This document shows, piece by piece, positions 1-54,106 of a stretch of 54,106 nucleotides of DNA. The position numbers and the translations under genes are program-made. Below the pieces are notes generated by a model. The model worked only from the letters and a program-made list of their open reading frames with translations, had not been told where the DNA came from and searched no databases. The DNA comes from Pseudomonadota bacterium (GTDB taxonomy: Bacteria > Desulfobacterota > Desulfovibrionia > Desulfovibrionales > Desulfovibrionaceae): assembly GCA_018817515.1 (NCBI GenBank), contig JAHIUD010000092.1:1-54106 (forward strand), written 5' to 3'. Position 1 is the stretch's first letter. Each line of letters begins with the position of its first letter.

Positions 1-141
1 CGGCCGTTGGCGCGGGGCTGGGTCAGGGGCCGTTGATCGACGAATTCCGCATGTGCTATCATGACTCCGCTGACGCTTGCGCCTGCCGAAAACCATTGCC
101 TGGTATGCTGATCCAGGCTGCGAGCGAACACGATCTGGACC
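1..141. repeat. Terminal direct repeat, left copy
   Basis: These 141 bases are identical, in the same orientation, to the last 141 bases (53966-54106). This is the signature of a contig closed on itself in an assembly graph. The repeat lies inside the gmhB part of the fusion gene, and joining the two copies keeps the reading frame open. It is therefore better read as one locus seen twice than as a biological repeat. Confidence 0.97.
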
Positions 142-1055
142 TAGTCGCCTGCGCCATGGTGGGCGACCGGTGGCGCGACGTGGAGGCCGGCCAGCGGGCC
201 GGGTGCTCCTCAGTGTTCATCGACTACGGCTATGATGAGAAGCAGCCTGAGGGCAGATTCATCCGCGCGACCTCCCTGGCCGAAGCGGCGGATATCCTAC
301 TGCGGACAGCAGTGAACTCTTACGTTACAAGGACCGTTATGAAGAGCATCGACCAACTGAGCGTGAAGATTTTCGCTGACGGGGCAGACAAGGCCGGAAT
401 GCTGGAGATGTACGCCAAGCCGTTCGTGAAGGGCCTGACCACCAACCCCACCCTCATGCGCAAGGCCGGCATCACGGACTACAAGGCCTTTGCCCTGGAC
501 ATCCTGGCGGCCATTCCGGACCGTTCCATTTCCTTCGAGGTCTTTTCCGACGACTTCGCCGAGATGGAGCGCCAGGCCCTGGAGATCGCCAGCTGGGGCG
601 AGAACGTCTACGTCAAGGTGCCCATCACCAACACCAAGCGCGAGTATTGCTATGACATGGTGCGCAAGCTGGCCAAGCAGGGCGTGAAGCTCAACGTCAC
701 GGCCCTCATGACCCTCACCCAGTTGCGCCATGTGGTGGACGTTCTGGACCAGAAGACCCCGAGCTACATCTCCGTGTTCGCCGGCCGCGTGGCCGACACC
801 GGTGTGGACCCGGTGCCCGTCATGGCCGCCGCCGTGGAACTCATGAAGCAGAACCCCCTGTCCGAGCTCATCTGGGCCAGCCCGCGCGAACTGCTGAACA
901 TCTTCCAGGCCGACGCCATCGGCTGCCAGATCATCACCGTGACCAACGACATCATCAAGAAGCTGGCGCTGGTGGGCTACAACCTGGACGAGTTCTCGCT
1001 GGACACCGTGAAGATGTTCTACAACGACGCCCAGGCCGCCGGGTACAAGATCTAG
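1..1055 (+). CDS. GmhB-transaldolase fusion, 3' part (continues from 53716 across the circle junction)
   Basis: The frame is open from the window edge. Joined to 53716-53965 it encodes one 434-residue protein. Residues 1-190 are a HAD-IIIA phosphatase of the GmhB type (heptose 1,7-bisphosphate phosphatase); this part carries the zinc-loop C102/H104/C110/C112, CRKP and GDRWRD motifs. Residues 197-434 are a complete small transaldolase, with FADGAD, GLTTNPT and the Schiff-base lysine in YVKVPIT (about residue 93 of that domain). A good AAGGA site precedes an internal ATG at 339, so a free 238-residue transaldolase may also be made. Transaldolase can form sedoheptulose 7-phosphate, the substrate of the GmhA encoded just upstream. 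Fructose-6-phosphate aldolase activity is an alternative for this small subfamily. Confidence 0.9.
   Translation, partial: AVGAGLGQGPLIDEFRMCYHDSADACACRKPLPGMLIQAASEHDLDLVACAMVGDRWRDVEAGQRAGCSSVFIDYGYDEKQPEGRFIRATSLAEAADILLRTAVNSYVTRTVMKSIDQLSVKIFADGADKAGMLEMYAKPFVKGLTTNPTLMRKAGITDYKAFALDILAAIPDRSISFEVFSDDFAEMERQALEIASWGENVYVKVPITNTKREYCYDMVRKLAKQGVKLNVTALMTLTQLRHVVDVLDQKTPSYISVFAGRVADTGVDPVPVMAAAVELMKQNPLSELIWASPRELLNIFQADAIGCQIITVTNDIIKKLALVGYNLDEFSLDTVKMFYNDAQAAGYKI
339..1055 (+). other. Transaldolase domain with its own possible start
   Basis: This is the coding segment of the transaldolase half, 238 residues, close to the length of free-standing small transaldolases. An ATG at 339 follows an AAGGA sequence by a normal spacing. 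Internal initiation could therefore yield a separate enzyme beside the fusion. There is no stop codon between the HAD part and this ATG. An error joining two genes cannot be excluded from sequence alone, but all motifs on both sides are intact. Confidence 0.75.
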
Positions 1056-1122
1056 CGCAGACCAACAGCCAAACAAGACGGCGGACGCTCCAAGAAGGCT
1101 GCCACCGCCGGGGTATGAATGC

Positions 1123-2232
1123 ATGGAACCGACAGTCCGTTCACAGTACATTCCGCAGCTTGATGCAATCCGCGCCTTGGCCTTCACCCTTGTGGTCGTG
1201 GTACACTACTCTGTCCCGACATGGGAACCAGCTCTTCTGGATCGGGGTTTCCTTATCTCGCAGGTAGTTAGTTCCATTATCCATTGCGGCTGGTTCGGGG
1301 TGCCTGTTTTTCTGTTCGCTTCGGGTTATTCCCTGGCCAACGGGAAAACAGAGCCAGGGACCAGCATCAATTTCAAAGACTTTTACCTGAATCGCCTCCT
1401 GAGGTTGTATCCTCTGTACATTGTTGCGCTTGCAATTCTTGTGTATTGCAGAAAAGTCCCCGTCATCTCACTGATCGGGGCCACCTTTCTGCAAACGCAG
1501 GATATTTTTGACGGCAGCGCGTTCACTCCGCTCTGGTCGCTTCAGTTAGAGTCGGCCTGCTATCTATTGTTTCCAATCTTTATCGTTGCAATCACGAATC
1601 GGCAGCGATCGACCTTAAAATATTTCTTCGCCGCTATGCTCATGATTCGCGGGTTCCTGTTTTATCTGCCGGCTGGTCAGGTTTGGTTGCTCAGCTATGG
1701 CACCGTATTTGGGGGCGCGACGGTTTTCCTGGCTGGCATGATAGGCGCCGCACTGCCCAACATCGCCTCGCGGGCCAAAGCTTGGGCAATGACTCTCGCA
1801 GGAGGCATGCTGCTCATTCTTTTGACCTTGTTCGTGAGCCGGATCGGCGGATACCAGACCGCGTCCGGATTGCACGCCACCGCGTTTTGGCTCCTGTTCC
1901 CTGAGATCATGTCGACAATCTGCTTTCTATTGCTGAAAGGCGCCATAAGCTTAAGCCAAACACCAGCAGGGCGTAGAAAGCCTGGAATACTGCATTCCCT
2001 GGTCGTTCACATCGGCAGGGTTTCTTACTCCGGTTATGTGTTTCATCTTTTCGTGTTAGATGGTTATTCACATCTTGGCTTTACGTGGCAGTACGGCAGC
2101 CTCAAGCACTTTGCTGCCAGCTTCGTTCTCTACTACACGCTTTTGATTGCGTTCTCTCATGTCACCTATAACGCAATCGAGCTGCCGTTTTTGCGCTATC
2201 GGCGGGTTTATCAGAAGCACAAGGCGGCATGA
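1123..2232 (+). CDS. Membrane acyltransferase, acyltransferase-3 (OafA/YrhL) family
   Basis: The 369-residue protein is an integral membrane protein with about ten hydrophobic segments. It carries the family's R-X10-H motif near the N-terminus (arginine of DAIRALAF, histidine of VVVHYS). A late segment reads SYSGYVFHLF, typical of the family. Such enzymes move acetyl or other acyl groups onto sugars of LPS, capsule or peptidoglycan at the inner membrane. The gene lies about 70 bases after the transaldolase stop and could be cotranscribed with the heptose operon. It is visibly less GC-rich than its upstream neighbours, suggesting separate acquisition. The acyl group and target sugar cannot be read from sequence. 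Confidence 0.85.
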   Translation: MEPTVRSQYIPQLDAIRALAFTLVVVVHYSVPTWEPALLDRGFLISQVVSSIIHCGWFGVPVFLFASGYSLANGKTEPGTSINFKDFYLNRLLRLYPLYIVALAILVYCRKVPVISLIGATFLQTQDIFDGSAFTPLWSLQLESACYLLFPIFIVAITNRQRSTLKYFFAAMLMIRGFLFYLPAGQVWLLSYGTVFGGATVFLAGMIGAALPNIASRAKAWAMTLAGGMLLILLTLFVSRIGGYQTASGLHATAFWLLFPEIMSTICFLLLKGAISLSQTPAGRRKPGILHSLVVHIGRVSYSGYVFHLFVLDGYSHLGFTWQYGSLKHFAASFVLYYTLLIAFSHVTYNAIELPFLRYRRVYQKHKAA

Positions 2233-2503
2233 CTTGGGGCGAACAGCACCACACAAGCACCATCGTCACATCCGCGTGCTGTAGATGGAGAATATCACGG
2301 GAAAGCTTCTCATGCCAGAATGGCGCGAGACCTATAGTTTGCAAGACGGATTCGCGGACGGAGCAATGCATATTCCGACCCGTGATTACAGTCCATTGAC
2401 TCCAAGCGGTGCAGCCGCACGGGAGGGCTCCCTGAGCGGACTCTTAGCTAGTGGGAGGATTAGTACAGTCAGCCCTAGCCCTCAAAACTCCGCCAACTGG
2501 TGG
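2233..2503. other. Intergenic stretch without a convincing gene
   Basis: A 90-codon frame starts at 2285, but its translation is low in complexity, rich in Ser, Pro and Gly, and matches no family I know. It also runs through the hairpin and promoter candidates at 2504-2558. I treat this stretch as noncoding. Confidence 0.5.
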
Positions 2504-2528
2504 AGGGCAGTTGTTAACGCCCTGTTTT
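2504..2528 (+). terminator. Candidate intrinsic terminator
   Basis: AGGGC, a bulged A and GTT pair with AAC and GCCCT around a three-base loop, followed by GTTTT. The stem is modest and the T-run short. It would end transcription coming from the acyltransferase, and it sits directly before a promoter candidate. Confidence 0.4.
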
Positions 2529-2529
2529 G

Positions 2530-2558
2530 TTGCAATGGTATAAATTTTTGGGTATAGT
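2530..2558 (+). promoter_or_regulatory. Candidate sigma-70 promoter
   Basis: TTGCAA at 2530-2535 and TATAGT at 2553-2558 are separated by exactly 17 bases. Each hexamer matches the consensus at several positions. It lies about 60 bases ahead of the small membrane ORF at 2620. This is sequence-only evidence. Confidence 0.5.
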
Positions 2559-2619
2559 CCACACTGCTTTGGATCGTGCCGTCAGATCTAACGGATCAAC
2601 GGAAGGGCATGGAGAATTG

Positions 2620-2748
2620 ATGTTGGGTAAGCTCTCTGCAATCGCTATTTCGGCGTTTGGTGCCGTGCTGGCAGCTCTATTGCTTGGGATGTTCTCCACC
2701 CTTCCCGAGGGGGCCCTGGTTGTCGGCTTGGTCTATAAAGGATTCTAG
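2620..2748 (+). CDS. Small single-pass membrane peptide (42 aa)
   Basis: An ATG at 2620 is preceded by GGAG at a five-base spacing. It opens a 42-codon frame whose product is mostly one hydrophobic helix (AISAFGAVLAALLLGMF) with a short polar start and the end VYKGF. I recognise no family. The ribosome site, the promoter candidate upstream and a second small membrane frame four bases downstream favour a real gene. It may be the first member of a small operon disrupted by the IS3 element at 2839. Confidence 0.45.
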   Translation: MLGKLSAIAISAFGAVLAALLLGMFSTLPEGALVVGLVYKGF

Positions 2749-2751
2749 ACA

Positions 2752-2841
2752 ATGAATGCCCTAAATTCTTCAATCGGAGAGATGGTCGTAGCCATTGTAG
2801 TTTATGCAGCCATTGCCGGTTTATGTTTGTCATATTTATGA
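2752..2841 (+). pseudogene. Small membrane protein ORF cut by IS3; stop codon supplied by the IS end
   Basis: The frame starts with ATG at 2752, three bases after the previous stop, and runs 29 codons with a hydrophobic stretch (MVVAIVVYAAIAGLC). Its TGA stop at 2839-2841 is the first three bases of the IS inverted repeat, so the gene ends at the insertion. Beyond the right IS end, a frame from 4095 reads LAHLYDNGVSFDEIRMYQ and looks like a severed C-terminal tail. The two halves are not in the same frame across the present ends, so whether they belonged to one gene is uncertain. Confidence 0.45.
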
Positions 2842-2887
2842 CCTGCCCCCCTAAACCTGAGCCAGAGATTTTGTTAGTCTCTGAGCC

Positions 2888-3181
2888 ATGGAGGGAATGG
2901 ACATGGGCAGGAAAGGACAGGCACCAGAGCAGATAATTGCCAAGCTGCGTGAAGCGGAAGTGGCATTGGCCAAGGGTAAGACGGTGGCTGAGACGTGCCG
3001 AGTTTTTGGCGTCTGCGAGCAGACAGTTTATCGCTGGCGCAACGAGTACGGTGGGCTGAAGGTCGACCAAGCCAAGAAGCTGAAGGCCTTGGAGCGTGAG
3101 AACACCCGGCTAAAGAAGGCTGTGGCAGAGCTGACCTTAGACAAGCTCATCCTCCAGGAGGCGGTAAGGGGAATCTTCTGA
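2888..3181 (+). CDS. IS3-family transposase OrfA
   Basis: The 97-residue protein has a helix-turn-helix (GKTVAETCRVFGVCEQTVYRW) followed by a leucine-zipper-like coiled coil (LKALERENTRLKKAVAEL), the standard OrfA layout. OrfA binds the inverted repeats and forms the N-terminal part of the OrfAB transposase made by -1 frameshifting. GGAGGG at 2890 is better spaced for the ATG at 2903 (start MGRKGQAP) than for 2888. The frame looks intact, but no functional partner is left in this copy. Confidence 0.88.
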   Translation: MEGMDMGRKGQAPEQIIAKLREAEVALAKGKTVAETCRVFGVCEQTVYRWRNEYGGLKVDQAKKLKALERENTRLKKAVAELTLDKLILQEAVRGIF

Positions 3182-4067
3182 GCCCTTCCCGGCGCAGGCA
3201 GTGCGTAACTCATGTGCGTTCAACTCTCAGTGTGCCGGAACGGCGCGTATGCCAGGTGCTTGAGCAGCCCCGAGCAACGCAGCGATACCGTCCCAGCACA
3301 GGAGATGAAGAGCCGTTAAGGGCAGCCGTCATCCACTTCGCCAGCGAGTATGGCCGTTACGGGTATCGCCGTATTTAAGCCCTGTGCAGCGAGAAGGCTG
3401 GCTGGTGAACCACAAGCGCATAGAGCGTATCTGGCGTCAGGAAGGGCTGAAGGTTCCGCAGAAGCAGCCGAAGCGTGGTCGGCTTTGGCTCAACGACGGC
3501 TCATGTATCCGGCTGAGGCCATGTTGGAGCAACCACGTCTGGTCGTATGACTTCGTCATGGCCAGGACGCATGAAGGCCGAGCGTTTCGTATCCTTGTGG
3601 TCATTGATGAGTTCACCCGGGAGTGTCTGGCGCTCGTGGTGGCAAGGCAACTCCGCTCCGATGACGTGCTGCATTGTCTGGCAAAGTTGTTCGTTGAAAG
3701 AGGGACGCCAGACTTCATCCGGTCGGACAACGGCTCCGAGTTTGCTGCCGATGCTGTTCGGGACTGGCTCGGCAAAGTCGGCGTAAAGACGTTGTGCATC
3801 GCACCAGGTTCGCCCTGGGAAAACGGCTACTGTGAGAGATTCAACGGGAAGATGCGCTACGACAAGTTGGACGGAGAGATATTCTACACGCTCAAAGAGG
3901 CGCAGGTCGTGCTGGAAATGTGGCGCCAAGAGTACAACACGTTTAGGCCGCACAGCTCGTTGGGCCAACGCCCACCGGCACCGGTCGCCACCCTGCCCCT
4001 CGGGGCAGGGTGCTCCCCTTGGGGACCACTACTAGACTCGAGGAGTCAGTCCAGGCTACCACAATGA
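3178..4067 (+). pseudogene. IS3-family transposase OrfB, broken by stop and frameshift
   Basis: Frame one starts at 3178 (LSPSRRRQ) and reads to YGRYGYRRI, where a TAA interrupts at about 3376. A one-base loss shortly after shifts the frame, and the rest is read from about 3384 (REGWLVNHKRIERIW) to 4067. The DDE catalytic core is otherwise present: SYDFVMAR, IRSDNGSEF and ENGYCERFNGK supply the two aspartates and the glutamate. The two lesions make this a pseudogene unless the bases are sequencing errors. Confidence 0.85.
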
Positions 4068-4093
4068 GTGGTACAACTCGTGGGGGCAGGTCA

Positions 4094-4533
4094 CCTTGCT
4101 CATCTGTACGACAACGGGGTAAGCTTTGATGAAATCAGGATGTATCAGAATGAGATCAATTCGATTCTCAAAGACAAATTATCTTTAATTCACAAAAATG
4201 GCAACGAGCATCACAGTGAATATTGATGACGGCAATCTTCTGTGCTGCACGGGTGCTTTGTGACGATTACGCCTTAACTTAAGCTTCGTTACGGCATGCG
4301 TTCGTTGTTATGACCTCGTGAACCCTGCTGTATGCATCTGCAATTCTTGAAGTTTAGTCACTTTATTTGAACTAGGGAAGGGTATCTTTAGGTGTGATTT
4401 ATCTCGGTCGTCCTGACTTCAACTCGCAAGATGAATGTGCTGAAGGGTAGCAAGCTCATGGAAATGATACAGGTGAATGCCACAATGACTATCGCGTCAG
4501 GTGAAAACTCCACAAAGCCACCGGAGATACCGT
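4094..4533. other. AT-rich gap with a severed ORF tail
   Basis: From 4095 to 4227 an open frame without a start encodes a polar tail (DNGVSFDEIRMYQNEINS), probably the 3' end of a gene lost or cut at the IS. From about 4230 to 4520 I see no coding frame of note. The region is AT-rich and should hold the promoter and leader of the radical SAM gene at 4534, but no pair of hexamers is good enough to call. Confidence 0.45.
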
Positions 4534-6045
4534 ATGAAAGCTAACGGTAAACAAAAAGTCGTTTTGATCATTCCGAATAGTACTTGGTTCGGCAAGCGCA
4601 AGTGGCTGTGCTTGCCGTATGCAGCTCTGATTCTTACAGCAATCCTCAAGCAGAAATATAAATTTTCCATCCTTGATGCAAACGGAAACAACCTGACGCT
4701 TGAGGAACTCGGCCAACAACTCTCCACCCTTAATCCTGCTGTAATTCTGATCACCGCGGGGTCTGTGGAATATCACAAGCAGGCGCACGCCGCAGCCGAA
4801 GTGGCGCGTAAAGTTTGTCCGACCGCGATCACCGTCATTGGTGGCATCTACCCCACGGTGATGGCGGAAGAGGTGGCGACGGACAAGAATATCGATTGGG
4901 TGTTCATGAACCACGCCGAGGAGCGCTTCGACAAGTTCCTTGAGTTGGTGCTTTCCGGTGAGGTTGCGGCCGCGCGTGCCTTCCCCGGCATCGCCTACCG
5001 CGACGATCAGGGGAAGATCGTTGAACTTCCCGTGGACAAGCACGTCGGGGAAGTTGCGAACATGGTTCGCCCTGACTACTCCCTTGTGGACATGCATGCA
5101 TACATCGAGCAGAACACCCTCGACTACCAGTTCAATTCGACCAAGCCCTCGGCATTCATCATCACGTCCTACGGCTGCCCGCACAACTGCCTGTTCTGCG
5201 CCTCCAGAACCATCAGCGGCCGGAGAACCATCTACAGACCCGTGGAGCACGTTCTGGACGAGATCCGCTTCCTTGTGGACAAGTTTGGCGTCGGCAACCT
5301 GATTTTTCTTGATGATGCTTTTCTGAATAAGCGCAAACGTCTTTTGGAACTGCTTGAGGGCATGAACGCTTTGGGCGCTGACTTGTCCTGGAAGGCGGCC
5401 TCTGTGGCTGCCTGGCAGCTTGACGATGAGCTTCTTGACATCATGAAGGCCTCCGGCTGTGAGCAGATCACTATTTCCGTCGAGTCGGGCAGTCAGCGGG
5501 TCCTCACAGACGTCATCCACAAGCCGCTAAAGCTGGAAATTATCCCCGGGATCGTCAAGAAGTGTCGTGAAGTCGGCATTTCATGTGGCGCAAACTTCGT
5601 CATCGGTCTTCCCGGAGAAACCTGGGAAGATTTGCGGCAAACCTTCGCGTTTGCTGATTCCTGTGACTTCGATGTTACGCATTTTCATATTGCTACACCG
5701 CTCCCCAAGACGGACTTGTATTATGTCTGCAAGGAAAAAGGCTATCTCCCCCCTGACTTCAGTTTCCTCGATCCTAACTTCTTTGGCTATGCATACGGGT
5801 TCATCACCACAGAGCACTTCACCCCGCTGGAACTTGCAATCCTGAGGGCTTACGAATGGGATCGGATCAACTTCGCCACGCCTGAGCGAGCCGCTCGGGC
5901 TGCGAAGATGTACGGTGCGATTCCTGAGCGTTTAGAGGAACATCGCCGCAGCACGCGTCGTAGGCTCGGCCTCCACGTTGAGGGCATGGATGAGGCGCTG
6001 CTTGCCAAGGCACGCTGGAAGATGTTGAACGACGCCGCCAAGTGA
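4534..6045 (+). CDS. B12-binding-type radical SAM enzyme
   Basis: The 503-residue protein starts at ATG 4534, chosen for GGAGA at 4523 (six-base spacing) over the in-frame GTG at 4501. Residues 1-150 form a cobalamin-binding-like Rossmann domain (KVVLIIPN, VIGGIYPTVMAEE). The radical SAM core follows with the cluster motif C-X3-C-X2-C in YGCPHNCLFCAS, and then ISVESGSQR and FVIGLPGE. Relatives include methyltransferases and other enzymes acting on unactivated carbons. In a polysaccharide locus a C-methylated or rearranged sugar, or a modified lipid, is plausible, but the substrate is unknown. A terminator hairpin lies 135 bases downstream. Confidence 0.85.
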   Translation: MKANGKQKVVLIIPNSTWFGKRKWLCLPYAALILTAILKQKYKFSILDANGNNLTLEELGQQLSTLNPAVILITAGSVEYHKQAHAAAEVARKVCPTAITVIGGIYPTVMAEEVATDKNIDWVFMNHAEERFDKFLELVLSGEVAAARAFPGIAYRDDQGKIVELPVDKHVGEVANMVRPDYSLVDMHAYIEQNTLDYQFNSTKPSAFIITSYGCPHNCLFCASRTISGRRTIYRPVEHVLDEIRFLVDKFGVGNLIFLDDAFLNKRKRLLELLEGMNALGADLSWKAASVAAWQLDDELLDIMKASGCEQITISVESGSQRVLTDVIHKPLKLEIIPGIVKKCREVGISCGANFVIGLPGETWEDLRQTFAFADSCDFDVTHFHIATPLPKTDLYYVCKEKGYLPPDFSFLDPNFFGYAYGFITTEHFTPLELAILRAYEWDRINFATPERAARAAKMYGAIPERLEEHRRSTRRRLGLHVEGMDEALLAKARWKMLNDAAK

Positions 6046-6351
6046 TGCCGCGACGTGCCGATGCGGGAAGTGTCGTATTTGCCCTTCAAGGTTCGGCTTG
6101 GCGGTGGCACCTTGGCGATGCTTTGACAGCTAGAGTTCTGATGCTTAGACGGCCTCCGTGGTCACGCTGCCCAATAGAATGTGTAGCAGCTTGATGTTGA
6201 GCTGCTACACATTTTTGCTGATTGGACCGTTCTTTCCAATGTATCCGCACCGTCTGCAGAGATTAAAAGCAAGTTTGCTGAACGCATGGGGGCTTCGCAA
6301 AGAGGGACAGGCGACGCGGCGCAGTCATGATACTCCCGCGAACCGTGGATT
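6046..6351. other. Intergenic region before the second IS3 element
   Basis: Apart from the strong hairpin at 6180-6216 I see no gene. The part after about 6290 contains in-frame fragments resembling the start of an IS3 OrfA (YSRE near 6330), so the left end of the IS element probably lies here in damaged form. Confidence 0.5.
6180..6216 (+). terminator. Strong intrinsic terminator
   Basis: A perfect 12-bp stem (TGTGTAGCAGCT at 6180-6191 with its complement at 6200-6211) encloses an eight-base loop and is followed by TTTTT. Both stem and T-tract fit a rho-independent terminator for the radical SAM gene ending at 6045. Confidence 0.8.
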
Positions 6352-6564
6352 ATGCCTGCGCAAAGTCCGGTGGCGGAGTTGTGCCGCCAGGTGGGCATCA
6401 CGGACACGACGTTCTACAAGTGGCGCAGCAAGTTCGCGGGCCTTGAGGTGTCCGAGGCCCGGCGGCTGCGGCAGCTTGAGGACGAGAACAGACGCCTCAA
6501 GGGCCTGGTGGCCGACCAGGCGCTGGACATCCAGGTGCTCAAAGAGGTGCTGGGCCGAAAATGA
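6352..6564 (+). pseudogene. IS3-family transposase OrfA, N-terminally truncated
   Basis: Seventy codons remain, containing the second half of the helix-turn-helix (VAELCRQVGITDTTFYKW) and the coiled coil (RRLRQLEDENRRLKGLVA). Intact OrfA proteins of this group are about 90-100 residues and begin with a segment like YSEEQII. Here only YSRE survives upstream, before an abrupt change of sequence, suggesting a small internal deletion. The stop overlaps the OrfB start (ATGA). Confidence 0.75.
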
Positions 6565-7433
6565 CCGAGCCCGCCCTTCGCCGCCAGGCCGCGCGCCAGA
6601 TCATCGAGGCATACGGCTACTCCGAGCGGCGGGCTTGTCAGCTGATTGAACTCAACCGCAGGACGCTGCGGCGTATTCCGCAAGACCGCGACGTGGCTCT
6701 GCGCAAGCGTCTGCGGGAGTTGGCCGATGAACGCAGGCGGTTCGGGTGCCCCAGGCTCTATCTGCTGCTGCGCCGCGAGGGCCTGGTAGTGAACCACAAG
6801 CGCGTTGAGCGCCTGTACCGGGAAGAGGCGCTGTCATTGCGCCTGAGGCCAAAACGCAAGCGCCAGAGCCACCTGCGAGTGGTCCAGCCAGCGCCCACAG
6901 GTCCGAACGAGCAGTGGGCCATGGACTTCGTGAGCGACAGCCTGGAGAATGGCCGCAGGATAAAGGTGCTGACGATCATCGATTTGTGGGACCGCCGCTG
7001 CCCTTGGCTCGAAGCGGACTCGTCGATCCCTGGCGAGGGCGTGGTGCGGGTGCTGGAGCAATTGCGCCAGCGTGGCGAATGCCCGAAACACCTGCGCAGC
7101 GACAACGGGCCGGAGTTCACGGGCAAAGCCCTGGACCAGTGGGCGACCAGCGCCGGGGTGCAACTGGAGTTCATCCGGCCCGGCAGACCGATGGAGAACG
7201 GCCATGTGGAGAGCTTCAACGGTAAGTTCCGCGAGGAATGCTTGAACGCCCATGCGTTCCGGTCCATGGCTGAGGCCAGGGATATCATTGAGGCTTGGCG
7301 GCAGGACTACAACACGGCCCGGCCACACAGCTCACTTGGCGGCTTGGCACCAGAGGAATACGGAAGAGCCATGAATGAGGAACATCAGACCGGCCAGAGT
7401 CCAAACTTACGCTTGGTATACTCGGCGGGGTAG
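6561..7433 (+). CDS. IS3-family transposase OrfB (DDE integrase)
   Basis: The 290-residue protein has the HTH_21-like N-terminal part (YGYSERRACQLIELNRRTLRR) and an rve integrase core. The catalytic residues are visible in AMDFVSD, LRSDNGPEF and GHVESFNGKFREE, and the C-terminal YNTARPHSSLGG is typical. The length is normal and there is no internal stop. Because the paired OrfA is truncated, an active OrfAB fusion is unlikely from this copy. Confidence 0.92.
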   Translation: MTEPALRRQAARQIIEAYGYSERRACQLIELNRRTLRRIPQDRDVALRKRLRELADERRRFGCPRLYLLLRREGLVVNHKRVERLYREEALSLRLRPKRKRQSHLRVVQPAPTGPNEQWAMDFVSDSLENGRRIKVLTIIDLWDRRCPWLEADSSIPGEGVVRVLEQLRQRGECPKHLRSDNGPEFTGKALDQWATSAGVQLEFIRPGRPMENGHVESFNGKFREECLNAHAFRSMAEARDIIEAWRQDYNTARPHSSLGGLAPEEYGRAMNEEHQTGQSPNLRLVYSAG

Positions 7434-7592
7434 GGTCAAAGCACGCAACCTGTCGGTATGTTAATTTTTGTATTGCGGTGCTTGCATCAGTGGCAAGATG
7501 GCTTTCTCTAAACGTCTATCCCATTCTTGTGTAGCCGAACTATCCATTTCATGGTTCGCCTGCGCCGGTAACCGTAAAAGCATAGGGGCTCA

Positions 7593-8564
7593 ATGCCACA
7601 GGGAAAAATGACCAGCCGCACCTCGCACGGGTATTCTGCGGTTATTCTCAACTATGGGCAGTGGCAGGCGACCCTGGCCTGTCTTGAGAGCTTGTACTCG
7701 AGTTCTTTGCCGCCGGAACGCGTTGTCGTATGCGACAACCCCTCCGGCGATGACAGTCTGCGACACTTGGCCTTTTGGGCAGAGGCGCAGCTTCAAGCGG
7801 GCAGGATATCCTCCTGGCGGCTCGTGTCCAACCCGGCAAACACGCCCGCTTCTCCAAATGACAGCCAAGCCGAGCTAATCCTGATAGATAACGGGGCGAA
7901 CCTTGGCTATGCTGGAGGCAACAATAGGGGGCTTCGCTACCTGTTGGACCTTGGCGCAGAATACATTTGGCTATTGAACAATGACACAATAGTGCTGCCA
8001 GACGCTCCCGCCGCACTTCTCGACTATATGGGAGAAAATCAGCGTTGCGGCCTTTGCGGGGCCTTGACCCGGTACATGGAAACCCCCGACATCGTTCAGT
8101 GCTACGGCGGCGGGTGGTATCACGAAATATGGGGTAGAGGCGGTCTCTATGGCGACGGCGACATGTTGCCACTTGGGCAAGTCCCTTTGGATTTTGCGCC
8201 TCCCCTGGACTACGTCAACGGCGCCAGCGTGTTTCTGCGCCGGGCTTTCCTGGTTGATGTCGGGCTCATGGAAGAACGATACTTCCTGTACTGCGAGGAA
8301 ATCGACTGGGCTAGGCGGGCAAGGGGTTGCTGGGCGTTGGGCTTTGCACCCAGAGCCACAGTTTTGCACATGGAAGGATTGAGTACGGGCATGTCCAACA
8401 GACGGCGGTTAGGGCGATCCTTCAAGATTATGCTGCGTCTTGTGCGCAGCCGACTGCTTTTTACACTGCTGCATTGCCCCTGGTTTCTGCCCACCGTGGC
8501 CCTGGGACAGGCTGTCGCCGCCATTGGTAAAATCTGCAAAGTCGCCCTGCCTGTAAGAAAATGA
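7593..8564 (+). CDS. Glycosyltransferase family 2 (rhamnosyltransferase-like)
   Basis: The 323-residue protein is a cytoplasmic GT-A-fold enzyme. It has the N-terminal nucleotide-binding strand (SAVILNYGQW), a GYAGGNN segment, the metal-binding WLLNNDT (DXD-like) and the acceptor region with NGASVFLRR and YCEEIDWARR. This arrangement matches the WbbL/RfbF branch that adds rhamnose or related sugars to growing O-antigen. A weak AGGGG precedes the start. It begins a new run of + strand genes after the IS3 element. Donor and acceptor are not predictable. Confidence 0.85.
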   Translation: MPQGKMTSRTSHGYSAVILNYGQWQATLACLESLYSSSLPPERVVVCDNPSGDDSLRHLAFWAEAQLQAGRISSWRLVSNPANTPASPNDSQAELILIDNGANLGYAGGNNRGLRYLLDLGAEYIWLLNNDTIVLPDAPAALLDYMGENQRCGLCGALTRYMETPDIVQCYGGGWYHEIWGRGGLYGDGDMLPLGQVPLDFAPPLDYVNGASVFLRRAFLVDVGLMEERYFLYCEEIDWARRARGCWALGFAPRATVLHMEGLSTGMSNRRRLGRSFKIMLRLVRSRLLFTLLHCPWFLPTVALGQAVAAIGKICKVALPVRK

Positions 8565-8779
8565 CATGCGCGCGCAGTCACCAGTCAAGACCCAGCGACA
8601 GCTCTTGAACACGCCGACTATGCCATCAGCTCTGTGCTCACATGGTCATTTGACCGTTTCGACGCCGTACACTGCGACGGAGCTCTTGCAGATTGCCAGG
8701 CATAAGGTACTTCGCTTAAGGACATCCGTGGCGAATCTAGACAACATGTTGCCGTCACATCGAGGGAGGCAGGAGACGC

Positions 8780-10054
8780 ATGAGACTTCTTGATCACAAC
8801 ACTGCATGTGCAAAGGCGCTCCTAGCAGCGGCTTGCCTCCACGCCACTTTTTTCATCCCCTACGCCGTTTTTGTGCCGGGCGAGAGGACTAACCTCTTCA
8901 CTACCCTTGCGGTGACGTTGCCAGCCCTTTGGCTGGCCATAGGATACCTTAGGCGGCCGCTACCTTGGCGTACACTGGCGCCCTGGCTATTGTTGGGCGC
9001 AGGCCTCGCGGCGTCGGCCTTCGCGAGCTCGGACCAACTGCCATCGACATTTCGGGCCTTGGCGTTCTTCTGCCCAGCCGTGGCCGGACTCGTCTGCGCT
9101 CACGGACTATTCCAGAGGCCAGAATCAAGGGTCTTCTTGTTCCATGTGCTAACCGCCTGTTTCACTGGGCTCACGTTCTCTCACTTGATATTCGGCGCGC
9201 TGCCCTCGTTCATGGGATTGCACCACCATGCGCTGGCGGGCACGCTGGTGCTGCTTTCCGCCGGCCCCATCCATATGGGCGGGCAGGAAGGCCGCTTCAG
9301 GCGCGCCGCCGCCGTGTGCCTGCTGGTGGCCGGTGGCGTGGTCTGCTTTATCGCGGGCTCCCGGTTCGTCATCCTGCTGCCCTTTGTCCTCATCCCCGTG
9401 TACGTGGCCTTTCAGTCCCTCTCCGTGCGGCGTGCGGCCCTGGCCATACTGGCGAGCGTCGTGGTTGCCGGGGTGTTCTTTGTGGTCTTTCCGGGAAAGA
9501 TCCCCCGCGCGGTGAACTACGAGTCGACCTTCTACCGGGTCGAGGCCTTTCCCGCCACCTGGGCGATCGTGAAGCAGCAGGGTTTGCTGGGAGTTGGCAT
9601 CCGCACACCACGCAGATCGTTCCTTGAATCATTTGAGCCGGTGTTCGGCATGGTCTCCCGGGACGGGTTTCTGGAAGTGGTCGACCGCAACGTGACCTGG
9701 GACAACCAGTACCTCTCCCTGTTGTGTGGCATCGGAGTGCCACTTTCGCTGCTGTATTTCCTGCTGATCGGGCGGCTTTTGGGCGGATACCTGCGTCGGG
9801 CCTGGCGGCAGGAAATCGACCACGCAACGGAACGCGCCATCACCTTCGCACTGCTGGCCTCGGTCATCCATTTTGCTGTTCACGACGGACTATTCTATCC
9901 GCAGATCAGCTGGTTTTTCAACCTGCTGCTGGGGGTAGGAGCGTACTATCTGCCAGGTGCGGTCCCGCGGTCCTTGCCATCGAAGCACACTGTCGAGACG
10001 GGCGGTCCGTCAGCTCAGCACATGGACGCCCCTCAATTCCGCGCGTCCAACTGA
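8780..10054 (+). CDS. O-antigen ligase/polymerase-like membrane protein (Wzy_C family)
   Basis: The 424-residue protein has roughly ten to twelve hydrophobic segments. A large periplasmic-type loop between late segments contains NYESTFYRVEAF, GVGIRTPRRS and NVTWDNQYLSLLCGIG, the layout of WaaL/Wzy_C proteins. GGAG lies seven bases before the ATG. Such proteins transfer lipid-linked polymer to lipid A core, or polymerise repeat units, on the periplasmic face. With an ABC exporter elsewhere in the locus a ligase role is the simpler reading, but it could also act with the arabinose cassette directly downstream. The last 30 residues are polar and poorly conserved in appearance. Confidence 0.75.
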   Translation: MRLLDHNTACAKALLAAACLHATFFIPYAVFVPGERTNLFTTLAVTLPALWLAIGYLRRPLPWRTLAPWLLLGAGLAASAFASSDQLPSTFRALAFFCPAVAGLVCAHGLFQRPESRVFLFHVLTACFTGLTFSHLIFGALPSFMGLHHHALAGTLVLLSAGPIHMGGQEGRFRRAAAVCLLVAGGVVCFIAGSRFVILLPFVLIPVYVAFQSLSVRRAALAILASVVVAGVFFVVFPGKIPRAVNYESTFYRVEAFPATWAIVKQQGLLGVGIRTPRRSFLESFEPVFGMVSRDGFLEVVDRNVTWDNQYLSLLCGIGVPLSLLYFLLIGRLLGGYLRRAWRQEIDHATERAITFALLASVIHFAVHDGLFYPQISWFFNLLLGVGAYYLPGAVPRSLPSKHTVETGGPSAQHMDAPQFRASN

Positions 10055-10064
10055 GGGCAGGGAC

Positions 10065-11543
10065 ATGTGCGCCACACGCATATCCGCAATGGGCGGTAGG
10101 GAGCCGCAAGGGGCGCAGTCTCTGCCGCTTGTCGTCGATCTGGACGGCACCCTCGTTTTGTCGGACATGCTGCACGAGTCCGTGTTGGCGTTGGCCCGGC
10201 GCAATCCGCTGGGCGTGCCGGGCATCCCGTTCCTGCTTTTGCGCGGCAGGGCCGGGCTCAAGCGCGCCCTGGCCAAAGACTTCGACCCGCGTCCGAAGCT
10301 TCTGCCCTACAACGAGCCTTTCCTCGCCTGGCTGCGCGAACAGCGCGCGGCGGGGCGCAGGCTCGTCCTGTGCACGGCCTCGGACGAGCGCCTCGCCACG
10401 GCCATCGCAAGCCACCTGGGGCTTTTCAACGAGGTGTTGGCCAGTGACGGCGAGACGAACCTCGGCGGCGCGGCCAAGGCGCGGGACCTATGCGGACGCT
10501 ATGGCGAGCGCGGGTTCGACTATGCCGGAAACGCGCGCGCGGACCTGCCGGTGTGGGCCTGCGCCCGGGTGGCCGTGGTGGTCAACGCGCCGCAGTCCCT
10601 GGCCAAGGCGACTAGCGGGTTGTGCCCGGTCGAGCGGCATTTCCCGGCGCAAAAACCGGGCCTTGGCGTGTACTTGCGCATGCTGCGCGTGTACCAGTGG
10701 CTCAAGAACCTGTTGCTCGTCGTGCCCCTGGCCGCGGCCCACCGCCTGAGCCAGGCGGACAGCTGGCCGCCGTTGATCCTGGGCATTCTGTCCTTTTGCC
10801 TGTGCGCCTCGGCCGTGTATCTGGCCAATGACCTGCTGGACCTGGAGAGCGACCGGCGGCACCCGCGCAAGCGCCTGCGGGCTATCACCTCCGGCCGCGT
10901 GACTATTTTGCGGGCGGTGGGCATCGCGCCGGTGCTGCTGGCGGGCGGGGTGGGGCTGGGGCTGTTCGTCGGGCCGGGCTTCCTGCTCTGGCTGTCGTGC
11001 TATTTTCTGCTCACCTGCGCCTACAGTCTCTTCCTCAAGCGCATGGTGCTGGTGGACTGCCTGACCCTGGCCCTGCTCTACACCTTGCGCATCGTGGCGG
11101 GCGGCGCGGCCACCGGGGTCGTGCTGACCTTCTGGCTTTTGGCGTTCTCCATGTTCCTGTTCTTGTCCCTGGCCTTTGTGAAGCGCTACGCCGAGCTTGA
11201 CGCGCAGCCGCCGGAGGCGGACGCTGCCGTGCATGGGCGCGGCTACTACAAGGACGACGCCCGGCTGGTGCAGACCCTGGGCATCGCCTCGGGCTACGCC
11301 TCGGTGCTGGTGCTGGCGCTGTATCTGAACACCGCCGCCGTGACCCGGCTGTACCGCACGCCGGAAGTCGTCTGGGCGGTGGTGCCCGTGCTGCTGTTCT
11401 GGATCAGCTGGATGTGGTTCAAGGCGAACCGGGGCGAGATGCACGACGATCCCCTGGTGTTCGCCGTCAAGGACAAGCCCAGCCTGCTTGCCGGGCTGTT
11501 GTTCGCGGCCGCCCTGGCCGCGGGGGCGTTGGTGCGGTTATGA
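10065..11543 (+). CDS. HAD phosphatase-UbiA fusion: decaprenyl-phosphate phosphoribosyltransferase-like
   Basis: Start 10065 has GGGCAGGGA just upstream, eleven bases after the ligase-like gene. Of 492 residues, about 1-190 form a HAD phosphatase domain (VVDLDGTL, LCTASDE). About 200-492 are a UbiA prenyltransferase with eight or nine membrane helices and the motif NDLLDLESDRRHPRKR, as in mycobacterial Rv3806c (DPPR synthase). That enzyme puts 5-phosphoribose onto polyprenyl phosphate. The fused HAD domain would logically remove the 5-phosphate to give polyprenyl-phosphoryl ribose. The dprE1 and dprE2 genes follow with overlapping or nearly overlapping ends, which strongly supports this role. 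Confidence 0.88.
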   Translation: MCATRISAMGGREPQGAQSLPLVVDLDGTLVLSDMLHESVLALARRNPLGVPGIPFLLLRGRAGLKRALAKDFDPRPKLLPYNEPFLAWLREQRAAGRRLVLCTASDERLATAIASHLGLFNEVLASDGETNLGGAAKARDLCGRYGERGFDYAGNARADLPVWACARVAVVVNAPQSLAKATSGLCPVERHFPAQKPGLGVYLRMLRVYQWLKNLLLVVPLAAAHRLSQADSWPPLILGILSFCLCASAVYLANDLLDLESDRRHPRKRLRAITSGRVTILRAVGIAPVLLAGGVGLGLFVGPGFLLWLSCYFLLTCAYSLFLKRMVLVDCLTLALLYTLRIVAGGAATGVVLTFWLLAFSMFLFLSLAFVKRYAELDAQPPEADAAVHGRGYYKDDARLVQTLGIASGYASVLVLALYLNTAAVTRLYRTPEVVWAVVPVLLFWISWMWFKANRGEMHDDPLVFAVKDKPSLLAGLLFAAALAAGALVRL

Positions 11544-12859
11544 TGAAGGTCACGTCCTGGGGCAGGCTCGGCAGCCTGGAGCATGAGGTGTGTTTTCTCT
11601 CCGACAGGACCGGCGTGCCGGCCCAGGTGCGCGCTCCGCCCGGCGGGCAGGCGCCGGGCGTGTGCTACGGCATGGGCCGCAGCTATGGCGACGTTTGCCT
11701 GAACCCCGGCGGCCTGCTCTGGAACACCGCGGGGCTCAATCGCTTCATCGGCTTCGACGCCGACACCGGCGTGCTCACCTGCGAGGCCGGGGTGCTCCTG
11801 CGCGACATCCAGCGGCTGTTCATCCCGCGCGGGTTCATGGTGCCCGTGAACCCAGGCACGCAGATCATCACCGTGGGCGGGGCCATTGCCAACGACGTGC
11901 ACGGCAAGAACCACCACCGGCACGGCTCGTTCGGCGACCACGTGCTGCGCATCCGCCTGGCCAGAACCGACGGCAGCGTGGCCGACTGCGGCCCGGACCT
12001 GCTGCCGGAGCTCTTCGCGGCCACGGTGGGCGGCATCGGCCTCACCGGGGTCATCATCGAGGCGGACATCCGCCTGCGCCGCGTGGCCGGGCCCTGGCTC
12101 GACACTGAGCTCATCGCCTTCGAGAACCTGGGCGAGTTTTTCCGCCTGTCCGACGCCTCCGAGGCGGGCTTCGAGCACACGGTGTCCTGGATCGACTGCG
12201 TGTCCTGGGGCGGCGGGCGCGGCATCTTCATGCGCGGCAACCCGGCCGTAGCCGGGGCGGGTGCGGGCCGCGCGCTGCCGCGCGCGGGGTGGTTCGCGGT
12301 GCCCTTTGTGCCGCCGGTCTCGCTCATCAACGGCCTGTCGCTGCGGCTGTTCAACATGTTATATTACGGCATGAAGAAGCGCACGACGGGCCCAAGCCTG
12401 TCCCACTACGAGCCGTTCTTCTGCCCGCTGGACAACGTGCTGGAATGGAACAGGATCTACGGCCCGCGCGGGTTCTTCCAGTACCAGAGCGTCATCGCGC
12501 GGGAGCACGGGCTTGAGGCCACCCAGGCCATGCTGGGCGAGATCGCCCGCTCGGGCAACGGATCGTTTCTGGCGGTGCTCAAGACCTTTGGCGACCGGCA
12601 GGGGCCGGGCATGATGAGCTTCCCCAGGCCCGGCGTGACCCTGGCGCTGGACTTTCCGAACAAGGGCGCGTCCACGCAGCGGCTCTTTGAGCGGCTGGAT
12701 GCCATTGTGCGCGAGGCCAACGGGCGGCTCTACCTAGCCAAGGACGCACGCATGTCGCGCGACCTGCTGGAGTCGGGCTATCCCCGGCTGGCGGAATTTC
12801 TCAAGCACCGCGATCCGGGCATCAGCTCGGCCATGTCGCGGCGGCTCATGGGGGGGTAA
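11540..12859 (+). CDS. dprE1: Decaprenylphosphoryl-ribose 2'-oxidase homologue (DprE1)
   Basis: The 439-residue FAD-dependent oxidase overlaps the preceding gene by ATGA. The N-terminal FAD-binding domain (VAO type) shows GMGRSYGDVCLN, VNPGTQIITVGGAIANDVHGKN and HRHGSFGDHV, which closely resemble mycobacterial DprE1. The C-terminal half holds the substrate domain (RGFFQYQSVIAREH, YLAKDARMS). It oxidises the 2'-hydroxyl of polyprenyl-phosphoryl ribose to a keto intermediate for DprE2. Acting with its neighbours it would provide polyprenyl-phosphoryl arabinose, the lipid donor of D-arabinofuranose. Confidence 0.9.
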   Translation: MMKVTSWGRLGSLEHEVCFLSDRTGVPAQVRAPPGGQAPGVCYGMGRSYGDVCLNPGGLLWNTAGLNRFIGFDADTGVLTCEAGVLLRDIQRLFIPRGFMVPVNPGTQIITVGGAIANDVHGKNHHRHGSFGDHVLRIRLARTDGSVADCGPDLLPELFAATVGGIGLTGVIIEADIRLRRVAGPWLDTELIAFENLGEFFRLSDASEAGFEHTVSWIDCVSWGGGRGIFMRGNPAVAGAGAGRALPRAGWFAVPFVPPVSLINGLSLRLFNMLYYGMKKRTTGPSLSHYEPFFCPLDNVLEWNRIYGPRGFFQYQSVIAREHGLEATQAMLGEIARSGNGSFLAVLKTFGDRQGPGMMSFPRPGVTLALDFPNKGASTQRLFERLDAIVREANGRLYLAKDARMSRDLLESGYPRLAEFLKHRDPGISSAMSRRLMGG

Positions 12860-12861
12860 GG

Positions 12862-13611
12862 GTGCGCAAACGGATCATCATCATCGGCGCCACCTCGGCC
12901 ATGGCCGAACGCTGCGCCCGCCTGTGGCTGGCCGAAGGCCCGGCGGATTTCGTGCTCGTCGGTCGTGATTTGGCCAAGACCGAGCGTGTGGCCATGGACC
13001 TGCGCGTGCGCGACCCCAAGGCCGGCATCCGCGCCCTTGCAGCGGACTTCCGCGACCCGGCGGGCATTCGCGCCCTGGCCGACTGCCTGTGGAGCCAGGG
13101 AGCTCCGGACCTCGTGCTTATCGCCCACGGGCTTCTGCCGGACCAGCAGGCCTGCCAGATTGATCTGTCCAGTTGCGAGGAGGCGCTGCTAGTGAACGGC
13201 GTTTCGCCTGCGCTCTTCGCCGAGGCCTTCGCCGGGCACATGGAGCGCACGGGCGGCGGCACGCTTGTCCTCATCGGCTCCATCGCGGGCGACCGCGGCC
13301 GCAAGACAAACTACGTATATGGCGCGGGCAAGGGGCTGCTTACGCGCTATGCCCAGGGGCTGCAGCACCGGCTGGCCGCAACGGGCGTTGCTGTGGTGCT
13401 CATCCTGCCGGGACCCACTGACACGCCCATGACCGCGCATCTGAAAGGACAGGGCGGCCTCGGCATGGCCGATGTGGACGCCGTGGCGCGGGCCATTGTG
13501 GCGGGCGTGGCGAAGAAGCTTCCGGTATGCTATGTGCCGGGCAAGTGGGCGGTCATCATGATGGTCATCCGGCATCTGCCCCGGTTCATCTTCAACAAGC
13601 TGAACATCTGA
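12862..13611 (+). CDS. dprE2: Decaprenylphosphoryl-2-keto-erythropentose reductase homologue (DprE2)
   Basis: The frame starts with GTG two bases after the dprE1 stop and encodes a 249-residue short-chain dehydrogenase. It has an N-terminal nucleotide-binding motif (IIIIGATSAMAE) and a catalytic YGAGK (Y-X3-K) preceded by IGSIAGDRG. The C-terminus ends in a hydrophobic and basic stretch (VIMMVIRHLPRFIF) that could hold it at the membrane, as in mycobacterial DprE2. With DprE1 it completes epimerisation of ribose to arabinose on the lipid carrier. Confidence 0.88.
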   Translation: MRKRIIIIGATSAMAERCARLWLAEGPADFVLVGRDLAKTERVAMDLRVRDPKAGIRALAADFRDPAGIRALADCLWSQGAPDLVLIAHGLLPDQQACQIDLSSCEEALLVNGVSPALFAEAFAGHMERTGGGTLVLIGSIAGDRGRKTNYVYGAGKGLLTRYAQGLQHRLAATGVAVVLILPGPTDTPMTAHLKGQGGLGMADVDAVARAIVAGVAKKLPVCYVPGKWAVIMMVIRHLPRFIFNKLNI

Positions 13612-13669
13612 GCATGGCCTGTTCCGCCGCGTTCACCCCCGTGCCCAGGCCGATCAGGACGCCCAGCTG

Positions 13670-14074
13670 ATGCGGTTCGCCCTGGCCTATGCGCTGTTCG
13701 CCGCGCTGGCGACCCTGGTGAACATCGGCACGCAGGACGTGGCCATCCGCTGCTATTCCGGCGCGTACGGCGTCACGCTTTCGGTCATGGCGGGCACGGT
13801 GGCGGGCCTTGTGGTCAAATACCTGCTGGACAAGCGCTACATCTTTCGTTTTAAGACCCGCGACGCGGTGCACAACGGCCAGGTGTTCGCGCTTTATACC
13901 CTCATGGGCCTGGCCACTACGGCGGTGTTTTGGGCGTTCGAGTTCGGCTTCGACTATCTCTTCCACGACAAGTGGTTGCGCTACCTGGGAGGGGGCATCG
14001 GCCTGGCTGTGGGCTATGTGACCAAGTACCAGTTGGACAAACGCTTCGTGTTCCGCTCCTGGGAAGCGCTGTAA
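13670..14074 (+). CDS. GtrA-family membrane protein
   Basis: The 134-residue protein has four transmembrane helices and the family's repeated basic motifs (YLLDKRYIFRFK, YQLDKRFVFRSW). GtrA proteins are proposed to flip polyprenyl-linked sugars. The mycobacterial homologue Rv3789 lies beside dprE1 and has been linked to arabinan assembly. Here it follows dprE2 by 58 bases, so a role in moving or organising polyprenyl-phosphoryl arabinose is the natural inference. No arabinosyltransferase of the GT-C type is visible in the window. Confidence 0.85.
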   Translation: MRFALAYALFAALATLVNIGTQDVAIRCYSGAYGVTLSVMAGTVAGLVVKYLLDKRYIFRFKTRDAVHNGQVFALYTLMGLATTAVFWAFEFGFDYLFHDKWLRYLGGGIGLAVGYVTKYQLDKRFVFRSWEAL

Positions 14075-14289
14075 AACGGACGCCCCGGCGTCTGGGCTAT
14101 CCCTTCCGCGTCGGGCGTGCTAAAATGTTCGGAGCAAAAAGGACGGTTGGTCGTGCCCTGTTTGTCGGGCGCCGCGTCGATGTCGATTGACCGTAGCGCC
14201 CTCTGACCGATGGGGCGAGATTTTTGAAAGCGCGCGCGGGCTGCAGGCCGCAACGCGGATGGCTACAGCACTTTCCGGATGAGGTGACG

Positions 14290-15879
14290 ATGCGTGTTTT
14301 GCTGGTTGCTCCGAAATTTCCCATCTCTTTCTACAGCCTTGGCGAGTTCTTCCCCGGCCTGGGGCGCAAGACCACCAACCCGCCGCTGGGTCTGCTCACC
14401 GTGGCCGCGCTTTTGCCTGCGGACTGGGAACTGCGCCTGGTGGACGAGAATGTGCGGCCGCTGGCCCAGGACGATTACGACTTCGCCGACACGGTGTGGA
14501 TAGGGGCCATGCTGCCCCAGCGCGAGTCCGCGCTGGAGCTTGTGCGCGAGGCCAAGGCCAGAGGTCGGCATGTGGTGGGCGGTGGTCCCTTCGCCAGCTC
14601 CGTCCCGCAGGAGATGATAGAGGCCGGGTGCGACGTGCTGGTGCGGGGCGAGGCCGAGAACCAGGTGCCCGAGCTGGTGGAGGCGGTTTTGGCGCGGCGC
14701 ACCGGGGTGCTGCTGGAGGCCGGGGTGCGCCCGTCCATGACCACCTCGCCGATGCCGCGCTACGACCTCATCGATTTTGCAAACTATTATTCCATGTCCC
14801 TGCAGACCACGCGGGGCTGCCCGCACAACTGCGAATTCTGCGACGTGGTGAACCTGAACGGCCGCGCGCCACGCAGCAAGACCTGCGACCAGGTCATCGC
14901 CGAGCTTTCCGCGCTGTTCGACCTGGGCTGGCGCGGGCATGTGTTCTTGTGTGATGACAACATCATCGGGGACCAGAAATACGCCCGCGAGCTGCTGGGG
15001 CGCATGGTCCACTGGTCCAAGGACCACGGCGAGCCGTTCCAGTTTACGGCCCAGGCGTCCATCGACCTGGCCCGGCACAAGGACCTCATCGACATGCTGA
15101 CCGAGGCCAACGTGGGCGAGGTGTTCATCGGCATTGAGACCCCGGACGAGGACGTGCTGCGCAAGGCCAACAAAAGCAACAATGTGCGCAATCCGCTGGC
15201 GGAGTCGCTGCGGTTCATCGTGCAGAACGGCCTGCTGGTGCAGGGTAGCTTCATCATCGGCCTGGACGGGGAGCGTCCCGGCGCGGGCCAGCGCGTCATC
15301 GACTTCGCGCAGCGCGCGGGCCTGCCGCAAGTGATGCTGAACATGCTCACCGCGCTACCCGGCACTATGCTGTGGCACCGTTACAAGAAGGATGACCGAG
15401 TGCTGCCCTTTGAGAACACGCAGGACATGCTGCTCGGCGTGCGCATGAATACGATTCCCGACAGGCCCACGCAGGAGGTCATCGCCGAATACGTCGATGC
15501 GATCGCTTATCTATACAGCCCGACTAGATATATGAAACGCGTCTTCGATCACATTATGCTCATGCGGCCCACGCGAACCGCGCTGGCGCTACAGCAGGTG
15601 CTGCCAACCGTTGGAAAAGGCCAGCTTGTCACGGGCGGCGGACTGAAGTGGCTCGATGTGCGCGTGGGGTTGGCGTTCTTTTGGAGACACGGAATCAAGG
15701 CCCGGCACCGGGGCCAATTCTGGCTCCAGATTGTGACAATATGGAGAAAGAATCCTTCCCGACTCTTGTCCTACATCATGCTCTGCATCAAGTGCGAGGC
15801 GTTCTCCGGGTTTGCGAAGATGGCCCAGGCGCGCGCACTGGAACTGGGCGTGCCACTACTGCGTGTACCCGAGGCGTAA
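14290..15879 (+). CDS. B12-binding radical SAM protein with DUF4070-like C-terminus
   Basis: Start ATG 14290 has GAGGTG four bases upstream. The 529-residue protein has a cobalamin-binding-like domain (NPPLGLLTVAALLP, VGGGPFASSVPQEM), the cluster motif GCPHNCEFCD (C-X3-C-X2-C), and radical SAM core motifs FLCDDNI, FIGIETPDE and GSFIIGLDGE. The C-terminal region resembles DUF4070, as found in the HpnP hopanoid methylase group. A methylation of a lipid or sugar is therefore possible; the substrate is unknown. It follows the polyprenyl-arabinose cassette after a 215-base gap. It is unrelated in detail to the radical SAM protein at 4534 despite the shared architecture. Confidence 0.82.
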   Translation: MRVLLVAPKFPISFYSLGEFFPGLGRKTTNPPLGLLTVAALLPADWELRLVDENVRPLAQDDYDFADTVWIGAMLPQRESALELVREAKARGRHVVGGGPFASSVPQEMIEAGCDVLVRGEAENQVPELVEAVLARRTGVLLEAGVRPSMTTSPMPRYDLIDFANYYSMSLQTTRGCPHNCEFCDVVNLNGRAPRSKTCDQVIAELSALFDLGWRGHVFLCDDNIIGDQKYARELLGRMVHWSKDHGEPFQFTAQASIDLARHKDLIDMLTEANVGEVFIGIETPDEDVLRKANKSNNVRNPLAESLRFIVQNGLLVQGSFIIGLDGERPGAGQRVIDFAQRAGLPQVMLNMLTALPGTMLWHRYKKDDRVLPFENTQDMLLGVRMNTIPDRPTQEVIAEYVDAIAYLYSPTRYMKRVFDHIMLMRPTRTALALQQVLPTVGKGQLVTGGGLKWLDVRVGLAFFWRHGIKARHRGQFWLQIVTIWRKNPSRLLSYIMLCIKCEAFSGFAKMAQARALELGVPLLRVPEA

Positions 15880-16057
15880 TCTGCTGCATGTGCTTGACCT
15901 GCGTAGTAAGTTCCCTATCCTTGTTATGGTTGGAGGAATCTTGCAGAGAACGCTTGAGAACTGCAATTGCGAAACAAAAAGAATCTTGTTCTTGCCCTTT
16001 GACCTGTCCTTGACTCATTATGGACGCAATTATGCACACAAAACAAGGAGACCTGGC

Positions 16058-16552
16058 GTGGAAGAATATCGGAAGCTGATGCAGGAATACAGAGAGATAG
16101 AAATTAAGCTCAAGGATTTTTTTACCGCGTGCGATGCTAAGGCCGTTTCGCTCGGGCTGTCCGGTGCCATGGAATTGATGCATGACAACAAAGAACTTGA
16201 CGAAGAAATGGAAAATATTCTCACTGAAGGCAGACTCTCGTTGAAAAGGATGAGCGACTACAGGGAGGAGAACAAAGAGCGAATGAACAGAGAGGAGGCT
16301 GCCCAGGCCAAGCCGATGACCTTGCGGCAGATGATCGACGACATTATCAGGACAAACCGTGCGCTGGCGAAGTTTGAACAGAAGCATGCGGAGAAACACC
16401 CGAAGGGGAAAGCCTCTGATTGCAACCTTTTCATGTTCGAATTTGGAGACCTCGACACTGACGCCTGTCAGGCCCGTTCGATTTTCGACAAGCACTCAAT
16501 AGATCGGCCTGCCGAGTGGTGGACTCTCACGCACAAAAAGCCCAAAAGTTGA
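16058..16552 (+). CDS. Uncharacterised helical protein (164 aa)
   Basis: The best start is GTG at 16058, preceded by AAGGAG at a seven-base spacing. The open frame extends further upstream, but that part reads like noncoding leader. The product is charged and helical (EYREIEIKLKDFF, ELDEEMENILTEG, YREENKERMNREE), with a more globular end containing CNLFMFEFGDLD and EWWTLTHKK. There is no signal peptide or membrane segment. I recognise no family. Base composition is clearly AT-richer than the preceding 8-16 kb block. It lies just before the IS cluster and may be an accessory insertion. Confidence 0.6.
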   Translation: MEEYRKLMQEYREIEIKLKDFFTACDAKAVSLGLSGAMELMHDNKELDEEMENILTEGRLSLKRMSDYREENKERMNREEAAQAKPMTLRQMIDDIIRTNRALAKFEQKHAEKHPKGKASDCNLFMFEFGDLDTDACQARSIFDKHSIDRPAEWWTLTHKKPKS

Positions 16553-16663
16553 CGCGGGCCGGTGTTTTCGGCAAAGAATGGCTTCGGAGGAGGCCCTGAG
16601 ACGCACGTTTTAGAGCCGGGCCTTGCCTGCCCCCGCTTTTCGCCCTGGCTGGAGTTGCCCCTG

Positions 16664-17070
16664 CTAAACCGGACACCCTGCGGTTGCTGACGAACGGATG
16701 AATCTTCTGGGAGACCTCATCCGTAGCCCCTTGTGGGGATGCCTCTCGTTGTAAACCTCGAACCAGCCTGGGAGCTGGGCCAGAACCGTTTCCGCATTAG
16801 GTCGTTCGTTGACGAATACGTAATCCCGCTTGAAGGTGTTCACAAAGGCCTCGGCCATACCGTTGCTTTTTGGACTGCGCACTGGAGTGAACCGCGAGAG
16901 CAGGCCGAGCATAGAGGCGAACTCCACAGTTTCCATGGCCGTGTAGCAAGAGCCGTTGTCCGAGAGCCATTCAACCCGGTGTGGGGCCTTCAGCACCCCG
17001 AACCGCTTCTCCACGCACTCCAGTATCAAATCCTGCACCATCTGGCCGCTGATGCCCGCTGTGGTCGCTA
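16664..17070 (-). pseudogene. IS3-family transposase OrfB fragment
   Basis: The minus-strand frame carries the C-terminal part of an IS2/IS3-like integrase: EWLSDNGSCYTA supplies the second aspartate, GMAEAFVNTFKRDY the glutamate, and NERHPHKGLRMRSPR is the typical end. The N-terminal half, with OrfA, is absent because the IS5-family element begins at 17071. This is a dead remnant truncated by the later insertion. Confidence 0.85.
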
Positions 17071-18339
17071 GAGACCGCTGCAAGGCAAATCTCGAAGTTT
17101 TTGCTTCTAATCATCAGAGATGTTTGCTATATTCGCCCCATCGCAAGCGATGGAGGCGACGATGAAAGAGCGCACTTCACCCCGGCCGAATATCACCGAC
17201 TATGTTGCTGACCTGAGAAGGAAAAAGCGCCCAACGTTCCTTGATGACATCGAGCAGATCGTCGACTGGCATCCGCTTGAGAAGTTTTTGCGCCGCAAGC
17301 TTCGCCGGAACAAAGACGCCGTCGGCAACCCCGCATATCCCCCGCTGCTCATGTTCAAAATCCTTGTGCTCCAGCGCTGGTACAACCTCAGCGACGAGGC
17401 CCTTGAAACGTCGCTCTATGACCGGATTTCCTTCGCCAGATTCACGGCCCTGTCGCTTGAAGGCGACGTCCCGGACGCCACGACCATCTGCCGTTTCAGA
17501 TCCAGCCTAGCCGAGCGGGATCTTCTGACAAAGCTGCTCGGGCTCCTCAACCGGCAGCTCGAAGCGAGGGGCCTCCTGGTCCGCGAGGGTGCCATCGTCG
17601 ACGCCACCGTGGTCATTTCCTCCAGGCGGCCAACCAAGATCATCGACATCATGCCCGAAGACCGCGAAGAGGACGAGGACAACGACATGAGCGCCACCGT
17701 CAGCTACTCCGACGACACCGAGGCCGCCTGGCTGCGCAAGGGAAACAAGTCCTTCTACGGGTTCAAGGTCCACGCGGCCACGGATTCTCGCTACGGCTTC
17801 ATCCTTGGCGGCCATGTGACCCCGGCCAACCGCTCCGACACCGGAGAGTTCGAGCGTCTGGTCCTGGAGGCGGACGTGCCGCCCAAAAGCTATGTCTTCG
17901 CCGACAAGGGCTACACCAGCAAGGCCAACCGGGAGACGTTGGTCGGCCTGCGCCTCAAGGACGGCATCATGCACAAGGCGGCCAGGAACAGGCCGCTAAC
18001 CGACCTGGAGCGCCTGGACAACCGCTTGGTGAGCAAGCGGTGCGGGCGACAGTGGAGAGGGGCTTCGGGACCCTCAAACGGCTCTACGGATTTGCACGAA
18101 GTCACCACGTGGGCATGGCCAAGGTCGATATGGAGTTTCACCTCAATGCCATGGCTTTCTATCTGAAGAAGGGCCTGCGATTTTGGACTTGCTGAGGCAG
18201 TTGTGCGCCCTGTGAACACGAAAAGGGCCTGCATAAGGCTTCAAGGGGCCGAAAAGGCCAGCCGGGAAGGCTGACCAGACGGGCTGCAGGAAGCAAATCA
18301 GGCATGGAAATGGCTGGCGCTCGATTGTGCAGCGGTCTC
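17071..18339 (+). mobile_element. IS5-family insertion sequence
   Basis: Ends are marked by a 12-bp inverted repeat, GAGACCGCTGCA at 17071-17082 and its complement at 18328-18339, giving 1,269 bp. The single transposase gene is frameshifted near its 3' end. No target duplication is evident (GCTA before, GGTT after). The element abuts the IS3 remnant on its left, so it either inserted into that IS or arrived by recombination. Confidence 0.88.
17162..18195 (+). pseudogene. IS5-family transposase, frameshifted near the C-terminus
   Basis: ATG 17162 follows GGAGG by five bases. The protein has the IS5 N-terminal domain (RKKRPTFLDDIEQIVDW, LQRWYNLSDEALE) and the DDE_Tnp_1 core (GAIVDATVV, FADKGYTSKAN). 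After RLVSK at about 18030, two extra bases throw the frame off and the original frame ends at 18166. The expected C-terminus (ATVERGFGTLKRLYG to LKKGLRFW), with the catalytic glutamate, continues in another frame to 18195. As written the enzyme lacks its last active-site residue. Confidence 0.85.
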
Positions 18340-18451
18340 GGTTCAGGAATTCAGCAGCAGGCATAGCGCCCATTTGTTATGGTGATTGACGACATCTGTT
18401 GGGTGGAGTATTTAATTTAAACGGTTGGGCGCTTAACTTGTGAACATATTT

Positions 18452-18460
18452 TGTTAAAAT
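18452..18460 (+). promoter_or_regulatory. Candidate extended -10 promoter element
   Basis: TGTTAAAAT fits the extended -10 pattern TGN-TANAAT and lies in a strikingly AT-rich stretch (18400-18470) about 125 bases before galE. No good -35 is visible at the usual distance, as is common for extended -10 promoters. It would drive the long 18586-31132 gene run. This is inferred from sequence only. Confidence 0.4.
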
Positions 18461-18585
18461 TTATAGCAGTTCTGGTTTCCGCCAGGGTTTCGGTTGCCGT
18501 TTTACGCAGCGTTGCTGCGAACGCTGAACCCGCAGCAAGCGCAGCCGCACGCTAGAGGCCACGGCGTTGATACGGGGGGGGAGGA

Positions 18586-19566
18586 ATGCAACCACGAGTA
18601 CTTGTGACCGGCGGAGCTGGATTCATTGGCAGCCACACCTGCAAGGCCCTGACGCAGGCTGGCCTTACTCCTGTTGTATTAGACAACCTCGTCTACGGGA
18701 ATCGTCGGGCCGTCAAGTGGGGCCCGCTCATCGTGGGCGACATCACCGACGGCGCGGCCCTGGACTGGGTATTCGCCGAGCACCGGCCCGTGGCGGTAAT
18801 GCACTTCGCCGCCTACGCTTACGTAGGAGAGTCCGTCACCGATCCGGAAAAGTACTACAACAACAACGTCGGCGGTTCGCTTTCCCTGCTTTCTGCCATG
18901 CGCCGTGCGGGCGTTGGCGTGCTGGTGTTCTCAAGCACATGCGCCACCTATGGCGAGCCCAAGACCATGCCCATCCGCGAGGACCATCCGCAGCACCCGG
19001 TGAACCCATACGGCCGCACCAAGCTTTTGATCGAGCAAGCCATGGCCGACTATGGCCGGGGCTATGGCTTGCGCTCCGCAGCCTTGCGCTATTTTAACGC
19101 CTGCGGCGCGGACCCGGACGGCGAGATCGGCGAGCGGCACGACCCAGAGACGCACCTCATTCCGCGCACCATGATGGCTGCGACCGGCGGGATCCCACAG
19201 CTCGATCTCTTCGGCGAGGATTACGACACTCCCGACGGCACCTGCATCCGCGACTACATCCACGTGGTCGATTTGGCTCGGGCGCACGTGATGGCGCTGC
19301 AGCACCTGCTGGGCGGGGGGGAGAGCCTGCGGCTCAACTTGGGTACCGGCCGGGGCACCTCTGTACGGGAGATAATCTCGGCGGTGGAGCGCATTTCTGG
19401 GCGATCGGTGCCGGTTGCGGTTTTGCCCCGACGCGAGGGCGACCCGCCACTGTTGTACGCGGACCCGGCCATGGCGACCGAGGTGCTGGGCTTCCGCACG
19501 AAGTTTAACGACATTGACGAAATCATGCAGACGGCTTGGCGGTTCCATACGGGCGGCTGGAAATAG
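18586..19566 (+). CDS. galE: UDP-glucose 4-epimerase
   Basis: The 326-residue extended SDR starts directly after GGGGAGGA. It has the NAD-binding VTGGAGFIGSHTC, the FSSTCATYG strand and the catalytic Y-X3-K in YGRTK. GalE-specific segments ALRYFNACGADPDGEIGE and DYIHVVDLA are also present. GalE interconverts UDP-Glc and UDP-Gal (or the N-acetyl forms) in the cytoplasm. It is the first gene of the second large cassette, after an AT-rich promoter region. Length and motifs are normal, so this is one of the more secure assignments. Confidence 0.92.
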   Translation: MQPRVLVTGGAGFIGSHTCKALTQAGLTPVVLDNLVYGNRRAVKWGPLIVGDITDGAALDWVFAEHRPVAVMHFAAYAYVGESVTDPEKYYNNNVGGSLSLLSAMRRAGVGVLVFSSTCATYGEPKTMPIREDHPQHPVNPYGRTKLLIEQAMADYGRGYGLRSAALRYFNACGADPDGEIGERHDPETHLIPRTMMAATGGIPQLDLFGEDYDTPDGTCIRDYIHVVDLARAHVMALQHLLGGGESLRLNLGTGRGTSVREIISAVERISGRSVPVAVLPRREGDPPLLYADPAMATEVLGFRTKFNDIDEIMQTAWRFHTGGWK

Positions 19567-19819
19567 TCTGTTCTGTTCCGGCGCGGCCGTTTTTCGCAGG
19601 GCGCCTTCCGGTCCGGAGCCGAAGAGTCCTGAGCAACCTGCGGCCGAGGTGTTCGCGGCCGCCTCAGCCCCTGAGCGCTCACGCGCGCAGCCCCATTTTT
19701 CTAATGCCGTGTTCCAGCAAAGTCCGGAGACCATGCCTAATTTGGGGCAGAACGCTTGCGAATTGGATGATTTTTTTATAAGTTACCATAAATTTATTGT
19801 CCTCAAAATCAAGGAACAC

Positions 19820-21319
19820 ATGAACTCGAACAAACTCACGACTCTCGCCAAATTGACAGAGTCGGTCGGCCCGACCCAGCGGGAAGGCAAAAAGATATTT
19901 CTGAGCTACGGCAGCTATGACTTCCTGCATATCGGCCACATCCGACATTTGCGGCAGGCTCGCGCCCTGGGCGACCTCCTTGTCGTGGCGCTTGCGCCAG
20001 ACTGTAAGCTCACCAGCTGCATGCTCCCGGTTCCCATCGAGATGCGGGCTGAGGCCATGATCCACCTCGACTTTGTCGACTTCGTCTGCACGGACGCTGA
20101 GGATCTGCGGGTTGCGCTGACCCAGCTGCAGCCTACCGGCTACGCGGCCATGGACGACAACGGCGGCCAGCCCTGCAACGAGGACGAGCAAGCCCTATGC
20201 GACGAGATGGGCATCCCGCTGGTGAAGACAGGCGGAATTCACTTTGACTCAACCGTGGTCATCAACCAGTCCTTGGCCAGCTTCAGCGATGAGGCACGCG
20301 AATACCTGGATCTGTTTAAGTCGCGGTTCTCACTGGACGATGTGAACCACACCCTCGACGCCATGAGCGGGCTTAAGGTCGCGGTCATCGGAGACACCAT
20401 AATCGATGAATACTGCTATTGTAGCCCACTGGGCGCCTCATCCAAGGACCCCATCTTGGCCCTGCGCTACCAGTCGAGCGACATCTTCGCGGGCGGCATC
20501 GTGGCCGTGGCCAACCATGTGGCCAACTTCGCCACCGAGGTGGACATGTACACTGTGCTGGGCGACCACAGCTCCTATGAGAGTTTCGTCCGCGGCAAGC
20601 TCAACCCGCGCGTGAAGCCGACCTTCATGGTCCAGAAGAACTCGCCCACGGTGCTCAAACGGCGCTATGTGGAAGGCTACACCCAAAACAAGCTCTTCGA
20701 GATCTACTTCATGGAGGACATCGGGCTCGACGCCGACACAGATGCCCAGTTCCGCCAGTTGCTTGAAAAAGAGTTGCCGAACTACGACATCGTCATCGTA
20801 GCCGACTTTGGCCACGGTGCCATCAGCTCGGCCACCCGCGAGGTGCTGACCGACCATTCGCCCTTCCTGGCCTTGAACGCCCAGGCCAACTCCGGCAACC
20901 GCGGTTTCCACACGGTCACCAAGTACAAGCGCGCCGACTACGTGAGCATCGCCGAGCACGAGGTGCGGCTGGAAATGCGCGACATGCGCGGTTCGGTAAG
21001 AAAGATGATTGACACCCTGGCGCCCAAGCTCTCCTGCTCCAACTTCGTGGTGACCCGCGGCAAACGCGGTAGCCTGATCCGCGGCAAGAACGAACAGCAC
21101 ATCGAGGTGCCGGCCTTCGCCCGCAAGATCATCGACCGCGTCGGCGCGGGCGACGCCTTTCTCTCGGTGACGGCCATGGCGGCCAGGCTCGACACGGCGC
21201 CAGAGCTTTTGTGCTTCATCGGCAACATTGTGGGTGCGCTGGCTGTTGAGATTCTGGGCAACCAGAAGTCCATCGACAAGGCGGGCGTGAAAAGCTACGC
21301 GGCCACGCTGCTCGGCTAA
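19820..21319 (+). CDS. RfaE/HldE-like protein with reversed domain order: nucleotidyltransferase then PfkB kinase
   Basis: ATG 19820 follows AAGGAA; an upstream ATG at 19733 (GGAGACC) is possible but the intervening sequence is AT-rich and looks like leader. Of 499 residues, about 25-150 are a cytidylyltransferase-like domain with the HXGH motif (FLHIGHIRHL). About 175-499 are a PfkB sugar kinase (VAVIGDTIIDEY, VVTRGKRGS, DRVGAGDAF). E. coli HldE has the kinase first, so the order is inverted here. In heptose pathways the kinase phosphorylates a sugar phosphate and the other domain activates the 1-phosphate. GmhA-like, transketolase and HAD genes follow, suggesting a heptose or other long-chain sugar nucleotide. 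Confidence 0.85.
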   Translation: MNSNKLTTLAKLTESVGPTQREGKKIFLSYGSYDFLHIGHIRHLRQARALGDLLVVALAPDCKLTSCMLPVPIEMRAEAMIHLDFVDFVCTDAEDLRVALTQLQPTGYAAMDDNGGQPCNEDEQALCDEMGIPLVKTGGIHFDSTVVINQSLASFSDEAREYLDLFKSRFSLDDVNHTLDAMSGLKVAVIGDTIIDEYCYCSPLGASSKDPILALRYQSSDIFAGGIVAVANHVANFATEVDMYTVLGDHSSYESFVRGKLNPRVKPTFMVQKNSPTVLKRRYVEGYTQNKLFEIYFMEDIGLDADTDAQFRQLLEKELPNYDIVIVADFGHGAISSATREVLTDHSPFLALNAQANSGNRGFHTVTKYKRADYVSIAEHEVRLEMRDMRGSVRKMIDTLAPKLSCSNFVVTRGKRGSLIRGKNEQHIEVPAFARKIIDRVGAGDAFLSVTAMAARLDTAPELLCFIGNIVGALAVEILGNQKSIDKAGVKSYAATLLG

Positions 21320-21338
21320 GGTTACGGGCGCGCCAGGT

Positions 21339-22382
21339 ATGAACGTCATTCTGCTTGCGGCGGGCTTGGGAACACGCCTTCTGCCCCTTACTGCGGTGCT
21401 GCCCAAGTGCCTAATGCCGATCCACGGTCGTCCGCAGCTGGAATACTGGCTGCGCGCGCTCTCCCAAACACAGGGCGCGTTTGAGGCGGACATAGTTGTG
21501 AATACCCACTATTTGCCGGAGCTGGTGCGTGAGTATCTGGAGCATAGCCCCTGGGATGGGCGCGTGCGTCTGGTTCACGAGGCGGAGCTTCTGGGCACCG
21601 GCGGCACACTTCTTGCCAATTCTTTCCCGTCCGGCGGGCCAGTGATGCTGGTGCATGCGGACAACCTGTGCAGCGCGGATCTGCAGGCCTTTATGGCTGC
21701 CCACGCGAACCGCAGCCCCGGAACCGTCATGACCATGATGAGCTTTCGCACTGACGCACCGAAAACCTGCGGCATCCTCGATTTGGACAAACGGGGGGTA
21801 GTGCGGGCCTTTCATGAGAAGGTGGCGGATCCTCCTGGCAATCTGGCTAACGCCGCCGTTTACATCGTGGAGCCAGAGGTGACGGCTTACATCGCCGGGC
21901 TTGGCAGGAGGGTGGTGGACTTCAGCACTGAAGTCATCCCGCATTTTCTGGGGCGCATCCAGTCCTGGGAGAATGACGGGTACCACCGTGATATTGGGAA
22001 TGTGGACAGCTTTCTGGCCGCGCAGGAGGAATTTCCCGTGCCTGAGTCTAACCCCGTGGTCGAGCCGGACGGCTGGCTGCGCCTCTGCAGAAAGGACGGC
22101 GGCGCACTACCGCGCGCTTTTGCAAAAGCCCTGGCGCAGGCGCTGGACCTACCCATGGTGAAGGGCAATGTTACGCCGCCCAAGGACCCAGTCCTGCTGC
22201 TTCTGCCGGATGATCGCTCGCTGCTGGACAGAGCTGCGGGACGGAGGCAGTTCGCCCTTGCATCAGGATCGATAATAGCGATAGAATACTCAGCCGGCGA
22301 ATCCGCACAGACCGCTTTGCCACTGTACGCATGGGGTTGGCAGGTTATTACCATCTGCGCCGTAACAAAAGAACGTCTTTAA
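21339..22382 (+). CDS. Sugar-1-phosphate nucleotidyltransferase with C-terminal extension
   Basis: Residues 1-230 are a classic nucleotidyltransferase: LLAAGLGTRLLPLT (G-X-G-T-R-X9-P-K), LVHADNLC and an ELLGTGGTL segment. The remaining 110 residues (from about VVEPDGWLRLC) do not look like the usual left-handed beta-helix acyltransferase tail. They may be a cupin-like or regulatory addition, but I do not recognise the fold. The enzyme joins NTP and a sugar 1-phosphate. The RfaE-like protein upstream already carries a nucleotidyltransferase domain, so the cassette may make two activated sugars, or one of the two has changed role. Confidence 0.82.
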   Translation: MNVILLAAGLGTRLLPLTAVLPKCLMPIHGRPQLEYWLRALSQTQGAFEADIVVNTHYLPELVREYLEHSPWDGRVRLVHEAELLGTGGTLLANSFPSGGPVMLVHADNLCSADLQAFMAAHANRSPGTVMTMMSFRTDAPKTCGILDLDKRGVVRAFHEKVADPPGNLANAAVYIVEPEVTAYIAGLGRRVVDFSTEVIPHFLGRIQSWENDGYHRDIGNVDSFLAAQEEFPVPESNPVVEPDGWLRLCRKDGGALPRAFAKALAQALDLPMVKGNVTPPKDPVLLLLPDDRSLLDRAAGRRQFALASGSIIAIEYSAGESAQTALPLYAWGWQVITICAVTKERL

Positions 22383-22388
22383 GGAGAC

Positions 22389-22967
22389 ATGATGCTCGAC
22401 CCCATAGCCTGGCTTGATACCCTTGGAACCATCAGCAAAACCACCAAATGCCGCCTCGGCGGCGAGAACGTGGCGCTGACGGCTGGCTACGAGCGCATTG
22501 CCGAGCTTTTTCGAGCCACGCGCGGGCGGGAAGGCAGCATTTGGTGGGTGGGCAACGGCGGCAGCTGCGCCATCTGCTCCCATTTGGCCCAGGATGCTTT
22601 GAACAAGCTCGCCGTGCGCTCCCAGGTACTCAGCGACGCCTCCCTTATGACGTGCATGGCCAACGACTTTGGCTATGATGAGGTGTATTCCCGACCGTTG
22701 AGACGGCTGGCCCGCCCCGGCGATACCGTGGTAGCCATTTCCAGCTCTGGTAATTCGCAAAATATAATTAATTGTGCTGACTTGGCTTTGGAAATGAATC
22801 TCGGGCTCATCACCCTCTCGGCCTTTGATGCGAGTAACAAGCTGTGGAACCATAAGAGCGACGTCGCCCTATTCCTGCCGCTGGCCCTGTATGGCCTAGC
22901 GGAGGTCGGACACGAGGCGCTTCTGCACGCCGCCATCGAATGCCAATACCTAACTGAAAAAGGATAA
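22389..22967 (+). CDS. GmhA-like SIS-domain phosphosugar isomerase
   Basis: The 192-residue protein has a single SIS domain: WWVGNGGSCAICSHLAQD is the phosphate-binding entry, VVAISSSGNSQN the second motif, and the end contains HEALLHAAIE. GmhA enzymes convert sedoheptulose 7-phosphate to D-glycero-D-manno-heptose 7-phosphate. AAGGAGAC lies just upstream. It is the fourth gene in the cassette and is clearly different from the second GmhA-like gene at 53092. With a transketolase pair three genes later, heptulose phosphate is the likely substrate, but other ketose phosphates are possible. Confidence 0.85.
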   Translation: MMLDPIAWLDTLGTISKTTKCRLGGENVALTAGYERIAELFRATRGREGSIWWVGNGGSCAICSHLAQDALNKLAVRSQVLSDASLMTCMANDFGYDEVYSRPLRRLARPGDTVVAISSSGNSQNIINCADLALEMNLGLITLSAFDASNKLWNHKSDVALFLPLALYGLAEVGHEALLHAAIECQYLTEKG

Positions 22968-22980
22968 CAAGGAACCATCC

Positions 22981-23970
22981 ATGAACGAAAAAGTCGTCGT
23001 CATCGGGAGCAACTCCTTTTCCGGAGCCCATTTTTGCGATTACTGCCTGGAGCAGGGGCTTTCGGTCATCGGCATGAGCCGCTCCGACGAGCCACACCCG
23101 GCGTTTCTGCCCTACAAGAAGCGCGTCGGCGCGCCTTTCACCTTCATGAAGCTCGATCTGAACCATGACTTGGATCGGATGGTCGGGGTCATGAACGCCG
23201 AGAGGCCCGACTATGTGGTGAACTTTGCCTCTCAGTCCATGGTGGCAGAGAGCTGGGCTAACCCCGAGCACTGGTTTCAGACTAACACCGTGGCCACCGT
23301 GGCCTTGCACGACCGCCTGCGCAAGCTGGATTTCATTAAGAAGTACGTGCACATCTCGACCCCAGAAGTATATGGCACCTGCCAGGGCCTGGTGCCGGAG
23401 AGCGCGAACTACAATCCCAGCACGCCCTACGCCGTTTCCCGCGCCGCAGGCGACATGAGTCTCATGAGTTTTTACAAAGCTTACAAATTTCCCGTGGTGT
23501 TCACACGCGCGGCCAATGTCTTTGGCCCCGGCCAGCAACTCTACCGCATCATCCCGCGCACCATCCTATTCTTTCTCACTGGTCGCACGCTGCAGCTCCA
23601 CGGCGGCGGCCACTCGGTGCGCTCCTTCATCCACATCCGCGATGTTTCCGACGGCACCCTCAATATTGCTCGCAATGGCCCAGCGTCGGAAATCTACCAC
23701 CTGTCCACCACTCGCAACATCTCAATCCGCGAGTTGGTGGAGATGATCGCCGCACGCGTAGGCGTGAAGTTTGAGGATCATGTCGAAATTGTGAATGAGC
23801 GCCTGGGCAAAGACGCCGCTTATCTGCTGGACGCCGCTAAGGCCCGAACTACGCTGGGCTGGGCCGACCAGGTGAGCTTGGAGACCGGAATCGACGACAC
23901 CATCGAATGGGTGCGTGAGAACCTAGGCGCCCTGTCCGCCCTGAACGCGGACTATATCCACAAACCTTAA
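22981..23970 (+). CDS. NAD-dependent epimerase/dehydratase with atypical motifs
   Basis: The 329-residue extended SDR resembles sugar nucleotide 4,6-dehydratases (ISTPEVYGTC, NVFGPGQQLYRIIPR, RSFIHIRDVSDG). Two hallmark sites differ. The glycine-rich loop reads GSNSFSG, with serine in place of the central glycine, and the Y-X3-K signature is YAVSR (Tyr150, Arg154). Tyr remains, so catalysis may persist in modified form. It is followed after 24 bases by another epimerase, and the two may act in turn on the same nucleotide sugar. The product cannot be named. Confidence 0.8.
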   Translation: MNEKVVVIGSNSFSGAHFCDYCLEQGLSVIGMSRSDEPHPAFLPYKKRVGAPFTFMKLDLNHDLDRMVGVMNAERPDYVVNFASQSMVAESWANPEHWFQTNTVATVALHDRLRKLDFIKKYVHISTPEVYGTCQGLVPESANYNPSTPYAVSRAAGDMSLMSFYKAYKFPVVFTRAANVFGPGQQLYRIIPRTILFFLTGRTLQLHGGGHSVRSFIHIRDVSDGTLNIARNGPASEIYHLSTTRNISIRELVEMIAARVGVKFEDHVEIVNERLGKDAAYLLDAAKARTTLGWADQVSLETGIDDTIEWVRENLGALSALNADYIHKP

Positions 23971-23994
23971 ATTGTTTCCAAGGGAGCACACATA

Positions 23995-24936
23995 ATGCGA
24001 ATTCTCGTCACCGGCGCCTGCGGCTACATCGGCAACATTCTCGTTCCCAAGCTTCTGAAACACGGGCACGAGGTTGTGGCCGTGGACATCATGTGGTTCG
24101 GTAATATGCTTGCGGCCGCCCCCGGCCTCACCGTGGTCAAGGGCGATGTCCGCGACATGGACACCATCCCCATGGACGGTGTCAACGCCATCATTCACCT
24201 GGCTAATGTGGCCAACGACCCCTGCGGTGACCTGAACGCCAAGCTGGTCTGGGAGGTCAACGCCCTGGCCACCATGCAGCTGCTGGAAAAGGCCATTGCC
24301 AACGGCGTTTCGAAGTTCATGCTGGCCAGCTCTGGTAGTGTCTACGGTCTGAAGGACGAGGACCAGGTCACTGAGGATCTGTCCCTGGTGCCCCTGTCCG
24401 ACTACAACAAGACCAAGATGATCAGCGAGCGTGTGCTGTTGAGCTACAAGGACCAAGTTGAGGTTTTCAGCATCCGCCCGGCTACAGTCTGCGGCTATTC
24501 GCCACGCACTAGACTCGATGTTGCCGTTAACATGCTGACTATGCAGGCCCTGGTGAAGGGCGAGATCACCGTGCTTGGTGGCGCCCAGACCCGACCCAAC
24601 GTGCACATCCAGGATATTACTGATATATTTATCCATTTCCTTGGCAAGGGCCGCGAGTCCACCGGCATCTACAACGCTGGGTTCGAGAATATCTCCATTC
24701 TCGACATCGCCAATATGGTCACCGAACTGGTGCCCGCCACCATCACCATCAAGCCATCCAACGACCCACGCTCCTATCGGCTCAATTCGGACAAGCTCCG
24801 GGCCACCGGCTTTGAGCCGAAATACGGCGTGCGCGACGGCATCACCGACATCATCAACGCCTATCGCGAGGGCAGGCTAGTGGATGACGACATTCATTAC
24901 AATATCCGCACCATGAAGAAGCTTCAGGAGATCTAA
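23995..24936 (+). CDS. NAD-dependent sugar epimerase/dehydratase
   Basis: The 313-residue extended SDR has canonical motifs: VTGACGYIGN for NAD binding, LASSGSVYG, and YNKTK (Y-X3-K). RPATVCGYSPRTRLD and RPNVHIQDITD are typical of the WcaG-like group. AAGGGAG lies upstream of the start. It acts in the cytoplasm on a nucleotide-linked sugar, probably the product of a neighbouring enzyme. It sits between an atypical SDR and the transketolase N subunit in a run with gaps of only a few bases. Confidence 0.85.
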   Translation: MRILVTGACGYIGNILVPKLLKHGHEVVAVDIMWFGNMLAAAPGLTVVKGDVRDMDTIPMDGVNAIIHLANVANDPCGDLNAKLVWEVNALATMQLLEKAIANGVSKFMLASSGSVYGLKDEDQVTEDLSLVPLSDYNKTKMISERVLLSYKDQVEVFSIRPATVCGYSPRTRLDVAVNMLTMQALVKGEITVLGGAQTRPNVHIQDITDIFIHFLGKGRESTGIYNAGFENISILDIANMVTELVPATITIKPSNDPRSYRLNSDKLRATGFEPKYGVRDGITDIINAYREGRLVDDDIHYNIRTMKKLQEI

Positions 24937-24941
24937 TACCC

Positions 24942-25775
24942 ATGCTCGGCACCACGGACCAGACGCTGGCAACCATGCGCGCCGCCGCCAAAGACATCCG
25001 GCGGCAGGCAGTGCGCATGTCACACCGATCGCGCGCGGCACATCTGGGCTCGGCCATGTCTTGCGTGGACATCCTGGCCGCGGCTTATTGGGGAGTCATG
25101 CGCATCGACCCCACCGCACCCGATGATCCCGACCGCGACCGCTTTATTCTCTCCAAGGGACACGCGGCCTCGGCCCTGTTCGCCGCCTTAGCACTGCGGG
25201 GATTCTTCCCGCAGAGCGTGTTGGAGGAATACGCCCAGCCCGCGTGCCACCTGGAGGAGCACCCCACGCCGAAAGCTGCGCCGGGGGTTGAGGCGGCCAC
25301 GGGCTCCCTCGGCCACGGCCTGCCCATCGGGGCGGGCATGGCGCTGGGCGCGCGCATAGCCGGGCGGCCCACGCGGGTGTTCGTGCTCATGAGCGACGGC
25401 GAGCAGAACGAGGGCTCCGTTTGGGAGGCCGCCATGTTCATTGGCGGGCAGAAGCTCACCAACATCTGCGCTATTATCGACTTCAACCGCTGGCAGGCCA
25501 CGGGCCGTAGCTGCGAGGTGCTGGCCCTGGAGCCCCTGGCCGACAAGTGGCGGGCCTTCGGTTGGAACGTCGCCGAGGTGGACGGCCATGACGTGGGCGC
25601 GCTAGCGCTCGCCATGTCCGGCCTACCCGACCCTTCCGGCAAGCCGCTGGCTATCGTGGCCCACACGGTAAAGGGCAAGGGTGTCTCCTTCATGGAAGAC
25701 GACAACAACTGGCATTACCGAATCCCCAACGAAGACGAATTGGCCCGCGCCCTGGCCGAACTGGAGGGTGCATGA
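24942..25775 (+). CDS. Transketolase, N-terminal (TPP-binding) subunit
   Basis: The 277-residue protein corresponds to the first third of transketolase. It has the early histidine motif (HRSRAAHLGSAMSC), SKGHAASALFAAL, GSLGHGLPIGAGMA and the TPP/Mg site SDGEQNEGSVWE to DFNRWQ. The C subunit follows with an ATGA overlap, so the two form a split transketolase. Housekeeping transketolase is normally one chain. A split pair inside a sugar-nucleotide cassette suggests a dedicated role, such as making a heptulose or octulose phosphate or adding a two-carbon unit to a sugar. The acceptor is not known. Confidence 0.9.
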   Translation: MLGTTDQTLATMRAAAKDIRRQAVRMSHRSRAAHLGSAMSCVDILAAAYWGVMRIDPTAPDDPDRDRFILSKGHAASALFAALALRGFFPQSVLEEYAQPACHLEEHPTPKAAPGVEAATGSLGHGLPIGAGMALGARIAGRPTRVFVLMSDGEQNEGSVWEAAMFIGGQKLTNICAIIDFNRWQATGRSCEVLALEPLADKWRAFGWNVAEVDGHDVGALALAMSGLPDPSGKPLAIVAHTVKGKGVSFMEDDNNWHYRIPNEDELARALAELEGA

Positions 25776-26704
25776 GAAACGCGTTCGCCCGCACCATCAC
25801 CGCGTTGGCCAAGGAAGACCTGCGTATCGTCCTGCTCTCCGGCGACATCGGTAACCGCATGTTCGACGAGTTCAAGGGGCTGTTCCCGAATCGCTTCTAC
25901 AACTGCGGCGTCGCTGAGGCCAACATGACCGGCGTGGCCGCGGGGCTGGCCCTGTCCGGATTCCGCCCCGTCACGTACACCATCGCCCCCTTCAACACCT
26001 ACCGCTGCTTCGAGCAGATCCGGCTCGACCTGTGTTACCACAACCTACCTGTGGTGGTGGCTGGTGTGGGCGGCGGGCTTTCCTACGCTGGGCTTGGTGC
26101 CACACACCACTCCTGTGAGGACATCGCTTGCCTGCGCGCCCTGCCGAACATGAGCGTCTTATGCCCCGGCGACGCAGTGGAGGTGGAACTGCTGCTGACC
26201 GAGGCGGTCAGGGGCCCTGGCCCCAGCTACCTGCGTCTGGGCAAGAAGAACGAGCCCGTGCTGCACCAGACCCGTCCTGATCTCACCATCGGCAAGGCCA
26301 TCGTGCTGCGCGATGGCGCGGACGTCATGATCCTGAACACCGGCAACACCTTGCCCGAGGCCATGGGCGCAGCGGAGATCCTGTCCGCATGCGGCATCAG
26401 CGCCGGGGTGGCCAGCGTGCACACGGTGAAGCCCCTTGACCTGGACCTGCTGACCAAATGCTTCGGAACATGCAGCCTAGTGGTCACCATGGAAGAGCAC
26501 GGCAGCGCGGGTGGCCTGGGTGGTGCGGTGGCTGAATGGCTGGTCGACACACGGCTGACGCGGGACGACAACCGTGCGCCGCTCTTGCGGCTGAACACCG
26601 GCGAGCACTTCCTCTCGGCTTGTGGTAACCAGAAGAGCGCGCGGGAAAGCTGCGGGCTTTCCGCCGCCACCGCGGCAAAATCAATCGCAGCACGGCTGGG
26701 CTAG
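25772..26704 (+). CDS. Transketolase, C-terminal (pyrimidine-binding) subunit
   Basis: The 310-residue protein holds the pyrimidine-binding and C-terminal transketolase domains. LLSGDIGNRMFDEF opens it, and CGVAEANMTGVAAGLAL includes the glutamate that activates TPP. GATHHSCEDIACLRALPNM and a transketolase C domain (ASVHTVKPLDLD, EEHGSAGGLGGAVA) follow. The start overlaps the N subunit stop. It must pair with the N subunit for activity. Spacing suggests tight translational coupling and a 1:1 complex. A short G-rich tract separates it from the next gene. Confidence 0.9.
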   Translation: MRNAFARTITALAKEDLRIVLLSGDIGNRMFDEFKGLFPNRFYNCGVAEANMTGVAAGLALSGFRPVTYTIAPFNTYRCFEQIRLDLCYHNLPVVVAGVGGGLSYAGLGATHHSCEDIACLRALPNMSVLCPGDAVEVELLLTEAVRGPGPSYLRLGKKNEPVLHQTRPDLTIGKAIVLRDGADVMILNTGNTLPEAMGAAEILSACGISAGVASVHTVKPLDLDLLTKCFGTCSLVVTMEEHGSAGGLGGAVAEWLVDTRLTRDDNRAPLLRLNTGEHFLSACGNQKSARESCGLSAATAAKSIAARLG

Positions 26705-26714
26705 GGGGGGGGGC

Positions 26715-27365
26715 GTGCGTATAGGCATCGACTTCGACAACACCATTGTGTGCTACGACCAAGTGTTCCACCTAGTGGCGAGGGAACAGGGGGAAATCCC
26801 CGCTGATCTGCCAAAAACTAAGGAGAAAGTGCGCGATCATCTGCGCGGCGTTGGTCGCGAACCCGTGTGGACAGCCATGCAGGGTTACGTTTACGGCCAG
26901 CGCATGGGCGACGTTGACCCGTTTCCCGGCGTTCTGGAGTTTCTGTGTGCCTGCCACGAAAAAGGCGTGGAGACGTTCATCGTCAGCCACAAGACCAAGA
27001 CGCCCTATGCGGGCCCGCCCTTCGACCTCCACGCCGCGGCTTTGGGCTGGATGGAGGCGCACGGACTGTTTGACCCGGCGGGCATCGGGCTCCCACGTGA
27101 GTCGGTGTTCCTAGAGCCCACCAAAAAAGACAAACTTGGGCGCATCAGGAAGTTGGGCTGTACGCACTTTATTGACGACCTGCCGGAGTTTCTGGGCGAG
27201 GCGGAGTTTCCTGAGGGCGTTACGCGCCTGCTCTTCGCCCCCTCGGGTGCTTGCTCGAAAAACGCCTGCATCATCCCCTGCGGTTCCTGGGCGGAAATTG
27301 GGCAACGGCTACTCGGCGGCCCAGGGGATTCTTCAACCGGAAATCCGTCAAATAATCATGACTGA
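26715..27365 (+). CDS. HAD-like protein
   Basis: The GTG start at 26715 lies ten bases after the transketolase stop, within a G-rich run that can serve as ribosome site. The 216-residue product has the HAD nucleophile motif GIDFDNTIVCYD near its start, VSHKTKTPY as the second motif, a lysine in EPTKKDK and the acidic HFIDDLPEFL. These are the four HAD elements, so it is probably a phosphatase or nucleotidase acting on a sugar phosphate. In this cassette a GmhB-like step (removing a phosphate before activation) would fit, but it is not a close GmhB homologue. Confidence 0.78.
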   Translation: MRIGIDFDNTIVCYDQVFHLVAREQGEIPADLPKTKEKVRDHLRGVGREPVWTAMQGYVYGQRMGDVDPFPGVLEFLCACHEKGVETFIVSHKTKTPYAGPPFDLHAAALGWMEAHGLFDPAGIGLPRESVFLEPTKKDKLGRIRKLGCTHFIDDLPEFLGEAEFPEGVTRLLFAPSGACSKNACIIPCGSWAEIGQRLLGGPGDSSTGNPSNNHD

Positions 27366-28377
27366 GGACCAGCGGGACCTGGAATTGCAGGCCGAGGCCC
27401 TGGCCGTTGCGGCCGGACTGAGTGGGCCGTTTCAGCTTGAGCCTTTGCTGGGCGGACGCAACAACCGCGCCTTTGTGCTGCGCGCGGGGACATCGTGTGC
27501 CTTTTTCAAAGCCTATTTTCGCCACCCGGACGACCCACGCGACCGGCTGCGCTCCGAGTTGGCGTTTTTGGCGCATGCCGAGACTATGGGCATCGAGGCG
27601 GTAACGCGCGTACTGGGGCACAACCGCGAGGCTGGGCTGGCCCTGTTCAGCTTCGTTCAGGGCCGCAGGCTGCACCCGGGTGAGGTGAGGTGCCCACAAG
27701 TGGCGGCCGCGCTAGATTTTTATCTGGCCCTGAACACGCTCCCGGCGGAGCTGCCCAACGCTTCCGAGGCCTGCTTTTCGCTGAGGCAGCACCTGGACTG
27801 TGTGGAGCGCCGGGTGGGGCGGCTTGCGCGTGCGGCTGCCAAGGGCCGCATGCGCGCCGACGCGGCCGGGTTTGTGGCAACGGATCTTTCCCCTGCGTGG
27901 GAGCGACTGCGCAGAAGCATCCTGGCCGATGCGCCAAAGCTTCTGGGCACGGACTTTGACGCGCCGCTAGCCCCGGACCTGCGCCGGGCATCTCCCTCGG
28001 ACTTCGGGTTTCACAACGCGCTCCTAACCTCGGAAGGGGCGCTGGTGTTTCTGGACTTCGAGTACGCGGGCCTCGATGATCCGGCAAAGATGGTTTGCGA
28101 CTTTTTTTGCCAACCGGAGCTGCCCGTGCCGCAGAAATTGTGGTCGCGTTTCCTTGCGCACGCCGCCGAAGCCTCGCCGGATGACGCGGGCCTGCCTGTT
28201 CGAGCGGCGCTGCTGCTTCCGGCCTACCGGCTCAAGTGGTGTTGCATCATGCTGAACGATTTTCTCGCCCTGGGCGCGGCCCGGCGCGACTTTGCCAGGA
28301 ACGGCGAGACTGGGTCGAGATGCGACCGGCAGTTGGCCCTGGCGCGGCGCACGCTCAATTTCCACATAAAGCACTGA
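27358..28377 (+). CDS. Aminoglycoside phosphotransferase/choline-kinase-like protein
   Basis: The 339-residue protein overlaps the HAD gene by eight bases. The kinase fold is indicated by LLGGRNNRAFVLRAG near the N-terminus, a catalytic loop reading SPSDFGFHNALL and the metal-binding LVFLDFEYAGLDDPAKM. The loop has SPSDFGFHN instead of the usual HGD-X4-N, keeping the aspartate and asparagine. Family members phosphorylate small alcohols, amino sugars or choline. It may phosphorylate the sugar made by this cassette. The ribosome site is weak, so it probably depends on translation of the preceding gene. Confidence 0.75.
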   Translation: MTEDQRDLELQAEALAVAAGLSGPFQLEPLLGGRNNRAFVLRAGTSCAFFKAYFRHPDDPRDRLRSELAFLAHAETMGIEAVTRVLGHNREAGLALFSFVQGRRLHPGEVRCPQVAAALDFYLALNTLPAELPNASEACFSLRQHLDCVERRVGRLARAAAKGRMRADAAGFVATDLSPAWERLRRSILADAPKLLGTDFDAPLAPDLRRASPSDFGFHNALLTSEGALVFLDFEYAGLDDPAKMVCDFFCQPELPVPQKLWSRFLAHAAEASPDDAGLPVRAALLLPAYRLKWCCIMLNDFLALGAARRDFARNGETGSRCDRQLALARRTLNFHIKH

Positions 28378-28387
28378 GGTGACGAAC

Positions 28388-29056
28388 ATGGCCGAGATTG
28401 ATTTCCTTTCCCCTTTGCACAAGGCCACCACGCGCGACTACTTGGCGCGCGTGAACGACCCTGAGTTCCCCAAACCCAAGGCTGCCGAACTGGCCAAGAA
28501 GTGGGGCTATGACTACTGGGACGGCGACCGGCGCATTTGCTACGGTGGCTATCGCTACATGCCGGGCCGTTGGCAGCCGGTGGCGAAGGGCCTCGTGGAC
28601 CACTACGGGCTAAAAGCCGGGGACAAGATCCTGGACATTGGCTGCGGCAAGGGCTTCCAGCTTGTCGAACTCACGCGCGTGGTACCGGGCCTTGAGGTCT
28701 ATGGGTTGGACATCTCTAATTACGCGCTTGCCAATGCCCACGAGGACGTGCTCGACCGGCTTACCCTTGGCAACGCCAACGCACTGCCCTGGCCGGACAA
28801 CTACTTTGACTTCGTGTTTTCCATCACCACGTTGCACAACCTGCACAACTACGACATGGATAAGGCCCTGCGGGAGATGGAGCGCGTGGGCAAGAAAAAA
28901 TATCTGTGCGTTGAGTCATACCGCAACGAGACCGAGAAGGCCAACCTGCTCTACTGGCAGGTTACCTGCGAGGCCTTCTTCACCCCGGAGGAATGGCTTT
29001 GGTGGTTCAAGACCACGGGCTACACCGGCGACCACAGCTTCATCTATTTTGAATGA
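28388..29056 (+). CDS. SAM-dependent methyltransferase
   Basis: ATG 28388 has GAGGTG upstream. The 222-residue protein has a class I methyltransferase core with motif I ILDIGCGKGFQLVEL, then YGLDIS, NANALPWPDNYFD and a SITTLHNLHNYD strand. It would transfer a methyl group to a sugar, or to a sugar nucleotide, in the cytoplasm. It belongs to the 18.6-31 kb cassette. The N-terminal 70 residues (HKATTRDYLARVND, YWDGDRRICYGG) are shared by sugar-cluster methyltransferases I have seen, but I cannot name the substrate. Confidence 0.85.
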   Translation: MAEIDFLSPLHKATTRDYLARVNDPEFPKPKAAELAKKWGYDYWDGDRRICYGGYRYMPGRWQPVAKGLVDHYGLKAGDKILDIGCGKGFQLVELTRVVPGLEVYGLDISNYALANAHEDVLDRLTLGNANALPWPDNYFDFVFSITTLHNLHNYDMDKALREMERVGKKKYLCVESYRNETEKANLLYWQVTCEAFFTPEEWLWWFKTTGYTGDHSFIYFE

Positions 29057-29108
29057 GCCGGGCGAAACCGGATAGCCGGGCCATCCGCTTGGGCGGTGTG
29101 AGGAAAGG

Positions 29109-29981
29109 ATGACCATTCGCGACCAGCTCTCCCTTGTCGTCGGGGCCGATGGCGGCATCGGTCAGGCCCTTTGCGTTGCGTTGCGCAAGGACGGGCGCTA
29201 CGTGGCGGGCACTAGCCGTCGGGACGGCTCGCCGGAGATGTTGTACCTTGACCTGGCGGGCGATCTTGGAGTCTTCGCTGCGCCCGCTGGCGTTGGCCAA
29301 GCCTTTCTGTGCGCGGCCGTAACCGCCACGGCCCAGTGCCGCATGGATCCAGCAGGAACCGCCTGCGTGAACGTGGACGGAACCGTGCGCCTGGCCGAGC
29401 AGCTTGTCCGGGCCGGGGTCTTCGTGGTATTCCCCTCCACCAACATGGTTTTTGATGGTGCGCTGCCGCGCCGCGCGGCGGATGACGCCCGTTGCCCGCT
29501 CGCGGAGTATGGCCGTCAGAAGGCCCGGGCCGAGGAACTCCTGCTGGCACTCGGCGGCCAGGTAGCCGTGGTCCGGCTCACCAAGGTGCTGGCCCCCGGT
29601 GTGACGCTCTTTTCCGGTTGGGCTGAGCAACTCCAGGCCGGCCGCATCATTCGCCCGTTTTCCGACATGCCCATGGCTCCGGTGCCCTTAGATTTCGTGG
29701 TGGGGGCGCTTCTGGCCATCGCCGCAAGCCGCAAGGGCGGGCTGTGGCAGATTTCGGCCAGCCGCGACGTGAGCTACGCCGAGGCGGCCTTGCGTCTTGC
29801 TGCCCGCTTGGGCGCGGACCTGGGCCTTGTGCGGCCGGTGAGCTGGCGTGAGGCCGCGCCGGACATGGAGCATGTGCCCGCGCACACCAGCCTGGACGCC
29901 TCGCTCCTGGAAAAAGAACTGGGCCTGGCCGCACCGGACCCGCTGGCTTCACTGGATCAAGCATACGGAGCGTACGAATGA
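29109..29981 (+). CDS. RmlD-like sugar reductase (SDR)
   Basis: The 290-residue protein resembles dTDP-4-dehydrorhamnose reductase and related NAD(P)-binding enzymes. It has VVGADGGIGQALC at the N-terminus, FPSTNMVFDG in the middle and YGRQK as Y-X3-K. It would reduce a keto group on a nucleotide sugar, as the last step after a dehydratase or epimerase such as 22981 or 23995. AGGAAAGG precedes the start. Its stop overlaps the start of the next methyltransferase (ATGA), so the two are translationally coupled. Confidence 0.8.
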   Translation: MTIRDQLSLVVGADGGIGQALCVALRKDGRYVAGTSRRDGSPEMLYLDLAGDLGVFAAPAGVGQAFLCAAVTATAQCRMDPAGTACVNVDGTVRLAEQLVRAGVFVVFPSTNMVFDGALPRRAADDARCPLAEYGRQKARAEELLLALGGQVAVVRLTKVLAPGVTLFSGWAEQLQAGRIIRPFSDMPMAPVPLDFVVGALLAIAASRKGGLWQISASRDVSYAEAALRLAARLGADLGLVRPVSWREAAPDMEHVPAHTSLDASLLEKELGLAAPDPLASLDQAYGAYE

Positions 29982-31132
29982 GTGATTTCGTTTCGCAGGG
30001 TGGCCCACAGACTCTCTGCCACAGTTGCGGCTCCGACACGATGGAGCCCGTCCCCGGTCTTGAGGACCTTGGGCTCGTGACCTCGGACTGCCGCCCCTGG
30101 GACGGTCGACGTTTCCTTTCCTGGTGCCCCTGCTGCGGCCTGGTGCAGAAGTGCGTGGACCAGGACTTTCATGCCGACTGCTGCCGCATCTATGACAGCT
30201 ACGCAGTGTACCACCAGTCCGGCGGGCAGGAGCAGAAGACTTTCGGCGCGGACGGCGCGGGCGTGGCCCGCAGCGAACACCTGCTGCGGGGGCTGCAGTC
30301 CCACCTGCCCTTGCCGGACTCCGGCAGGCTGCTCGACGTGGGCTGCGGCAATGGGGTGCTGCTCAAGTCCTTCGGCGCGCTGAATCCCGCTTGGACGCTT
30401 TGCGGCCTGGACCTGGACGACCGCAGCCGCGAGGTCGTCAAGGCTCTGCCGGGTGTGGAAGACTTCTATTGCTGCGACCTCATGGAGGTTCCCGGCAGCT
30501 TCGACGTGGTGAGCATGATGCACTGCCTGGAGCATGTTCTCGCGCCCGTGGAGTTCCTGCGCAAAACGGCGCGACTGCTGGAGCCGGGAGGACTGCTGCT
30601 GGTGGAGGTGCCCGACTTCGCCACGAATCCCTTTGATTTGGCCATAGCCGACCACTGCACGCATTTTACGCCCGAGACCCTGAAAGGAGTTGCCCGGCGG
30701 GCAGGATTCGAGCCTGTGCTCCTGGAGCGAGGGCTGGTCAGCAAGGAGCTGACCCTGCTGGCCCGTTTGACATCCGCCCCGAACCCGACCTGCAAGATGA
30801 CCGATTCACGCAAGGAAGCGTTGCGCGCGCTGGACTGGATGACCAGGACGCTTCGGGTTGCGGCGGAGATACCCCCCCAAGAACTGGGCATTTTCGGCAC
30901 GTCCATCGCCGGGGTGTGGTTGTTCAATTGCCTGGGGCGCAAGGCCGAGTTTTTCGTGGACGAAGACCAGAGCCGGGTTGGGCACCCGCTCTTTGGTTTG
31001 CCGGTTGTCAGCCCGTCCCAGCTGCAGTCCGGGCAAACCGTGTTTCTTAGTTTCCCTCCGGCCATAGCCAAGAGCATCGCCGCCCGCATGGCCGACAGTC
31101 CTGCGCGGCTCGTCCTCCCGCCGGAGCGATAA
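29978..31132 (+). CDS. SAM-dependent sugar methyltransferase with N-terminal zinc-ribbon-like region
   Basis: The 384-residue protein starts with paired cysteines (LCHSCGSD and WCPCCGL), resembling the N-terminal zinc-binding part of sugar C-methyltransferases. A methyltransferase core follows (LLDVGCGNGVLLKSFG, LDLDDRS, MMHCLEHVLAP). A C-terminal Rossmann-like domain of about 100 residues (LGIFGTSIAGVW, FFVDEDQSRVG) matches the methyltransf_14-type tail. This three-part layout recalls TylC3/NovU-like C-methyltransferases that act on 4-keto sugars. It ends the tightly spaced 13-gene run. Confidence 0.82.
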   Translation: MSDFVSQGGPQTLCHSCGSDTMEPVPGLEDLGLVTSDCRPWDGRRFLSWCPCCGLVQKCVDQDFHADCCRIYDSYAVYHQSGGQEQKTFGADGAGVARSEHLLRGLQSHLPLPDSGRLLDVGCGNGVLLKSFGALNPAWTLCGLDLDDRSREVVKALPGVEDFYCCDLMEVPGSFDVVSMMHCLEHVLAPVEFLRKTARLLEPGGLLLVEVPDFATNPFDLAIADHCTHFTPETLKGVARRAGFEPVLLERGLVSKELTLLARLTSAPNPTCKMTDSRKEALRALDWMTRTLRVAAEIPPQELGIFGTSIAGVWLFNCLGRKAEFFVDEDQSRVGHPLFGLPVVSPSQLQSGQTVFLSFPPAIAKSIAARMADSPARLVLPPER

Positions 31133-31303
31133 GCCGATGGCGAGCGGCGGTGGCGGCGGGGCCGCTACGAGTGGAAAAACTAGCGAACACACACGCCAGA
31201 AGGCAGCGCCTCTGCTTCACGTTGGAACGTTTTGAACGGATTTAAGGAAGCTACATCCCGCAGGTATCCTGGTCTGCGGCAGCCATACACGGATACGAGG
31301 CGC

Positions 31304-32242
31304 ATGACGGAAGCCCAATACGACGAGGCCCGGCCGGGCCCCCACCGACCTCGGCTAAGCGTGGTCATACCCAACTACAATGACGGCCGCTTTTTTGAGC
31401 GCTGCCTTTGCGCCGTCATTTCCCAAAGCCGCCCAGCCGATGAAATTATCGTCTACGATGACGGATCCACCGACGACAGCCTGGAGCGCCTGGAGGAATT
31501 GCGGAGACGCTGGCCTCAGGTACGGGTAGTAGTTCTCGGCACGAACCAGGGCGTGGTGTCTGTGGTCAACCGGGCGCTGACCGAGATTACGGGCGACTGG
31601 GTGCATTTTCTCGCGGTCGATGACTGCCCGTTGCCCGGCCTCTATCAACTGGCCATGGAAAAGGCCGTCCAGCACCCCCAGTCCGGTGTGCTGTTCGGGG
31701 CCTTTGTTACCGCCCACGAGCAGACGGGCGAGCGTTTCACGGAGACGGCCGACAAGTGGATCGGACCGGGTTACATCTCGCCAAAGCGCATGGTCTGGAG
31801 CCTGTTTCACAAGGCACCAGCGTTGTTCAGCCTTGGTTACACCAACATCTGGCGCACCGAGGTTCTGCGCGAGGTTGGAGGTTTCATCCCGGAGTTGGGC
31901 CCCTACTGCGACACAGTAGCCTTCCGCTGCGCAAGCGCCAAACACGGAGGTGTGTATCTGGGAGGCTCTCCTGTGGTCTGCGTACGTGTTTCGAGCGACA
32001 CCTACGGCGGGCAAGTATGGAAAGACATCCCAAAATATTCCAAAATCATGGCTTTGGCCGCGGAAATCATGAGGACGCGCTACCTGGACCTTTTTCCAGA
32101 GCGTTATCTGCGCAACTGGGAGGCCAAGGTATACTCAGAGATTGGGCTCAAGCCCTGGCCCAAGTGGCGCAGGGCTAAGCATGGCCTTTCCCTGGCCCTG
32201 TACCTGTTTTGGATATGGGCTACGCGAAGACTGGGGCGCTGA
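31304..32242 (+). CDS. Glycosyltransferase family 2
   Basis: Start ATG 31304 is preferred (GAGG three bases upstream); the frame stays open to a TTG at 31232. The 312-residue protein has the GT-A fold signatures SVVIPNYNDGRFFERCL, IIVYDDGSTDDS and HFLAVDDCPLPG (the DXD-like metal site). The C-terminal half contains NIWRTEVLREVGGF, usual in acceptor-binding regions. It would add a sugar to the lipid-linked chain at the inner face of the cytoplasmic membrane. The donor sugar is unknown. It is separated from the methyltransferase by 170 bases and is followed closely by an RgpF-like gene. Confidence 0.87.
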   Translation: MTEAQYDEARPGPHRPRLSVVIPNYNDGRFFERCLCAVISQSRPADEIIVYDDGSTDDSLERLEELRRRWPQVRVVVLGTNQGVVSVVNRALTEITGDWVHFLAVDDCPLPGLYQLAMEKAVQHPQSGVLFGAFVTAHEQTGERFTETADKWIGPGYISPKRMVWSLFHKAPALFSLGYTNIWRTEVLREVGGFIPELGPYCDTVAFRCASAKHGGVYLGGSPVVCVRVSSDTYGGQVWKDIPKYSKIMALAAEIMRTRYLDLFPERYLRNWEAKVYSEIGLKPWPKWRRAKHGLSLALYLFWIWATRRLGR

Positions 32243-32278
32243 CCCTGAACAACCTCATCGAATGAAACGCGGGGCCGG

Positions 32279-33382
32279 ATGCTGAAATTGCGTCAGATGA
32301 TCGTGCGGGGCATACGTCGATGTGGGCCGCTCTGCTGGCCTTGGATCGCGTCTTTTCCCAAGATCGGCAAGTACGCCCTGGCCCAGATTCTGGCCAACGA
32401 GAGATACCCCCGCAGGGCGGCTCTCCCGGCCTTGGTGGAACTGCTACCAGGCCTCAGCCAAGGCCGCCCGGAAGCCCTGGCCTTGGCTGATTTCCTGCTA
32501 GCTGACATGCCCCGCGCGCCTTTCGACATCTGGCCATACGCCATTGTCCAGGCCTCCCGCGGAACTGAATTCCGCGGGCGCAAGGTTGCGGTTATCGCGC
32601 ATTGGGACCAGGACGGAATCATCGACCCGTATGTGCTCCATTATGCCGAGGCACTCTGCAAACTCGGCTACCGCGTGGTTCTCGCCTCTGACATGCCTGT
32701 GGGACTTCAGCCTGGGCGTCCCATCACCACGCCGGAGGAACTGCCGCAAGCATTCGACGCCATCGTCCACAGGACTTGCCCAGGATATGACTTCACAAGT
32801 TGGAAGGCTGTGTTGTGCGCTTTGCCGGAGATTTTCTCCGCCAGCGAACTTCTGCTCACCAACGACAGCATCTTCGCGCCGATATTCGACCTCCGGCCTA
32901 TGCATGATGTGATGAACGCCCTGGCATGCGATTTCTGGGGATTGGTTGAAAGCCAGGACAGAAAGCCACACCTGCAGAGCTACTATCTGGTGTTCAGCCC
33001 CGTAGCTCTTACCTCCCTTGCGTTTGCACAGTACTGGGACCTTGTGGGTCCGCAGAACGATAAGCAGAAGGCCATCAGCTACGAGTTAAACCTGAGCCTG
33101 TGGCTGGCAAGACACGGCCTGAGACCCGGGGCTTACTCACCAAAGGAAAATCAGCCAGCACCCATGTTGAACCCGACGCACTGCAACTGGGAATTCTTGC
33201 TCGAGCAGTGCCACGCCCCCTTTGTTAAACGCGATCTCATCTTTCAGAATCCTTATCTCGTCTCTCTGGAGCACATGGAGGGTGTGCTGAAATCGCACGG
33301 CTATCCAGTTGACCTTATTCTTGCGTATGGCGCCAGGACAGGCCAGGTGCCCTACTTCTCTGGCAAGCGGCCTGGACACTGA
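32279..33382 (+). CDS. RgpF (rhamnan synthesis protein F)-like
   Basis: The 367-residue protein has the RgpF layout: VAVIAHWDQDGIIDPYVL, LGYRVVLASDMPV, LLTNDSIFAPIFDL, then FSPVALTSLAFAQYW and a final part with NPTHCNWEFLLEQ and FVKRDLIFQNPY. RgpF-type proteins take part in making rhamnose-containing polysaccharides and are thought to be glycosyltransferases. The first 90 residues are a less conserved N-terminal region. The gene starts 36 bases after the GT2 gene. A methylated deoxysugar polymer rather than true rhamnan is possible given the neighbours. Confidence 0.82.
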   Translation: MLKLRQMIVRGIRRCGPLCWPWIASFPKIGKYALAQILANERYPRRAALPALVELLPGLSQGRPEALALADFLLADMPRAPFDIWPYAIVQASRGTEFRGRKVAVIAHWDQDGIIDPYVLHYAEALCKLGYRVVLASDMPVGLQPGRPITTPEELPQAFDAIVHRTCPGYDFTSWKAVLCALPEIFSASELLLTNDSIFAPIFDLRPMHDVMNALACDFWGLVESQDRKPHLQSYYLVFSPVALTSLAFAQYWDLVGPQNDKQKAISYELNLSLWLARHGLRPGAYSPKENQPAPMLNPTHCNWEFLLEQCHAPFVKRDLIFQNPYLVSLEHMEGVLKSHGYPVDLILAYGARTGQVPYFSGKRPGH

Positions 33383-33746
33383 ACTGGTTTCGCCGTATAG
33401 AGTCTAGAAGAGATTGCCTACTTTAAGGATGTGCTTCACAGGGAGTGGGGGGCAGCGGTAAGGAATAAGCAGTGGGGCTGCTCCTTCCATTTTGACTGAC
33501 TAAAGTGCGTCCTTCTGCAAGGGCTGACGCACCAGAAGGGATTTTACGCCCGCTGGAGGTGGCCAGCCCCGCCCTTTTGATCGCAGTGGTATTCGCTGTT
33601 TCTTTTTCACTCGCCTGGAGATGGTCATGGCTGTAACAGGTTAATGAAGTCCGTGCACTGAGCTATTCCTTGGTGCGCAATTTATTCTGGATGTGCAAGC
33701 CTCTGTAAGTAAAAGCATAATGATACGTCTTTTTCGGAGGGCACGC
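33383..33746. other. Intergenic region with promoter candidate
   Basis: I see no gene here. An imperfect hairpin (GTGCGTC with GACGCAC, about 33503-33530) lies mid-region without a clear T-tract. A -10-like CATAAT at 33716-33721 stands 25 bases before the carbamoyltransferase start, with only a weak -35 (GTGCAA) 17 bases further up. The region probably separates two transcription units, as codon and base composition also change here. Confidence 0.4.
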
Positions 33747-35510
33747 ATGTATATTCTGGGTCTTTCATTCGATTACCACGACGCGGCCGCGGCACTGATC
33801 TCAGATGGGGCGATCGTCGCCGTCGCGCAGGAGGAGCGATTCAGCCGTGTAAAGCACGACGCGAGGTTGCCTAAACGGGCCATCGCGTTTTGTCTAGAAG
33901 AAGCGGACATCAACGCCGACCAGCTCGATGCGGTTTGCTTCTACGAAAACACTACGGTGAAGTTAGACCGCATCCTGCGCTCCAGCTTTTCCGGGTGCGG
34001 GATAGATGTTAGCGTCCTGAACCGCACGGTCCAGTCGTGGATGCAGGGAGGAAAACTATGCTTTCGGCAACGCATTGCGGAAGCCACGGGGATAGCACCC
34101 GACAAAATCTTCACCACCAGCCACCACCAGGCGCACACCGCTTCGGCCTATTTTTGTTCTCCCTTCCAGGAAGCCACCATCATCACCATCGACGGCGTGG
34201 GAGAGCTTGAAACCATGACTGTGTCCATAGGTCGGGGCAGTGTTATTGAAAAAGTTTTTTCGGTGAATTTTCCAGATTCCGTGGGGCTGCTGTATAGCGC
34301 CTTCACGGCGTTCCTCGGCTTCGAGGTGAACGAAGGCGAGTACAAGGTGATGGGCATGGGCGCTTTCGGCCGCCCTGTGCATGTGGAACGCATTCGCGCC
34401 CTGGTGGAATTGTTGCCAGACGGCGGCTTCCGCGTCGATCAAAGCTATTTCAATTTTAATGCGCCGGAAGTTTATCCCTTCACGGACAAACTGGTTAAAG
34501 CGTTCGGCGAACCGCGTGTGCCTGATACCGTCTTCGATGTTGATAGCAATGACCCGGAAGTGGTCAAGAACAGTCTCCATTACGCGGATATAGCCGCCAG
34601 CGTCCAGGCTGTAACCGAAGAATTGATCATGCACATTGTTTCCATGGCCATTGCGCGCACAGGTATCCGGCAGGTGGCAATGGCAGGCGGCGTTGCCCTC
34701 AATTCGCTGGCCAACGGCAAAATCCAACGCGAACTGGGTATCGAACTGTTCATCCAGCCCTCAGCCGGTGATTCCGGTGGCGCTCTAGGCACCGCGCTCT
34801 GGTATGCATATGCAGTGGCGGGGTTGCCACGGCACGCGGCCATGAACTCCGCATTTCTTGGCAAGTCCTGGACGAATGAAGGCGTCGAGGCGGAACTGCG
34901 CTCCGCTGGCGTGAAGTCCTACCGCCGGTTTGATGATATTGAGGAACTGCTGGATATCGTAGCCGGCCTGCTCCAGGAGAAGGCCATCATCGGCTGGATG
35001 CATGGCCGCTCCGAATGGGGGCCGCGCTCCCTGGGGGCGCGCACCATCATCGCAAATCCACTGTTCCCCGAAACCAAGAGCATTGTTAACGAGAAGATTA
35101 AATTTCGCGAGCCGTTTCGTCCCTTTGCCCCGGCGGTGCTAGCGGAACGCGCGCATGAGTACTTTGAAATTCCTCCAAACCTGCCGCCTCATGCGCCGGA
35201 AAGTTTCATGCTGGCTGTTGCGCCGGTGCGGGAAGAGCACAAGACGACGATACCGGCCGTGACCCATGCGGACGGTTCGGCCCGGGTCCAACTGGTGCAC
35301 AAGGCTATTTCCCCCCGCTTTCACGCACTCATTGAACATTTCGGCCGCAAGACAGGGGTTCCGGTGGTGCTGAACACCTCCTTTAACCTCCGCGGTGAGC
35401 CTATCGTCAACAGCCCCTACGATGCGTTGCGCACCTTCTCATGGAGCGGTATTGACTACCTGGTCCTGGAGAACTTCCTGATCACCAAGAAGGATATAGC
35501 ATGGCGGTAA
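33747..35510 (+). CDS. Carbamoyltransferase (NodU/TobZ/CmcH family)
   Basis: Start ATG 33747 follows CGGAGG; the frame extends 18 codons upstream but that part looks like leader. The 587-residue enzyme has the N-terminal Kae1-like domain (GLSFDYHDAAAALI, TTSHHQAHTASAYF with metal-binding histidines, EYKVMGMGAFG) and the C-terminal YrdC-like domain (GRSEWGPRSLGARTI, NTSFNLRGEP). It makes carbamoyl-AMP from carbamoyl phosphate and ATP and transfers the carbamoyl group to a hydroxyl, probably on a glycan sugar. The adjoining gene at 35501 overlaps its end. The length is normal. Confidence 0.92.
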   Translation: MYILGLSFDYHDAAAALISDGAIVAVAQEERFSRVKHDARLPKRAIAFCLEEADINADQLDAVCFYENTTVKLDRILRSSFSGCGIDVSVLNRTVQSWMQGGKLCFRQRIAEATGIAPDKIFTTSHHQAHTASAYFCSPFQEATIITIDGVGELETMTVSIGRGSVIEKVFSVNFPDSVGLLYSAFTAFLGFEVNEGEYKVMGMGAFGRPVHVERIRALVELLPDGGFRVDQSYFNFNAPEVYPFTDKLVKAFGEPRVPDTVFDVDSNDPEVVKNSLHYADIAASVQAVTEELIMHIVSMAIARTGIRQVAMAGGVALNSLANGKIQRELGIELFIQPSAGDSGGALGTALWYAYAVAGLPRHAAMNSAFLGKSWTNEGVEAELRSAGVKSYRRFDDIEELLDIVAGLLQEKAIIGWMHGRSEWGPRSLGARTIIANPLFPETKSIVNEKIKFREPFRPFAPAVLAERAHEYFEIPPNLPPHAPESFMLAVAPVREEHKTTIPAVTHADGSARVQLVHKAISPRFHALIEHFGRKTGVPVVLNTSFNLRGEPIVNSPYDALRTFSWSGIDYLVLENFLITKKDIAWR

Positions 35511-36832
35511 TTCTTGTCCTTCCTGCGGACACTATCGAAGCGGAATTGGCGACCTTCCTAGCCGCGCGGGTGCGTTCCTATTTCAAGACAGAGCATATCT
35601 CCGTCTATTGCGTTGGTGCCAATGAGGAGTGTTACCCGCAGGCTTGCGGTGTATCCGCCGTTTGCCCCCTTACCATGCTCACTCCATCCTTTGATGGCAT
35701 TGCCGTCTCCGTGTTGGAGAAAGACGGCTCGCTTGCGACGGTCCCCGCCGCGTCCAAAGCTTCGCTGGGCTATTACATCGACCGCATGGGGCGCATCTTC
35801 TCCCGCGAAACGGAGATCACACGTGATGAATACCCAGAGCTTGAAACTCACGTTTTCAACCGTCTTGGGCCGCGCGGTGCAGGAAACACCTTCTATTATT
35901 ATCCCTACGGGTATCTCTTCCGCGACAACAGCGTGGGGCACATCGACTCCCTCGGATTCCGGGTTCCGGACGACCTGAGTTTCCTTGAAGGCCGCCCCGT
36001 TTCGCACAAGCTCGCCATCGTCTACGGCGGATCGGCCGCGTTCAGCATGTACTCCACCCGTGAGGAAATGTTTCCCACCGTCGCGGAGAAAATTATCAAC
36101 ACAGCACTGCAGAAGTACGGCAAGGGTGAACGCGTCACTGTGCTGAACTATGGCATGCACGGCAACGTGCTGATGAATGAAATCCTGAACTTCGTCCTTT
36201 ATTGCCACAAGTTGAAGCCCGACGTGGTCATCGCCCACGATGGCTGGAACGACTTTGCTTATGGCCTGATGTCTGACCCGCATCTACTGGATAAGTGGCA
36301 AGTGGCTTACCAGTATAACCTTGAGAACTGGAGCCAACTGGTCCACGCGACATTCAAGCGGCCGGTCAATCAGCCCGGTTCTCCGTTCGAACCACGCAAT
36401 CTCCCCTTTTCCGTCCTGCGGGCCTATGCCTACCGCAAAGACCAGTTCGCGGAGATGGTCAAGGCCGCGGGAGCGCAATTTATCCCGGCCTTGCAGCCGT
36501 GCGTTTACAACAAGGCGACTTTGTCTCCGTTTGAAGCGGACAGGATTGATCTGCGCGCTCATGGGATGGACTGCTTCTCCAAGGTCTACCCCCGAATCAA
36601 GACGTTGTACGATACGTATCTCGCCTCGGTGCGGGCTGACGCGCCGGAGAACTTCGTGGACCTCCCCGCTGTGTTCTCCCGTTATGATGAGAAAACCACC
36701 CTGTTTGCCGACCATGTACATACCATGCCCAAGGGTGACCATGTGATCGCGGACGTCTATGCCGAGTCCCTAATGCCGCTGCTGTTCGGCAAGCAAATGA
36801 CTAGGCCGGAGGATGGCCCCCATGCTGCGTAA
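35501..36832 (+). CDS. SGNH-hydrolase-like protein of unknown role
   Basis: The 443-residue protein overlaps the carbamoyltransferase by ten bases. It shows pieces of an SGNH/GDSL fold: AIVYGGSAAFS (a GGS in place of GDS), NYGMHGN, VVIAHDGWNDF and FADHVHTMPKGDH near the C-terminus, fitting the DXXH block. The N-terminal 150 residues have no clear motif. There is no signal peptide, so it probably acts in the cytoplasm. Coupling to the carbamoyltransferase suggests it acts on the same sugar or polymer, as an esterase or acyltransferase. The assignment is tentative. Confidence 0.6.
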   Translation: MAVILVLPADTIEAELATFLAARVRSYFKTEHISVYCVGANEECYPQACGVSAVCPLTMLTPSFDGIAVSVLEKDGSLATVPAASKASLGYYIDRMGRIFSRETEITRDEYPELETHVFNRLGPRGAGNTFYYYPYGYLFRDNSVGHIDSLGFRVPDDLSFLEGRPVSHKLAIVYGGSAAFSMYSTREEMFPTVAEKIINTALQKYGKGERVTVLNYGMHGNVLMNEILNFVLYCHKLKPDVVIAHDGWNDFAYGLMSDPHLLDKWQVAYQYNLENWSQLVHATFKRPVNQPGSPFEPRNLPFSVLRAYAYRKDQFAEMVKAAGAQFIPALQPCVYNKATLSPFEADRIDLRAHGMDCFSKVYPRIKTLYDTYLASVRADAPENFVDLPAVFSRYDEKTTLFADHVHTMPKGDHVIADVYAESLMPLLFGKQMTRPEDGPHAA

Positions 36833-37526
36833 GATATTCTGCATGCTGTGCAACAAAATGCCTCGAGTCTTGAATCCTTCCCCTCCTGCCGGACAAGCCT
36901 GCCAACAGCAGTCCAGGCCCGTGTACGATCCGCTCAGGGAACAATATATTGGAGAATTGCAGCGCACGACGGAAATGCTCTTGCCTTATCTTAAGGACCC
37001 ATTGCCCTACGTAGTCGCCGCTCCGGGCGGCAGTCTTCAAGATCTTGTCCGCGGCTCCTTGGTGCTTCCCGCGTGGCAGCCCTTCGCCGTGGGCGGGGCG
37101 CGACGCGACGTTCCGGACGGAAGCGCAGGCCCGTATGCGTGGAACAGGTTCGTTGTTTCGCATTGCCCAGATCTCGGGAGTGCTCGGTGGGCCAAGATAC
37201 AGGCGTGCTTGGCGACTTTGCACACGTCCAACCCAGACCTTTTCGAAAATATCAGGGAGCTGCTCAGCCTGGCTCCCACACCAGACGTCGACGGGTACCA
37301 GTACGATTGGTGGACCGGCCGCGCGCCAACCATCAGCGAGCAGATGCGCAGTACCCTCCTTGCGCTGATCGACGAGTCATTGGCAACCCCTGAAGCCTTG
37401 TTCGCCGGAGTTTTTTTGGCCATCAACTTCCGCATGCTTCTCGTGTCGATGGTCAACTGCGAGGTGAACGATCCGCGCTTCTATCAGCAGTTCGCTCCTT
37501 CGCCGTTTGTGTACATGATGGCATAA
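36822..37526 (+). CDS. Uncharacterised protein (234 aa)
   Basis: The ATG at 36822 is nine bases from GGAGG and is better placed than the ATG at 36813. It overlaps the SGNH-like gene by 11 bases. The product starts with a short cysteine-containing segment (FCMLCNKM), then has PYVVAAPGGSLQDLVRG, GPYAWNRFVVSHC and a final hydrophobic part (LFAGVFLAINFRMLLVS). I recognise no family. Coupling suggests a role with the carbamoyltransferase and SGNH-like proteins. Confidence 0.55.
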   Translation: MLRKIFCMLCNKMPRVLNPSPPAGQACQQQSRPVYDPLREQYIGELQRTTEMLLPYLKDPLPYVVAAPGGSLQDLVRGSLVLPAWQPFAVGGARRDVPDGSAGPYAWNRFVVSHCPDLGSARWAKIQACLATLHTSNPDLFENIRELLSLAPTPDVDGYQYDWWTGRAPTISEQMRSTLLALIDESLATPEALFAGVFLAINFRMLLVSMVNCEVNDPRFYQQFAPSPFVYMMA

Positions 37527-37638
37527 TCGTCTCAACGACAAAACGGGATAATTCATTTAGCGACCAATTCGGCAAATTAAATATCTGCTCCGAACTGGCG
37601 CAGACGCCCTTCGGACAACCGTTTAGGCAGGGTGAGAC

Positions 37639-38691
37639 ATGAGCAGACCAGTGAAAACCAAGGCGGCAATTTTGGTGGAGCAGCGCGCTCCCCTGGTGGT
37701 TGACGAGATCACCCTTCCCGAGGAATTATGCTGCGGGCAGGTGTTGGTGCGGGTGCTGTACAGCGGCATTTGCGGTTCGCAACTGGGCGAAATCGAGGGA
37801 GTGAAAGGCCCAGATAAATATTTACCGCACCTGCTCGGCCATGAAGGTTCGGGTGAGGTGCTGGAGGTCGGCCCGGGGGTACGTCATGTTCACCCTGGCG
37901 ACAAGATCGTGTTGCACTGGCGCAAGGGCCCAGGCATCGACAGCGTGGCCCCGGTGTATTCCTGGAATGGCAAGAAGCTTAACGCTGGCTGGGTCACCAG
38001 CTTCAACGAACACGCCGTGGTTTCTGAAAACCGTCTGACACGCTTGCCAGAGAATTTCGACCTCCGCTTGGCGCCGTTGCTGGGCTGTGCCGTGACTACC
38101 GGCTTTGGCGCGGTGGTGAACACCGCCGCCCTCAAACTGGGCGAGTCCATTGTTGTCCTAGGTGCCGGGGGCGTTGGTCTGAACGTCATCCAGGCTGCCG
38201 CACTCACCACGGCCCACCCCATCGTGGCAGTGGACATATTTGACAACCGTCTAGAGTTGGCGCGCGCCATGGGCGCCACGCACACCATCAATTCTCGCGG
38301 AATCGATCTCACTCACACCATCCGCGATATCATTGGCGCGGCTGGCGCGGACGTGGTGGTGGATAACACAGGAAACACAGGCCTCATTGCCATGGCATAC
38401 GGCCTCACAGCCGGACAGGGACGCACCGTTCTCGTAGGGGTGCCCCGCGCCTCAGAGGACATCACCCTCCACTCTCTGCCACTGCACTTCGGAAAGATTC
38501 TCACCGGAACCCACGGAGGAGATGGCGATCCGGGGGTCGACATTCCTCGCTATGCGCGCTTGGCCCAGAGCGGGCGGCTCAGCCTGGCCCCCCTGGTGAC
38601 GGAGAGCTACAGCCTGGATGAGATAAACACGGCCATCGCACGCATGAAAAGCGGTGAGGTCGCCGGACGCTGCGTCATCGAGATGTGCTGA
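37639..38691 (+). CDS. Zinc-type alcohol dehydrogenase (MDR family)
   Basis: The 350-residue medium-chain dehydrogenase has the catalytic zinc residues in YSGICGSQLGE (Cys) and LLGHEGSGEV (His-Glu). The NAD-binding motif is VVLGAGGVGLNV, with VAVDIFDNR for adenine ribose recognition. The four cysteines of the structural zinc lobe are not present where expected; the segment reads LHWRKGPGIDS. The closest look is to class III-like or sugar/polyol dehydrogenases. A G-rich GCAGGGTGAG lies upstream. It could make or use a sugar-linked aldehyde or ketone in this locus. Confidence 0.82.
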   Translation: MSRPVKTKAAILVEQRAPLVVDEITLPEELCCGQVLVRVLYSGICGSQLGEIEGVKGPDKYLPHLLGHEGSGEVLEVGPGVRHVHPGDKIVLHWRKGPGIDSVAPVYSWNGKKLNAGWVTSFNEHAVVSENRLTRLPENFDLRLAPLLGCAVTTGFGAVVNTAALKLGESIVVLGAGGVGLNVIQAAALTTAHPIVAVDIFDNRLELARAMGATHTINSRGIDLTHTIRDIIGAAGADVVVDNTGNTGLIAMAYGLTAGQGRTVLVGVPRASEDITLHSLPLHFGKILTGTHGGDGDPGVDIPRYARLAQSGRLSLAPLVTESYSLDEINTAIARMKSGEVAGRCVIEMC

Positions 38692-38783
38692 CGCGCTGGC
38701 CTGAGGTCGTAAATGTACCTTTCTCTTGGTTTCTCATTTCAGGGCTAAGGACATTGTCAGGCCAAGGCGCCGCAGTCTAAACA

Positions 38784-40329
38784 ACTCGACTTTCGGACTT
38801 GATGTTTATGCTGCATCCACCACAGTTCTTTGACAATTGATAGGTTTCCAGCAGAAGAACTCAATCGTCTGGCCAAGGATAGCGTCTGCCATGGCTTGGT
38901 AGGCTTCCACGGGCCAGTGGCCGTCCTTGCGTAGCCGGTCCAGGGTCAGTGCCAGGATGCGCGTGAGCGATTCCAGGTAGCTCAGGTCGAGCATCTCACC
39001 GCAACAGGCGTGGAATAACTTCCCAAGTGTTCTTGGGTCGTCAGTTCGGCGCTGCTCCACGGAAAGGATGATGTAGCGCATGAGCACAATGGTCGCGTGA
39101 GCGATGAGAGCGTCGAAGTCTCTGGATTGGCAGCCCTTTTCCAGCCCAAGAAACTGTTTGGCCGTGCGGAAGAAAACCTCAATGTCCCAGCGTTTTCCGT
39201 AGATTCGCACCACATCAGCATCGGGCAGACTGGTGTCCGTGGACAGCAAGGCCAGCCAATCCTTCTTGTGGCGGTTTCGGACAAAGATAAGTCGGGCGCT
39301 TTGGCCGTCGTCCATTGTGACCACGGCACTGGCCAATACTTTTGCTAGGCCTCGGCGCTTCTTGAGTTCTCGGTAGATTCCGTCAAGGGAAAGGCGTTTG
39401 CCACTGAACCCGTAGAGTATCTTGGGCGTCTTCTTGACCATGCAGATGACTGGAATCAGGCTGCGCAGGGCCGAGATGATGGCGGGCAGGCCGAACCAAC
39501 TGTCCATGAGCAGGTAACGGGCCTTAACCCCAGAGGCCAACGCACGACGGAGCATGGGGACGAGCAAGGCGGTAGATTTTGTAGTGGCTTCACGGCGACG
39601 CGTGGCCCCGCAAGAGCGTCTGTCCAGATTCTTGGTGGCGCCTTGATATCGGTTGCTCGGGTCAGCGGAGGAAAGAAGGGCAAAGTCCAGAGGGACCAGA
39701 CTTGCTCCGTCTGACCAAGCCAGGGTCATCATGCGGAAGCCTTTGAGGAAACGATTCTCGCAGTGGTCATAGATTCTGGCGAGGAGTTCGACCTTCTTAG
39801 CTCTGGGTCGCTCGATGGCGGTGTCGTCGAGGATAAGCACGGATTCACGGTTTTGTTTGTCAGGGAATCGAGCATCGCTATGGCCTTGATGGCCAACTGG
39901 AGCAAAAACCGCCGCCAACTGAAATGGCTGGATGCGAGAAAGTCATACACGGCATCCTTGCCGATGCCGCAACGGGGGTTACTGACGACAGCGCGGAAGA
40001 TGTTCTGCCCAAAAAACGGCAATGAGACGAGGGTCATGAGCAAGGTCCCAGGCGAAACTCCCTTTGTCTTTGATATCCCGTAGCGCCCGGCGAGTCTGAC
40101 AACATTGAACTGCTTGAAAAACAAAGCAATTTTTGAAGTAGCCATCGCAGTGTTGCCTTGCTGAATGTAGCGAATTGCATTACTTTTCATGCGGGCACTT
40201 CCTGTTTTTGTTGCTGCTGCTTGGTAACAACAGCATACGGGAAGAGGAAGTGCCCTTCAACGAAAATAATTAATAATTTCTTATAATTATACTGTCACAA
40301 AAATGTAGTAACATCTCCGAAAGTCGAGT
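38784..40329 (-). mobile_element. IS4-family insertion sequence
   Basis: A 14-bp inverted repeat, ACTCGACTTTCGGA at 38784-38797 and its complement at 40316-40329, bounds a 1,546-bp element with one minus-strand transposase. No target duplication is clear (flanks AACA and AACC differ at one base). It sits between the MDR dehydrogenase end and a terminator at 40340, probably separating that gene from its own terminator. Confidence 0.9.
38806..40190 (-). pseudogene. IS4-family transposase, read in two frames
   Basis: The first frame (from 40190) gives the N-terminal domain (GTLLMTLVSLPFFGQNIFR, DAVYDFLASSHFSWRRF). After IAMLDSL the frame is lost near 39860 and the rest continues in another frame to 38806. 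This second part has LILDDTAIERP, LLMDSWFG and the Y-X2-R-X3-E-X6-K motif (YGKRWDIEVFFRTAK), i.e. the DDE catalytic residues of the IS4 family. No classical slippery heptamer is visible at the break, so a mutation is more likely than programmed frameshifting. Confidence 0.88.
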
Positions 40330-40339
40330 AACCAATATG

Positions 40340-40374
40340 AACGCCCAAGGCGAGCCCCAGTCCGGGGCGTTTTT
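40340..40374 (+). terminator. Intrinsic terminator separated from its gene by the IS4 element
   Basis: AACGCCC (40340-40346) can pair with GGGCGTT (40365-40371). Alternatively a compact stem GCCCC-AGTCC-GGGGC (40354-40368) forms. Either is followed by a T-run. It starts eleven bases after the IS4 end, so it was probably the terminator of the dehydrogenase operon before insertion. Confidence 0.6.
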
Positions 40375-40534
40375 GTTCGCTCGCCCGCCAACAGGGGCGC
40401 AGGGGCGTTGTATGGATGCAATTGTGGAACTATTGAACTCGACGCCCGCGCTGCGGCTTTTAAAGACGGTTTTTCGTCAACACAATATCAAGCATCGTAA
40501 AGAGCGACCTTTTCTATTGCTGTGGAGGTGTGAG

Positions 40535-40566
40535 TTGACATGGTCATCGGCATCAGGCAATATAAA
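40535..40566 (+). promoter_or_regulatory. Candidate promoter for the methyltransferase-Wzm-Wzt operon
   Basis: A perfect TTGACA (40535-40540) is followed by TATAAA at 40561-40566. The 20-base spacing is longer than ideal; shifted -10 matches at 17-19 bases are poorer. It lies about 125 bases before the first gene. Confidence 0.4.
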
Positions 40567-40689
40567 TGCATATTATCAAAGATAAAAGTGCCTATTTGGG
40601 CCGTTGGTTGAGGATGCCGAAGCCCGTTTCTACAAGAATTAATCACTCTTACATGGCAAGTCGCCATCAACCTACCAGTAAAGGTCAAG

Positions 40690-41367
40690 ATGAACGAACG
40701 AACGCGGGAAGAACAGTACGGGATCGTATTCGACGTGATCAAGAAGCATGGTAGGGCGCAGCTCGGCCTTATGGTTAACGAGTCGTGGAACCAGGACCCA
40801 CGCAGGATCGTTTTTACCCTCGCCCGGTACAAGTTCGTCTCAAAGATGTTGAGCGGAAGAAAGAACGTGCTGGAAGTCGGCTGCGCTGACGCATTCGGGA
40901 CACGGCTTGTCCAGCAGGAGGTCGGAAGCATTACGGCCGTCGACTATGACCCCATCTTCATCGAGGACGCCATCTCACGAGCTAACCCGCATTGGCCCAT
41001 GACCTGCAAGTTGCATGACATGCTTGAAGGGCCAGTCGAGGGCTCGTTTGACGGGGTGTATTGCCTGGACGTGCTGGAACACATTACGAGTAAGGACGAA
41101 ACGAAGTTTATGGCCAATATTGTCGCGTCAATGACACGACAGGGAGTGGCGATCTTTGGCCTGCCCTCCCTTGAGTCCCAGGTATATGCCTCGCCGCAAA
41201 GCAAGGCCGGGCATGTGAATTGCAAAAGCGGTGGGTCATTAAAAGAATTCCTTCTGATGAGCTTTGAAAATGTTTTTATGTTCTCAATGAATGATGAGGT
41301 TATCCACACGGGCTACTTACCCATGGCGCATTATTTGATGGCTCTGTGCGTCGGACCGAAATCATGA
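40690..41367 (+). CDS. SAM-dependent methyltransferase
   Basis: The 225-residue protein has a class I methyltransferase core: VLEVGCADAFGTRLV (motif I), TAVDYDP, then GVYCLDVLEHI. AAAGG precedes the start. It is coupled to the ABC permease by an ATGA overlap. In ABC-exported O-antigens, methylation or phosphorylation of the chain end by such a neighbour often sets chain length before export. That role is possible here but not shown. It begins an AT-richer block that extends to about 47017. Confidence 0.82.
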   Translation: MNERTREEQYGIVFDVIKKHGRAQLGLMVNESWNQDPRRIVFTLARYKFVSKMLSGRKNVLEVGCADAFGTRLVQQEVGSITAVDYDPIFIEDAISRANPHWPMTCKLHDMLEGPVEGSFDGVYCLDVLEHITSKDETKFMANIVASMTRQGVAIFGLPSLESQVYASPQSKAGHVNCKSGGSLKEFLLMSFENVFMFSMNDEVIHTGYLPMAHYLMALCVGPKS

Positions 41368-42149
41368 GTATTCGGACAGCGGTTGATGACCTTTCGAGCG
41401 GTTTGAAAATTTACCACATATGGATCATGCTGGCATGGTCAGAGATTAAGCAGCGGTATAGAAGATCAGTAATAGGGCCATTCTGGCTTACCCTCAGCAC
41501 TGCCATAATGATCCTTGCCATGGGGCCACTCTACGGAGGACTATTCGGTCAGAGTCTCAATAAATATTTTCTGTATCTCGCTACAAGTATTATTGTCTGG
41601 GGGCTCATTTCATCGTCCATCAATGATGCTTGTCAGGTTTTTATTGGTTCAGAAGGATTCATCAAGCAGAGTTCACTACCTCTGAGTGTCTATGTCCTGA
41701 GGCTAGTATGGAGGAATCTGATAATCTTCCTCCATAATGTTGTTGTTATTATTGGTGTTGCGATATTCTACCCGCCGGATATTAATTTGTCGACCTTGCT
41801 GGTAGTGCCAGGGTTGATGATATTAGCACTAAACGCTTTGTGGATAGGCATCGTCATCGGCCTTGTTTGCGCTAGATACCGGGATGTAACACAAATAGTA
41901 AGTAGTCTTGTGGGGATCGCATTTTTTATTACACCAGTTATGTGGTACCCAAGGATGCTTGGCGCGAAAGAGTGGATGGTCAACCTTAATCCGTTATACC
42001 ATTTCATGCAAATTCTAAGGGCGCCAATTCTTGGCGAGCCGGTTGCGCTCATAAACTGGATTACCGCCGTCGCGGTAACCCTTTTAGGGTTTATGTTAAT
42101 GATCGTGCTTTTTGGACGGTACAGGTCGAGAATCGCGTATTGGGTGTGA
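41364..42149 (+). CDS. wzm: ABC-2 type polysaccharide export permease (Wzm-like)
   Basis: The 261-residue protein has six hydrophobic segments and the ABC-2/Wzm sequence pattern near the N-terminus (LAWSEIKQRYRRSVIGPFW). FITPVMWYPRM and NPLYHFMQILRAPILGE lie in the second half, as in O-antigen and capsule exporters. It forms the membrane channel that exports the completed lipid-linked polymer with the ATPase encoded next. The start overlaps the methyltransferase stop. It is a strong assignment. Confidence 0.92.
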   Translation: MSIRTAVDDLSSGLKIYHIWIMLAWSEIKQRYRRSVIGPFWLTLSTAIMILAMGPLYGGLFGQSLNKYFLYLATSIIVWGLISSSINDACQVFIGSEGFIKQSSLPLSVYVLRLVWRNLIIFLHNVVVIIGVAIFYPPDINLSTLLVVPGLMILALNALWIGIVIGLVCARYRDVTQIVSSLVGIAFFITPVMWYPRMLGAKEWMVNLNPLYHFMQILRAPILGEPVALINWITAVAVTLLGFMLMIVLFGRYRSRIAYWV

Positions 42150-42153
42150 GGTT

Positions 42154-42873
42154 ATGAGCATTATAGTCGCAGAAAATTTGATTGTTGAGTTTCCGATTTA
42201 TGGAACAAGTGCACGATCACTCAAGAGTTCTGCTCTGAGGGCAGTTACTGGAGGAGTGCTTTCGCATGACGCCCATGATAAAGTCATCGTAAGGGCTCTT
42301 GATGACATAGGATTCAGTTGGAAATCTGGTGATAGAATCGGCTTGGTTGGGCACAACGGGTGTGGCAAGACGACTTTGCTGCGAACTTTGACCGGAGCCT
42401 ATGAGCCCAGTGGTGGGAAGCTGCTTATTCAGGGGTCTGTTGCGTCAATGCTAAGCATTACCCTTGGAATGGAAGGGGATGCCACCGGTATTGAAAATAT
42501 CTATTTACGGGGTACGCTGATCGGTCTGAACAAGCATGAGCTCAAGCGATTGGTCGAAGAGGTCACGGAGTTTTCTGAACTCGGCAACTATATCCACATG
42601 CCGATGCGCACTTACTCAACTGGCATGATGATGCGGATTGCCTTTGGCATATCGACAAGCATAACCGCGGACATTGTGCTGATGGACGAGTGGTTGAGTG
42701 TTGGCGATACCGATTTTGCAGAGAAAGCAGAGTTGCGGCTTCAGAAGTTGGTTGATCAGGCGAAGATTCTTGTCATTGCATCGCATAATTCCGGGCTCAT
42801 CGAAAAGATGTGCAACCGTGTCATGCACCTGGAGCATGGGAAAATCGTTTCCCATCATACAATCAACACATAA
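42154..42873 (+). CDS. wzt: Polysaccharide export ATPase (Wzt-like), short form
   Basis: The 239-residue ATPase has Walker A GHNGCGKTT (residues 66-74), the ABC signature region in RTYSTGMMMRIAFG, Walker B IVLMDEWL and the switch SHNSG. The N-terminal part (FPIYGTSARSLKSS) is typical of the KpsT/Wzt group. It stops right after the nucleotide-binding domain, so the C-terminal carbohydrate-binding domain of E. coli O9a-type Wzt is absent. Substrate recognition must therefore be supplied otherwise or is not needed. The start lies four bases after wzm. Confidence 0.92.
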   Translation: MSIIVAENLIVEFPIYGTSARSLKSSALRAVTGGVLSHDAHDKVIVRALDDIGFSWKSGDRIGLVGHNGCGKTTLLRTLTGAYEPSGGKLLIQGSVASMLSITLGMEGDATGIENIYLRGTLIGLNKHELKRLVEEVTEFSELGNYIHMPMRTYSTGMMMRIAFGISTSITADIVLMDEWLSVGDTDFAEKAELRLQKLVDQAKILVIASHNSGLIEKMCNRVMHLEHGKIVSHHTINT

Positions 42874-42879
42874 GAGCAT

Positions 42880-45153
42880 ATGAAAATATTTCGGATTATG
42901 CCAGCACCTGGTCATTTGCCTGAGTTCAGAAAGGCAACGGGGTTAAGTGATCGCAGCTTCGCAGAGCAGGTGCAGATCCTCCGAGAGGAGAATTTCATGC
43001 TCCCCGGTGGATGGGCTGCAGGGATGGAAAGCCATGGCGTCGAAGTTTTTGAGACGCTCTACAATGATCCGCCGCTCATTGCAAAATGGGCCGAGGAAAA
43101 CAATTCTGTAAGGCTGCTGCTCGGGGCAGATTTCTATTTCGACATACTCAAGGCCCAGATTGCTGACTTTCAGCCAGATGTCCTGTTCTTGTACGCTGGC
43201 GCTTTTTTCTGGGTCGACAGACAACTGAGGGCAGAACTTAAGAAGATCCTCGGCAACAAACTTGTCATCACGGGCTTCTGGGGCGACGAGTTGCCCCCTG
43301 ATACAACTTACGCCAAGATGTTCGGCGATCTTGACCTTGTTTTTGCCAGTTCCTCGGCCTATGCGAAGCACTTTAACGCCATCGGCATACGGGCTGTCAC
43401 CATTGGCAATTGTTACGACGACTCAGTGTGCTACACAGCAAGCGCAGCAAAATCCAAGGATGTGGTGTTCTGCGGAACCACAGGATTTGGTTATCCTGAC
43501 CATGTTGGCAGGTATGAAAAGCTTATCGAACTGATGCGACGGACGAAGCTTCAGATTTTCACGAAAGAGCCTGAAAGAGTCATCGGTCGAAAGTCAATAA
43601 TTAAAGCTAAAATAATCAAGGTGCTGGCGATGGTACCGAACATGGCTTGGCACTATGCCCGGCCATTTCTCCCAAATCGTTTGCACTATGTCATAAGCCT
43701 AGCCTCGCGAGTCAGGGAGACTTCGATTTCTCCAGAATACATTTTTGCTACATGCAAGCACAAGTTTGGGTACTATTTCATTAAAAGAAAGCCCCTGGCC
43801 AAGCTTTTCTCCCGTTCACGGGTGAAGAAGCCGTTGTTGCGCTGTTCTGACTACTACAGCCTGCTTGCAGACTCAAAGATCGTCTTGAATCTGCATCGTG
43901 ATGAAGAGGCGGACATCGGCAACATCCGCTGTTATGAAGCCACTGGCGTAGGGTCATGCCTTTTGACGGACCATGGCGACTCCATGCGCGAGTTCTTCGA
44001 CATCGACAACGAGATTGTAACGTTTACGACTGTTGACGAATGCTTAGAAAAAATCACCTATTTGCTCTCTCATCCGGAAGAACGGGAGAGAATTGCGAGA
44101 AACGGGCAGGCGCGTACCCTGAGTTCTCATACTGTGGCCAACAGGTGCCGGGATATCGTTCAAGAGCTCCGCAATTATTTGGCGCAGAATGTACCAAGAG
44201 GGGAAACCCATTTGGTCGCCACCTATGACATGAACAAGCACCCGATTTCTTATGACGTTTCGTTCTTCCTGCAAGCTGCGGACATACAGCGGAAACTCCT
44301 CGGGATTGACGGGCTGATAATTCAGCTCGTCAATCCCGATAACATCGATACACAGGCAGGCGTCTCCGAGGAAGTCAACAACGTGGTCGATGGGCAGGCG
44401 AGGATGTTCCGCGTTTTCCACATCGTCACGCAGATGTGCGAACTGCTTCCGAACTCCACGGTGATAAATGTCAAGGACAGGAACGTCACGACGAATCCCG
44501 AGGTCTTCAATGGCACTGTCGTAGAGTATCCGCCGAATGATGTCACTCACCATGCCGAATACTACAGACTGGTCAACCACAACCCGGACCTCATGGCGGG
44601 GTTTGAGGCGACTGTTGAGGCCCACCGTTTTGTTGATCGCTGGTTGTCCAGCTTCTTGTTCAACCGCGATTTGATCTGTGTGACGTTGCGGCAATATCGT
44701 GTCGACACGCAACGCAACTCCGACGTTGAAGCGTGGAGCAAGTTTCTTGGTAGCCTTGACTGCAGCAAATATGCTGTGGTTGTTCTGCCGGACACCGACC
44801 ATATCGAGGAGTTCAAGAAGTCAGCGCTGGGTTGTTACCCAACGTTTGAGCCCGCTTGCTTCGATGTGGACCTGCGATTCGCCCTCTATGAGCGCGCATT
44901 CCTCAATATGAGCGTGAACAATGGGCCGACCGTCGCGGCGACGCTCAGCAAAAAGATCAGGTACCTGCTCTTCAAGTTCGTCGTGCCCTCCGTGCCTCAT
45001 TGCAGCGTGGAATTTATGTCTTGGCTTGGCTTTCATGCCGATGGCTCGCCGGACTATGCTGGCAAGTTCCAGAAGTGGGTATGGGAAGATGACACCTATG
45101 AAGTTCTCAACCGAGAGTTCAAGGAAATGGTTCGGCTCATCAGGGCCGGTTAG
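42880..45153 (+). CDS. Large glycosyltransferase with additional C-terminal domain (757 aa)
   Basis: Residues 1-430 look like a GT-B, CgeB/group-1-like glycosyltransferase: KIVLNLHRDEEADIGN, RCYEATGVGSCLLTDHGDS and YLLSHPEERERIARNGQ are the typical C-terminal nucleotide-binding half. Residues 430-757 (from about PRGETHLVATYDMNK) form a second region with SYDVSFFLQAADIQRK, NVKDRNVTTNPEVF and ALYERAFLNMSVNNGP. I recognise no standard glycosyltransferase signature there, although the fold may be related to a nucleotide-binding or second GT domain. It starts six bases after wzt. A two-domain enzyme could add two sugars or a cap. Confidence 0.72.
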   Translation: MKIFRIMPAPGHLPEFRKATGLSDRSFAEQVQILREENFMLPGGWAAGMESHGVEVFETLYNDPPLIAKWAEENNSVRLLLGADFYFDILKAQIADFQPDVLFLYAGAFFWVDRQLRAELKKILGNKLVITGFWGDELPPDTTYAKMFGDLDLVFASSSAYAKHFNAIGIRAVTIGNCYDDSVCYTASAAKSKDVVFCGTTGFGYPDHVGRYEKLIELMRRTKLQIFTKEPERVIGRKSIIKAKIIKVLAMVPNMAWHYARPFLPNRLHYVISLASRVRETSISPEYIFATCKHKFGYYFIKRKPLAKLFSRSRVKKPLLRCSDYYSLLADSKIVLNLHRDEEADIGNIRCYEATGVGSCLLTDHGDSMREFFDIDNEIVTFTTVDECLEKITYLLSHPEERERIARNGQARTLSSHTVANRCRDIVQELRNYLAQNVPRGETHLVATYDMNKHPISYDVSFFLQAADIQRKLLGIDGLIIQLVNPDNIDTQAGVSEEVNNVVDGQARMFRVFHIVTQMCELLPNSTVINVKDRNVTTNPEVFNGTVVEYPPNDVTHHAEYYRLVNHNPDLMAGFEATVEAHRFVDRWLSSFLFNRDLICVTLRQYRVDTQRNSDVEAWSKFLGSLDCSKYAVVVLPDTDHIEEFKKSALGCYPTFEPACFDVDLRFALYERAFLNMSVNNGPTVAATLSKKIRYLLFKFVVPSVPHCSVEFMSWLGFHADGSPDYAGKFQKWVWEDDTYEVLNREFKEMVRLIRAG

Positions 45154-45619
45154 TGCAGGCCAGCGCGGAATTTTTACCCGGCTGAGTATCCCTCATAGGA
45201 ATTCGATGACAGTGGCAGTTGTTGCGCGTCTGCAGGTTGAAAAGAAACACTATGTCCGTCAGACGCGATGAAGAAGAATATTTCTATAGATGTGCAGCTA
45301 CGTCAATGTTGTATTTTGAGCATTCTGATCGCGCAGAGTGCTGGGCAGCAATCGGTGGGGAGGTCTGTGACGATCCCAGTGCGCAGGCCAGACCGGTTGC
45401 TGCTCACTGCTTCCAGCCGTCTGATTAGAACTCAGTGCTTTTGGGGCGAATGCCAGTTACGTCCTTGTAGACTGTGGTTGCAGGGACGTTTTGTATATTG
45501 CCCGCGCCATAGTGTGAATCTTCCAATGTTTTCGAAATTCAGGTCGCACGGTTTGGGGTGTCTATAACTGCTGGTTGCCCTGCCGACTTTGGAGGCAGCA
45601 TATCCAGAAAGATACAGTC
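45154..45619. other. Intergenic region, no convincing gene
   Basis: Frames of 60-99 codons (45219, 45268) are present but have no ribosome site of note and no recognisable product. Composition is near 50 percent GC. I see no convincing promoter. Probably leader sequence of the radical SAM gene that follows. Confidence 0.45.
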
Positions 45620-47017
45620 ATGAAAATATTAAAGAAAGTTTTTTTCAGAAAGGAGCACCCTGCTACTGCACCTGACCCAAGAACCGCATTTTTACAACGA
45701 TGCCAAAAGGAGGACATTGAAAAGGACGAGAGGATTCTCTTGGATTTTAAATCACGGAATTACATGTCTGGGCAGATGTTTATTCAGATATCGAGAAGTT
45801 GCAACTTGCGGTGTGCCATGTGCGGTTGGAAGGCATGGACTAGAAACTCCGGCTTCATGGATTTTGGCCTGTTTAAGAAAGTCATTTCGGAGATGCTGCT
45901 TAATGGGTACACACATGTTAATTTCACGGGTGCTCAGGGTGAGCCAATGCTTAATCCGAGTTTTGAGTCGTACATGGGTTATGCAATGGACGCGGGGCTC
46001 AGTACATTCATCAGTACAAACTGCACAACACTTAATAGAAAAAATATTGCCAAACTTTGCGCGCTGACTTTCCGGGGAAAATTAAGCATGATTGGCTCTT
46101 TCGCCGGGCATGACAAGAAAAGCTATGAGTCAATGTATGTCGGTGGGAACTTCGAAACTGTGACTAGAAACCTGTGGGCTCTGCGTAGCGAACTTGCCAA
46201 GTTGGGTAAAGCTGAGTTGCTTTCGATTCGAGGAGTCGTGCTTGACGCCGAGCAGGCAGAGAACTCTATCGCGTTCCTCAAGACCCTCGGTTTCGAACCG
46301 GATAGGATTGATATGGTCGTGCCAGACAATTTCGCCGGGCATTCAACGCTCGGGGACGTTGATCCCTTTTCCAATCTGCGCACATGTCAGCAGAGCCTCG
46401 GTATTCGGCCGCTTAGATTGTGTGGATGGCTTTTGGACACGAACATGATCTATGATAATGGTGAGGTTACCGCGTGTGGGTGCAGGGACGCTGTCGGCGC
46501 GTTGCGTATAGGCAACATAACCACACAGTCTTTGGCGGAAATCAGGAATGGCAATGTGTATCTCGGATACCTAGCGAAATTTCTTTCCCGGGATTTGAGC
46601 GGAATGCCCCTGTGTGCGGGTTGCGACATCCCATACGGCGACCCGATCAAATACCCTGACTTCGTTCGGCAGGCGGACCACGCCATCGAAGATGGCGACA
46701 ACGAACTCGCGATCCGACTTTTGCGCCAACTCCCCGACATTGAGAATGACGTACCCGCGCTTGACCGCCTTGTGAGGGCGCATGTCAATCTTGGCAGCCT
46801 CAAGGAGGCGCTTGTTGCAGTCAGACGGATGCAGGAAATCGCGCCATCTGACTATAATATTCAACTGAGTGAGGCGGATATATTGATCCGGATGGGAGAG
46901 TTCGCTCCGGCTCACAAAATATATTCTTGGGTTCTGACACAGTACTCGGCTTCCGTTGCGCGCCCGGTGAGCGACATCATTGCATCCAGAGACTGGATAG
47001 AGAGAAATATGGTCTAG
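45620..47017 (+). CDS. Radical SAM/SPASM-like protein with helical C-terminal tail
   Basis: Start ATG 45620 (MKILKKVFFRKEH) is the first clear start in the frame. The 465-residue protein has the cluster motif SCNLRCAMCGW (C-X3-C-X2-C), VNFTGAQGEPMLN and ISTNCTTLN in the core. A C-terminal cysteine-containing part (RLCGWLL, ACGCRD, LCAGCD) resembles SPASM domains that bind extra Fe-S clusters. The last 90 residues contain TPR-like repeats (AIRLLRQLPDIE, EALVAVRRMQEI, PAHKIYSWVL). SPASM enzymes modify peptides or sugars. A sugar dehydrogenase, epimerase or methylase role is possible. It is unlike the two B12-type enzymes in the window. Confidence 0.8.
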   Translation: MKILKKVFFRKEHPATAPDPRTAFLQRCQKEDIEKDERILLDFKSRNYMSGQMFIQISRSCNLRCAMCGWKAWTRNSGFMDFGLFKKVISEMLLNGYTHVNFTGAQGEPMLNPSFESYMGYAMDAGLSTFISTNCTTLNRKNIAKLCALTFRGKLSMIGSFAGHDKKSYESMYVGGNFETVTRNLWALRSELAKLGKAELLSIRGVVLDAEQAENSIAFLKTLGFEPDRIDMVVPDNFAGHSTLGDVDPFSNLRTCQQSLGIRPLRLCGWLLDTNMIYDNGEVTACGCRDAVGALRIGNITTQSLAEIRNGNVYLGYLAKFLSRDLSGMPLCAGCDIPYGDPIKYPDFVRQADHAIEDGDNELAIRLLRQLPDIENDVPALDRLVRAHVNLGSLKEALVAVRRMQEIAPSDYNIQLSEADILIRMGEFAPAHKIYSWVLTQYSASVARPVSDIIASRDWIERNMV

Positions 47018-47272
47018 ACGCAAAGCAAAGGCGGGGAGGTTTCTGTTGAAACGTGACCGAAACTATTATAGCTGAACCAATCACAGGTGTGCGCACCGGT
47101 GAGACACATTCCGACATGGGAGGCAGGCGTTGCCGCGCCTTTAGGGCGCAAAACGTATATTTTTTATCCGCACACTTTTCTGGTCCAAGCAGAGCAACTG
47201 CGTGGCAGGCCCACGCGTCACGATCTCGTAGCGGGTCATCCCGCAATTTCAACGTGAAAATGAGGTAACACC

Positions 47273-48226
47273 ATGATCATCGTCACTGGGGCCGCGGGAT
47301 TTATCGGCAGCAATCTCGTGGACAGGCTTCTGGCCGACGGGCAGACCGTCGTCGGTATTGACAATTTTTCCACCGGCCAGCGGCGGTTCTTGGATAGTGC
47401 GTTGAAAAACGGTCGTTTCCGGCTCATCGAGGGCGACATGCTGAACGTGGATGGCATGAAAGACTGGTTCGCCGGGGCCGAGGCCGTGGTGCATCTGGCC
47501 GCCAACGCAGACGTGCGATTTGGCACGGAGCATCCCCGCCGCGACCTGGAGCAGAACACCATTGCCACTTACAACGTGCTGGAGGCCATGCGCAAAAACG
47601 GCGTGAAGCGCATCGCCTTTTCGTCCACGGGCTCCGTGTACGGCGAGGCCGACCAGATCCCGACGCCCGAGAACGCCCACTTCCCCATCCAGACCTCACT
47701 CTACGCCGCTTCCAAACTAGCCTGCGAGGGTCTCATCTCCGCCTATTGTGAGGGCTTCGGCTTCACGGGCTATATATTCCGCTTCGTGTCGATCTTGGGC
47801 GAACGCTACACCCACGGCCACGTGTTCGACTTCTTCCGCTCCCTGTCGCTGGCCCCTTCCACCCTGCGCGTGCTGGGCGATGGCCACCAGCGCAAATCCT
47901 ATCTGTACATCCAGGACTGTCTGGACGCCATCCTGCTGACCATGGACAAGGCCACGGATAAGGTAAACATCTTTAACCTTGGAGTGGATGGCTATGTGGA
48001 GGTCAATGATTCCATTGCACGCATCTGCGCCAACATGAAGGCCAGCCCCAGGCTGGACTATGCCGGCGGTACGCGCGGCTGGATCGGCGACAGCCCATTC
48101 ATCTACCTCGATACCGCGAAGATCCGCTCCCTTGGCTGGACACCCAAGCTGACAATCCTTGAAGGCGTCGACCGCACAGTGGCCTTCCTGGCCGCCAACC
48201 CCTGGTTGTTCGAGGCGCGTTCATGA
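47273..48226 (+). CDS. NAD-dependent sugar epimerase (GalE/WbpP-like)
   Basis: The 317-residue extended SDR has VTGAAGFIGSNLVD for NAD binding, FSSTGSVYGEAD and the catalytic YAASK (Y-X3-K). GDGHQRKSYLYIQDC is typical of the UDP-sugar epimerase group. AATGAGGTAAC precedes the start. It is the first gene of the last cassette and overlaps the next by four bases (ATGA). It probably interconverts UDP-sugars before oxidation or transfer. It is a separate lineage from galE at 18586. Confidence 0.87.
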   Translation: MIIVTGAAGFIGSNLVDRLLADGQTVVGIDNFSTGQRRFLDSALKNGRFRLIEGDMLNVDGMKDWFAGAEAVVHLAANADVRFGTEHPRRDLEQNTIATYNVLEAMRKNGVKRIAFSSTGSVYGEADQIPTPENAHFPIQTSLYAASKLACEGLISAYCEGFGFTGYIFRFVSILGERYTHGHVFDFFRSLSLAPSTLRVLGDGHQRKSYLYIQDCLDAILLTMDKATDKVNIFNLGVDGYVEVNDSIARICANMKASPRLDYAGGTRGWIGDSPFIYLDTAKIRSLGWTPKLTILEGVDRTVAFLAANPWLFEARS

Positions 48227-49536
48227 AAATCTGCGTGCAAGGGCTGTGGCACCTGGGTAGCGTGACGGCGGCCTGCTTGGCCGCGCGCGGGCATGAGGTC
48301 TCCGGGCTGGAGGAGGACGCAGAAGTCGTCGCAGCCTTGGCCGGGGGCCGCGCGCCCATATCCGAGCCAGGCCTGAACGAATTGCTTCGCGAGGGCCTGA
48401 ACGCCAGTCGGCTGTACTTTTCTACCGATCCTGCCAATGCATTGGCTGACTGCGAACTGCTCTGGGTTGCGTTCGACACTCCCGTGGACGAGGACGACAA
48501 CGCCGACGTGGATTTCGTCGTTGAGCGTGTGGCACGCGCGCTGCCGCACCTGCCCGCAGGGGCCACGGTGCTTGTGTCTTCGCAGTTGCCCGTGGGCTCC
48601 GTTGCACGGCTGGAGGCACTGGCTGCGTCGTCCTGCCCGGAGAAGCGCCTCGGGTTCGCTTGCTCGCCGGAGAACCTACGCTTAGGCAAGGCCATCGACG
48701 TGTTCCTCAATCCCGACCGCGTGATTTTGGGCCTACGCCCCGGAACACCGCACGAGGCGCGTCTGCTCCAGGTCTTCGCTACCATCGCCGACCGGGTTGA
48801 AGTCATGGGCGTGGAAAGCGCGGAAATGACCAAGCACGCCATTAACGCCTTCCTGGCCCTGTCCGTCACCTTCGCCAACGAGATCGCCACGGTGTGCGAG
48901 GCTACCGGGGCCGACGCCAAGGAAGTAGAGCGCGGACTCAAGACCGAGCAGCGCATTGGACCCAAGGCGTATCTTTCACCCGGCGCAGCCTTTGCCGGGG
49001 GCACGCTCGCGCGGGACATCGCATTTTTGTCCCACGCGGCCGATAAAGCGAACCTAACCCTGCCGCTGGTACGTTCGGTCAAGGTGAGCAACGATGACCA
49101 CAAGCTGTGGACGCGCCGCACGCTGGCCGCCCACTGTCCGGCCTTTCCGCGCGTGCGCGTGGCAGTGTGGGGGCTGACCTACAAACCTGGCACCGACACC
49201 CTGCGCCGCTCCATGGCCGTCGAGCTGTGCCGGTGGCTGCTGGACCAGGGGGCCGAGGTGACGGCCCATGACCCGGCCGCAGGCGAGCTGCCGCTTGCGC
49301 TTGCCGGTGTGCGCCGTGTCGCGGCTCCGCTGGAGGCCCTTGCTGGGGCACAGGCGCTGGTGGTCTGTACCCAGTGGCCGCTGTATCGAAATATGGCGCA
49401 GCAGGACGTGGCCGCCGCCGCGCCGGGAGTGGTGGTAGTTGATGCCGATCGCTTCCTGTGCAATCTTGCTGCAGAAGGGCAACTCACGTATAGAGCCGTC
49501 GGCACGCCGAAAGCGCGTGCGGGGAGCTGCATATGA
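48223..49536 (+). CDS. UDP-glucose/GDP-mannose dehydrogenase homologue lacking the catalytic cysteine
   Basis: The 437-residue protein has the UGD layout: a Rossmann start reading GLWHLGSVTAACLA, SSQLPVGS, SPENLRLGKAID, and MTKHAINAF with the conserved lysine (204) and asparagine (208). The C-terminal domain has WGLTYKPGTDTLRRS. Where UGD enzymes read GFGGSCFPKD, this protein has FAGGTLARD (257-265), so the catalytic cysteine is replaced by Thr261. Without it the thiohemiacetal route to a uronic acid is not possible. It may catalyse a single two-electron oxidation, or be inactive. It overlaps both neighbours by four bases. Confidence 0.85.
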   Translation: MKICVQGLWHLGSVTAACLAARGHEVSGLEEDAEVVAALAGGRAPISEPGLNELLREGLNASRLYFSTDPANALADCELLWVAFDTPVDEDDNADVDFVVERVARALPHLPAGATVLVSSQLPVGSVARLEALAASSCPEKRLGFACSPENLRLGKAIDVFLNPDRVILGLRPGTPHEARLLQVFATIADRVEVMGVESAEMTKHAINAFLALSVTFANEIATVCEATGADAKEVERGLKTEQRIGPKAYLSPGAAFAGGTLARDIAFLSHAADKANLTLPLVRSVKVSNDDHKLWTRRTLAAHCPAFPRVRVAVWGLTYKPGTDTLRRSMAVELCRWLLDQGAEVTAHDPAAGELPLALAGVRRVAAPLEALAGAQALVVCTQWPLYRNMAQQDVAAAAPGVVVVDADRFLCNLAAEGQLTYRAVGTPKARAGSCI

Positions 49537-50411
49537 ACATTTCGCTCAAGGGCAAAGTCGCCCTTATCACCGGCGGAAATCAAGGTCTTGGCCTGGAGAT
49601 AACCCGTGCGTTCGTAGCCGCCGGGGCCAGTGTGACCTTGTGTGCGCGCAACGCCGAACTACTAGCCCAAGCCGCCGCGTCTTTGCGCCTACACCTTGCG
49701 CCCGGGCAGCGCGTGGAAACCGTGGCCGGCGATGTCTCCCGGTTAGAATCGGCAAACGCCATGACGGCCGAGAGTCTGCGCCAACACGGCCGCCTAGATA
49801 TTTTGGTAAACAACGCCGGCGTCTATGGCCCCATGGGCAACATCGAGGACGTTGATTGGGGCAAGTGGGTCCAGGCTATTGAAATCAATTTACTCGGCTC
49901 CATTCTCATGTGCCGGGCAGTGCTGCCCGGCATGAAGGCCCAAGGCGGTGGAAAAATAGTTCAGCTTTCCGGCGGAGGTGCTACAAACCCCATGCCTGGC
50001 GTCAGCGCCTATGCGGTATCCAAGGCGGGTATCGTGCGCTTTGTGGAGACCCTGGCCCTGGAAGTCAAGGAAAGCGGCATCGACGTTAACGCCATCGCCC
50101 CGGGCGCGTTGAACACCCGCTTGCTCGACGAGGTGCTGGCCGCCGGGCCGCAAAAGGTCGGCGAGAAGTTTTACGCGCAGTCGCTGAAGCAGCGCGCCAG
50201 CGGCGGCACGCCGCTCTCAAAGGGGGCCGACTTGGCCGTGTTCCTGGCTTCAGATGCCAGCAATGGGGTCACGGGCAAGCTGCTTTCCGCTGTGTGGGAT
50301 CCCTGGAGCGAACTGCCCAAGCATCTGGATGAGCTGAACACGACCGATATTTACGCTCTGCGGCGCATTGTGCCCAAGGACCGTGGCATGGGCTGGGGGA
50401 ACGACAAATGA
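49533..50411 (+). CDS. Short-chain dehydrogenase/reductase
   Basis: The 292-residue classical SDR has the NAD(P)-binding ITGGNQGLGLEI, the NNAGVYGP motif and catalytic YAVSK with upstream Ser (QLSGGGATNPMPG). It overlaps the dehydrogenase at its start and the Gfo/Idh gene at its end by four bases each. It is 40 residues longer than typical SDRs because of a C-terminal tail (HLDELNTTDIYALRRI) found in some sugar-cluster SDRs. It may reduce or oxidise a keto intermediate produced by its neighbours. The substrate is unknown. Confidence 0.85.
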   Translation: MNISLKGKVALITGGNQGLGLEITRAFVAAGASVTLCARNAELLAQAAASLRLHLAPGQRVETVAGDVSRLESANAMTAESLRQHGRLDILVNNAGVYGPMGNIEDVDWGKWVQAIEINLLGSILMCRAVLPGMKAQGGGKIVQLSGGGATNPMPGVSAYAVSKAGIVRFVETLALEVKESGIDVNAIAPGALNTRLLDEVLAAGPQKVGEKFYAQSLKQRASGGTPLSKGADLAVFLASDASNGVTGKLLSAVWDPWSELPKHLDELNTTDIYALRRIVPKDRGMGWGNDK

Positions 50412-51415
50412 GTGCGACAACTGTTTTCAAAGTCGCCATCGTCGGTTGCGGGTACATTGGCCAGCGACGGAGCAATAATCTTGACGGGGCGAAACTTACT
50501 GTGTGCGCGGACGTGAACCTGAACCGCGCCAAGGCCCTGGCGGCCACGGTTCCCGGCTGCGACGCCACCGCAGATTGGCGCGAGGCAGTGGCCCGCAAGG
50601 ACGTGGACATCGTGGTGGTGGCCACCCTGCACGATGTCCTGGCTGAAATCACAGCAGGGGCCATTGCCCAGGGCAAACACGTGTTGGTGGAAAAGCCTGC
50701 CGCACGCCACCCCGACGAGCTGAAACCCTTGCCCGAGCTGGCGCGTCAAACTGGCTCGCTGGTGCATGTGGGCTTCAACCACCGCTACCACCGGGCCTTC
50801 CAAAAAGCTCGGCAGGTGGTGGATTCCGGCGTACTTGGCCCGCTGATGTTCATCCGCGCGCGCTATGGCCACGGCGGCCGCGTGGGTTATGAACGCGAGT
50901 GGCGCGCCAAACCAGAGCTCTCCGGCGGCGGCGAGCTCATCGATCAGGGCGTGCACCTCATCGACCTGTCGCGCTGGTTTTTGGGCGAGTTTACGGAGAT
51001 TTCCGGCAGCGCTCACACCATGTATTGGGACATGCCGGTGGACGACAACGCCTTTTTGCTGCTCAAAACGGTGGAGAAGCGTGTGGCCTTTCTGCACGCC
51101 AGTTGCTCGGAGTGGAAGAATACCTTCAGCTTCGAGCTGTACGGCCGCGATGGCAAGCTCTCCGTGGAGGGCTTGGGCGGCAGCTACGGCACGGAGCGGC
51201 TGACCTGGTACAAGATGCTGCCCGAGATGGGCCCACCGGAGACGACCGCCTGGGAATACCCCATGCCCGACAATTCCTGGCTGGCCGAGATGCAGGAATT
51301 TCAAGAGGACATCCGCCTTGGCCGCCAGCCCGCTTCCGGCCTGGGCGAGGCCATTGCGGCGCTCACCGTTGTGAACACGATCTATCAGGAGTCCGGCTAT
51401 GATCATTGTTCGTAG
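50408..51415 (+). CDS. Gfo/Idh/MocA-family oxidoreductase
   Basis: The 335-residue protein has the N-terminal Rossmann domain (VAIVGCGYIGQRRS), the EKPAA motif (VLVEKPAARH) with the conserved lysine, and the C-terminal beta-sheet domain with GGGELIDQGVHLIDLSRW, where the usual catalytic His is found. Such enzymes oxidise or reduce hydroxyls of sugars or sugar nucleotides. It overlaps the SDR by four bases and HddA by 17. It may work with the SDR and epimerase to reshape the heptose or another sugar. Length and motifs are normal. Confidence 0.88.
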   Translation: MSATTVFKVAIVGCGYIGQRRSNNLDGAKLTVCADVNLNRAKALAATVPGCDATADWREAVARKDVDIVVVATLHDVLAEITAGAIAQGKHVLVEKPAARHPDELKPLPELARQTGSLVHVGFNHRYHRAFQKARQVVDSGVLGPLMFIRARYGHGGRVGYEREWRAKPELSGGGELIDQGVHLIDLSRWFLGEFTEISGSAHTMYWDMPVDDNAFLLLKTVEKRVAFLHASCSEWKNTFSFELYGRDGKLSVEGLGGSYGTERLTWYKMLPEMGPPETTAWEYPMPDNSWLAEMQEFQEDIRLGRQPASGLGEAIAALTVVNTIYQESGYDHCS

Positions 51416-52379
51416 TCCGCTGCGCATTTCCCTGGGCGGCGGCGGCACAGACCTGCCCTCCTACTACCGCGATCACGAGGGCTTCCTCATCGCCGGGGCG
51501 ATTGATCGCTATGTGTACGTCACGGTCATGCGGCCCTTCATCTCTGGCATCTTCCTCAAGTATTCCGAGCTGGAGCATGTGGAAGAGGTGCAGGATGTCA
51601 AACACCCGATCATTCGCGAGGCCATCAAACAGCTGGGCTTCAATACCCCGCAGCTTGAGATCACCACCCTGGCTGACATCCCTGCGGGCACTGGCCTGGG
51701 ATCGTCGGGCAGCTTCACCACCGCCGTGCTTAAGGCCCTGTACGCCCATCGAAAGCACCTCATCCATCCGGGGGAGCTGGCCGAGTTGGCCTGCCATATC
51801 GAGATCGACCGTCTGGGCGAGCCCATAGGCAAGCAGGACCAGTACATTGCGGCCTTTGGCGGTGTCACCTGTTTCAATTTTTACAAGGACGACTCTGTGA
51901 AGGCCAAACCCTTGGCCTTGAGCGTGGACACCATGCACGACTTGGAGGACAATCTTCTGCTGTTCTTCACGGGCTTCTCACGCAGCGCGAGCAGCATCCT
52001 GAAGGACCAGAACACCCGCACCAAGAAAAACGATGGCGACATGCTGAACAACCTGCACTATGTCAAAGAGCTTGGCTATCGCAGCAAGGATGCCTTGGAA
52101 GGGAACAACCCGTTGAATTTCGGCGAGATCATGCACGAGCACTGGGAGCACAAGAAGCGCCGTAGCGGGGGTATGAGCAATCCGAAGATCGACGAATTGT
52201 ACGAGTTGGGCATGAAGAACGGTGCTGTGGGCGGCAAGCTCGTGGGCGCGGGCGGCGGCGGGTTCTTGTTGTTCTATGCTTACGACCGCAGGAGGCTGCG
52301 CAAGGCCATGGTCAGCGCCGGCCTGGAGGAAATACGTTTCCATTTTGATTTTGAAGGCACCAAGGTCATCCTGGCATGA
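51399..52379 (+). CDS. hddA: D-glycero-alpha-D-manno-heptose 7-phosphate kinase
   Basis: The 326-residue GHMP kinase begins with RSPLRISLGGGGTDLPSYY, the HddA-type start, and has the ATP loop PAGTGLGSSGSFTTAV and the C-terminal GGKLVGAGGGGFLLF. HddA phosphorylates D-glycero-D-manno-heptose 7-phosphate at the anomeric carbon, giving the 1,7-bisphosphate used by GmhB. HddC, GmhA and GmhB genes follow without gaps, the complete set for GDP-heptose. Its ATG lies inside the Gfo/Idh gene. Confidence 0.92.
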   Translation: MIIVRSPLRISLGGGGTDLPSYYRDHEGFLIAGAIDRYVYVTVMRPFISGIFLKYSELEHVEEVQDVKHPIIREAIKQLGFNTPQLEITTLADIPAGTGLGSSGSFTTAVLKALYAHRKHLIHPGELAELACHIEIDRLGEPIGKQDQYIAAFGGVTCFNFYKDDSVKAKPLALSVDTMHDLEDNLLLFFTGFSRSASSILKDQNTRTKKNDGDMLNNLHYVKELGYRSKDALEGNNPLNFGEIMHEHWEHKKRRSGGMSNPKIDELYELGMKNGAVGGKLVGAGGGGFLLFYAYDRRRLRKAMVSAGLEEIRFHFDFEGTKVILA

Positions 52380-53095
52380 GCGACCCTGGCGCGATGCTTC
52401 CGGTAGCGATTCTCATGGGCGGCCTGGCCACGCGGCTGCGGCCTATCACCCTCACCATCCCGAAGGCTTTGGTCGAGGTGTCGGGCAAGCCGTTCGTGCA
52501 CCGCCAGCTGGACTATCTGCGCGGACAGGGGGTCCGACGTGTGGTGCTGCTCATCGGACATCTGGGCGAGCAGATTGAGGCGAGCGTGGGCGATGGCTCG
52601 GCCTTCGGCATTGAGGTTGCCTATTCCCCTGACGGTCCCACACGCCTGGGCACGGCCGGTGCCCTCAGACGCGCGCTGCCGTTCCTGGGGCCAGCGTTCT
52701 TCGTGCTCTACGGCGACTCCTTTCTGCCCATAGATTTTGCGCCGGCGCAGGCCGCCTTCCACGCCAGCGGCAAGCTGGCCCTCATGACCGTGCTTGAGAA
52801 CGCTGACCGCTGGGACAAGAGCAACGCTTACTACCGCGATGACGTTGTGATCGAGTACAATAAGGCGGCGCCACGACCGGAAATGCGCCATATCGATTAC
52901 GGCCTTTCCGTATTCACGGATGGGGCTTTGCGTGATGTGCCGGAGGGACAGCCCGTTGATCTTGCAACGGTCTGTCATCGATTGTCTATAGCTGGACAAC
53001 TCGCTGGATATGAGGTTACAAATCGATTTTATGAAATTGGCTCTCCTGAGGGCCTACGCGAGACTACGAACTACTTTGCCGTTAAGGAGAAATGA
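52376..53095 (+). CDS. hddC: D-glycero-alpha-D-manno-heptose 1-phosphate guanylyltransferase
   Basis: The 239-residue nucleotidyltransferase starts with ILMGGLATRLRPITLTIPK (the G-G-X-A-T-R-L-R-P...PK nucleotide loop). Further on are TRLGTAGALRRALP and LYGDSFLPIDF, which provide the metal-binding aspartate. HddC converts heptose 1-phosphate and GTP to GDP-D-glycero-alpha-D-manno-heptose. It overlaps HddA and the following isomerase gene by four bases each. Position in the operon supports heptose rather than mannose or glucose as substrate. Sequence alone does not settle GTP versus another NTP. Confidence 0.88.
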   Translation: MSDPGAMLPVAILMGGLATRLRPITLTIPKALVEVSGKPFVHRQLDYLRGQGVRRVVLLIGHLGEQIEASVGDGSAFGIEVAYSPDGPTRLGTAGALRRALPFLGPAFFVLYGDSFLPIDFAPAQAAFHASGKLALMTVLENADRWDKSNAYYRDDVVIEYNKAAPRPEMRHIDYGLSVFTDGALRDVPEGQPVDLATVCHRLSIAGQLAGYEVTNRFYEIGSPEGLRETTNYFAVKEK

Positions 53096-53697
53096 TGAGC
53101 TACGCTGCGAACCACCTTGCCGAGGCCGTGGAGATCATCGGCAAATTGAATCTTGAGGACGTGGAGAAGGTCGCCGATCTTTTGGCCACGGTACGGGCCG
53201 AGGGCGGCCGGGTGTTTTTTCTGGGTGTTGGCGGTGGCGCGGGCAACTGCTCCCACGCCGTGAACGACTTTCGCAAGATCGTGGGCATCGAGTCCTACGC
53301 CCCCACGGACAATGTCTCTGAGCTGACGGCCCGCACCAACGACGAGGGCTGGGCCACGGTATTCGTGGAGTGGCTCAAGACCAGCCGCCTGAACGCTAAG
53401 GACGCGCTCTTCGTGCTCTCGGTGGGCGGCGGAAACCTGGAGAAGAACATCAGCCCCAACTTGGTGCTTGCGCTTGAGCTGGCGCAGCAGGTGGGGGCCA
53501 AGGTCACCGGCGTGGTCGGCCGTGACGGCGGCTACACGGCCAAGGTGGCCCAGGCCTGCGTGGTCATCCCTGTGGTGAACCCGGAAACCATCACCCCGCA
53601 TACCGAGGCTTTTCAGGCGGTCATCTGGCATCTGCTTGTGAGCCACCCCAAGCTTAAGGCCAACCAGACCAAGTGGGAAGGCGCGGCCAAGGCTTAA
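53092..53697 (+). CDS. gmhA: Sedoheptulose 7-phosphate isomerase (GmhA-like)
   Basis: The 201-residue SIS-domain protein has FFLGVGGGAGNCSHAVNDF, LFVLSVGGGNLEKN and a C-terminal ETITPHTEAFQ segment. AAGGAG precedes tandem ATGs. It would convert sedoheptulose 7-phosphate to D-glycero-D-manno-heptose 7-phosphate, the first committed step. The conventional SSGNS-type second motif reads SVGGGN here, so it belongs to the variant SIS group often paired with HddA/HddC. It ends 18 bases before the GmhB-transaldolase start. Confidence 0.85.
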   Translation: MMSYAANHLAEAVEIIGKLNLEDVEKVADLLATVRAEGGRVFFLGVGGGAGNCSHAVNDFRKIVGIESYAPTDNVSELTARTNDEGWATVFVEWLKTSRLNAKDALFVLSVGGGNLEKNISPNLVLALELAQQVGAKVTGVVGRDGGYTAKVAQACVVIPVVNPETITPHTEAFQAVIWHLLVSHPKLKANQTKWEGAAKA

Positions 53698-53715
53698 GGC
53701 CACAAGGGGCGAGCC

Positions 53716-54106
53716 ATGCCTGTGCCGAGCAATCGCGCCATCTTTCTTGACCGCGACGGCGTCATCAACGCCTCAGTGGTGCGTGAAGGCAAGCCGTATC
53801 CGCCGTCCTGCGCGGCGGAGGTGGAGTTACTCCCCGGCGTGGCCGAAGCGCTCGCACGTTTGAAGACTGCAGGCTATCGGCTCATCGTGGTGTCCAATCA
53901 GCCCGACGTGGCGCGTGGCGCCACAACCCGGCAGGCCGTGGAGGCCATCAACGACGCCATCGTTGCGGCCGTTGGCGCGGGGCTGGGTCAGGGGCCGTTG
54001 ATCGACGAATTCCGCATGTGCTATCATGACTCCGCTGACGCTTGCGCCTGCCGAAAACCATTGCCTGGTATGCTGATCCAGGCTGCGAGCGAACACGATC
54101 TGGACC
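53716..54106 (+). CDS. gmhB: GmhB-transaldolase fusion, 5' part (continues at position 1)
   Basis: The frame starts at ATG 53716, preceded by GGGGCGAG, and stays open to the window end. In the circle it goes on to 1055. FLDRDGVIN (Asp12 nucleophile, Asp14) is followed by VSNQPDVARG. The zinc loop C102, H104, C110, C112 and CRKP lie in the part that overlaps the start of the window. GmhB removes the 7-phosphate from heptose 1,7-bisphosphate, giving the 1-phosphate for HddC. The fused transaldolase follows from residue 197. Confidence 0.93.
   Translation, partial: MPVPSNRAIFLDRDGVINASVVREGKPYPPSCAAEVELLPGVAEALARLKTAGYRLIVVSNQPDVARGATTRQAVEAINDAIVAAVGAGLGQGPLIDEFRMCYHDSADACACRKPLPGMLIQAASEHDLD
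53966..54106. repeat. Terminal direct repeat, right copy
   Basis: Identical to positions 1-141 in the same orientation. Removing one copy gives a circle of 53,965 bp in which the gmhB-transaldolase reading frame is continuous. Confidence 0.97.

Follow-up and report, generated by a model that had tools for sequence, protein, structure and literature searches.

Split transketolases (TKs) have been proposed to transfer a hydroxyacetyl unit in the biosynthesis of miharamycin and amipurimycin, with in vitro proof pending, and a further 13 split-TK candidates, all from streptomycetes and linked to antibiotics, have been put forward (PMC12247030). The available text of the same 2025 review describes PDH-E1-like pairs (alphaKADH2) by which the keto sugars of antibiotics gain acetyl branches, and states that the use of ketone (sugar) acceptors by TK awaits experiment (PMC12247030). 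A two-gene TK of Brachyspira is mentioned, in the portion of its source available, solely as a pentose-phosphate enzyme. Among the literature matches listed, in which subscription literature is thinly covered, we found no published description of the cassette reported here.

The window analysed is a stretch of 54,106 nucleotides from a member of the Desulfovibrionaceae (contig JAHIUD010000092.1). Positions 19820-29056 hold ten genes, all on the + strand and spaced by at most 24 bases, including a two-gene TK, and every gene that the sequence-only reading had placed in one near-gapless run was found there. The run begins with kinNT (19820..21319), which joins a cytidylyltransferase-like N-terminal domain (PF01467, 30-95) to a PfkB/HldE-like sugar kinase (PF00294, 186-486), followed by NTP2, a sugar-1-phosphate nucleotidyltransferase of the NTP_transferase family (21339..22382; PF00483, E 3.1e-24), SIS, a GmhA-like sugar-phosphate isomerase (22389..22967; PF13580), and two short-chain dehydrogenases, the dTDP-glucose-4,6-dehydratase-like SDRa (22981..23970; PF16363) and SDRb (23995..24936). 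The TK genes TkN (24942..25775) and TkC (25772..26704) overlap by 4 bases, as do those of a HAD-superfamily phosphatase candidate (26715..27365) and an APH/choline-kinase-fold small-molecule kinase (27358..28377; PF01636) by 8 bases. The run extends past 28377, where it had earlier been taken to end, with MT10, a class I methyltransferase that belongs to the conserved set (28388..29056; PF08241), then an rmlD-like reductase that is a frequent accessory (29109..29981; PF04321) and a second, accessory methyltransferase (29978..31132; PF13489), all on the + strand. A zinc alcohol dehydrogenase (37639..38691, +; PF00107) is an accessory in several relatives' cassettes, but since it lies 8.6 kb downstream in the window its membership of this one is uncertain. 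We propose that the cassette is set within a surface-glycan island.

TkN is the ThDP/pyrophosphate-binding half of the split TK (PF00456; 6yak, 247 bits) and TkC the pyrimidine and C-terminal half (PF02779/PF02780; 6yaj, 182 bits), so that the chain with the PP domain adjoins the chain with the Pyr and C-terminal domains, as in the split-gene TK layout. Both halves are of a specialised type. The canonical acceptor-site set of H461, D469, R520 and R91 (E. coli TK numbering), which the canonical TkC (8) and TkN (9) rows of our alignments keep, is replaced in the window pair by Gly, Leu, Lys and Ala, respectively, and GSLGHG replaces GSLGQG in TkN. The ThDP-activating Glu, H100, H473, H26 and H261 are kept, and the ThDP motif reads SDG rather than GDG. 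The substitutions are shared widely. The TkC alignment of 62 rows comprises 53 with Gly at the H461 position, including all 40 from kinNT loci, 8 canonical rows, defined as keeping H461 and D469, and 1 mixed row; the 53 Gly-type rows lie on one side of a tree branch with SH-aLRT 100. None of the 53 keeps D469 (Leu in 47). At the R520 position Arg is found in 8/8 canonical but only 3/53 Gly-type rows, with Lys in 44/53, and at the R91 position of TkN in 9/9 canonical against 0/57 specialised rows.

In E. coli TK, H461 is described as a binder of the substrate phosphate, and the H461S and R520V variants have higher activity on unphosphorylated aldehydes (PMC3657141). D469 pairs with R91, and the S385Y/D469T/R520Q variant arose from shifting the enzyme from phosphorylated to other aldehydes (PMC5073344). 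Since several of the residues that grip the sugar phosphate are lost, it is probable that the cassette TK adds its two-carbon piece to another activated sugar. All 53 Gly-type rows retain the catalytic Glu, H473 and R358; because R358, which also belongs to this region, persists and R520 is mostly Lys, some phosphate binding may remain. On the donor side, where H100 and H473 have been named (PMC7661550), the cassette-type rows keep H100 in 52/59, but since H473 is present in just 3/8 canonical TkC rows, finding it supports an ordinary donor only weakly. The other active-site histidines are kept in 58/59 cassette-type rows for H26 and in 58/59 with one gap for H261.

The split TK is not the housekeeping enzyme. 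A canonical full-length TK with THDSFYVGEDGPTHQ is encoded on another contig (C59) of the same genome, which removes both the housekeeping reading of TkN/TkC and the refuting possibility raised beforehand, that the pair is the organism's sole housekeeping TK. The genome also holds a second copy of the cassette (L005), 60-92% identical to that in the window, with 92% for SDRb, 78% for the zinc alcohol dehydrogenase and 60% for the second methyltransferase. The earlier suggestion of a dedicated TK in a separate sugar-activation cassette is supported.

Conserved co-occurrence had been named beforehand as a check, and its absence as a refutation; the genes do co-occur. In a sample of 60 loci anchored on kinNT, each with at least 8 kb downstream, TkN and TkC were both found in 38, and these included every locus with the HAD gene (19/19) and every locus with the APH-like kinase (24/24), neither of which was found in the 22 loci without TK. 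TK was present in 28/30 loci with MT10 and in 16/18 with an rmlD-like gene, while the zinc alcohol dehydrogenase was found in 14/60 loci. SDRb or SDRa was found in 30/38 TK loci versus 10/22 without TK. The presence of SDRb, SDRa or a DHS-like gene in 38/38 TK loci was dropped as TK-specific support, since 20/22 loci without TK also have one and it is therefore not distinctive. The name of the DHS-like family, which we take to be DHS/ArgZ-C-like, goes with a single profile match, to an ArgZ-like C-terminal model and below cut-off; no PDB match was found at E 0.01. SIS was found in 25/38 TK loci and 14/22 loci without TK (p=1), and 8/60 loci lack TK but have a PDH-E1-like pair. All p-values of locus associations were computed ignoring kinship, and the homologous loci are not all independent. 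A search anchored on HAD recovers the same module. In one cultured carrier, Desulfobacter vibrioformis DSM 8776 (L067), TkN and TkC are separated by 3.6 kb. The gene set is thus conserved together in scattered bacterial groups (phylum labels from record titles or their NCBI mapping), beyond chance.

Heptose activation (GmhA-HldE-GmhB; GmhA-HddA-GmhB-HddC) shares with the cassette the logic of isomerase, kinase, phosphatase and nucleotidyltransferase, and to this extent the parallel drawn by the sequence-only reading stands, whereas the NCBIfam heptose-pathway models score far below their cut-offs. An RfaE-like fusion is indeed present, but its order, nucleotidyltransferase (NT) then PfkB kinase, is the reverse of that in HldE. 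In the NT half HxGH is kept, while (D/N)KG, KG(S/A)(D/E) and FSST are altered (3/4 motifs, by a fixed rule), and judging from these motifs the cytidylyltransferase-like domain is probably degenerate. With 116.7 bits against a cut-off of 521, kinNT does not belong to HldE, nor does SIS belong to GmhA (69.5-72.9 bits against cut-offs of 209-276; 72.9 against 276 at best). The cassette further differs from the heptose pathways in its other kinase and phosphatase families and in adding TK, SDRs and a methyltransferase. A same-strand NTP2 within 3 kb was found at 7/12 loci with a degenerate or absent NT domain versus 5/75 others, but the Fisher p of 8e-5 is not to be taken at face value since there are too few independent events: after tree correction the test is not significant (median p 0.5), with 3 events on supported branches and 6 at most. 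It is possible that NTP2 replaces the NT domain of kinNT. Against strict replacement, one locus (L108) has a degenerate NT with no replacement seen, another (L117) is on a contig of just 4.8 kb, and NTP2 lies near an intact NT in five (L044, L047, L076, L060, L086). Relatives of the L030 type also have an intact NT.

SDRa has as its best solved relative 6bi4, a dTDP-glucose 4,6-dehydratase. The sole PDB match of SDRb at 1e-25 is 6vo6 (E 9.7e-32), which we take to be Cj1427, the GDP-heptose C4-dehydrogenase of Campylobacter, within a broad SDR family. The reactions of these relatives are presumably at ring carbons rather than at a primary alcohol. Dehydrogenases of the Cj1427 type oxidise C4 in a ping-pong reaction with alpha-ketoglutarate. 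The product of Cj1427 is a 4-keto nucleotide heptose (PMC10680097). The HAD protein had no Pfam or NCBIfam match at E 0.001, but its HAD residues D6, D8, S91, K140 and D155 do not vary across an alignment of 16 sequences, and D154 hardly does; the AlphaFold model (pLDDT 92.7) has as its top fold match 3bwv, which is deoxyribonucleotidase-like (TM 0.55). In APH, D215, N220 and D233 are invariant in 12 sequences, and its model (pLDDT 92.2) matches the folds of choline kinases, LicA, APHs and N-acetylhexosamine 1-kinases. The last of these, the first at rank 25, led us to consider an AmgK-MurU-like route in which APH acts as an anomeric kinase together with NTP2.

We give about an even chance to a nucleotide-sugar cassette whose split TK adds a C2 ketol to a nucleotide sugar in keto or aldehydo form, so that a branched or lengthened sugar results. 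SIS, the PfkB kinase of kinNT, HAD, APH and NTP2 would activate a sugar, and SDRb and/or SDRa, judging from their relatives, would oxidise the nucleotide sugar to its keto form. With hydroxypyruvate, a ketose phosphate or another ordinary compound as donor, the TK would then pass a hydroxyacetyl unit to this non-canonical acceptor, and the C2-modified sugar would be finished by reductases and methyltransferases. The computed support is the gene set, its conservation and the loss of several residues of the acceptor site with the catalytic residues kept, along with the association of a degenerate NT domain with a separate nucleotidyltransferase, which is not significant after kinship. Of the two TK roles suggested earlier, the two-carbon branch fits better than synthesis of a ketose phosphate followed by isomerisation, since several acceptor residues are lost, TK is independent of SIS, and sister loci carry PDH-E1-like pairs without TK; we therefore favour C2 (hydroxyacetyl) transfer, with a keto or aldehydo nucleotide sugar as acceptor. 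The route originally envisaged, in which TK supplies SIS with a heptulose or octulose phosphate to isomerise and kinNT then activates it, is unlikely: SIS and an HldE-like kinase share the gene run, HAD could act as GmhB and R358 is kept, but 13/38 TK loci have no SIS match, H461 and D469 are lost in 53/53 rows and a canonical TK is already present in the genome. Less probable still is an ordinary described ADP- or GDP-heptose pathway beside a stray housekeeping TK, which the model scores for GmhA, HldE and HddC disfavour despite family-level likeness to all three, and separate kinase-like and NT-like matches occur at other places in the genome (C50, C31), as does the canonical TK.

The residue changes would look alike if the acceptor were an unphosphorylated aldehyde. 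TK could join its C2 unit to the aldehyde end of a sugar that is unphosphorylated or bound to a nucleotide, giving a linear octose or nonose type instead of a branch. To this reading, somewhat less improbable than the ketulose-phosphate route, aldehydes as the normal TK acceptor class and the zinc alcohol dehydrogenase of 14/60 loci lend support, but no dedicated aldehyde-forming enzyme was identified, and the best solved relatives of SDRb and SDRa are presumably ring-carbon enzymes. The tie of HAD and APH to TK and their fusion in one reading frame in one contig (L123) suggest phosphorylated intermediates near the TK step, and simple addition of a branch leaves this tie unexplained. HAD, APH, TK and MT10 might instead make a separate small block to decorate the glycan, for instance a ketol bearing a phosphate or methyl group, and merely neighbour the nucleotide-sugar genes. 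HAD and APH do track TK and not kinNT, they are fused in L123, and two modules have no kinNT match (L143) or only a weaker one of 206 bits (L144), with full kinNT elsewhere in both genomes (L070, L084); kinNT nevertheless adjoins the module in 6/7 HAD-anchored loci, the seventh being a 4.2 kb contig, and we consider this reading improbable. The claim that the product is not predictable from known pathways holds. Extending the two-carbon transfer model, we suggest, with somewhat less confidence than the model itself, that in several phyla a rare, widespread split-TK subfamily, marked by its lost acceptor phosphate-site residues, supplies surface glycans with nucleotide sugars that are hydroxyacetyl-branched or C2-extended, while the PDH-E1-like pairs of sister loci make an acetyl version.

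Because it brings together a residue signature, homologues by the dozen (though not all independent) and neighbouring enzymes that may make the substrate, the cassette opens the question of ketone acceptors to direct testing. If true, the model would mean that TK makes sugar branches beyond the antibiotics of streptomycetes. It would also point to branched or long-chain sugars, as yet undescribed, on the cell surface of Desulfovibrio-type bacteria, planctomycetes and other groups, and biocatalysts for chiral tertiary alcohols could follow from it. The split TK of Carboxydothermus hydrogenoformans (6yaj/6yak) has the same two chains, is the best solved relative of both halves and shares the catalytic residues, but it keeps the H461 and D469 positions, unlike the specialised window pair. 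It is also that organism's only TK (PMC7661550), whereas the genome of the window encodes a canonical full-length TK in addition to the split pair. The miharamycin/amipurimycin TK, likened here by its description, is similarly a split TK whose genes are accompanied by others for sugar modification, an oxidoreductase included (PMC12247030); the cassette differs in its glycan-type loci, in its bacterial groups and in the company of HAD, APH, MT10 and kinNT. AlphaKADH2 and YerE (yersiniose) are likewise ThDP enzymes through which a keto sugar gains a C2 unit (PMC12247030), as proposed for the cassette TK, but they use pyruvate-derived acetyl units, and YerE belongs to another superfamily.

At 19820-29056 of the window, all genes are co-directional with intergenic gaps of at most 24 bases, and short overlaps occur at TkN/TkC (the two genes of a split transketolase, TK) and at HAD/APH (a candidate phosphatase and a choline-kinase-fold kinase), which bears out the nearly gapless single run of sugar genes described in the sequence-only reading. 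Pfam gave CTP_transf_like and PfkB for the RfaE-like fusion (kinNT), NTP_transferase for the separate nucleotidyltransferase NTP2, SIS for the GmhA-like isomerase (SIS), SDR for both SDRa and SDRb, Transketolase_N for TkN, Transket_pyr and Transketolase_C for TkC, APH for APH and class I methyltransferase for MT10; a Pfam search with the HAD protein gave no match. rmlD-like and methyltransferase genes lie 3' of this ten-gene run. The window is all of contig C38, part of a draft genome of 3.6 Mb in which a second cassette with identical gene order was found on C54 (identities of 63% for kinNT, 60% for NTP2, 68% for SIS, 88% for SDRa, 92% for SDRb, 83% for TkN, 84% for TkC, 77% for HAD, 62% for APH and 87% for MT10). 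C87 (L006, G000:C87, 4726-17237) carries a third split TK, again of the Gly type described below, next to SDR-, NTP- and GHMP-kinase-like genes and radical SAM genes. Since C59 encodes a full-length TK with a canonical site, the cassette pair, read earlier as a dedicated transketolase, is not the genome's only TK.

kinNT served as bait in 59 relatives, and a 12-row kinNT profile was then run against the genome collection, where the best 80 of 297 relatives were used; with the window, the second copy (L005) and 14 fetched loci, minus 9 duplicates, this gave 87 loci. Co-occurrence was counted by HMM in the 60 of these with at least 8 kb downstream, every locus having been picked via kinNT and the p-values ignoring kinship. 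SIS was found in 39 of the 60, SDRb, TkN and TkC in 38 each, the DHS/ArgZ-C-like family in 34, MT10 in 30, APH in 24, HAD in 19, and NTP2 and E1a (the marker of a PDH-E1-like pair) in 12 each. TK accompanied APH in 24/24 loci, HAD in 19/19 and MT10 in 28/30, and HAD, APH, MT10 and TK were all together in 14 loci. E1a occurred in eight loci without TK and four with it, and APH or HAD in none of the 12 E1a loci. SIS was independent of TK (25/38 loci with TK vs 14/22 without, p = 1, kinship ignored). SDRb or SDRa was present in 30/38 TK loci vs 10/22 non-TK loci; counting DHS/ArgZ-C-like as well, the figures are 38/38 and 20/22, and since so many non-TK loci also have one, this combined presence is not distinctive for TK. 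The DHS/ArgZ-C-like family (325 residues, e.g. L030 16427-17404, plus 33 other of the 60 loci) is nearly without annotation, with a weak ArgZ-like C-terminal match below cut-off. In relatives it usually lies directly 3' of kinNT, which is not so in the window; it tends to exclude SDRb (both in 14 loci), and a SPASM radical SAM gene is present in 24 of its 34 loci.

A 16-row HAD profile, run at a threshold of 1e-10 on 395 genomes drawn from the phylum, matched eight genomes at nine places, the own genome's two included, and is thus rare (387/395 without a match). The seven other HAD-anchored loci were fetched and scanned; five were new, and L122 and L126 lie on contigs of the first set (L061 and L071). 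APH and TkN were present in 7/7, TkC and MT10 in 6/7 each (the L126 contig stops within TkN) and kinNT in 6/7 (the L123 contig is 4.2 kb long). In L123 a single 571-residue frame (553-2265) holds both HAD and APH, a fusion which suggests that the two act in successive steps. Both proteins have conserved catalytic residues and confident predicted models. The APH fold falls in the choline kinase/APH group and the HAD fold with HAD phosphatases, where the top match was a deoxyribonucleotidase-like protein with a TM of only 0.55.

By its residues, the cassette TK is a specialised type. The comparison set comprised 16 hand-chosen stretches with split-TK matches from the genomes of 15 other loci. 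The H461 position (E. coli numbering) was Gly in 53 of 62 TkC rows, with D469 kept in 0/53; both were kept in eight rows (seven of the 16 hand-chosen stretches and a Carboxydothermus chain), and one, L135, was mixed. The Gly-type and canonical groups were set by these two positions themselves; the findings proper are the placement of every one of the 40 kinNT-locus rows in the Gly group, the matching pattern at further positions and the agreement of the tree. R520 is Arg in 8/8 canonical rows vs 3/53 Gly-type rows (44 Lys). At R91 of TkN, Arg occurs in 9/9 canonical rows, the own full-length TK among them, and in 0/57 cassette-type rows (two more are gaps), and GSLGQG becomes GSLGHG in 58/58 readable cassette-type rows. 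In a quick IQ-TREE run, a branch of SH-aLRT 100 set the 53 Gly-type rows apart from the others; the tree was rooted by choice, the internal grouping of the eight canonical rows lacked support, and L141 and L136 sat on long branches. The partial TkC rows L031, L123, L046 and L075, excluded from tree and counts, likewise lack the His and Asp. Judged by eye, at least two other cassette families at 100 bits or more surround 7/8 Gly-type stretches (the exception being L141) and 1/7 canonical stretches (L142, an E1 pair).

H461 has been associated with the substrate phosphate, and H461S and R520V are described as increasing activity on unphosphorylated aldehydes (PMC3657141). D469 pairs with R91, and S385Y/D469T/R520Q is a variant from shifting E. 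coli TK away from phosphorylated to other aldehydes (PMC5073344); donor binding is described as involving H66, H100, G114 and H473 (PMC7661550). Read against these published roles, the acceptor side is changed, while the catalytic Glu is retained, as are, for the most part, the residues of the donor side. H473 says little by itself since it is kept in 53/53 cassette rows but only 3/8 canonical ones. Some anion binding may remain, since R358 is kept in every row and R520 is usually Lys.

In the nucleotidyltransferase (NT) half of kinNT, three of four motifs are altered in the window, the sister copy and L028, and a fixed rule scored the NT as degenerate or absent in 12 of the 87 loci. A same-strand NTP2 within 3 kb was found in 7 of these 12 vs 5 of the 75 others (Fisher p = 8e-5, kinship ignored; the events among the 87 loci were too few for a kinship-aware test). 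In three more of the 12 (L038, L039 and L040) the fused NT has lost HxGH (reading HPGI), and beside kinNT lies a separate NT-type sequence whose motifs are intact. The separate NT probably takes over the step of the degenerate half; if so, the PfkB kinase would belong to the same activation route as NTP2.

At 51399-53697 the window also has a SIS-like gene together with an HddA-like kinase and a MurU-like nucleotidyltransferase, neither of which reaches its curated cut-off; the three form a putative second activation set on the same contig. At 9957-13611, a UbiA prenyltransferase with a HAD domain (PRK08238, above cut-off) and DprE1-like and DprE2-like genes (both below cut-off) lie in a row, and by analogy the trio resembles the mycobacterial polyprenyl-phosphate arabinose route. 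At the contig start (33-1055), the C-terminal part of a HAD protein runs on into a transaldolase that scores above the TIGR02134 cut-off, close to sugar genes. Four transposase/integrase genes in and around the glycan island (3384-4067, 6561-7433, 17120-18166 and 38806-39918) suggest that the island is a mosaic.

The best fit to the cassette would be a nucleotide-sugar pathway where the sugar is converted to a keto form by an SDR and the split TK attaches a two-carbon ketol unit to it, a reading for which the SDR assignments are coarse and the locus sets biased by their baits. Among the papers listed by literature searches of an open-access library, no account of this cassette was found. The best solved relative of SDRb is 6vo6, which we take to be Cj1427. 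Cj1427 is described as oxidising C4 of GDP-heptose (PMC10680097). The tight bond of HAD and APH to TK is the chief point that this keto-sugar scheme leaves unexplained. Split TKs have been proposed to add a two-carbon ketol unit in miharamycin and amipurimycin, with proof pending, in a 2025 review that describes 13 further candidates, all streptomycete, and acetyl branches added by PDH-E1-like enzymes (PMC12247030). The cassette TKs are likened to those of miharamycin and amipurimycin by published description; the loci found here belong to other bacterial groups, and their TK-type or PDH-E1-like pairs share one gene setting.
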